Source of the DNA: Zygnema cylindricum
Taxonomy: Eukaryota > Streptophyta > Zygnematophyceae > Zygnematales > Zygnemataceae
DNA: 64,000 nt
Direction of reading: 5' to 3'
Assembly (NCBI GenBank): GCA_037447655.1
Contig: JBBHKE010001275.1
Span: 186,001 to 250,000 of the forward strand
In this document: positions 1-64,000 of the stretch, piece by piece
Numbering within the stretch: position 1 is the first letter of the stretch
Layout: each line of letters opens with the position of its first letter
Made by a program: the position numbers and the translations under genes
Notes under the pieces: generated by a model
What the model saw: the letters and a program-made list of their open reading frames with translations, nothing else
Databases searched by the model: none
What the model was told of the DNA's origin: nothing

Positions 1-48
1 AGTCTTCATCCTTCGCCTCGTCTTTTGCATGCAGGCGGCGGGTCCACG

Positions 49-7459
<7,411 letters not shown>

Positions 7460-7557
7460 GAAAGTTTCCAACATAACATAATCGAAAAAGTTGAAAGGCA
7501 GTTTTTGAGTAGCTCAGAACATGTCAGAACTGTCCTGAACATCAGCATCAAAGGACG

Positions 7558-7627
7558 TACGAAGTCTTCCATCTACTTTAGGTTGTTTTTCTTACGAAGT
7601 CTTCCATCTACTTTAGGTTGTTTTTCT
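7558..7627. repeat. 35-bp tandem duplication in GH1 3' flank
   Basis: Two back-to-back copies of a 35-bp unit lie about 100 bp after the stop codon. The same duplication is present in the right arm near 50220-50289, so it predates the duplication of the arms or was copied between them. Confidence 0.8.
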
Positions 7628-8257
7628 TTTGATTTGTTAGTATTCATGTGGCGTAATATTATTTTTCTTCTCTCGTACACGTGGAATTTTGGATATAGCC
7701 TTCAAGTTGTTGTTTAGTGCGATATTCGAAGTAGACTATATCTTATTATTTTATGACTATACGAAAAGTGGCTTTAGTGGCATGATTCAGTACACGGCCA
7801 CGATGACCTACTGTTATGTGGTGGCCCGTTGTGGTGGTCGGCCCGATGCAGGGCAACGGAAGGTTGCGCAGAGGTCGGTCGGGTACATGATAGAGAAGAG
7901 ATGGTATGAGGTGGTTTAGGAATTAGGATAGAGCTACGGAAGTGAGATGAGCAACACAAAAAAGTTGTCAATTTTGTTGACTCTCTAAATGAAGTAATTT
8001 TGTTTTTCTCCTCTAAAAGATGGGGAATAAGTACCTCTTTTATTGTGGAATTTTAAACGATTGTGTACTGATTGTGTACTGATGGGCCCTTGCTATATCA
8101 ACCTGACTTGATGGTCCAATCAAATTCACGTTCCGGTCGCGTAAAGGCATGTCAAAGGGTATGGGGGAATTGTGAAGGTTGTCGCCCAATTGGAATCATC
8201 ACAATTTTTGAATATATTGTCTACACGTTTTTCGCGGTCGACTAAACTCTTAACTTC

Positions 8258-10399
8258 GAATTCGGGAAGGGCTATTTTGTTGAAAATAGGTGGAAACAGT
8301 GTAACAGTCAGTTGCGACCGTTCCACGCCATCTCCCACCTAGTACATTTCTGTACTTTTCGACGCAGATCCGCCTAGTTGGATTCATGTCTGAAACTAGA
8401 AGTCATTTCGTGTCCGCATTTATTCCCAATATATATAGACGGATGTGAATCTGGTATGTCATTGGAAATGTTTTTAACACACACTTTTCTAGCATACGAC
8501 ATACAAATTTTTGCAGTACGCCTGTTCAATTGGTACAAACGTACACAGTCTCACATGTTCGTAACATTTTTACCATTTTCATGAGCGCAGAAAAAAAAAA
8601 TCAGTTCCTGTAGTTTTTTTAAGGAATAAAAAAAAATCGCGATGGTTAAAACATCAAAGAATTAAACATGTGTTGTGTTCGGTAGATTTTTATCGCGTTC
8701 ATTCAACATGTATATCGTTTATCAGTTTTGGCGAGAGGGACCAATATAAAATTAAACATAGGTCCTTTATCATTGCCAACTTATCGTTGGGTGGAGTGTT
8801 TAAAAAAAAAACATACAACCCAATCTACACGTTGAAGAACATAACTACGTTACAAAGAAAGAAAGTAAGGAACCTACATATTAATTATAGTTAAGTGGCT
8901 ACCGGTACACAACACTATAAAACACGATTTAAATGGAAAATTGTTGACAACCATTCAAGGTTAGGAAATGAAAATCCCAAAAGGACTAAAAGTACTACCA
9001 AAACAAACCATACTGAAAGACTTAAGCTCAAAGTTATATAAAGCCTTAAGTTCAAAGTTATATAAACAAACGAGCAAATCCTACACTATAAGAGAACTAA
9101 AAACTACTCCAAACTCTAATTCCAAAAGAGAAAATGGAACCTTATGCCCCAACCTAAAATAATTTCGCATTAAGGTCAAAACTTTCAATATCATCTATAT
9201 GAGTCGGGTGGAGCGGATATAGGTCTCTCAGTCTTCAAAAATCAAACACCATCGTGCTCTGTCTAATAAGGGTTATGGCTTGGAAGTGCTTAAGGCAAAA
9301 GATATACATTTGTAGTAGAACGATAAAACGGGAGTTGTAAACGGGCTACAAAGTCTAACAACTTCAAAACAACGTTTAACAAAATTAAGTTAACAGTTGT
9401 AAAATGAAGAGCCAAAGATCCTAAAAATCTCCGAAGCGATCGTGTTGATTGAGTTTGGATGAGCCAATCACATCCTTTGCATGTCGTTGGATTGTGAAGC
9501 CTAAAATCATGATGCAATTTTGCACATGAGGAAACATGGGATCCCGTATGGTTCCTGAGAACTACGCTATAGAGTTATTTCCGCACCACGCAAAAACACA
9601 AGATCTACACGAGGGCCACGTATACCTCTAAATTGAGAAGGTTCCAAGAGTATACGTGACACCTTACGTTTGATTGTGTATCTAACTTTGTTATACACTC
9701 TAGGAATTGCGACCCAAACCATATCGTATGTTGTTGTATGTTTCCCACGGTGTGAGGAACCTAGCAAATGGACACCTTATTCATTTATAGACTGATTGGA
9801 AATGAAACGATGTTTATTTATGAGCGACGGGTGCGGCAAGCCGTGACTTAAGCGAAGTGCATACAAATATTGAGGAGAAAAGTCAAGAGAGATAAGTAGT
9901 GAGGGAAAAATTGGTGTATTAAACATGTTGTTGTTCATGACCTGGTCCGTGTTGCGATTGGTGCAATTGACGCCGAAGCGAGTTATATCGTTAAATAAAA
10001 GGTTTCTCATATACGCCTGCTTGACAACTAGTTTTGTGGTCTTCGAAGACTTCGTGTTGATTCGGTTTTCCTCCATCGGTGTAAGAGCACCTCGAGGGAT
10101 GTGGTTCTCATAGATCTGACCATATCCCACGTTTGTTTTTACGACATTTTGAAAGGGAGCATCATCTCGCAATGCATCGAATTCCAATGGCGAAATTACA
10201 TTTACCAAAACTGAACATATCACTTTGTTTTAATTTGCAGTTGATATTTTCGGCCTTTGGAGTATTCATTTGACGACTTTTTATGCAACTGTGCGCGGAA
10301 AACATATGAGTTGATGCGTCGGAGGAGTTGTCACTGAGCCTTTTCATTTTTTTTTACCGTTAGTGCTTGTCAATTGCCATCCAACGAGCGTAAGTTGCG
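8258..10399. other. Unassigned stretch between left arm and gypsy element
   Basis: No gene is supported here. The part 8580-9160 is AT-rich and has short direct repeats, for example a duplicated motif near 9020-9066. A 148-codon open frame on - at 9777-10223 shows no motif I recognise and has no clear continuation. Part of this tract could be a decayed 3' portion of the gypsy element that ends near 10400, but I see no RNase H or integrase motif. Confidence 0.5.
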
Positions 10400-11487
10400 A
10401 CTCTCTTTCGACAAATTAAGGTGGTGATGATTAAATCGTTGATATAGCAACAAGCAAACTTACACCCCCCCAAGACTAAGTCCATGACTTTCTGGAATAC
10501 CGCCGGTTAATTTTTAAGGCCAAAAGGCATAACTCCCCATTCCCAACATCAGTCACTTCCCCAAAATGCAGTCTTGCGTCGGTCCTTTTCGTTTATTTCG
10601 ATTTGGTTAAACCCCTGTGGGAGTACGATGTTGAAATATTTAGCTCCTCCTATATGATCGAAAATGTCCTTTGCCAACGGCATTGGATGTTGGTCCTGGA
10701 TTGTACGTGAATTTAGTTTTCGATAGTCCCCACACACTGAAATATTTAGCTCCCCCTACATGATCGAAAATGTCCTCTGCCAACGGCATTGGATGTTGGT
10801 CCTGGATTGTACGTGAATTTAGTTTTCGATAGTCCCCACACGCTGAAATATTTAGCTCCCCCTACATGATCGAAAATGTCCTCTGCTAACGGCATTGGAT
10901 GTCGGTCCTGGATTGTACGTGAATTTAGTTTTCGATAGTCCCCACACGCTGAAATATTTAGCTCCCCCTATATGATCGAAAATGTCCTCTGCCAACGGTA
11001 TTGGATGTCGGTCCTAGATTATACGTGAATTTAGTTTTCGATAGTCCCCACACATGCGACGTTTTGTAAAATTCCCCTCCGCGTCTGTTTTACAAGGCAT
11101 GACGGTAGGCGCCGCAAATGTGGAATCGGATCTATAAATCAAACCTGCCTCTTTTAATTCTGCGCATCTTTTGTCTACGAATTCCCATTCAGTTTCTGAT
11201 AGACGATGCTTGGGCTTAAATATGGGTCTGTCATCTTCTAGGTCAATAGACATTCTGTAACTGCTGTGTCCACCTAAGTCTTTCATGGAGAAAGCGAACG
11301 CGTCTACGTTTCGGTTTATGACTTCCTCTAAAAGTTTGTGTTCTGGTTTTGTTATTCCCGTTCCGAATATCCATGCCGGTTTTTCAGGCGTGTAGATGGT
11401 CATGGCTTCCATGGCCTGTACAAATGCTAGCTGCTCATCTACTATTAAGGAGTGTCCCGAGTCATACTCGACTGGGAGATGATGCAA
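10400..11487 (-). pseudogene. Ty3/gypsy reverse transcriptase fragment (pol)
   Basis: The - strand frame 11487-11014 reads a typical gypsy RT entry: about 80 residues of pre-RT sequence, then ELKEAGLIYRSDSTFAAPTV and RRMCGDYRKLNSR. A second frame, 10737-10549, continues with DQHPMPLAKDIFDHIGG and FNQIEINEKDRRKTAFWG. After a stop and a frame change the motif GVMPFGLKN is followed by YINDL at about 10430-10443, where active RTs have YVDDL or YIDDL. The second catalytic aspartate position is therefore Asn in this copy. The core is broken by a 106-bp tandem repeat. Nothing resembling RNase H or integrase follows, so the element is truncated just past the RT active site. It lies downstream of gag, protease and methyltransferase on the same strand. 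Confidence 0.85.
10632..11055 (-). repeat. 106-bp tandem repeat within RT coding sequence
   Basis: Four consecutive units start at about 10632, 10738, 10844 and 10950 and end near 11055. Each encodes the same RT stretch, beginning at CGDYRKLNS on the - strand. Because 106 is not a multiple of three, each extra unit shifts the reading frame. Units differ by only a few bases, so the expansion is recent relative to the decay of the element. Confidence 0.9.
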
Positions 11488-11756
11488 ACAATTTCCTGCA
11501 TTGTGCCAACTTCTAGATGGAAATACAACTGTCCTGTCTGGTGATGCCCGTACTCTGGTGATGCCCGTACTAGTACCTAAGATCTAGCAGCACTGTATGC
11601 TGGGAGAGACCAACTCATTTGACTAGGTTCTTAAAAATCATAAATAGTGTGATTTGTGTCAGACTTCGCGAGAAAGGAAAAAGAGCGAGTTGGAAACTTG
11701 TACCCCGAAGAGAAGGTGAGGATTTAGAAGTTGTGTGTTTAAATGGTGTATGCCCC

Positions 11757-13010
11757 CCCCGTGCTGGTTGAGACGGATAGTTCTGTGCGTATCGACCGTC
11801 TGCAAACCCTATGCCTAACAAAAATGATAGAGATTGGGGATCCTTGACACGACCAAGTAAGGTGCAGTGCTGCCTCTCGGTGACTCACTGGGCAGCAGTG
11901 GTTCCTGGGATGAAATGTAGAAGGTGTTCTCGCTCTGCAACAGTAGGTTATTCTAAGTTGCCTGTATGATTATTCTGAAACATGCCCGGTCCGTTATGTG
12001 AATATGCGTGAGAGTGTGGATATGCGACTAGTGTAGGAAATGCACGTAGTGGCTGGCTAGGGATGTTAAGACAAAATGCGGGAGGATAGTCTGTCTGGAT
12101 ACATGTATGGACCTTATAAAATGGAAAAAATGCATCTTGAATGGATAGGTTAGGTGGTCGGACAACGAGGTTAGCTTCTCCGAGTCGACCCATGTCCACC
12201 AAGTTAGTCCATTTGGAACAAACCCGATGGGCCAACGAACCGTGGCATGCGGCATCGATGATCAGTGGTGATCCAATTAATTATTCAATACCTTTGTAAT
12301 CTGAGAGAACCGTGGGTTGAGGGTTATTATATGCTGCGACATTTTCTAAGACGTATCCAAAAACACGGTTCAGTGTTTGGAAGAAGTTGATAAGACGCAC
12401 CACCTCAAAAAATAACTTAGTACGTGGATCTGCGAGACCTAAACCTTTCCGGCCCTAGACATACCTTGATATTCCCATCCAGCAAAAAGGAGATCGATTG
12501 GTTCTAATTCCATCAAATGGTGATTTCGTATTAGGTAGATATCATGTGGTAAAGTCGAATGCATGTCGTGAAAAGCTGGTTGGGGTAAAAGGTGTGGATA
12601 TTGTTCATGCAAGATTTGATAGTGATGGAACTGAGCGCGTCGAGCCAAAGGGTCAATGTCTACAGAATAATAATATTTAATTAAAAGGCCGTTACGAAGG
12701 CAAGCGAGAAGTGAATTACCGATTCCTGCGAAAAGGTCTAAGATAACGAGACAGTTCGAGTGAGGTTGCAAATTGACGGGTTTCCATTTAATAGGCAAAA
12801 ACTCGGAAGGATCCACTATTATAAGAGGTGGATCCGGAATACTAAATAAAGGAATTGGTATGGTAAATTTATATAGCCGGTCAAAATCTGACGAGTCAAT
12901 GGTAAATCCGGGTGCGGTGAATAGTTTTGGTACACCCGAGGGATCCGGTGAGATTTTGTCTGCTGTTAGGGATTCAAGGATATCAACGCCTATGGTAAGT
13001 GTTGCATAGG
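11757..13010 (-). pseudogene. C5-cytosine DNA methyltransferase domain inside gypsy pol
   Basis: The frame 13086-12439 shows C5 methyltransferase motif I (ILDLFAGIGN, about 12740-12710), a motif II-like YYSVDIDPLARR, and motif IV as DLLFAGWEYQGMSRAGK. The position normally held by the catalytic Cys (PCQ or ECQ) is Tyr, codon 12469-12471. After a frameshift near 12440 the reading continues with a conserved DPRTKLFF segment, motif VI LENV, then a motif VIII-like GSLAHRVCSKWTNL. A target-recognition-like region with FPTLVAYPHSHAY follows, then EREHLLHFIPGTTAA and VTERQHCTLLGR. In-frame stops lie near 12285, 11943 and 11887. It sits between the retropepsin and RT of one - strand element, so I read it as part of the retrotransposon polyprotein. 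This copy is dead. Confidence 0.85.
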
Positions 13011-13129
13011 TTGGCAAAACAATCGCAGAATGAGCCGTAGTAGACATGATTGCCGCGCCGGGATAAGAGGTAAGCAAACTTTGCATTCCGGAAAATTGTT
13101 TGATCTGTACGAAAATGTTTGATCTTGCA

Positions 13130-13456
13130 TATCAACCCCCCCCCCACTCGGAAAATAACGTCATGGCCGACCATGCATTCATAATCACTACACTTAGTGA
13201 CTAAGGCGTGAGCGTACATTTATGCAAAGTCTGTCTTAGACTGACATTGAAACTGAAAATAGACCGGTTGTTTTGTAATACCGAGGACCGGTTCTGTGGT
13301 ACTTGCGGAAGTCAATAGGCGAGTGGTGGTAGGTTGTAGTTTATCTGCTGTAAGGCCTATTTTTATGACAAATTCTGACCCAAGGATTATTGGTTTGGCG
13401 CCTGTGTCCATGAGAGGTAATGCTGGAGCAACCCCATTAACCGTGAACACGCCCAA
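13130..13456 (-). pseudogene. Retropepsin (aspartic protease) of the gypsy element
   Basis: The frame 13456-13220 contains ALPLMDTGAKPIILG, the usual DTGA active-site context of retroviral-type proteases. After a stop it continues with a DYECMVGHDVIF stretch, which resembles the conserved end of the domain. A poly-C tract at about 13135-13144 marks a frame disturbance. The domain lies directly between gag and the methyltransferase segment. Confidence 0.75.
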
Positions 13457-13485
13457 TTTGTTATCTAGAAAATTGATATAAGGAG

Positions 13486-14392
13486 TTAGGCTAGAACGTT
13501 CTTCAAGAGTAATGGCTTGAAGGGAGAGGTTATGACGATGGTTTTGTAGTGCTGTAACACAACTGTTGAAAGAGTCAGATCCACAGTTTTTTCGTTGACA
13601 TCCGGCTCGAGAAGAATGGTGGACAGAATTGATAAACGTTCTTTGACCTTATAAGTGTCCTGTATGCTTCGCTCCAGGATTGTTAATGCTTCGGCAGTGA
13701 TGCTAGAGGCAATTTCGAGAATAGGTGAGCGGGGTTCTTTAGCAAATGATAATGGGATACGAGTGTTAATGGGTTTAGACTCGCAATTATGATCGGGAGT
13801 CCCTCTAAACTGAGCTACCCGTTGTTGAACAGTTGACTCTTGAAAAGATCGCCCAGCAAAAAAGGGCATATGAACCACAGTTTGAGCCATTCCAGTTAAT
13901 TGCGGTTTCACCTGCCCCATAAGCGAGGCAAACTGCTCTTTCATCATGGCCGCCACAGTAGCCTGCATCTCGGCTTTCTCTCGGTCCCTCTTGCTAATTT
14001 TCGGAGCGTTGTTTTTCTCTACCCTTTTGGGTGGAGTGACCAATTTCGTCGAGCGAGCAAGTATACCGCCGTTTTTTATTTGATTTTGATAACCGAAATC
14101 GTGATTTTTAATGTGACATCGATGTATATAATGACCAGTTTGGTTAGAATGAGTACACGTGGCAGTCTTATCCAGAGAGCCGCGTGTGTCATGACCACTA
14201 TTACCACATCGGAAACAGATACGCACCCAGGGGTCGTTGGTAATGTTCCCATGGCTGGAGCTCTTGGAGGTCTCGGATTCGGCCATGGGTTGTGCGGATT
14301 AGGATTTGGATTCCGGTTTGCATTTGGAAGTTCTCTAGGAGAAGACTTAGGTCGCTCATGATCACCCCACCAAGGTGTGCATTTCATACCTT
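13486..14392 (-). pseudogene. Gag C-terminal part with CCHC zinc knuckle
   Basis: The - strand frame 14286-13486 carries a zinc-knuckle region (RICFRCGNSGHD, then CTHSNQTGHYIHRC) followed by a lysine-rich segment. The N-terminal stretch 14387-14250 in another frame is rich in Asn and Pro (NANRNPNPNPHNPWPNP), as in many gypsy gag linkers. It precedes the protease and belongs to the same element. Stops and frame changes make it non-functional. Confidence 0.75.
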
Positions 14393-14397
14393 ACGAC

Positions 14398-15706
14398 TGT
14401 TGTCCATAGCCATTTTTAGCCATGGATTCACCCTCGGAAGCACCACAGACTACCCAAAAACAGCCTACTTTGAATCAACACAGAATTCTACAAAAAATAA
14501 CAAAACAAGCTGAAACTACATCAACAGATAGTATCTAGAATTTGGAATAACCTCACAAAGTTTGAGACAAATATAATAAACAGAGCGATCACATCATCTA
14601 GTCAAAGTTGCAGAAAAATAGTTTGCCAGAACTTTGATAAAACAGACTAACTTCACAATGAATTAAAACACAGACCAGGCACACAATAGGCCTACAAATC
14701 TGGACAATAATAAAAATACAAAGAGGAACACACATGCAGAATTTCAGATAATTCTGCCAACAGATCTGAGAGTAATCCTCAGATAAAAATTACCAAAAAA
14801 CACCATAAACAGTTTTTGGTCCAAAAGTTCCTATGACTAAAAATGACTAAGTCCTACAAATATACACGAGCTCATTACTGAGTGTACGGAGGCATACCAG
14901 CCGTACGCAATCTACTAGCTACCTCTATTAATGTTAATAAACCTGAATAATTCGAGGTATGTCAAAAAGAGTAAATCTACACTAATAACTAATACACATA
15001 AAGACAAACCATTGTTGTAAATATTTACAAAGTACTCACAATCTTACAAAATCGTATGCTCAGTCATGCTGAGTCACTCAATGGAACTCCTCGAATTTCG
15101 TTAAACAATCCGGGACGTCCAAAATAAACATCGTGTGATTGACGCGATTTCGCGTCTCTACTACTTGAAAAATATCGACTGCCTATATCCGCCGTCCGTC
15201 GATCTTATTCGGCACCCTTGATGGCGCGCCACGTGGTCATAAAAATCCAAACGAAATCCACGCGAGTCGTCAAATATCCCACGACGTCGCGAAGAGAATT
15301 TAGTCATTCACGTCCACTTGTTAAAAATAATAATCGTACAACCGAAATCATTTTCGTACCGCAGCCGCGTCCTTTGCAATAAATGCGGCAAATAAAGTAC
15401 ATGTCATTTTTCATAAACGTCGCTTGTCGCATATAAATTACATTTGTTTAGATTATATGTTCTGTACCGGCGAGGTACATTTGGTAAACTTCACATCGGA
15501 TCGCGTCGCGATCCGCCGTCCATTTCTTAACGCATTCCGCGCCACTCAATTACTACCTCACGTCCCTTTAATTTTACTCGTACATTTACTCCCCCAATCC
15601 GCAAATCCATTCGAACCACCACATTACTTTTGATAATATATTACGCACGTGAAACGTCGCGTGCGCACAAAATGTGGAATATCCAGAAAATACTCAAATA
15701 TCCACA
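14398..15706 (-). repeat. Probable solo LTR related to element E
   Basis: On the - strand this segment starts TGTGGATATT and ends GGACAACA, as LTRs do (TG...CA). Its first about 600 bases clearly resemble the LTRs of element E at 36006-37462 and 38300-39653, including the GTGCGCACGCGACG and GGACGGCGGATCGCGA blocks. It interrupts the gag of the methyltransferase-carrying gypsy element. No primer-binding site follows it and no matching TSD is visible, so the exact ends are uncertain. Confidence 0.6.
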
Positions 15707-16111
15707 TCGTACCGTACGGCGTATTGTGCAGCCTGCTTGAAAGTAAATTTGAGGCCATATGCCTCAGTCAAATGGCTTTGAATGAAACGTCGAGATTGGG
15801 TGGGAAATTGCCCCACAAATTTCTGAACTGCCTTTGCGTCTGACATGAGATCTGGCAGTGCTTCACGTAATGTTTCCATACGTGCTCGCAATGCCGGAGC
15901 GGTTTCGCCTGGGCGACGTTCAAAATTCATTAGTTCTTTAACTTGATCAGGATTCTGCATTCGGTACTCTTCCTATAATAAACTAAAGACAAACAAAATC
16001 GGATCCCGTAACGGAACCAGCATAACTGCTCGAGCAAAAATTGATGCCCGAGCTGCCATCGGGAATTGATGAGGAACCTCAAGAATTTCAGGTGAACTTT
16101 CGTTACCTGCA
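15707..16111 (-). pseudogene. Gypsy gag, middle part
   Basis: The frame 15960-15694 reads MNFERRPGETAPALRARM and FKQAAQYAVRYDV, typical of a helical gag capsid region. A preceding frame (16111-15990) reads PHQFPMAARASIFARAV. It is bounded on the left by the solo LTR and on the right by a truncated copia LTR. I infer that it continues the gag start found at 28337-28620, on the far side of the copia array. Confidence 0.6.
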
Positions 16112-16577
16112 AATGCAACTCTCAGACCTCTATAGGACCTCAGAGTAAGCAGCTCACGCGAAGCCCCTATGATAACCCTGACCCCTTTGTCTTTTAGCAC
16201 GAATAACCGCCACCCTGGCAAACAAAAACTCTGACCACCTTCACCCCTGTGAAGGCAAGACTCCTCTGAGTCGATGGCAAAAAGAATCTCTGAATTTGCT
16301 CCCCTGAGCAGTAAGTTATGGAGGGTCAAAGTTGACCTTTTGTACAGAAGCTCTCTGGGAGAGAGGGTCCTATCTACCAATTTTTCTAAATCCTATCTCC
16401 CTCTAAAACTCTATCTACTGGTGTACGACACCAATCATATTACACTGCCGTACACAAAAGTACTGTTGCCGATGTACTTTATTACGGATATTATACGACA
16501 TGGCCTAAATGTCGACACATCTTATATCCAGATTCGGTCGCGTAATCCTCGGAGATGTCGCGATACAACAGAATCGT
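16112..16577 (-). repeat. Truncated copia-family LTR
   Basis: This is the terminal 466 bp (U5 side) of the same LTR found complete at 16578-17645. It breaks off at about 16577, directly against the end of the next LTR, and its continuation is not in the window. Its free end abuts gypsy gag without a recognisable TSD. Confidence 0.8.
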
Positions 16578-17645
16578 GCCATGCAACTCTGAGACCTCCA
16601 TAAGACCTCAGAGTAAGCAGCTCACACAAAGCCTCTAGGATAACCCTGACCCCTTTGTCTTTCAACACGAATAACTGCCACCCTAGCAAACAAAAACACT
16701 GACCACCTTCACTCCCGTGAAGAGAAGCCTCCTCTGAGTCGATAGCAAAAAAAATCTCTAAATTTGCTCCCCTGAGCAGTAAGTTATGGAGGGTCAAAGT
16801 TGACCTTTTGTACAGAACTCTCTAGGAGAGACGGTCCTATCTACCAAATTTTCTAAGTCCTATCTCTCTCTAAAAATCTATCTACTGGTGTATGGCACCA
16901 ATCAAATTACACTGTCGTACATAAAAGTACAGCTACCGGTGTACTTTATGTACGGATATTGTAGGACATGGCTTAAATGTCGACACATGTCATATCCAGA
17001 TTCGGTCCCATAATCCCCGGAGATGCCGCGATCCAACGTAATCGTGCCACATGTCATCCGATGTGGCAATGACCACAAACCGCCGAGAATCTCTTCCGCG
17101 ATCTGGACTTTCTTTTTAGTCGTCCGATTGAATGCATATTTCAATCGTAGCCGTCATAAATGCTTGTGCGGTATTTCTTTCGTAAAAGGAACAAAATGCG
17201 CGGTACTTTTTTCTTATTCATTCCGAAATCCGTACGTTTATATAACTGTATCTATGTAACCGTAAACATCCGCCCTTAAATGAATTTTCCTACGGGTTAA
17301 CATTTAAATAAATATCAAACCCAATAGCATGTATTGTAACTTCTAGACTTAATGGTTAAGGCTACGTGCTACCGCCGTTCTAACGACCTACAAGTACCAG
17401 GATCAAATCCTGGTTCCGACATACTCCTTTTAGCAAATAAACCTACCTATCTGTAAATCAACTAATCTATTACCCGTAAACCTCTAGATAGCCTAGGTAG
17501 CTATGGCTCTAGCGTCCTCTCCAACTTCTCAATGAATGCAACAAGTGTGGGAGTTGGAGAGAGAAGTTAGAGGCAGACTGCCCCGGCTTCTTTCTATATT
17601 CCAATTTAGACTTAGAAAATAAAAAAATAACCATCGATTTCTACA
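16578..17645 (-). repeat. Copia LTR (left of array)
   Basis: It starts TGTAGAAATCG on the - strand at 17645 and ends in GTTGCA at 16578. It contains the LTR hairpin at 17517-17561 and the tRNA-like module at about 17348-17420. It is slightly more diverged than the other two LTRs. Confidence 0.85.
17517..17561. other. Conserved LTR hairpin
   Basis: A perfect 10-bp inverted repeat (CTCTCCAACT with AGTTGGAGAG) encloses a 25-base loop. Counterparts lie at 22931-22975, 28208-28252, 29796-29835, 34913-34956 and about 43740-43781. The loop keeps the series TGCAA and AAGTGTGG, while the stem sequence differs in the diverged copy yet still pairs. Confidence 0.7.
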
Positions 17646-17674
17646 CTACCTATATTTTCTAGTCAATATTTAAT

Positions 17675-20600
17675 TCAGGCCACACTTCTCCCGCAGAAAA
17701 TTTGTTTAGGGGAAGGCACAGGTTTGGTCATCCTACCTGCTACCATCTCACTATCTGGTCTGTACTCTAAACTGATTACTTTGTTTTCTACTTTCTCTCT
17801 AACAAAGCTGAGTCTAATGTCCATGTGTTTAGCTTTAAAATGATGTTTAGGATTGGCAGAAATAGCGATTGCTGCCAGATTATCACAAAAAAAATTCTGC
17901 ACACCACTCTTAAGGTGACCAAGCTCACCAAGCAAAGACTTGACCCACATCAATTCTTTTACAGCAAAGCAAGAGGCCATATACTCAGCCTCCATAGTGG
18001 ACCAAGCAATAACCTTTTGTTGTTTGTTACTCCAACAACAAGCCCCATCACGCACATATAATACATATCCAAAAGTACATCTCCTTATCGGAGCATCACG
18101 ATAACTGGCATCACTCCAAGTAGTGATGTCAGTATTCTCCCCACCCAAAATGCAACCATAGATCCCTAGTTCCTATCAAATATCTAAGGACTCTCTTAGC
18201 TACCTCCCAATCCTTTTTAGTGGGAGCATTTAGACTTCTACTCAGCACTCCTACAGCTGCAGCTAAATCCAACCGGGTAAAATTCATAAAATAGATTAAG
18301 CTTCACACTATTTGTCTGTAAGGAATAGTCTGCATGAACTTTTGTTCTTTAGGACTTAATTCCTCTTCTAAGACTAAGACTCTTTCTTCCTCACTCCCCT
18401 CACTTCCCTTCTTTAACTCCATTGGAGTTGTACAACTATTAGTTTTATCCATCTGAAATATTTCGAGCATGTTCCCTATTTCTTCCTTTTGAGTCAATCT
18501 TATAATATTTCTTTCTCGGTCTCTTTCTACTTGAATTCCCAAAATATAGTTTGCTTCCCCCATATCCTTCATTTCAAATCTCCCCTTAAGATCGGATTTC
18601 AGTTTATTAATGTTTTTCATTGATTTACTTAAAACAAGCAAATCATCAACATAAATTGCTATAAATATAATACCTTCCTCATCTTCAAAAACATAGATTG
18701 AGTGATCTGAGCTGATCCGGATATATCCCAGACCGGTAAGAAACTCATCAAGTTTCTAATTCCACTGTCGAGGCGCCTGTTTCAAACCGTAAAGGGATTT
18801 TATCAGCCGACTTACCTAACTGTCCTCTCCTTCCCCCGCAAATCCTTCGGGTTGTCGAATGAAGATCTCCTCTTCCAATTCTCCATACAAAAAAGTTGTC
18901 TTGATGTCCATCTGCTGCACCTCCATGTCTTCCGCTGCTGCTAGACTGAGAAGTATGCGGACGGAGGGAAATCTGACAACCGGGGCAAAGGTTTCCTCGT
19001 AGTCGATTCCTTCTTTCTATGTAAATCCTTTTGCCACTAATCGGGCTTTGTAACGCTCAATGGTGTTATTTGGGTTTAGTTTTAATTTGAAAACCCACTT
19101 ACAACCGATTGGTTTTTGGTTAGGTGGACAGTCCACCAGCTCCCAAGTATCGGCTGCTATAATTGAGGCCATCTCCTCATTGATGGTTGTCTTCCACCGA
19201 TTCCTTTTTGGACAAGTCATCGCCTCTCCATAAGTTTGAGGTTCATCTTGATGAGATAGTTTTGTTACCTTGTTATTAACCTGTTTTTCTTGCAATCTTT
19301 TGCTACTTCTCCTTCCTCCCTCAAAATTTGTGGCCGGAATAGATAGTTCTTGTGGGTTTTTTCGAACAATCTCGGCTTCTCCCCTATCCCTTGATTCCGA
19401 ATAAATTTCCACCACGTCTTCCGCTTCGTGTAGAGTTGTCACTGTAGTTTCCGCAGCCGAGTCCTTCTCGGTCTGATTTTTACCTGCAATAATGTCATCT
19501 TCTCTAAAACCTGGATAGTTAGGAAGCTCAAAGTCATCGGAATTTTCTGACTCAAATCTAATTTTAACTGACTTTGTATACTTGAAGGGATCCATAGACT
19601 TTCCTTCATCCATAACTACTAGATGTTTTACTAAGATTATATCTTCCCTTTTTAGATCGTAAACTCTATATCCTTTAACATTCTCATCTTATCCTAATAA
19701 GTATCCCGGTTTTCCTTTAGGATCTAGCTTCCAATTAGACCGATCTGTATCTAGACTGAATACTTAACTGCCGAAAACCTTTGAGTGAGATATGTCTGGT
19801 TTTCGGCCGGTCTATCTCTCATAAGGTGTTTGATCTTTTATAGCTGAGGTAAGAACTCTATTTTTGAGGTAATTAGCGCAGGTCATTGCTTCTGCCCAAA
19901 ACCTTTTTCCTATCTTCTTATCCGACAACATACTTCTAGCAGTATCACTCAGTGTCTTATTTAATCGTTCAGCTACCCCATTTTGTTCCGGGTTTTCTGG
20001 AACTGTCTTTTGGTGTTGAACTCCGTCTTCCCTCAAAAAATCCTCAAACTGGTTAGAAGTATACTCTCCACCATTGTCACTCCTTACTCTTTTGATTGGA
20101 GTTTTATGGAGTTTTTCGCTCCATGCTTTATATTGTCTAAAAGAATCCTGAGCTTCTGACTTGTTTTTCCAAAAAATACACCCTGGAATACAAAGACCAA
20201 TCATCAGTGATAGTCATCATAAATCTCTTCCCCCCCGGTGAGGGCACTTTGGCCGGTCCCCAAATATCTGTGTGTACTAAATCTAGAATTTTTTCTCCCC
20301 TATAGGTGGTTGTTTTGGGAAAGGGCAATCTGTGTGCTTTACCTTGAGCACATCCACTACAATCACTTAGATTCTCACTCTCACTGAACTAAATTCCTTC
20401 CACCACTCCCATCTTTTTCATCTCTCTTAGCTTATCTAGATTCACATGCCCAAGCCTCTTATGCCACATCATTATATCATGAACACCAGCATATTAAAGT
20501 TTCTTCTTTTCATTGCTTAAAATCAGCCTAAACATCCTTTGGCTACCTTTTTCAGCGGTGAAATAAACTTCCTCCTCAAAACTAGCAGTAAAGACTCCTT

Positions 20601-21970
20601 TCCTAGTGCTAGTATCAAAACCCTTATCATCTAATACAGACGTAGAGATGAGGTTTTTGTTCAGCTCCGGAATAAACAATACATCAGAGAATGTAACTAT
20701 GGATGTCTTTCCTTCTACGAACACTTTCAGATCTACCGATCCTACAAGAGTAGTAGTGACTATCCTTCATCCCCATACTCTATCTCTACGGTGGGAATCT
20801 TTCTTATCTTAGTGAACACGTATTTATCCTTACACATATGCATGGAGGCACCTGAATTTACAATTCACCCTGCCTCACCTTTCAATCCACCGAAAGCACA
20901 TTTCTGCTTTCGTGGAATTTCTACCTCATTTGTCGCTTCTAACTCCTCATCCAATAGGAGCTCATCGTCCTCGTCTTCGGATTCCACCTCATATACCTGT
21001 GTCACAAGGGCCTTTTTCTTTCCTCTCCGAGTTCTATCGGTCTGTCCCTCCTTTAACCGAAGCTCGGTTAGCTTAGTGCACTCCGCCATATAGTGCCCTG
21101 GTTTTTTACAGAAATGACATAAAGCCTCGGGAGCCCTTGGTCCGAACTCGTCGGTCTGATGTTTTTGCTCCCCCCTTCCGTAATTTCTGACCGGTCTCCG
21201 GGAATCCTTGTTCCTCCAATCAGTCCCAGCTGCCAAGGCTTGCCCACTCTTTCCTCCCCTTCGGATCTCAATTGTATTCTCCCGAACGGAAATCATTACG
21301 ATCAAAGAGTTCCATATCCACCTTGAGTCCGGCAAGTCCTACACACAGTTGACTATGTTCTCGAACTCATCGGGTAACTTCATCAGTAGACAGTTAACCT
21401 TTTCTCTTTCACTAAAATCTTTTCCATCACTCTCTAGCTCCATGAAAAGTGTAGCAAGCTCATTGCAAAAATCCAACATCTTCCCCCCTTTCTATACATA
21501 CTCTTTAACTTTTTGATCAACCAACTATTTTTGCTGAATCATACCACTTTGGTACATCTCTATGAGAGCCATCCAAAGATTGGATGCCCTTTCTACCTGC
21601 AAATGAGGACATGCAAGTCCTTCAGTAAGATGGCGGAGGATGAAGTGCTTTGCCGCCATATTGTTGAAATCCTAGGTATCAGTATCATTCTCCCCGTTCC
21701 TCGGAATAGGTGACATCAATGCCGAACCAGTTGCTATTGGTGTGGTCGTCTCATTCTCCTTTCCTTTTTCCACCACCTCTCCTTCCTTTGTCTCCTCCGT
21801 TGAAGATGGATCTGCATCTCTAGTGAGTCTCCCTCGTGTAAACCATGGAGGTATCGCAAGACTCGATGGACGCCTCACCCGTCCACTCAGTATTCCCCAG
21901 ATGCGTTTCTCAAATAGAGCTCATGTCATCATACTTTCCTTGTATATGAAGCCAGCTCCATTGAATATGG
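17675..21970 (-). pseudogene. Copia gag-pol, copy A
   Basis: Ordered domains can be followed on the - strand despite stops and frameshifts. A gag remnant comes first, then the CCHC knuckle CHFCKKPGHYMAEC (about 21125-21080), protease VDSGASMHMC, and a GAG-pre-integrase region with MMWHKRLGHVNLDKL. Integrase follows with HTDIWGP, RSDNGGEYTSNQF and NGVAERLNKT, then RT beginning [20 protein letters not shown] with IYVDDLLVLSK. RNase H has TWSDASYRDA, STMEAEYMA and HHFKAKHMDIRLSFVREK. In-frame stops lie at 20389-20391 and 19812-19814, among others. The order gag-PR-INT-RT-RH defines Ty1/copia. Confidence 0.9.
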
Positions 21971-21982
21971 GCACCGTAGATG

Positions 21983-21996
21983 GTGGGCCCATAACC
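21983..21996 (-). promoter_or_regulatory. Primer-binding site (half-tRNA type), copy A
   Basis: Directly after the LTR end the - strand reads GGTTATGGGCCCAC. This is complementary to the anticodon arm of plant initiator tRNA-Met, not to the 3' end of a tRNA. The canonical plant PBS beginning TGGTATCAGAGC is absent. Confidence 0.8.
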
Positions 21997-23059
21997 TGCA
22001 ACTCTGAGACCTCCATAGGACCTCAAAGTAAGCAACTCACACGAAGCCTCTAGGATAACCCTGACCCCTTTGTCTTTCAGCACGAATAATTGCCACCCTG
22101 ACAAACAAAAACTCTGACCACCTTCACCTCGTGAAGGTAAGACTCCCCTGAGTTGATAGCAAAAATAATCTCTGAATTTGCTCCTCTGAGCAGTAAGTTA
22201 TGGAGGGTCAAAGTTGACCTTTTGTACAGAAGCTCTTTGGGAGAGAGGGTCCTATCTACCAATTTTTCTAAGTCCTATCTCTCTCTAAAACTCTATCTAT
22301 TGGTGAACGACATCAATCATATTACACTGCCGTACACAAAAGTACAGCTGCCAGTGTACTTTATGTAAGGATATTGTAGGACATGGCCTAAATGTCGACA
22401 CATGTCATATTCGGATTCGGTCTCGTAATCCCCGGAGATGTCGCGATCCAAGGGAATCGTGCCACGTGTCATCCGATGTGGCGATGACCACAAACCGCCG
22501 AGAATCTCTTTCGCGATCTCGACTTTCTTTTCGGCCGTCCGATTGAATGCAAATTTCAATCGTAGCCGTGATAAATGCTTGTGCGGTATTTGTTTCATAA
22601 AAGAAACAAAATGCGCAGTACACGTTTCTTATCCATACCAAAATCTGTACTTTTACATAACTGTATCTATGTATCCGTAAAGTTCCGCCATTAAAGTAAT
22701 TTTCCTACTTAGCAACATTTAAATAAATATCAAACCTATTAGTATATAACTTTGTGCCTATACTTAACGGATAAGGCTACTGGCTACCGACTTCTGACGG
22801 TCGGCAGGTACCAAGATCAAATCCTGGTTCCGACATACTACTTTTAGCAAATAAACCTACCTATCCGTATATCAACTAATTTATTTCCCGTAAACCTTTG
22901 GATAGCCTAGGTAGCCATGGCTCTAGCTTCCTCTCCAACTTCTCAGTGACTGCAACAAGTGTGGGAGTTGGAGGGAGAAGTTAGAGGCAGACTGCCTCGG
23001 CTTCTTTCTATATTCCAATTTAGACCTAGAAAATAATAAAAGAACCATCGATTTCTACA
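21997..23059 (-). repeat. Copia LTR (middle of array)
   Basis: This 1063-bp LTR has TG/CA ends and is shared by internal regions A and B. It is nearly identical to the right LTR, pointing to a recent exchange or duplication. The tRNA-like module is at about 22756-22836. Confidence 0.85.
22756..22836 (+). other. tRNA-like module (T-arm / B-box) in LTR
   Basis: Read on +, opposite to the element, this stretch resembles a tRNA 3' half. A T-arm-like hairpin has stem CCAAG with CCTGG around ATCAAAT. It is preceded by a short stem (CCGAC with GTCGG) and a D-arm-like GGATAAGGCTA. Counterparts are at about 17348-17420, 28033-28110, 29655-29725 and, on -, 43864-43945. In the last, the loop is the canonical TTCAAAT and the B-box reads GGTTCAAATCT. 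No pairing 5' acceptor strand is visible, so it is not a functional tRNA gene. Confidence 0.5.
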
Positions 23060-23061
23060 CT

Positions 23062-26000
23062 CTAATCAATCTTTAATTTCAGACCACACTTCTCCCTACA
23101 TAAAATTAGCTTAGGGGAAGACACAGGTTTGGTCAACATATCTGCTACCATCTCACTATGTGGTCGGTACTCTAAACTGATTATTTTGTTTTCTACTTTC
23201 TCTCTAACAAAGTTTAATCTAATGTCCATGTGTTTAGCTTTAAAATGATGTTTAGGATTGGCAGAAATAGCGATTCCTACCTGATTATCACAAAAAAAAT
23301 TATACACACCACTCTTAAGGTGACCAAGCTCACCAAGCAAAGACTTGACCCACATCAATTTTTTTACAATAGAGCAAGAGGCCATATACTCAGCCTCCAT
23401 GGTGGACTGAGCAATAACCTTTTGTTGTTTGCTACTCCAACAACTAGCCCCATCACCGACATATAATACATATCTATAAGTACATCTCCTCATCGGAGCA
23501 TCACGATAACTGGCATCACTCCAAGTAGTGATGTCAGTATTCTCCCCACCCAAATGCAACCATAGATCCCTAGTTCGTATCAAATATCTAATGACTCTCT
23601 TAGCTACCTCCCAATCCTTCTTAGTGGGAGCATTTAGACTTCTACTCAGCACTCCTACAGCTGCAGCTAAATCCAACCGGGTAAAATTCATAAAATAGAT
23701 TAAGTTTCCCACTACTTGCCCGTAAGGAATAGTCTGCATGAACTTTTGTTCTTCAAGACTTAATTCCTCGTCTAAGACTATGACTCTTTCTTCCTCACTC
23801 CTCTCACTTCCTTTTTTTAACTCCATTGGAGTTGTACAACTATTAGTTTTATCCATCTGAAATATTTCGAGCATGTTCCCTATTTCTTCCTTTTGAGTCA
23901 ATCTTATAATATTTCTTTTTCGGTCTCTTTCTACTTGAATTCCCAAAATATATTTTGCTTCCCCCATATCTTTCATTTCAAATCTCCCTTTAAGATCGGA
24001 TTTCAGTTTATTAATTTTTTCATTGATTTACTTAAAACAAGCAAATCATCAACATAAATTATTATTAATATAATACCTTCCTCATCTTCAAAAACATAGA
24101 TTGAGTGATCTGAGCTGATCCGGATATATCCCAGACCAGTAAGAAACTCATCAAGTTTCTAATTACACTGTCGAGGCGCCTGTTTCAAACCGTAAAGGGA
24201 TTTAATCAGCCGGCATACCTAACTCTCCTCTCCTTCCTCCACAAATCCTTCGGTTTGTCGCATGAAGATCTCCTCTTCCAATTCTCTGTACAAAAAGGTT
24301 GTCTTGATGTCCATCTGGTGCACCTCCGTGTCTTCCGCTGGTGCTAGATTGAGAAGTATGTGGACGGAGGGAAATCTGACGACCGGGGCAAAGGTTTCCT
24401 CGAAGTCGATACCTTCTTTCTGTGTAAATCCTTTTGCCACTAATCGAGCTTTGTAACGCTCAATGGTGTTACTTGGGTTTAGTTTTAATTTGAATACCCA
24501 CTTACAACCGATTGGTTTTTGGTTAGGTGGACAGTCCACCAGCTCCCAAGTATCGGCTGCTATAATTGAGGCCATCTCCTCATTGATGGTTGTCTTCCAC
24601 CGATTCCTTTTTGGACAAGTCAACGCCTCTCCATAAGTTTGAGGTTCATCTTGATGAGATAGTTTTGTTACCTTGTTATTAACTTGTTTTTCTTGCAATC
24701 TTTTGCTACTTCTCCTTCCCCCCTCAAAATTTGTGGCCGGAATAGATGGTTCTCGTCGGTTCTTTCGAACAATCTCGGCTTCTCCCCTATCCCTTGATTC
24801 TGAATCAATTTCCACCACGTCTTCCGCTTCGGGTAGAGTTGTCACTGGAGTTGTGTAGCCGAGTCCTTTTCGGTCTTATTTGTACATGCAAGAATGTCAT
24901 CTTCTCTAAAACTTGGATAGTTAGGAAGCTCAAAGTCATCGGAATTTTCTGACTCAAATCTAATTTTAACTGACTTTGTATACTTGAAGGGATCCATAGA
25001 CTTTCCTTCATCCATAACTACTAGATGTTTTACTAAGATTATATCTTCCCTTTTTAGATCGTAAACTCTATATCCTTTAACATTCTCATCTTATCCTAAT
25101 AAGTATCCCGGTTTTCCTTTAGGATCTAGCTTCCAATTAGACCGATCTGTATCTAGACTGAATACTTAACTGCCGAAAACCTTTGAGTGAGATATGTCTG
25201 GTTTTCGGCCGGTCTATCTCTCATAAGGTGTTTGATCTTTTATAGCTGAGGTAAGAACTCTATTTTTGAGGTAATTAGCGCAGGTCATTGCTTCTGCCCA
25301 AAACCTTTTTCCTATCTTCTTATCCGACAACATACTTCTAGCAGTATCACTCAGTGTCTTATTTAATCGTTCAGCTACCCCATTTTGTTCCGGGTTTTCT
25401 GGAACTGTCTTTTGGTGTTGAACTCCGTCTTCCCTCAGAAAATCCTCAAACTAGTTAGAAGTATTGGAGTTTCATGGAGTTTTTCGCTCCAGGCTTTATT
25501 TTGTCTAAAACAATCTTGAGCTTCTGACTAGTTTTTCAAAAAATACACCCTGGAATACAAAGACCAATCATCAGTGATAGTCATCATCAATCTCTTCCCC
25601 CCCGATGAGGGCACTTTGGCCGGTCCCTAAATATCTGTGTGTACTAAATCTAGAATTTTTTCTCCCCTATAGGTGGTTGTTTTGGGAAAGGGCAATCTGT
25701 GTGCTTTACCTTGAGCACATCCACTACAATCACTTAGATTCTCACTCTCACTGAACTAAATTCCTTCCACCACTCCCATCTTTTTCATCTCTCTTAGCTT
25801 ATCTAGATTCACATGCCCAAGCCTCTTATGCCACATCATTATATCATGAACACCAGCATAATAAAGTTTCTTCTTTCCATTGCTTAAAATCAGCCTAAAC
25901 ATCCTTTGGCTACCTTTTTCAGCGGTGAAATAAACTTCCTCCTCAAAACTAGCAGTAAAGACTCCTTTCCTAGTGCTAGTATCAAAACCCTTATCATCTA

Positions 26001-27250
26001 ATACAGACGTAGAGATGAGGTTTTTGTTCAGCTCCGGAATAAACAATACATCAGAGAATGTAACTATGGATGTCTTTCCTTCTACCAACACTTTTACATC
26101 TACCGATCCGACAAGAGTAGTAGTGACTATCCTCCCATCCTCGTACTCTATCTCTATGGTGGGAAACTTTCTTATCTTAGTGAACATGTGTTTATCCTTA
26201 CACATGTGCATGGAGGCACCTGAATCTACAATCCAACATGCTTCACCTTTCAATCCACCGAAAGCACATTTCTGCTTTCGTGGAATTTCTACCTCGTTTG
26301 TCGCTTCCAACTCCTCATCCAATAGGAGCTCATCCTCCTCGTCTTCGGATTCCACCTCATGTACCTGTGTCACAAGGGCCTTTTTCTTTCCTCTCGGGGT
26401 TCCACCGGAGCCCTTGGTCCGAACTCGTCGGTCTGATGTTTTTGCTCCCCCCCTCCGTAATTTCCGACAGGTCTCCGGGAATCCTTGTTCCTCCAGTCGG
26501 TCCCAACTGCCAAGGCTTGCCCACTCTTTCCTCCCCTTCGGATCTCAATTGTATTCTCCCGAACGAGAATCATTACTACCACTGAGTTCCATATCCACCT
26601 TGAGTCCAGCAAGTCCTACACACAGTTGACTATGTTCTCGAACTCATCAGGTAACTTCATCAGTAGACAGTTAACCTTTTCTTTTTCACAAAAATCTTTT
26701 CCATCACTCTCTAGCTCCATAAAAAGTGTAGCAAGCTCATTGCAAAAATCCAACATCTTCCCCCCCTTGTATACATACTCCTTAACTTTCTGATTAACCA
26801 ACTGTTGTTGCTAAATCATACCACTTCGGTACATCTCTATGAGAGCCATCCAAACATCGGATGCCCTTTCTACTTGCAAATGAGGACATGCAAGTCCTTG
26901 AGTAAGATGGCGGAGGATGAAGTGCTTTGCCGCCATATTGTTGAAGTCCTAGGTATCAGTATCATTCTCCTCGTTCCTCGGCATAGGTGACATGAATGCC
27001 GAACCAGTTGCTATTGGTATGGTCGTCTATTTCTCCTTTCCTTTGTCCACCACCTCTCCTTCCTTTGTCTCCTCCGTTGAAGATGGATCTGCATCTCTAG
27101 TGAGTCTGCCTCCTGAAAACCCTGGAGGTATCTCAAGACTCGATGGACGCCTCACCCGTCCACTCACTATTCCCCAGAACCGTTTCTCACATAGACTTCA
27201 TGTCATCATACTTTCCCAGTATATGAAGCCAGCTCCATTGAATATGGGCA
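23062..27250 (-). pseudogene. Copia gag-pol, copy B
   Basis: It has the same domain order as copy A. The RT-RNase H part keeps a 304-codon frame (23976-23062) with TWSDASYRDA and STMEAEYMA, and the protease part keeps 26373-25756 with VDSGASMHMC. Two differences stand out. The gag CCHC knuckle is deleted (about 90 bp lost near 26400), and the integrase core is shortened near 25455-25470, where the RSDNGGEY segment is missing. Stops at 25756-25758 and 25214-25216 match those of copies A and D. Confidence 0.9.
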
Positions 27251-27259
27251 CCCTAGATG

Positions 27260-27273
27260 GTGGGCCTATAACC
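27260..27273 (-). promoter_or_regulatory. Primer-binding site (half-tRNA type), copy B
   Basis: The - strand reads GGTTATAGGCCCAC beside the LTR. It is the same initiator tRNA-Met anticodon-arm match as in A, with one base changed. Confidence 0.7.
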
Positions 27274-28336
27274 TGCTACTCTAAGACCTCCATAGGACCT
27301 CAGAGTAAGCAGCTCACACGAAGTTTCTAAGATAACCCTGACCCTTTGTCTTTCAACACGAATAGATGCCATCCTGGAAAACAAAAACTCTGATCACCTT
27401 CACCCTTGTGAAGGCAAGACTCCCCTGAGTCCATAGCAAAAAGAATCTCTGAATTTTCTCCCCTAAGCAGTAAGTTATGGAGGGTCAAAGTTGACCTTTT
27501 GTGCAGTAACTCTTTGGGAGAGAGGGTCCTATCTACCAATTTTTCTAAGTCCTATATCTCTCTAAAACTCTATCTATTGGTGTACCGCACCAATCATATT
27601 ACACTTCCGTACACAAAAGTACACCTACCGGTTTACTTTATGTACGGATATTGTAGGACATGGCCTAAATGTCGACACATGTCATATCCGGATTCAGTCT
27701 CGTAATCCCCGGAGATGCCGCGTTCTAACGGAATCGTGCCACGTGTCATCCGATGTGGCGATGACCACAAACCGCCGAGAATCTCTTCTGCGATCTCGAC
27801 TTTCTTTTCGGTCGTCCGATTGAATGCAAATTTCAATCGTAGCCGTGATAAATGCTTGTGCGGTATTTGTTTCATAAAAGAAACAAAATGCGCAGTACAC
27901 GTTTCTTATCCATACCAAAATCCGTACTTTTACATAACTGTATCTATGTATCTGTAAAGTTCCGCCATTAAATTAATTTTCCTACATAACAACATTTAAA
28001 TAAATATCAAACCTATTAGTATATAACTTTGTGCCTATACTTAACGGATAAGGCTACTGGCTACCGACTTCTGACGGTCGGCAGGTACCAAGATCAAATC
28101 CTGGTTCCGACATACTCCTTTTAGCAAATAAACCTACCTATCCGTATATCAACTAATTTATTTCTCGTAAACCTCTGGATAGCCTAGGTAGCCATGGCTC
28201 TAGCTTCCTCTCGAACTTCTCAGTGACTGCAACAAGTGTGGGAGTTGGAGAGAGAAGTTAGATGCAGACTGCCTCGGCTTCTTTCTATATTCCAATTTAG
28301 ACCTAGAAAATAATGAAAGAACCATCGATTTCTACA
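27274..28336 (-). repeat. Copia LTR (right of array)
   Basis: This 1063-bp LTR is the 5' LTR of copy B. Its outer end TGTAGAAATCG at 28336 abuts gypsy gag sequence (FFSKPRYPQFMTL), showing insertion into that gene. Confidence 0.85.
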
Positions 28337-28620
28337 TCAGAGTCATAAACTGCGGGTACCGGGGCTTGGAAAAGAATTCAGGGATGTCAGTTATAACCAG
28401 AGAAACAGAATATGCGGGTGCCATTTCTGTCATGGCACAGATTTCCGTATATTTCAGTGTATAGAAAGATAGGGCAGATCCCCTAAGGTACCGCCCAAGT
28501 AACAAAAAAGTAACCTGTAAATCATTACGTTCTTGATATCGGAATGTGAGGTCGCGCATCTCGATATAAAAAAACATGCGAAAGTGTGACAAGGACATCG
28601 TGTCCTTGATACCTAAAAAA
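28337..28620 (-). pseudogene. Gypsy gag, N-terminal part
   Basis: The frame 28598-28332 reads MSLSHFRMFFYIEMRDLTFR, QVTFLLLGRYLRGSALSFYT and a region ending near PRYPQFMTL. The LRGSA-type block is typical of the Ty3/gypsy gag capsid N-terminal region. It stops exactly where the copia LTR begins at 28336. I infer that it belongs with the gag parts at 15707-16111 and 13486-14392. Confidence 0.55.
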
Positions 28621-28969
28621 CAAAACTAGTTTTTACCTCCTCTGGTGTCCATGGACGAGGCCATGTCCATGCAAAAGGGACCGGAATAAGTGTGTATAGT
28701 TCCACCCAATGGAAAAAACAAAGGCGGTAGATGAAACTCTTTGTGCTCCATTGCCCACAGAAATCGCAGATCCAAAAGAAGTTAATCTAGGTAGTGCCGA
28801 CTCTAAGTTGATATAAACTTAAATGACTGACCCCTTGACAATCAGAAACCCATTATAGTTTCACCCATGTGAAATAAGACTTTCTGTGTGCTCAGTTCCA
28901 CCACAGAATGCAAAGTTAGAATATGAGTTTTGGACACATTCACCCACTTTGATTTTCCCTTAGAAATCC
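28621..28969 (-). other. Probable gypsy leader or gag start, unassigned
   Basis: This lies between the gag frame and a diverged LTR. Several frames read gag-like residues (for example FCMDMASSMDTRGG on -), but none is continuous. No primer-binding site could be fixed. Confidence 0.3.
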
Positions 28970-29921
28970 AGCCACCCTGGCAAGCAAAATCTCTGACCAA
29001 CTACAACCTTGTGTAGCCTGGACTTCCCTGAGTCCGCAGCAAAAAGAATCACTGAAAATGGTCAAGTAAATTGATAGTTATGAATGGTCAAAGATGACCT
29101 TTTGTACAAGGGCTCTCTCGGAGAGAGGTTGCTTCCTACTAAATTTTCTAAGTCCTATCTCTCACTAAAACTCTATCTATTGACGTAAGGCACCAATCAA
29201 ATTACTGTGTCGTACAAAAAAGTACATGTGTCGGTGTTCTTTCTGTACGGCCATCGTACGACATCGCCAAAATTTCGACACATATCATATCCGGATTTGT
29301 TCCCGTAATCTCTGGAGTTGCCGCAATCCAACGTTGTCGCGCCAAGTGTCATATGACATGGCGATGACTTTAAAACGCCAAAAGTACATATTCCGCGATC
29401 GCGGCGCCTATCGTGGCCGTCCGATCAAAACCGGATACAATTATAGCCGTTGAAAATATACGCGTGGTATTTGTTTCGCGTTCGAAACAAATGCGCGGTA
29501 TCCGTTTTATATAATACATTAAAACCGTACATTGTACTATTCAAAACTGTATCTATGCATTACGTATCTATATCCCGTTAAATGAACTAGTCTACGTGTG
29601 ACAAAATAAATATATATCAAACCTATCCTATCCTACCACTAATCCTAGACTTATAAGTTAAAGCTACCGGGTAGTTTGACAGATGTTAGGTACCCGGATC
29701 AAATCTTGGGTCCGTCAAACCTTTTAGGTAACTCTATCAAGATTTGCCTTCATGTCCTCTTTGGACAGCCTAGGCAGCCATGGATCTAACTCCTCCTCAA
29801 GTCTTCAGTGATTGCAAATAGTGTGGAGACTTGAGTGAAGAGTTAGAGGCAAGCTGTCGGTGTCTCCTCTTTGTCTTTTATTTTACAATCTCTAGACCTA
29901 GAAAATTCTTAAATTTCAACA
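28970..29921 (-). repeat. Diverged LTR related to the copia array LTR
   Basis: It begins TGTTGAAATTT on - at 29921. Aligned in order with the array LTRs it keeps the hairpin (29796-29835), the tRNA-like module (about 29655-29725), the CTTTTGTAC block and the GACATCGCC block, at clearly lower identity. The U5 end near 28970 cannot be set. It may be a solo LTR or the 5' LTR of an older element. Confidence 0.65.
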
Positions 29922-30864
29922 GTATATTCAGATCTCGAATATCAAGGGAGTCTAGGTCCAAGTCTTCCCCCCAGCTGCGAGAAGAGGACGAAGAGTTAGA
30001 CGAGATTGATCTATAGATGGTGGTAATACCAGATCTAGCGCCAGATGAACCTGTAAGTTGAGTCTAAACATTATGATCGGGTGACTGAAAAGGAGGGAAG
30101 CCGACACGGATGGAATCCTTGGCCGATCCACGATAAAGGTTTGAGCTTCTAGTTGTACTAGCCAGAAACTGGAAATTGTTCCAGTCTGTTGGCATGTAAA
30201 CCAACAGTTTTCCTATCCGAATGCAACTAGATGCCAAACCCCACTCAAGGCCAGTGTGCAAATGCCCACCGCCAGATCTACAAATCAACGACGCAGGTAG
30301 TATCTCAATCCACGCAAACAGGCACCACCCCTACGATTCGATCACCGGGGTTAGTCTAATCGCGAAACCCCGCTAATAAGGCCGTTCACGGCCAGATCTA
30401 ATAGACCACAATAAGTCACTTCAAGCCACACCAAGAAGAAACATGTCGCCTATACAAGGCCACTTGTGGCCAAATTTAATAAAGCGGGAAACTATTCAAG
30501 GCCCACAAGGCAAGATGTAGTAAAAGAGGAAATTGTCCAGGATCCCAAAGGCCAAATCTATTAAAATAAGAAATTATTCAGGGCCCGCAAGGTCAGATGT
30601 AAACAGGCAGCCCCTATCGAAGACCAACACGTTCAGATTTAGAGAAAATGTGACAACAATGTCTTATGCGGAAAGGAAGGCACAGCCTTCGGTCGGATCC
30701 TAACCCCTCTAGGTGACTGCACTTAACAACCTATCACGCGCCTACAACCACAAGGACCCGACTACTCACCTGGAGCGATTTGTAAGGTCTCCCACTGATG
30801 CTCCAACCTCCCTCGAATTTTGAATTGTCAAGAAAAGGTCACAACTCAAAATACCAAAGTAGTT
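29922..30864. other. Unassigned flank with degenerate minisatellite
   Basis: No gene is supported. A + frame ending at 30016 reads SPQLREEDEELDEIDL before a stop and could be the tail of an old polyprotein. From about 30440 to 30600 a period of about 42 bp is visible (GGCC..AAGGCAAGATGTA-like units), repeated four to five times with many differences. The last five bases before element C are its TSD. Confidence 0.4.
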
Positions 30865-30869
30865 AGTAG

Positions 30870-32258
30870 TGATGAAATTTATAAATCTTTATTTCAGTAA
30901 ATAGGGGTAAAAATAACTAAGAATATTTTTTAAGTAGTCTACTGTAATACTTACCTTAATTAGCATTACAATAGCTGAAAGTTCAGTAGAGTGTATTGTA
31001 CTTTTACAGGGACACGTGTCGGCAAAAGAACGTATGCAGGTTTTTCGGAGTGGCGCCGATTGTCAGCCACACGCGTCACGCAGTTGACGATTTGATTCAC
31101 AAGACGGACAAACACAATCTGAACCGAGTATTCCGGAAATATATGGTACAGTTCGACAGTACCATCGTCAATTGAATTTGTTCAAACGGACGCAATTTAG
31201 CTGGGACCACAAGCAATATTCACAAGGAACCACAAGTGACGAAGCACTCAGGTGCTTCGTACTACATGACCACATTTGGCTAGACTTTAGCGACTACCGC
31301 TGACTAAGCATTTGGAATGTTTTGTGTACGGTTGGAACGTTTTGTGTACGGTTCAATATCTAGAAATATGTGAATAACATTGTTTTGTAGTTAAGTGTAA
31401 TAAAAAATAGTGTTCCATTAATCAGGTTTTTATAAAATAATAATTAGAGTTTTGAGTTACAGTGACGTACAGGTAGGATGCTTTTCCGTTAGTCAGGATA
31501 ATAACAGTAGTAACGTTTACCCAAATTAGTGTAGATCAGTAGATACACACTGTGAGTATATAACTTAGGACTTAGCCAATTTTGTAGCATCCAGTTTCGG
31601 GAATATGATTTTCTAAGGGCAGTTTTTGGGAAACTTCCAGACATCATATCTTATGGTTTACCGGGTCATTTGGGGTGCAATTTTGGGAATTGTCATTTTA
31701 CTGTATTTTGTATCACTATGGCAAATTAGAGACATATTGGCCTTCTGAGTCATATTTGGTAGTGTTGGGTATCGAGGACCTTTTGCCGATATTTGATATA
31801 TATTGAATTTCAGGTACCCGATGTTCGATATATCGCTTCGATAAATCGAAAACCAAATTATCGCGATATATCGCCGATATATCGAACCATAAAAAAAATG
31901 ATTTTTTTTTTCAACCCCCCCCCCCCCCCCCCCCCCTCCCCTTCGGCGCGCTCGGGGGGGGCAAATATCCGTACGATTTTCCGTACAATGATTGTACGGA
32001 CACCAATTTTTTACGATATATATCGCGATAATTTATGTTGGTCCCGATAGGATATATCAAGGAATCTGCTCGATCGATATTCAATATATCGAATATCAAA
32101 ATTATCGCGATATGAATTAACCCGATACCCAACACTAATATTTGGTGTAAGCTGAAAGTTGGTTGTTGAGTAGGTGCTTGATAGCTTTTGTTGTTTTCTA
32201 TGTCTACTTCCACTACTACTGCTGGTTCTCCTCCTGCAACGGTGGTTGTAGAACAACA
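30870..32258 (+). repeat. 5' LTR of element C (with MITE)
   Basis: TG start at 30870, CA end at 32257-32258. Without the MITE and its duplicated 8 bp it is about 1003 bp, against 1024 bp for the 3' LTR. The gag start codon at 32200 lies inside the LTR. Confidence 0.85.
31760..32137. mobile_element. hAT-type MITE, copy 1
   Basis: It has terminal inverted repeats TAGTGTTGGGTATCG and an 8-bp TSD ATATTTGG at 31752-31759 and 32138-32145. The paralogous 3' LTR of the same element (about 47283) has the uninterrupted target, which proves the insertion ends. Inside are a run of more than 20 C, a G-rich tract and many CGATAT/ATATCG palindromes. There is no coding capacity. Confidence 0.92.
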
Positions 32259-34829
32259 AGTTATGGGCCTTTCGTCAAGAATTCCTATCTTCAATGGCCA
32301 AAAGTATGCGTATTGGGCGGCGATGATTGAATCTTCGTTTGAAACTGCTGACTTGTTGGGGGTCTTGGATGGCTCCCTTGATGAAACAGATCCGAGTTGG
32401 GCGAAAAAGAATTCAATGGCAAGGAACCATCTAATTCTTTGTATTTCAAAAAATCTGGTCATATCTCGCTTGAAAATGAAGAAGGCGAAGGAGATTTAGA
32501 CATCACTGAAATCTGCTTTTGAGAAAGCGAATGTCCAAGAAGAGCTCTTGGTGGCTGAAAAAAATTGGGGTACAAATACTCGGGGGGAACTATGGTCGAG
32601 TATTGTGACAACTTTCGTGCACTTATTGATGCACACTCTTCTGCTGGGGGGTCATTTCCTGAGTTTCAACAAGCAGCTTTGCTTATTAGAGGACTTCCTA
32701 GTAGTAAGAAAGGTGAAAATGCTCAATTAAAGAGTCATGATAAAGCTAGTTGGTCGTTTCAATTAGCATATAATCTTATATTGGAGGAAGAGTCTAATAC
32801 TAAACTCCATGAAGGAGAAGGAAAGGTTGAAGCTTTTGCAACAGACTTTGACAAAAGAGCTCAGTTTAATCAGAATATGAATCAGTTTAACCAGAATCAG
32901 AATCAGTTTAATCAGTTTAATCAAAGGCCAAATAGACAATCTTCTACTGCTTGTTTCTATTGTTAAGTTCTGAGAAGGGTCATGGATACAGGTACTGTCC
33001 TAAGCTGAAAAAGGCTAATGAGACAAGTTTATACAGGCCGGGTTGGCAGCAAAGCCAATATCACAAAGGCTTTTCTAGAAATCCTACTCGTGGAAATGCT
33101 CTCTTTTCAGCTTCTGCAACTGATGCACATGAGTCTTTGAGCTTTAATGAGCAAGACGAAGCGGAGCTATTTGCTATGGCGGCAGCAATAGAGGGTCCCA
33201 AGGATGCAGGATGGATCATGGATACGGGAGCATCGGCCCACATGTGCTGGAACAAGGCGGCTTTTACAACTCTGCAGCAAACGCCTCCAAAGAGTATATA
33301 CTATGCTTGTGGCATGAGTGTTCAAACACCTCCAAAGAGTATATACTATGTTTGTGGGATGAGTGTTCAAACCTCAGCTCAGGGTGATATATCTTTAATT
33401 GTAGATGTGGGGGGAAACTCGGCAGAGAGAACTCTTCACAATGTTTTGTATGTTCCAGACTTTAAAAATAATCTTTTTTCTACATCCTTAGTGGAAAGCA
33501 AAGGCTTTGAAGTCATTCTGAAAGGAGGTAGACAGGTTGTTAAGAAGAAAGGAAAAGTAGCAGTAACAGAAACTAGAGATGCTAGCAAAATGTACCGGAT
33601 GGACATGTCTGAATATAAGGAAAATGATGTTCTCTACTCCAGTGTCCAATCTGATAATGAGTTGTGGCATAAGAGATTAGGCCACATGAATTATGATAGT
33701 CTAAAGAAAATGTTGAATTCGGGAAAAGTTGATGGAGTTTCTCTCACATCTCATCCTATAAACTCATGTGATGGTTGTTCACTAGGCAAGATCCACAGAT
33801 TGCCATTTCCACAGGAAACAGACCACAGATCGGAAAGGGTTCTACAGCTAATACATTCTGATGTTCTCGGTCCTTCACAAGTGGCGTCAACAGGAGGCGT
33901 CCACTATAAGGTCACATTTACAGACGACTACTCGAGGTACACCAAAGTTTATTTCATGCAACATAAGAGTGAAGTGTTTACTCACTTCAAACACTACAAA
34001 GCTTGGGCGGAAAAGCTTCGTGGGGTTCCAATATTCGCGCTAAGATCGAACAACAAGGGAGAATACACATCGAATAAATTCGAAAAAATTCTCCTTCAAG
34101 AAGGTATCAGTCACAATCTTACAGTTCCATATACACCGAAACTGAATGGTGTTTTTGAGAGATTAAATAGGACGGTGACAGAGAGTGCATAGTCCATGCT
34201 TGCAGATAAAGGGCTAGATTTGAAATTTTGGGCTAAAGCACTTAACTGTGCTGTTTACATTAAAAATATAATTGCTTCTAGATATGTTAGCACTACACCT
34301 TATGAGTTGTGCTGTTTACTTTAAAAATATAATTGCTTTTAGATATGTTAGCACTACACCTTATGAGCTTTGGACAGGAGAAAAACCTGATGTTAGTCAC
34401 TTTAAAATCTTTGGCAGCAAGTGTTTTATTTTAGATACTTCTCATGATAATGGAAAATGGAGGCTAAAGGCCTACCTGGGATTTTCATGGGGTATGATGA
34501 TAATGCGAAAGGATATAGAGTTTTTGTATTGGAGAAAGAGAAAGTGATTATTTCTAGGAATATCCAGATTAAAGATGAACATGATTCAGTTGACCTTTTT
34601 CAAGTGCCAGATCAACCGGCCAAGGAAAAGCAGGAATATGTCATTTTTCACTATACGCACCGAGTCTACTTTCCACCGGCAAATGGGACACCTCTTCTTT
34701 CAGTTCCTCTAGAGCCTTCGCTAAATGTTTCACCCCAAGTTACACCTCACGAGGAAGGACCTGCTACATAGTCAATACCAAATCAGATTACAGTTCAAGC
34801 AAAGCAGAAAACTCAGAGGTTGCCGACGA
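32200..34829 (+). pseudogene. Copia gag-protease-integrase of element C
   Basis: Gag starts at ATG 32200 (MSTSTTTAGSPP) and is broken by a stop at 32497-32499 and a frameshift. Its end is rich in Asn and Gln (QFNQNQNQFNQF) before a split CCHC knuckle. The frame 32951-34192 then reads protease WIMDTGASAHMC, ELWHKRLGHMNYDSL and integrase HSDVLGPSQ. The RSDNGGEY motif appears as RSNNKGEY, so the second catalytic Asp is lost. Two internal tandem duplications are present: 45 bp at about 33279-33369 (in frame) and 61 bp at about 34250-34372 (frame-breaking). The frame runs into element D at 34830. Confidence 0.88.
32259..32270 (+). promoter_or_regulatory. Weak half-tRNA primer-binding site, element C
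   Basis: The LTR is followed by AGTTATGGGCC, a shorter match to the initiator tRNA-Met anticodon arm. It overlaps gag coding sequence. Confidence 0.5.
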
Positions 34830-35654
34830 TGTAGAAATTAAAGGTTATTTTAGTATTTTTTAGGTTTTGTAAAATGCAGAAAAGAAGCAGAGGCAGTTTG
34901 ACTCTAACTCCTCTCTCCAGCTTCCACACTTGTCGCAGTCACTGAAAGTTGGAGAGGGAGATAGAGCCATGGCCGCCTATGCTATCCCGACGGAGACAGA
35001 CATTAGGTTGGTAGATTTTACCAAAATAGATCTTGACGCATCTTGTTTCAAGACAAAACAAATATTGCGCAGGTATTTATGACAACCAAGATTGTAATTC
35101 GGCTTAATCGGACGACCACGAAGCATGTCGAGATCGCAGAATAGGTTTTCGGCGGTTTGCAGTTGACGTCACATCAATTGCCATGTGGCACAATCACATT
35201 GGATTACAGCATCTCTGGGGACTACAGAAACGAATCCAAAAGTGACATGTGTCGACTAGTTGGCCATGTAATACAATGGCCGTACAAAAAGTACACTGGC
35301 ACCTAGACCTTTCTATACGATACACTATTATGATTGGTGCCGTATTTCAGTAGATTGAGTTTTAGAGAGGGATAGGACTTAGAAAAATTTAGTAGATTGG
35401 ACCCTCTCTCTCAAAGACCTTGTGTACAAAAGGTCAACTTTGACCCTTCATAACTTACAGCTAAGGGGAGCAAATTCAAAGATTCTTTTTGATATCGACT
35501 CAGGGGAGATTTGTCTTCACAGGGTGAAGGTGGTCAGATTTTTTGTCTGCTAGGGTGGCTGTTATTTTTGTTGAAACACAAAAGGGTAAGGGTTATCCTA
35601 GAGGCTTCGTGTGAGCTGCCTACTCTGAGGACCTATGGAGGTCTCAGAGTTGTA
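34830..35654 (+). repeat. 5' LTR of element D
   Basis: 825 bp. Compared with the 3' LTR it lacks about 210 bp after position 35038, which includes the tRNA-like module. The hairpin is at 34913-34956. Confidence 0.85.
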
Positions 35655-35668
35655 GGTTATGGGCCCAC
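35655..35668 (+). promoter_or_regulatory. Primer-binding site (half-tRNA type), element D
   Basis: GGTTATGGGCCCAC directly follows the LTR. It is complementary to the initiator tRNA-Met anticodon arm. Confidence 0.8.
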
Positions 35669-36005
35669 CCTCTCGGGTGCCCATATTCAGTGGAGTTGAC
35701 TTCATATACTGCGAAAGTATGATGACACGAGCTCTATGTGAGAAACGGTTTTGGGGAATAGTGAGTGGACGGGTGAGGCGTCCATCATGTCTTGGATCCC
35801 TCCAGGGTTTACACGAGGCAGATTCACTAGAGATGCAGATCCATCTTCAACAGAGGAAACAAAGGAATGTGAGGTGGTGGACAAAGGAAAGGAGAAGGAG
35901 ACGGTCACAACAATAGCAGTCTGTTCGGCATTCATGTCACCTATTGTGAGGAACCAAGAGAATGATATCGATACCTGGGACTACAACAATATGGCGGCTA
36001 GGCAC

Positions 36006-37462
36006 TGTTGTTTTTGAAGATTTAGTTTCGTGCGTACATGAAATTTGGTGCGCACGCGACGTTTCGTGCGTATACATTTACGTGATATACTGTGGTGGTT
36101 CGAATGGATTTGTGGATTGGGGGGTAATTGTACGGATGAATTTAAAGTGACGTAAATGACAAATTAAGTGGCGCGGAATGCTTAATAGAAATGGACGGCG
36201 GATCGCGAATCGATCCGACTTTGAAATATTCGAAGTGTTTGAAAATGTACGTTGGCCGTACGAAATATAATGCGACAGGCACATTAATGAAAAGGACGCC
36301 GCTGGTACGGCGTATCAATTTTGGACAGTTGTACTTTTATTTGGTCAGCGGCATTTATGGCGAAGTACGTAGTAACGGTACAAACTAATTTGGATGGTTT
36401 GACGAGGTTTCGACAAGTGGATTTTCATGACCACGCGGCGTGACATCAAGGGTGCCGATGAAGAGCGACGGATGGCGGATATAGGCCGCCGAGATTTTTT
36501 ATGAAGTGGTGACGCGAAATCGCGTCAATCACACGATATTTATTTTTGGACGTTCCAGATTGTTTGACAAGTGATTCGTGGTACACGTGGAAGGCGGATG
36601 GCGTCCGCCGATATTTTCAAGGGATCTCATTATCTTTAATGACGTATTATTAGGTGGACCGTACATATGCGATGTCGGTTCACTACGTGGAATTATCTAC
36701 GAGTGACTAAGCGAGTTGTCGCTTATGACGCGTATTTTGCGGACGCGTCGGTATAAATATTTGAAACAACATTGTTTTGTCTTACGTGAATTAATATTTT
36801 AGTGTTGATTATTACAGTTTATATTTAGGTGGTCAATTAGGGTTTCGGTATTTTAATTTGTGTGTATGCAGTGTCGTACTTGCAGACAAGTGTACTCTTA
36901 TGATTGGTCGACTCTCAGGTGTACACTTACAGTTAGGATTATTTGTCGTAATAGGTTCTCATGATATAATACTACTTAGTGGAAGGTATGTTGGCTATTT
37001 TGACATGTAGCAATTCGTTCACAGCTCACAAGTGTATATATAGGAATGAGCTTTGTTAGGAATTTATCATCAATGCTGGTTAGTAAAGTGGGGACCGAAG
37101 ATGTAGACTTTTAGGGTTGCCGATTAGGTCATGCACTTTGAATGATATAATGATTATACTTTGATTATACTCTTGTTTATGTGTGATGCATTTGTGTGTT
37201 ATTATTTATTTATGTTTTTATATATGTTTGATATGCATTGTTTATGCATTTGTCCTAGGGTTTGTTTATGTCGATTATTCCATCAAACCTTAGATGTTGT
37301 CATAGGGTTTATTTATGTTTATTATTCCATGAAACCCTAAATGTTGTTGTATGTTAAATGGAGGATGCATTTCAAATGATTGTTCATTGACCTATTTTTG
37401 CTTAGCTTCTTGCATGATAGTTTGGGTGGCTTCTGCGGTCTATTTTAGACCAAAGAACAACA
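36006..37462 (+). repeat. 5' LTR of element E
   Basis: 1457 bp, TG start, CAACA end. It contains a 103-bp segment (about 36803-36906) that the 3' LTR lacks. Confidence 0.9.
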
Positions 37463-37477
37463 GGTTATGGGCCCACA
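37463..37477 (+). promoter_or_regulatory. Primer-binding site (half-tRNA type), element E
   Basis: GGTTATGGGCCCACA adjoins the LTR end, the same unusual primer match as in the copia families. Confidence 0.8.
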
Positions 37478-38299
37478 ACCCATCTATCATATGTTAGGTT
37501 AAGTCGATGTAGGTTTTTGTCACACGCATTGTAGCGGGTTAATATTGTCCTTGCTGGTTGTATTGCAGTAATGGTGTCTGTGTACCCATGAGATCGGCCT
37601 TATCATAGTGTTGGTATGTGCCGAGTTTAATCTTGCATCGCCCCAAGGGTTAACTTATTATTTTTGGAAAAATACATGTTTATTTTTGAAGAAGCATTTC
37701 GAAATGTGGAGATTTGACGTTTGATGGAGAGATGTGGAAGGTGGAGATTCGACGTTTGGGGGAGAGAGATCCGGAAGGTGGAATTGTGACATGTGGTGGA
37801 GAGATCCAAATTTTGTGGATCGATGATTGTTGAAAATTGGATTTGTAATGTAGATTTTGAGTTATTAGAATTTTTGGGAAAATACTATTTGTTAAATGTA
37901 TTTTTAATGGGAAATTTTGGGATCAGATTATTAAATGAAAAAGAAAAAAAATTGAAATCTAGATTTTATATGGTTGAGGTATAAATTGTGTGTTGGGTTA
38001 TATTATTAGTGTAATCCTTTAGTTTTAATTTTAGTTGACTTGAGATAGAATTGTGGGAAGTAGATTCAGATTTAGATATTGGTGAGAAAAAGAAAAATTG
38101 TTGTAATTGAAAATTGAAAAATATATTATGTATTATGAAATCTGGATGGTATATAGGCGCAGCGGAAGCGTTGGTGGAACAAGTGGAAAATTCTGTCGGA
38201 GGCATTTGGCGGATTCAGATGGAGGAGACATCAGGAGGTGACAGTATGACAGCTGATGACGTGGCATAATGGATGCACAAAACTAAATTTTCGGGGGAG
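37478..38299 (+). other. Non-coding interior of element E
   Basis: No open frame of note. Loosely repeated GGTGGAGATT / GAGAGATCC units occur at 37705-37810. The polypurine tract GGGGGAG lies just before 38300. Confidence 0.7.
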
Positions 38300-39653
38300 T
38301 GTTGTTTTTTGAAGATTTAGTTTCGTGCGTCCATGAAATTTGGTGCGCACGCGACGTTTCGTGCGTATACATTTACGTGATATACTGTGGTGGTTCGAAT
38401 GGATTTGTGGATTGGGGGGTAATTGTACGGATGAATTTAAAGTGACGTAAATGACAAATTAAGTGGCGCGGAATGCTTAATAGAAATGGACGGCGGATCG
38501 CGAAGCGATCCGACTTTGAAATATTCGAAGTGTTTGAAAATGTACGTTGGCTGTACGAAATATAATGCGACAGGCACATTAATGAAAAGGACGCCGCCGG
38601 TACGGCGTATCAATTTTGGACAGTTGTACTTTTATTTGGTCAGCGGCATTTATGGCGAAGTACGTAGTAACGGTACGGACTAATTTGGATGGTTTGACGA
38701 GGTTTCGACAAGTGGATTTTCATGACCACGCGGCGCGACATCAAGGGTGCCGATGAAGAGCGACGGATGGCGGATATAGGCCGCCGAGATTTTTTATGAA
38801 GTGGTGACGCGAAATCGCGTCAATCACACGATATTTATTTTTGGACGTTCCAGATTGTTTGACAAGTGATTCGTGGTACACGTGGAAGGCGGATGGCGTC
38901 CGCCGATATTTTCAAGGGATCTCATTATCTTTAATGACGTATTATTAGGTGGACCGTACATATGCGATGTCGGTTCACTACGTGGAATTATCTACGAGTG
39001 ACTAAGCGAGTTGTCGCTTATGACGCGTATTTTGCGGACGCGTCGGTATAAATATTTGAAACAACATTGTTTTGTCTTACGTGAATTAATATTTTAGGTC
39101 GACTCTCAGGTGTACACTTACAGTTAGGATTATTTGTCGTAATAGGTTCTCATGATATAATACTACTTAGTGGAAGGTATGTTGGCTATTTTGACATGTA
39201 GCAATTCGTTCACAGCTCACAAGTGTATATATAGGAATGAGCTTTGTTAGGAATTTATCATCAATGCTGGTTAGTAAAGTGGGGACCGAAGATGTAGACT
39301 TTTAGGGTTGCCGATAAGGTCATGCACTTTGAATGATATAATGATTATACTTTGATTATACTCTTGTTTATGTGTGATGCATTTGTGTGTTATTATTTAT
39401 TTATGTTTTTATATATGTTTGATATGCATTGTTTATGCATTTGTCCTAGGGTTTGTTTATGTCGATTATTCCATCAAACCTTAGATGTTGTCATAGGGTT
39501 TATTTATGTTGATTATTCCATGAAACCCTAAATGTTGTTGTATGTTAAATGGAGGATGCATTTCAAATGATTGTTCATTGACCTATTTTTGCTTAGCTTC
39601 TTGCATGATAGTTTGGGTGGCTTCTGCGGTCTATTTTAGACCAAAGAACAACA
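38300..39653 (+). repeat. 3' LTR of element E
   Basis: 1354 bp, nearly identical to the 5' LTR apart from the 103-bp gap after about 39096. Confidence 0.9.
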
Positions 39654-42600
39654 GGCACTTCATCCTCCGCCATCTTACTCAAGGGCTTGCATCTCCTCAT
39701 TCGCAGGTAGAGAGGGCATTCGATCTTTGGGTCGCTCTCATCGAGATGTACCGAAGTGGTACGATTCAGCAACAACAGTTGGCTAATCAGAAAATTAAAG
39801 AGTATGTATACAAAGGGTGGAAGATGTTCGATTTTTGCAATGAGCTTGCTACACTTTTCATGGAACTATAGAGTGCTGGAAAAGTATTTAGTGAATAGGA
39901 AAAGGTTAACTGTTTACTGATGAAGTTACCCAATGAGTTCGAGAACATAGTCAACCTTGTGCAAACTTGGTGGACTCAAGGTGGATATGGAATTCAGTGG
40001 TAGGGATGATTCTCCTTCGGGAGAATACAATTGAGATCCGAATGGGATGAAAGAGTGGGCAAGCTTTGGCAGCTGGGACCGATTAGAGGAACAATGATTC
40101 TCGGAAACCGGTCGAAAATTATCGAGGGGAGGGGCAGAAAAATCAGACCGAGGAGTTCATACCAAAAACTCCCAAGGGTTTGTGCCATTTTTGTAAGAAA
40201 CCAGGGCACTATATGGCCGAGTGCACAAAGTTAACCGAGCTGCGATTAAAGGAGGGGCTGGCCGGTAGACCCCCGAGCGGAAAAAAAAGGCCTTTTGTGA
40301 CACAGGTACATGAGGCGAAATCCGAGGACGAGGACGATAAACTTCTATTGGATGAGGAGTAGGAAGCAAAAAACGAGGTAGAAATTCCACAAAAGCAGAA
40401 ATGTGCTTTCGGTGGATTGAAAGGTGAAGCAGGCTAGATTGTAGATTCAGGTGCATCGATGCACATGTGTAAAGATAAACACCTGTTCACTAAGATAAGA
40501 AAAATTCCCACCGTAGAGATAGAGTACGGGGATGGGAGGATAGTCACTACTACTCTTGTAGGATCGGTAGATCTAAAAGTGTTCGTAGAAGGAAAGACAT
40601 CCATAGTTACATTCTCCGATGTATTGTTTATTCCGGAGTTGTATAGAAACCTCATCTCTACGTCTGTATTAGATGATAAGGGTTTTGATACTAGCACTAG
40701 GAAAGGAGTCTTTACTGTTAGTTTTGAGGAGGAAGTTTATTTTACTGCTGAAAAAGGTAGCCAATGGATGTTTAGGCTGATTTTAAGCAAAGAAAAGAAT
40801 AAACTTTATTATACTGGTGTCCATGAAATAATGTTGTGGCATATGAGGCTTGGGCATGTGAATCTATATAAGTTAAGAGAGATGAAAAAGATGGGAGTAG
40901 TGGAAGGGATTTAGTTGGGTGAAAGTGGTAATCTAAGTGATTGTAGTGGATGTGCTCAAGGTAAAGCACACAGGTTACCCCTTCCCAAAAACTGCCACCT
41001 ATTAGGGAGAAAAGATTTTAGATTTAGTACACACAGATATTTGGGGGCCAACCAGAGTGCCATTCCACGGGGAAGAGATTTATGATGACTATTACCGATG
41101 ATTGGTCTCGGTATTCCAGGGTGTATTTTTTGAAAAATTAGTCCGAGGCTCATGAATGTTTTAAACAATATAAAGCATGGAGTGAAAAACTCCATGAAAC
41201 CTCAATCAAGAGAGTAAGGAGTGACAATGGTGGAGAGTATACCTCTAACCAGTTTGAGGATTTTCTGAGAGAAGATGGAGTGCAACACCAAAGACAGTTC
41301 ATGAAAATCTTGAGCAGAATGGTGTAGTTGAAAGATTAAATAGAACACTAAGTGATAGTGCTAGGAGAGTGATGTCAAATAAGAAGATAGGAAAGAAGTT
41401 TTGGGCAAATGCAATGAACGGTGCAAATTATCTCAAGAATACAGTTCTTACTTTAGCAGTAAAAGGCCAAACACCCTATGAGAGATAGACAGGCCGAAAA
41501 CCAGATATTTCACACTTAAAGGTTTTCGGTAGTAAAGTGTTCAATTTAGACACAGATCGGTCAAACTGGAAGTTCGACCCAAAAGGAAAACCAGGATGTC
41601 TACTAGGATACGATGAAGATGTAAAAGGATATAGGGTCTATGATCTCAAAATAGAGGATATTATCCTAGTGATGCATCTAGTGGTTATGGATGAAGAAAA
41701 ATCTATATATCCCTTTAAGCATATACAACGACAATCAGAATCACATTTGAATCAGAAAATTCTGATGACTTTGAGCTTCCTAACTATCCAGGATTTTAAG
41801 AAGATGATGATCTTGCAAGCACAGATCAGATCGAGAAAGACCCAAATGTAAAACCCCTACTATTAACTCCAACCGAAGTGGAAGACGTGGTGGAAATCGA
41901 CCCGGAATCAAGGGATAGGGGAGAAGTAGAAACTGTTCGGAAGAATCCAAGAGAGCCATCTATTCCGGTAACCGAGTTTGAGGGAGGAAAAAGAAGCAGA
42001 AAAAGACTGAAAGAGAGGCAAGTTAACAATAAGGTAACCAAACTGTCTCACCCCGATGAACCTCAAACTTATAATGAGGTAATGACTTGTCCTGAGAGAA
42101 ACCGGTGGAAGACAACCATTAATGAGGAGATGGCCTCAATTATGACGGCCGATACATAGGAATTGATGGATTGTCCTCCTAACAGGAAGCCAATTGGGTG
42201 TAAGTGGGTATTTAAGCTGAAACTCAACCCGGATAACACCATTGAGCGCTACAAGGCTCGGTTAGTGGTAAAGTGATTTACCCAGAAATAGGGAATTGAC
42301 TACGATGAGACTTTTGCTCCGGTCGTCAGGTTTCTTTCGGTTCGGATACTTCTAAGTATGGCGGTAACAGAAGACATGGAAATGCATCTGATGGACATCA
42401 AGACAGCCTTTCTACATGGAGAGTTGGAAGAGGAAATTTTTCTGCGATAGCCCGAAGGATTTGTGGAGCAACGGAAGGAAAGTAAGGTATGCCGATTGAT
42501 CAAATCTTTGTATGTACTTAACAGGCGCCCCGGCAATGGAACAAAAAGCTCGATGAGTTTTTTACAGGTTTGGGATATATTCGGATCAGCTAAGATCATT

Positions 42601-43655
42601 CAATTTATTCGTTTGAAGATGAGGAAGGAATTATTTTTATTGCAATTTATATTGATGATTTGCTTGTTTTAAGTAAGTCTATGGATAAAATAAATAAGTT
42701 GAAAAATTATCTAAAAGGAAGATTTGAGATAAAGGATATGGGAGAAGCAAGGTATATTTTGGGAATTCAAGTAGAGAGAGACAGAGATAGAAAAATAATA
42801 AGATTAACTCAAAAAGAGGCCATTAGAAACATGTTAGAAAAATTCCAAATAGACAAGGCTAATAGTTGTACCACTCCTATGTAATTAAAGAAGGGAAGTG
42901 AGGGGAGTGTGGAAGAGGGAGTTATAACCTTAGATGATGAGGTAGGCCCAGAAGAGAAAAGATTTATGCGGACCATCCCTTATAGACAAGTAGTGGGCAG
43001 CCTAATATATTTCATGGATTGTATCCGTCCGGACATAACCGCAGCTGTAGGAGTACTAAGTAGGAGTCAGAATGCTCCCACTAAGAAAGATTGGGAGGCA
43101 GCTAAGAGAGTCCTTAGATATCTCATAGGGACTAGGGACCTATGGTTGCATTTGGGTGGGAACAATACTGACATCACCACTTGGAGTGATGCCAGCTATG
43201 GGGATGCTGTTATGAGGAGATGCACATGTGGATATGTATTATATATGGGTGATAGGGCTTGCTGCTGGAGCAGCAAGCACCAAAAGGTCATTGCTCAATC
43301 CACCATGGAGGCTAAGTACATGGCTTCTTGCTCAGCTGTAAAATAATTAATGTGGGTCAAGTCTTTGCTTGGTGAGCTTGGTAATCTTAAGAGTGGTGTC
43401 CAAAAAGTGTTTTGTGATAATCAGGCTGCCATTGCCATTTCTGCCAACATTAAACATCACTATAAAGCCAAACACATGGACATTAGACTTAGCTTTGTTA
43501 GGGAGAAAGTAGAAAACAAGATAATCAGTTTGGAATATAAACCAGATAGTGAAATGGTAGCAGATATGATGACCAAACCTGTGCCTTCCCCTAACTAATT
43601 TTCTGCCGACAGAAATGTGGTCTTAAAATAAAGAATGACTAGAAAATAAGGAGAG

Positions 43656-44690
43656 TGTAGAAATTAAAGGTTATTTTAGTATTTTTTAGGTTTTGTAAAA
43701 TGGAGAAAAAAAGCAAAGGCAGTTTGACCCTAACTCCTTTCTCCAGCTTCCACACTTGTCGCAGTCACTGAAAGTTGGAGAGGGAGATAGAGCCATGGCC
43801 GCCTATGCTATCCCGACGGGGACAGACATTAGGCTGGTAGATTTCACCAAAATAGATCTTGACGGACCCAAGATTTGAACCTGGTACCTGCCGTCCGTAA
43901 GGTTAGGCGGTAGCCGGTTACCATAGCAAATAAGTCTAAGATCAAGGTTAGATGATATAAGGTTTCGTAGTTTTTTAAATTTTAACACGTAGGTTATTTC
44001 ATTTAACGGGATATTTAGACATAGATACATTTTGTAATGTACGACGTACAAAAAATCCGAAACGGATACCGCGCATCTTATTTCAAAGACGAAACAAATA
44101 TTGCGCATGTATTTATGACGGCCACGATTGTAATCCGGCTTAATCGGACAACCACGAAGCATGACGAGATCGCGCAATAGGTTTTCGGCGGTTTGCGGTC
44201 GACGTCATATCAATTGCCACGTGGCACAATCACATTGGATTACGGCATCTCCGAGGACTAGAGAAACGAAACCAAAAGTGACATGTGTCGACTTGTTGGC
44301 CATGTCGTATAATGGCCGTACAAAAAGTACACCGGCACCTGTATCTTTATGTACGATACCGTATTATCATTGGTGTCGTACTTCAATAGATAGAGTTTTA
44401 GAGAGGGATAGGACTTCGAAAAATTTGATAGATTGGACCCTCTCTCCCAAAGAGCTTCTGTACAAATGGTCAACTTTGATCCTTCATAACTTACTGCTCA
44501 GAGGAGCAAATTTAGAGATTCTTTTTGCTATCGACTCAAGGGAGTTTTGCCTTTACAAGGGTAGAGGTGTGAGAGTTTTTTCTTGCTATGGTGGCAGTTA
44601 TTTTTGCTGAAACACAAAGGGGTCAGAGTTATCTTACAGGCTTCGTGTGAGCTGCCTACTCTGAGGACCTATGGAGGTCTTAGAGTTGCA
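43656..44690 (+). repeat. 3' LTR of element D
   Basis: 1035 bp, preceded by a purine tract (AAGGAGAG). It keeps the tRNA-like module on - at about 43864-43945 with a canonical TTCAAAT loop, and the hairpin at about 43740-43781. Confidence 0.85.
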
Positions 44691-46359
44691 GACGATTTCA
44701 GCCTCAAAATTTCCGGGGGTAAAGAGATCTAGCAGCCATCTGCAAGCAAGCTCTCACTTTGCTTTTTCTGCAGCTACAAATGAGCCTCTAACGATCCAGG
44801 AGGCCTTCTCATCACCTAAGAGAAATCAGTGGATCAAGTCGGCAAACGATGAAATGAAGTCTATTATGGAGGCACAGACATGGGAGCTGGTGGATCTTCC
44901 ACCGCGCAGAAAAGCCATCGGCAGCAAATGGGTATTCAAAGTGAAGCTGAACTCGGACAACACTATCGAAAGGTATAAAGCAAGACTAGTGGCCAAGGGG
45001 TATAATCAAAAAGAAGGTATTGACTTTGAAAAAAATATTCTCTCCGGTTGTCAGATTTCCCACTGTCAAAATTTTGCTAAGTCTAGCCGCTATACAGAAT
45101 ATGGAAATACATCAAATGGATGTTTAAACGACCTTCTTGCATAGAGACTTAAAAGAAACCATTTATATGAAACGCCCTGAAATGTATTTTGAAAAGGGAA
45201 AGGAAGAATTAGTGTGTAAATTGATGAAATCTTTGTATGGGCTAAAACAAGCCCCGCGTCAGTGGAATTTCAAGTTAGATGAGTTTTTGACTGGGCTGGG
45301 ATTTAAGAGAATTAGCTCAGATCGTTTTGTATATGTCTTACAAGGAGAGGATGGGATACTATACATTGTTATATATGTGGATGACTTATTATTAATAAGT
45401 AAATCAATGGATGGAATAAACCGCATTAAAGCAGCTTTATGGTCTAGGTTTGAGATGAACGACCTTGGAGAGGCCAAGTATATCTTAGAAATACAGGTAG
45501 AAAGAGACAGAAACAAAAGGCTGATTATGTTAACTCAAAAGGAAGCAATAAGTAACATGCACGAAAGATTTGAAATGAAAGATGTGAAAGGATCTATAAC
45601 TCCAATGGAATTCAGGCAGAAATTGGAAATAATTGAGTCAGACTCAGGCATAATGGTTTGTGAGAGTCTAAAGACAGGGGAGAAAGAGTTTATGGCTTCA
45701 AAGCCATATAGACAGGTAGTTGGAAGTCTTATATATTCTATGAACTGTACAAGACCCGACATTGCAGCAGCTGTGAGAGTCCTGATTAAAGTCTGCAGAA
45801 TCCTAAAAAGGCAGATTGGGAAACAGCAAAATGGTTGTTGAGATATCTTGCAGGTACTCCAAATCTATAGCTTGTACTCGGAGGAGGAGAGGTGAAAATA
45901 CAGACATGGAGCGATGCTAGCTATGGAGACATGCCAAGCCGGAAATCTACGACCTGCTTTGTTCTGAAGATTGGAGATGGAACTTGCTGCTGGAGTAGCA
46001 AATTACAAAATGTTACAGCTCAATCCCCAATGGAGTCTGAATATATGGCAGCAGCTTTTGCCCTGAAGGAGCTCCTATGGGTCATGTCCATTTTACAGGA
46101 ACTTGGGTATATGCAAACTGGTCCTCAAGCTATCTGGTGTGACAACCAGGCAGCCATTGCAATTGCCTCTAACCCCAGCCATCACTTTGAGAGCAAACAC
46201 ATGGATGTTAGACTTCACTTTGTTAGAGAAAAAGTACTTGCAAAAGTTGTTAAATTATGTTATTTACCGGATGAGAAGATGGTGGCTGACATGTTAACAA
46301 AAGCCCTTCTTGCTCCTAAGTTACAGTTTTGTAGAGACGTTATTCGACTAAGTGAGTAA
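44691..46359 (+). pseudogene. Copia RT-RNase H of element C (3' part)
   Basis: After element D the pol of element C resumes with ATNEPLTIQEAFSSPKRNQW and WELVDLPPRRKAIGSKWVFK. RT has KLMKSLYGLKQAPRQWNFK and IYVDDLLLISK. RNase H has TWSDASYGDM, SPMESEYMA, CDNQAAIAIA and HHFESKHMDVRLHFVREK, ending at a stop at 46357-46359. Frameshifts near 45035 and 45830 and a stop near 45126 break it. The polypurine tract TTAGGGGAG at 46374-46382 precedes the 3' LTR. Confidence 0.9.
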
Positions 46360-46382
46360 CTGAGTCTAAAGATTTAGGGGAG

Positions 46383-47406
46383 TGTTGTAATTTATAAATC
46401 TTTATTTCAGTAAATAAAGGTAAAAATAACTTAAAATATTTTTTAAGTAGTCTACTGTAATACTTACCTTAATTAGCGTTACAGTAGCAAAAAGTACAGT
46501 AGAGTGTATTGTACTTTTACAGGAACACGTGTCGGCAAAAGAACTTATGCAGGTTTTTCGGAGTGGCGCCGACAGTCAGCCACACGCGTCACGCAGTTGA
46601 CGACGCGTCACGCAGTTGACGATTTAATTCACATGATCGGACGAACACGATCTGAACCGAGTATTCCAGAAATATATGGTACAGTTGACGATACCATCGT
46701 TGATTGAATTTGTTCCAAAGGACGCGATTCAGCTGGGACCACAAGCATGATTCACGAGGGACCACAAGCGTGATTCGCGTGGGACCACAAGTGACGACGC
46801 ACTCAGGTGCTTCGTACTACACGACCACATTCGGCTGGACTTTAGCGACTACCGTTGACTAAGCATTTGGAACGTTTTGTGTACGATTCAATATCTAGAA
46901 ATATTTGAATAACATTGTTTTGTAGTTTAGTGTAATAAAAAAGTGTTCCATTAATCAGGTTTTTAGAAAATAATAATTAGGGTTTTGAGGTACAGTGACG
47001 TACAGGTAGGATGCTTTGTCGTTAGTCAAGATAATAACTGTATTAACGGTTACCCAAATTAGTGTAGATCAGTAGATACACAGTGTGAGTATATAACTTA
47101 GGACTTGGCCAATTTTGTAGCATCCAGTTTTGTGAATATGATTTTCTATGGGCAGTTTTTAGGAAACTTCTAGACATCATATCTTATGGTTTATTGGGTC
47201 ATTTCTGCTGCAATTTTGGAAATTGTCAGTTTACCGTATTTTGTATCACTCGGGTAAATTTGAGGCATAGTGGCCTTTTGAGTCATATTTGGTGTAAGCT
47301 GAAAGTTGATTGTTGAGTAGGTGCTTGATAGCTTTTGATGTTTTCCATGTCTACTTCCACTTCTAATGCTGGTTCCCCTCTTGCAAACGGTGGTTGTAGA
47401 ACAGCA
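46383..47406 (+). repeat. 3' LTR of element C
   Basis: 1024 bp from TGTTGTAATT to GCA. It is colinear with the 5' LTR but without the MITE, giving the empty target site near 47283. Confidence 0.9.
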
Positions 47407-47411
47407 AGTAG

Positions 47412-47491
47412 CCTGTTAGGGTACGCGTATCAGCGCTATGCCACGCTCTACCCGTCTATAAAACAACAATAATTTGATGTTATAATTCGTG

Positions 47492-47561
<70 letters not shown>

Positions 47562-47723
47562 AGGTTTTTTTTCATTTTTGAAGTTCTAAGATTTTAAGTT
47601 TTCTATATGTTCTGAGTGAGTTAATCCGATAGGCAGAAAAAAGGGAAAACAATACCGGACACTTCAGCAATTTCAAACTCAAAAACAAACTAGACAACAA
47701 ACGAAATGAAAACCAAGCATAAC

Positions 47724-47761
<38 letters not shown>

Positions 47762-48821
47762 TTTTCAATTTCACAAACAAATTAAAAATAAACTAGACAG
47801 AAAACAAAAAAATTGACAAAAGTAATAAAAAAATTAGAAATAAAGCAAATTAAAGCACGGGAATATTTGCGACAATAGCCACTAAGCCCTGAAGTCCTTC
47901 AATATTCCCTACAGGAGTTCCAACCAGCGTACCAGAACCCTTCCTTAACTGGACAAAGGAGCCGAGATAGCCGGTGTTTCTCTAGGCCAGAATGGGGGAG
48001 AGCTAGATTTCAAAGCCAGCAATCTAACAGCAAGAAAACACCGAATCCACACAACACAATTCGTACACCACGACAAGTAGAACACATCCATGAGGTAAAC
48101 CTTGCAGGCAGGCTTGCGCCGGTAGATTAGGTAAGGACTTGGTACAAAAGAAAATATGGAGCTCAGAGACAGCCACTAGCATAGACCATGGGTCTGAAAG
48201 AAAACCTTAACTCAAAACTAGACTGTCTCTAAATATTTAGGTGAAACCCTTTGTCTCTAAATATTTAGGTGAAACCCAAACTATCACAGAGTTCGACAAA
48301 TCCCGAGAATAATGCTTGCCAGAAAACGACAAACTTCCAATGTTGGATTCCCATGCTTTAATTTGCAACTGTTCCTAAAACGCCAAATGGAATTTATCCT
48401 ATGCTTTCGCTAACCGTACAGCTACACTAATTCTTATATGTCTTTGAGCATGCACGTTTCTATGTGCAAACGCTGCCGGTTTCTAGAGACGACCGCTGCG
48501 TGGCCGCCTCAGGACGCCACACGTCGGAATAAAAACTCTCCCAAAGCTAAACAAATAATGCATGAACCTCCGAGGGTTCATGACTTTAGAAATCTGTCAG
48601 GTTTGGAGCCGTTTGAGTTCCTAACATCTGATGTCGTACCGCAGTCCCGTTCCACGCCGATTTCACATTGTGACGTACATGAATGTAATACGGTCTCTGA
48701 TTCGTGTGTACCTTGCACTGTACACGTAGTGTCACGTCACACGTACGTCAATTAGAATAAGATCGAGTAAAAATACTTGCCGACGCCTTACGGCATGACA
48801 GTAGACGTGGTTTATTATGAT
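47412..48821. other. Right flank of element C with AT microsatellites
   Basis: No gene is supported. Two (AT)n tracts lie at about 47494-47559 and 47726-47757. A unit of about 28 bp containing TCTCTAAATATTTAGGTGAA is duplicated in tandem at 48225-48282. A 105-codon frame at 48438-48755 has no recognisable motif. Confidence 0.6.
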
Positions 48822-49185
48822 TAGTGTTGAGTATCGAATACCTATTGCCGATATTCAATATTTAGGTATTCGATAATCGATATATCAAATCCATGTAAAG
48901 AGAAGCTAGATATCCCGATATTTATGCGATTTTTTTTTTCCGAATTTTTCTTCCGATTTTTTTTTTCAATCCCTCTGGCGTGCGCTCTATTTTGGGGGGG
49001 GGGGAACGGGGATCCGTACGATTTTTTTGTACTTGAACTGTACGGACAACCATTTTTTTTGCGATATATATCGCGATTTTTTATGTTGGTCTCGGTACGA
49101 TATATCGAGGAGTCTGCTCGATCGATATTCGATATATCGAATATCGAAATTATCGCGATATGAATTTACCCGATACCCAACACTA
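48822..49185. mobile_element. hAT-type MITE, copy 2
   Basis: Same family as 31760-32137. The inverted ends are TAGTGTTGAGTATCG and CGATACCCAACACTA, and the 8-bp TSD ATTATGAT lies at 48814-48821 and 49186-49193. The interior is again rich in ATATCG palindromes and has a run of about 12 G. Confidence 0.92.
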
Positions 49186-49582
49186 ATTATGATGGTTAAT
49201 TGCTTTAATTTGTGTTTACATTTTAACTTGTTATGTATGCCTCTATTTCTATTGACTTGTGTAGTTTTAAATGATATTGTTTTCTTTAATTGTACTCCTT
49301 TTGTACACTGACGTTTTTTCCATCGAATGTTTTGCAATTAAGTCTGATCGTATTGCTCTAGGAAAAGCAATCCAACACGAACCTGTCTTTATATTACACT
49401 TTTGTTGTGCGATGTCTTTATGGCGAGTGTCCCGCGGCTTATCCGCGACAGTGGCAAAAACGTGCAACTATAATGATACCTGTTACGAAGCACAAAGCGA
49501 AATATGGAAGAGGCACGGAACACAAGCATGGAACACTATTTCTCATCGAGTAGTGCGACGGGTTATGCGTTATTATTGGATT
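49186..49582. other. Spacer between MITE and right arm
   Basis: Nothing recognisable. It has short open frames on both strands without motifs. Homology with the left arm begins at about 49583. Confidence 0.6.
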
Positions 49583-57960
<8,378 letters not shown>

Positions 57961-58966
57961 TTCCGCCAAATGAAAATAGTTGTTGACTTTGGCCATACAA
58001 TCTCGGGAGTAGAGACATTACCATGGGACATGGAAAACAAAGAAATGCACGGAGAAAGTTCTCTTTAAATTTTCATTTCTTAGCGTAAATAAAGAAGATC
58101 TTTATGAACTCAAACATGTCATTCAATCGTTTAACTCTTAAAATTCACCCTTTTGGTACATCAATTGTTCGACATATTGTGGTATAATTGTTCGACAATT
58201 ATACCATAATATTTTGAGGACATTCACCACATCCAGTTCACCTTTTTAATAAAAAAACAAATAATTATTTGTGGGCCACCTCTAATTCCCTGCAGAGTTC
58301 ATTCACCTCCTAGCGCAATCAGGATATGGTGCGGAATACAGTAGTCAGGCCGAGACAGGCGGCGTTCCTCAATTCGGTTGAATTACCAAATAGCAGCCGC
58401 CGGCTTATATTTGGCGCGCATTGTCATTGTCTTTCGTTGGGAGGGACGGTTCAGATCTGCAGAAGGAAACGGCGCCGTGCTTGTCGCATCGGGGGCGTTC
58501 CTTCCCACGCCCGAAAACGAACTGCCGGGGAAATAGACGTTTGGCCAAGATTTTAAATAATTTCCTGTATGGTACGAATGCACGGCTCAAAAAAATCTAG
58601 GTTTATTTAGTGATGCTTTCCGTACCTTCAATCATTATTCGCACATTTTTGCTCAGAGGTCTCCACGTAGCAAAGAGCAGGGTTCCATGCTGAACAGACG
58701 TGTACTCGTTTCGTTGTCGACTCGTAACAGATTGTACGGATGTCTGTTTCCACAATTCCATATGTCCTGTCACGACAGGGAATGGATTCATCATTTCATC
58801 TCTTCCCACTTGTAACTTGCCCTTAAGAGCATGTGATGGTTTGAGGTTAAATTGTACCAAGTGTTTAACCTTAAAAGGTACATTCCTTCACAGGCGTACG
58901 GACTTTGAAAAGCTTCTTTTTTTCTTTTTTCCTTCCTTTCTTTTCTTGTTTGAGCTTCTTCTCAAT

Positions 58967-60361
58967 ATGTTTGTTCCTGTTAACAAAGGCTTGTTACCAA
59001 TCTTACATGGTGGTGAAACCTTCCTGAACCTTCCACGTGGCAATTGGCAGATTAAAAGAAATCCGTGCAACACTCCAGCCAATTTGTCTTGTAGCAGTCT
59101 AGCTCTGTCTTCTTTCGTTCCGTACAAGAAGCTAAGAACCTGTAGATTAGGTCTTAAGAAGAAAGTAAATTTCCACTTTTCGCAGACTTTAACTTCAGCA
59201 AGCGACCATTTACTGAATGGAGGAGACCAGATACACCAAACTGCTGCTGTTAAAAATATTGTCAAAGGCTTGGCAGCATTTGTCGGTTCGAGTGTCGTTG
59301 CAATATTGGTCAACGGATTTTGTACTTTAGCATTGGCATACAACTTTGATGAGAATGGCTCCTTTACATTTTTTGGAGATAGAGGACGAGAAGGGGGAGG
59401 AGGAGGAGGGGGAGGAGGAGGGGGAGGAGGGACAGGAGGGACAGGAGGAGGTGGCTGGGGATCAAGTGGAGGAAGCAGTGATGGCAGTGGGAGTGACGGG
59501 AATGTAGAAACTTTGAATAAGTGGACAGAGGTCGAGAATGGCGGTAGAGAGACTGAAAGGTCAGATGAGGAGACGCATATGGATGTAACTATCATTGTTC
59601 CCACTCTTAATGAAGAGACTACTATAGCTAATACTCTACAGAGGTTAAAGAGCTTGAATCCTCGTCCTTTTCAAGTAATTGTGGTGGACGGTGGTAGTAC
59701 GGACGATACTGCTGTCATTGCCGAGCTCCATGGAGCGACAGTTGTCCGTAGTAATCGAGGTCGGGCAGTTCAACTCAACTCTGGAGCTGAAAAGGCGATG
59801 GAATCTTCTTCTGGTATTAAAGGCATTCTGTGTTTTCTCCACGCAGATACAATAGTGCCTCTCGACTTAGTCCGAGTGGTACGGAAGACAATGGCCGATA
59901 AACAGACAATTTGTGGCGGTTTTGTACCGCTTATTACTGTCCCGGGGCGTGTTTTATGGGGAATGTCTCTTCACAATACAGTGAAGACATGGTACGGTCC
60001 TCTGTTTCTCAGACCTTTAGCCTTTATACAAGGATTACGTTGTCTTTTTGGCGACCAAACTATTTTTTGCAGAGCAAAAGACTTTGTTGCGGTCCAAGGT
60101 TTCAAGGAAGAACTCTCAATTATGGAAGATATCAACCTTTGTGAACGCCTCCATTACAGTGTCAAAGCTCGGTGGCCATGGCAGTGCCGAGGGAGGGTTC
60201 GGATGGTCAATAGGGCAGTTGAAACCAGTGGGAGAAGAATGCTCCAATCAGGGCCAATAAGAGCCACTTATGTGCAAATGGTTATTGGGTTTTCTTACGC
60301 ATTTGGGTGCACACCGAAGGAGCTTCAGAGCCTCTACAATAATCCTTCAAACTTTATATAA
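58967..60361 (+). CDS. Family 2 glycosyltransferase, probably plastid-targeted (464 aa)
   Basis: A single open frame. Residues from about 210 onward form a GT-A fold of the TIGR04283-like group: TIIVPTLNEE, IVVDGGSTDD, the metal-site-like FLHADT, LFGDQTIFC, and IMEDINLCERL. The frame ends with PIRATYVQMVIGFSYAFGC. Such enzymes use nucleotide sugars, but the acceptor is unknown. The N-terminus is rich in Ser, Lys and Arg, like a transit peptide. A hydrophobic segment (AAFVGSSVVAILVNGF) is followed by a glycine tract (about 13 Gly) and a Gly/Ser linker before the catalytic domain. The frame is open upstream to an ATG at 58700, which would give 553 aa. I prefer 58967 because it follows a pyrimidine-rich tract and gives a better targeting sequence. 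An intron in the upstream part cannot be excluded. Confidence 0.8.
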   Translation: MFVPVNKGLLPILHGGETFLNLPRGNWQIKRNPCNTPANLSCSSLALSSFVPYKKLRTCRLGLKKKVNFHFSQTLTSASDHLLNGGDQIHQTAAVKNIVKGLAAFVGSSVVAILVNGFCTLALAYNFDENGSFTFFGDRGREGGGGGGGGGGGGGTGGTGGGGWGSSGGSSDGSGSDGNVETLNKWTEVENGGRETERSDEETHMDVTIIVPTLNEETTIANTLQRLKSLNPRPFQVIVVDGGSTDDTAVIAELHGATVVRSNRGRAVQLNSGAEKAMESSSGIKGILCFLHADTIVPLDLVRVVRKTMADKQTICGGFVPLITVPGRVLWGMSLHNTVKTWYGPLFLRPLAFIQGLRCLFGDQTIFCRAKDFVAVQGFKEELSIMEDINLCERLHYSVKARWPWQCRGRVRMVNRAVETSGRRMLQSGPIRATYVQMVIGFSYAFGCTPKELQSLYNNPSNFI

Positions 60362-60384
60362 AATCACCACGCGAGGTGATTTTA
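60359..60384 (+). other. Perfect hairpin starting at the stop codon
   Basis: A 10-bp perfect inverted repeat (TAAAATCACC with GGTGATTTTA) with a 6-base loop begins with the T of the stop codon. An AATAAA polyadenylation-type signal follows at once, at 60385-60390. Confidence 0.7.
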
Positions 60385-60390
60385 AATAAA
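60385..60390 (+). terminator. AATAAA polyadenylation-type signal
   Basis: A canonical hexamer 24 bases after the glycosyltransferase stop. It is rather close to the stop, so a later site may be used instead. Confidence 0.4.
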
Positions 60391-61518
60391 GTTCCATGAG
60401 GTAAACGAATAGGCAGATGCTGTCGCACGTGCCGGAAGTTTTTTACAATTTTTGAGCGCGGAGTACCAAAAATAAATCCCACAGCACGTTTCTAGCCTGT
60501 GCGTGACATTTTTCCATGCCCTTTTTTCCGTACAGGGGTCGTGGAGGGGGTTTCGACCAACGGACGCCATTTCGCAAAAGCGAAGTTCGTGAAAGCGCCT
60601 CTCTCTCTCCCTCTCCCACTAACGCGTCTATCTCACAATTCTTGCAATGAAAAAAGGCAAGAATGGTATAAAATGAAAGATCTAAAAAACTATTTCTTTT
60701 GGCTGTCTTTTAGCTTATTTTGGTGGCAAGTAGAGTGAGAACGGACGAAAAAACAAAATCGGAAAACCATGGCAGAACGTTTTGAAATTTGTGACGTCGA
60801 CGCTATCATAAGTAGGCGTGACGTCAAAATGTCACAAACCCTAAACATCTACAATGTCACAAGTAGCTAGACGTCTACAACCGTCTATATTTTGTAAACG
60901 TCATCAATTGTCGCAAGTTTTGTACGCATCTACAGTCGTCACAAATTACCCCCACGTCTACATCCGTCACAATCTAAAGTTACGATTTCATTTCTTTACA
61001 TACGAATGCTCTGAAATCTGTACGGAGAATCTTCGCTAAAAAACAAAGTAACAAGCCTAAGTTTCGGTTACATGCGAAAGTACCCTAAGGTAACTTAACA
61101 ATCTATATCTTTAACCTGCAATACTTCCAAAATGGTATCCAAAAAAAGAATGGCATCAAAAAATTAAAATAAGACCACGAAGAAGAAACCGATGTGCATT
61201 TTCTACAATTGACAACTGCAAAACCAACACCGGCAACCTACTCGTTTTTGCAACACTCAGTGGTACCTAACCTAGTCATGCCTTTCGTTACATTTCTTCT
61301 ACCCTCACTCGACACTGCAAGTCGTGCAGCTACACATGCACATACATAGAAACATACATTTCAAACCTTTGCTAACCATTACGTTCTTAACCGATTAATA
61401 TGATGCATAAGATGAACTAGAATTTCACAATACATGACATGACACAACAGAAATAAAGAGCAATGTTCCCAGCATAGAAAAAGCGGCACATTTCATTGTA
61501 GATCTTAAAGCTACCTCA
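60391..61518. other. Intergenic, with degenerate ACGTC/GTCACAA repeats
   Basis: No gene is supported. Between about 60785 and 60975 short motifs such as ACGTCTACA, CCGTC and GTCACAA recur at irregular spacing on + (at least eight times). Confidence 0.5.
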
Positions 61519-61520
61519 TA

Positions 61521-61976
61521 GCCCGTTCCCACCGGAGCATTTGTAACTTTTTGCCCATTCCGATGATTTTCCGAGAACTCATCGGAAAACGGGTGTTGTT
61601 CACACCAAAATTTCGGCACGTAGCTCCGATTGAAGGTGTCTTGTGACACGTCACACGCTTTGACGTCATCAAACAAAGGCGCGAAAACAAACCTGCAGAT
61701 TTTCAAATTTACTATGTTCGGTGGTTCAAAGTCCTGCAGATTTTTCGCGCGAAAACAACGAAATAGCGTTCGGTCAGTTTTTCGGGTTACTGTTGGCCTG
61801 TTTCAAAGAAATACGCTACTTTAAACCGACTTCAATATCCCCCAATATTTTGAGGAAGTTAGTTTGTACGGTTTTCCGAAAATTTCCGGAAACAAAAAAG
61901 TCGGTGCTCGGAAATCCGTACACTATTCGAACGCCCGTCTGTTGCAGAAGTGAATTTTTTTCCGGTAGGAACAGGC
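61521..61976. mobile_element. MITE candidate with TA target duplication
   Basis: The ends are inverted: GCCCGTTCCCACCGGA at 61521 and its near complement TCCGGTAGGAACAGGC ending at 61976. Both are flanked by TA. The 456-bp interior has no useful frame and contains short palindromes. A Tc1/mariner-type origin is possible. Only one copy is seen here. Confidence 0.5.
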
Positions 61977-62679
61977 TATCAATCAGACAGCTTATCCACG
62001 AGTCTTGCAACAAGGGCAAAAACAAAACCACTCTTTCCCCACTTTAAAACATACAAAGGTGCAGCACCACATCATCTTTTGCATAACATCATGAAAAGGT
62101 GATGTTGTACAATTCCACTAAGGCACAAAACCATAGAAAGCAAAATACAAACAGCCACTAGAAACAAAAATGGAATCAACCATATATTAAACCAGTCACC
62201 AAATAAAGAAAGAAATTTTACATAGACGTCTGTGCAAAGCCTGGTTCCAACTGAGCACAAAAGTCCTTCGAATAAATGTTTGTAGACTAAGTTCTTCCCG
62301 CCTACTCTTAGCCATATTGGCAGCAAATGGGTAAAGATAAACGATATCCAGAATCGTGAAAAAATAGTTCATCATAATCCACTCAAAAACATATCAATAA
62401 AATGGCTGAACAAGACTACACTACATATGTACAAGCCTCCTCACCACGACAGGGACACACTATATTTGCGATCCCAGATAACCCCACATATACATATCTA
62501 TTCACAATTTTTCCGGACCTACTTTCAGGAGCCTCTTTAGCCGTCTTAACACCGACTTGTGTTGACCATTAACGTTAGTTAGGGTTTGACACTGTGGGTG
62601 ACACTGAGTGACACAGTGAATGACACAGTGACACAGTGAGTGACACTGACTAACTGCCGAAGACCCGCATGAAAAACTG
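61977..62679. other. Intergenic, with short minisatellite
   Basis: No gene is supported. Between about 62590 and 62652 a GTGACACAGT-like unit of roughly ten bases is repeated six to seven times with small changes, next to the 3' end of the - strand gene. Confidence 0.6.
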
Positions 62680-63147
62680 TCAAACTAGTTGCCATTCTTC
62701 CTCTTCATGGGCTACTACCTCTTTTGGTGCCTCGTCAGCAAACTGAGGAGAACTGCTTTGAGCTCCCTCGTCAGCCGGTGAATCCCCTCGTCTCCCTACG
62801 GTAAACATTGGGGCTCCTTTGGAACCCTTGGCCAATTCTGCGGCTCTTTCACAGAAGTCCTCTAAGTCTTCTGCAGAAAGCGGCAGTGTCACAAGCAGTA
62901 CTAGTATTAGTATTGGTATTAGTATTAAGTAGTACTTAGCCTTTACTATCAGAACCTTTCCCTAATTCACGAACTTTCAACAAAACAAGTAGGTAACAAG
63001 ATTGCCTAAAGGGATTCAATAATGTAAGCAGTATGATGGAAAAGCAGCAGTATGAGCTCTTACTATCAGAACCTTTCCCTGAACCATCAATCTTAACAAA
63101 ATAAGGAGGTGAAGAGTGATTTGTCAAACAAATTTCGAAAATTCCAA
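62680..63147 (-). CDS. 3' exons of an unidentified gene (partial)
   Basis: I propose a last exon at 62870-62680 after a good acceptor (TTTCTGCAG), encoding DLEDFCERAAELAKGSKGAP and ending EVVAHEEEEWQLV before TGA. Upstream exons may be 63005-62947 and 63147-63065. Each ends in the same GGTTCTGATA next to a GT donor and encodes GKGSD, so they look like a duplicated exon. The acidic C-terminus and the splice signals argue for a real gene, but I do not recognise the family. Earlier exons were not found and probably lie to the right. The exon choice is uncertain. Confidence 0.4.
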
Positions 63148-64000
63148 CTGCAGAAGAGGCTAAAAGTGTTATAATCTCGTTATTACATGCCATTGTAAGA
63201 CCGAGGATCTACAGGCATACCAAGTAAAGTAAGCAGTACGATGATAAGCAGAAAGAAAACCCCAGCAGTACGAGCTCTTAAACCAGAATATTTCCTTAAA
63301 CCATCAACTTTAAATAAAAATAAGAAGGCAGTAATGAACAATTGCCTAACGGGATCTCAAAGTACTTCAATTGCTGGAAGAAAAGAGGCTGGAAGCTTTA
63401 AGAAATATTTCAACATCTTTATGAAATGCATTTTTAAGACTAAAAATTACAAGTGTGTGTGTGTACCAGAAAAAGTAAAGTAATTAGTATGATAATAAGG
63501 TGTATCACAAGCAAAACTAGCTTTTGCTATTGGAATCCACAGTACTATCATGACAAATGCAAGGAGAAGACAGTTCTAACATTTATCCATAAAGTATCTT
63601 TAAAACCTCTTCAATGCAGGCAAGGGCGAGAGTTTTGAAGGAAAAAAAAACACCTTGAGTCTTGCAGTAAAAGCCAAGAGCTAAAGAGGGGTCCATGGCC
63701 TCTAAAGGCATCTTTCTCGGCACTCTGTCACGACAACAAAAACGCCGTCAGCTCAGAGAGTGTGCTCCCGAACTTTGAGTCTGTCATAACAAACTCGCTG
63801 CTAACATCTTGCTGTTTACCTCTATTTGCAAGAAGATAAGACCAGACATAGCGTGTGTAAACGACGGCATTTGGACATAGTTATTGTTCTTATCTAAGAG
63901 GCGCCAATGACTTAGATGACACTAAGCAAAATCTCCAACAGACATAAAAAGCTGTCGTGAACCTGTCATTACAAGAGGCAGAAGGGGCAAAAAGTGAAAC
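63148..64000. other. Probable introns and upstream part of the right-end gene
   Basis: A third, decayed copy of the exon repeat lies at about 63278-63340 (- strand reads a KVDGLRKYS-like segment after a TTAG acceptor). A possible exon on - near 63660-63790 has AG before it but cannot be confirmed. No other gene is visible. Confidence 0.3.

What the first reader, a model, noticed from the sequence alone, without database searches (positions are those of the whole stretch)
10400..14392. DNA methyltransferase carried inside a Ty3/gypsy retrotransposon of a land plant
Seen: on one strand, in order, CCHC gag, DTGA protease, C5 methyltransferase motifs (DLFAGIG, the motif IV AGW.YQG context, LENV, and a C-terminal PGTTAA...TERQ..LLGR block) and gypsy RT. 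Known: retrotransposons that captured cytosine methyltransferases have been reported in dinoflagellates and a charophyte alga. Inference: a related element exists or existed in this land-plant genome and may have methylated its own DNA or disturbed host silencing.
Basis: partly seen in the sequence, partly recalled or inferred. Interest (0 to 1): 0.88.

Follow-up and report, generated by a model that had tools for sequence, protein, structure and literature searches.

The report
Retrotransposon with methyltransferase and PHD finger
At least 150 places in this green-lineage genome match the DNA-methyltransferase part of a retrotransposon whose best-preserved copies also carry a PHD finger, so the element likely marks its own DNA with the same chemical tag that hosts use to silence such elements.

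Summary
The window holds a dead copy (frameshifts; Tyr at the catalytic Cys) whose pieces run co-linearly from 48800 to 10378 on the minus strand, split by nested insertions. The same genome gives 152 matches to its methyltransferase (MTase) piece. One copy has identical repeats and one 2395-aa frame: CCHC gag, protease, Dnmt3-like MTase, RT, RNase H, integrase, PHD finger. The MTase is closest to DNMT3A/B by sequence and predicted fold, shows low dN/dS, and is linked to RT. The five copies with both ends placed have split repeats A-coding-B-A-B, known from DIRS elements, yet TG...CA ends with 4-bp target duplications (exact in four), as a DDE integrase makes. The published precedent is KnitGypsy-Dnmt3 of a charophyte alga (PMC5890265). 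New here: a second, large family, the PHD finger, the target duplications. Host light-harvesting proteins are closest to moss and other land plants, but a land-plant host is not proven. Function is untested.

The parts
47864..48800 (-). 5' terminal repeat A of the window copy, starting TGTCATGCCG
   Evidence: blastn to repeat A of copy C1344, 78% over 966 columns; start letters read
47407..47659 (-). piece after repeat A, before gag
   Evidence: blastn to C1344, 72%
30416..30869 (-). next piece before gag, about 16.5 kb away from the previous one
   Evidence: blastn to C1344, 80%
29923..30273 (-). gag, N-terminal piece
   Evidence: tblastn to the gag-protease part of C1344, 49% over 120 columns
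28338..28754 (-). gag, second piece, about 1.2 kb further
   Evidence: tblastn 66%, blastn 84%
15703..16110 (-). gag, third piece, about 12 kb further
   Evidence: tblastn 88% over 136 columns
13552..14289 (-). gag CCHC zinc knuckle and following region, about 1.3 kb further
   Evidence: tblastn 78%; zf-CCHC E 0.7 in the window copy, 0.0023 in the L002 copy
13133..13561 (-). aspartic protease with DTGA
   Evidence: tblastn 84%; Asp_protease_2 E 0.00094
12445..13047 (-). linker and N-terminal part of the Dnmt3-like methyltransferase: motif I at 12718-12738, motif IV at 12463-12483 with Tyr in place of the catalytic Cys
   Evidence: compared with preserved copies
11672..12475 (-). C-terminal part of the methyltransferase in another frame (motifs VI, VIII and the TERQ..LLGR block) and linker
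   Evidence: tblastn 79% over 268 columns
10930..11553 (-). reverse transcriptase, N-terminal part
   Evidence: tblastn 81% over 208 columns
10378..10737 (-). reverse transcriptase, continuing; no RNase H, integrase, PHD or 3' repeats of the family matched elsewhere in the window
   Evidence: tblastn 74% over 121 columns
10632..11053 (-). local tandem repeat of a 106-base RT stretch in this copy
   Evidence: the repeat finder family D4

Best explanation
The window holds a dead copy of a high-copy Ty3/gypsy-type retrotransposon whose gag-pol frame carries a Dnmt3-like cytosine methyltransferase domain between protease and reverse transcriptase and, in preserved copies, a PHD finger behind the integrase; the methyltransferase would likely methylate the element's own cDNA, and the PHD finger is predicted to lead the integrase to silent chromatin. 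Shown by sequence: domain order, the match to DNMT3A/B, conserved catalytic residues, low dN/dS, A-coding-B-A-B repeats, TG...CA ends and 4-bp target duplications. Inferred: (1) reverse transcription gives an ordinary linear DNA whose long terminal repeat is B-GC-A, because a purine tract lies right before B; (2) this becomes a two-repeat circle, whose A/B joint is what the A2/B2 border looks like; (3) the DDE integrase opens the circle not at that joint but at the near-palindrome GCACGACA-GC-TGTCATGC inside one repeat and inserts it, which gives exactly A-coding-B-A-B with TG...CA ends and 4-bp duplications; (4) the methyltransferase marks this cDNA with 5-methylcytosine before or at insertion, so that the new copy enters the genome already looking like heterochromatin, is kept so by the host's CG/CHG maintenance and does little harm; (5) the PHD finger takes the place that a chromodomain has in chromoviruses.
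Against: No activity, expression or methylome data. Motif IV reads EC instead of the usual PC (recalled) in 19 of 19 copies, which could weaken or alter activity; in the published yeast assay no de novo methylation was seen for the KnitGypsy-Dnmt3 enzyme, which its authors call inconclusive (PMC5890265, passage). CG/CHG decay is not special to this element, and a Dnmt3-type enzyme would not by itself explain CHG. The circle route is deduced from ends only, in five copies picked because they showed flanking direct repeats. Of the other copies C1407 shows B1-A2-B2 but no A1 within the fetched DNA, C2577 shows A1 and B1 but no A2 or B2 match, C82 and C2053 match neither repeat query, C46 was not tested. 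Histone binding of the PHD finger is guessed from resemblance; it was not found in C2053, is partial in C82, and C232 lacks one zinc-binding Cys. MTase and integrase may be cut apart by the protease. dN/dS for MTase rests on few unsaturated pairs, and one stop-free copy (L018) has lost motif VI Glu.
Confidence: 0.55

Rival explanations
1. The MTase domain is kept for a role other than marking DNA, for example as a nucleic-acid-binding or structural part of the particle, or to methylate RNA or RNA:DNA hybrids during reverse transcription.
For: EC in place of PC at motif IV in 19 of 19 copies; KnitGypsy-Dnmt3 gave no methylation in yeast, called inconclusive (PMC5890265); the CG/CHG footprint is shared with copia-like elements.
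Against: Motif I, the catalytic Cys, the motif VI Glu and the motif VIII Arg are each kept in 15 to 19 of 19 copies, which a purely structural role would not need. EC is also the commoner form among aligned relatives: 9 of 13 (P0001-P0011, P0014, P0015) read EC, 4 read PC, so it is an old variant rather than a sign of decay here.
Confidence: 0.25
2. The enzyme acts on the host: methyltransferase released from the polyprotein disturbs or recruits host methylation at genes or rival elements.
For: A free Dnmt3-type domain in many copies could act in trans; PMC5890265 discusses accidental activity on the host genome (passage).
Against: No data here; the footprint in copia-like elements looks like ordinary CG/CHG silencing.
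Confidence: 0.12
3. The A-B-A-B ends arise not from a two-repeat circle opened at an internal site but from an unusual priming and strand-transfer scheme that makes linear DNA with those ends directly.
For: The repeats and ends are compatible with any scheme that makes linear DNA running from A1 to B2; no circle was observed. No site beginning TGG, as a conventional tRNA primer site would (recalled), follows repeat A directly in the five copies.
Against: The purine tract sits before B, not before A, in 5 of 5 copies, and A2/B2 is the joint that a two-repeat circle would have.
Confidence: 0.35
4. The MTase is a host gene fragment that landed beside a retrotransposon by chance.
For: In the window alone the domain is broken and weak.
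Against: Same order in many copies, one frame of 2395 aa; 34 of the 57 best-ranking RT matches linked, plus 4 of 5 further ones fetched.
Confidence: 0.01

Closest known systems
KnitGypsy-Dnmt3 (Klebsormidium nitens, de Mendoza et al. 2018, PMC5890265; passages and section 9 seen)
   Same: Dnmt3-type, not DRM-rearranged, MTase inside the Pol frame of a gypsy-type element; intronless; repeat order of DIRS with gypsy domains (figure legend); purifying selection on the MTase.
   Different: PHD does not occur in its main text (0 occurrences) and the passages seen give no ends or target duplications for it; the figure itself is not held. Host is a charophyte alga, with fewer such copies than Symbiodinium.
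SymbioDIRS-Dnmt3 (dinoflagellates, same paper)
   Same: Dnmt3 in Pol; A-coding-B-A-B repeats.
   Different: Tyrosine recombinase instead of a DDE integrase; DIRS, not gypsy.
Retrotransposon-embedded DNMT3s noted in Mol Biol Evol 2025 (PMC12344493, passages)
   Same: States that some DNMT3 members sit in retrotransposons of streptophytes and dinoflagellates.
   Different: Names LTR Copia and DIRS families and cites the 2018 paper; gypsy does not occur in its main text.
Closterium sp. NIES-54 protein P0007 and metagenome proteins P0001, P0003
   Same: Protease (Pfam in P0003; DTGA motif in P0007) followed by a related MTase in one protein; P0001/P0003 group with this genome's MTases (94/99).
   Different: 33% (P0007) and 47-48% identity; RT, integrase and PHD parts not seen in these proteins.
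Chromoviruses (gypsy elements with a chromodomain after the integrase; recalled)
   Same: A chromatin-reader-like module at the end of Pol.
   Different: PHD finger instead of a chromodomain; split repeats.

Membership tests
Ty3/gypsy (Metaviridae-like) retrotransposon | gag, protease, RT, RNase H, DDE integrase in this order | tested here: met
   Pfam on copy C1344; gag knuckle and protease below their cut-offs
Ty3/gypsy (Metaviridae-like) retrotransposon | TG...CA ends and short target duplications | tested here: met
   exact 4-bp duplications in 4 of 5 copies
Ty3/gypsy (Metaviridae-like) retrotransposon | complete identical repeats at both ends | tested here: not met
   repeats are split, A ... 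B-A-B, in 5 of 5 copies; hence 'gypsy-type', not a regular member
Ty3/gypsy (Metaviridae-like) retrotransposon | RT falls in the gypsy clade of a tree | not tested
   no RT tree was built
KnitGypsy-Dnmt3 kind | Dnmt3-type MTase in Pol of a gypsy-type element | tested here: met
KnitGypsy-Dnmt3 kind | DIRS-like repeat order | tested here: met
KnitGypsy-Dnmt3 kind | direct sequence kinship with the Klebsormidium element | not testable with these tools
   no Klebsormidium row among the 19 hits, which takes only proteins of 0.55-1.75 times the query length
DIRS | tyrosine recombinase | tested here: not met
   rve and H2C2 integrase instead, no phage-integrase domain at E <= 1 in C1344
DIRS | A-coding-B-A-B split direct repeats | tested here: met
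DIRS | no target duplication (recalled) | tested here: not met
   4-bp duplications
Dnmt3 catalytic domain | motif order I-IV-VI-VIII-X and best match DNMT3 | tested here: met
Dnmt3 catalytic domain | N-terminal ADD/PWWP domains as in animals | tested here: not met
   no such Pfam hit at E <= 1 in C1344
DRM methyltransferase | circularly permuted motif order | tested here: not met
   unpermuted order; DRM chains match one block only
Chromovirus | chromodomain behind the integrase | tested here: not met
   PHD finger there, no chromodomain at E <= 1 in C1344

The most novel reading that the evidence does not exclude
A land-plant or near-land-plant gypsy-type element that carries both a DNA-methylation writer and a histone reader in one polyprotein, methylates its own cDNA, and uses a DDE integrase to insert a two-repeat circle at an internal attachment site, a route once proposed and dropped for retroviruses (recalled): a third way of making a retroelement beside regular LTR and DIRS elements, established in streptophytes at high copy number.
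Probability: 0.3. Interest if true: 0.88.

Novelty: new variant of a known kind. Interest (0 to 1): 0.72.

Why it matters
A parasite that carries the enzyme class used to silence it makes a standing question testable: whether self-methylation helps a transposon persist. Here there are copies with unbroken frames and near-identical repeats, so methylation and circles can be looked for directly. The ends (split repeats plus 4-bp target duplications) give a concrete test of whether a DDE integrase can use a circular substrate. [quoted passage not shown] a firm land-plant host would contradict that.

Tried and rejected
Homologues with the window piece: none, which I put down to decay; the L002 copy gave 19. 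IMG/VR scan: 80 of 387 confirmed relatives kept, identities 23-36%; their surroundings were not examined. Self-methylation footprint: found CG/CHG decay (codon constraint not controlled) but rejected as evidence for self-methylation after the copia control. MTase-less sister elements: none found among the RT matches looked at, apart from C1601 with nothing in 3.0 kb; 18 of 23 unlinked ones were not examined, 94 lower-ranking RT matches were not linked, and both lists are capped at about 150 scored candidates of 1198 and 2446. Host identity: the matK family search found nothing, but its control rang nowhere; LTP_2 (expected in land plants, recalled) gave 0 matches from 2 first-look candidates, again with a silent control, which counts somewhat against a land plant; NAC (PF02365), dirigent (PF03018) and the host DNMT3 search did not complete. 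The glycosyltransferase gene of the window (58694-60361) has 34 homologues at E <= 1e-20; the eukaryotes named among them are green algae, at best 53% identity, the best hit (88%) is unnamed, and no land plant is named; this too does not favour a land plant. Print: the listings of searches of the held open-access library showed no report of a gypsy element with such a PHD finger or of an MTase-bearing gypsy element in a land plant; I opened passages of only six papers (PMC5890265, PMC6338049, PMC12344493, PMC10952607, PMC10005731, PMC12589708), and most subscription journals are not held.
Full report
What is in the window. The minus strand holds gag CCHC, DTGA protease, C5-methyltransferase motifs and gypsy-type RT in that order. 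Judged alone the MTase part is weak (Pfam E 0.2; no homologue at E <= 0.01). The reason is decay: frameshifts, and Tyr at the catalytic Cys of motif IV. Comparison with a preserved copy shows that the same element starts with repeat A at 48800 and runs to 10378, its co-linear pieces separated by about 16.5, 1.2, 12 and 1.3 kb of other sequence, among it what I read as copia elements. RNase H, integrase, PHD and the 3' repeats of the family were not matched in the window.

The family. The genome (352.8 Mb, 2689 contigs) gave 152 matches to the window's MTase piece, itself included; 150 of 1198 first-look candidates were scored, so this is a lower bound. Copy C1344 has 931-bp direct repeats that are 100% identical and one open frame of 2395 aa. 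Pfam finds zf-CCHC (E 0.0017) and aspartic protease (0.0042) below their cut-offs, and above them DNA_methylase (7e-12), RVT_1 (8e-30), RNase H (1e-34), Integrase_H2C2 (2e-15), rve (1e-11) and a C-terminal PHD finger (3e-10). C1915 and C829 have repeats 99.5% and 99.6% identical. The repeats suggest recent movement; transcription or movement was not observed.

Linkage. Of the 57 best-ranking of 151 reported RT matches (all 84% or more) 34 have a listed MTase match within 4 kb upstream. Of the 23 others I fetched five: four carry the MTase, one (C1601) shows only the last stretch before RT in 3.0 kb. No MTase-free branch was seen, but the lists are capped and 18 of the 23 were not looked at.

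Ends and repeats. Ten contig pairs were fetched. Five with direct repeats around the MTase were analysed, and in all five (C1344, C1915, C829, C232, C449) the order is A-coding-B-A-B. Of the rest C1407 shows B-A-B downstream but no A1 in the fetched DNA, C2577 shows A1 and B1 only, C82 and C2053 match neither repeat query (nor does C449, whose repeats were found by self-comparison), and C46 was not tested. The outer ends of the five read TGTCATGC...GCACGACA and are flanked by TTGG, CCCT, AAGG and CCAT on both sides in four; in the fifth, whose A repeats are 80% alike, by TCAT and GCAT. The B1/A2 border reads GCACGACA-GC-TGTCATGC in all five, and a run of at least eight G lies within two bases of B1 in all five. 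The figure legend of PMC5890265 gives the same repeat order for KnitGypsy-Dnmt3 (section 9). I infer that reverse transcription makes a DNA with repeats B-GC-A, that it closes into a two-repeat circle, and that the integrase opens it at the inner site; no circle has been seen.

PHD finger. It ends the frame, full or nearly so in length, in 7 of 9 copies compared, is partial in C82 and not found in C2053; C232 lacks one of the zinc-binding Cys. It resembles PHF12, Lid/KDM5, BAZ2, WSTF, PHF21A and ATXR5 fingers, several of which bind H3 unmodified at K4 (recalled). In 3 of 5 copies (C1344, C1915, C829) the insertion lies between direct repeats of another element, as targeting to silent chromatin would give, but so would chance in a repeat-rich genome.

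Methylation footprint. Against L002, the 13 copies of 89-95% identity have C-to-T changes 1.4 to 4.2 times as often at CG as at CHH sites and 1.8 to 4.1 times as often at CHG, mostly two to three times, and in all 13 more often than the reverse change at these sites; over all 25 copies the rates are 0.129 (CG), 0.130 (CHG), 0.086 (CHH), reverse 0.090, 0.070, 0.082. Copia-like copies in the same window show a like excess (0.065, 0.066, 0.029 in the closest pair). So the host most likely methylates CG and CHG in repeats generally.

Relatives. Nineteen proteins at E <= 0.01: mostly unnamed metagenome proteins, one Closterium sp. NIES-54 protein, and a few bacterial-type enzymes. P0003 and P0007 have protease and MTase in one protein. 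In a tree of 21 rows this genome's four MTases are one group (100/100), joined with P0001/P0003 (94/99, just short of the starred level); the places of P0007 and of the DNMT3A fragment are unsure.

Host. Apart from a multi-domain protein (9vfj) whose single domains score lower, a major LHC protein is closest to 8htu_U and 7xqp_a, which are from the moss Physcomitrium patens (passages), ahead of seed-plant and green-algal chains; another is, with the same exception, closest to 5xnl_3 and 7oui_2, which I recall as LHCB3. Against a land plant stand the empty LTP_2 search (control silent) and the algal kin of a window gene. I leave land plant or streptophyte alga open.

Verdict. The finding is real and stronger than its author could know: a large family with some copies that look young. 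As a kind it is known since 2018 from Klebsormidium; the PHD finger, the target duplications on split repeats and the second, large family are the new part as far as my searches reach. The mechanism is inferred.

Noticed in passing
G000 contigs C519, C2590, C1116, C610, C1077, C889: Runs of chlorophyll a/b-binding-type genes close together on the same contigs, some with short ELIP-like matches (88 matches in all; 'ELIP-like' is my guess).
   Followed up: no
window 58694-60361 (+): A 555-aa open frame with glycosyltransferase family 2; the eukaryotes named among its homologues are green algae (at best 53%), the best hit (88%) is unnamed.
   Followed up: partly
window 50387-50737 (-): C-terminal piece of a GH1 glycosidase.
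   Followed up: no
window 16245-29306 and 35050-44691: Several copia-like copies nested in the MTase element, neighbouring ones largely 90-99% alike.
   Followed up: partly
L021/L022, L027/L028, L029/L030: Three of five MTase elements with placed ends sit between direct repeats (84-89% alike) of another element.
   Followed up: no
G000:C32:45344-45946 and 49839-50441: Two equally scoring MTase matches 4.5 kb apart on one contig, maybe a local duplication.
   Followed up: no
A1, rows P0001-P0011, P0014, P0015: Nine of 13 related MTases share the Glu-Cys form of motif IV, so the change is old in this group.
   Followed up: partly
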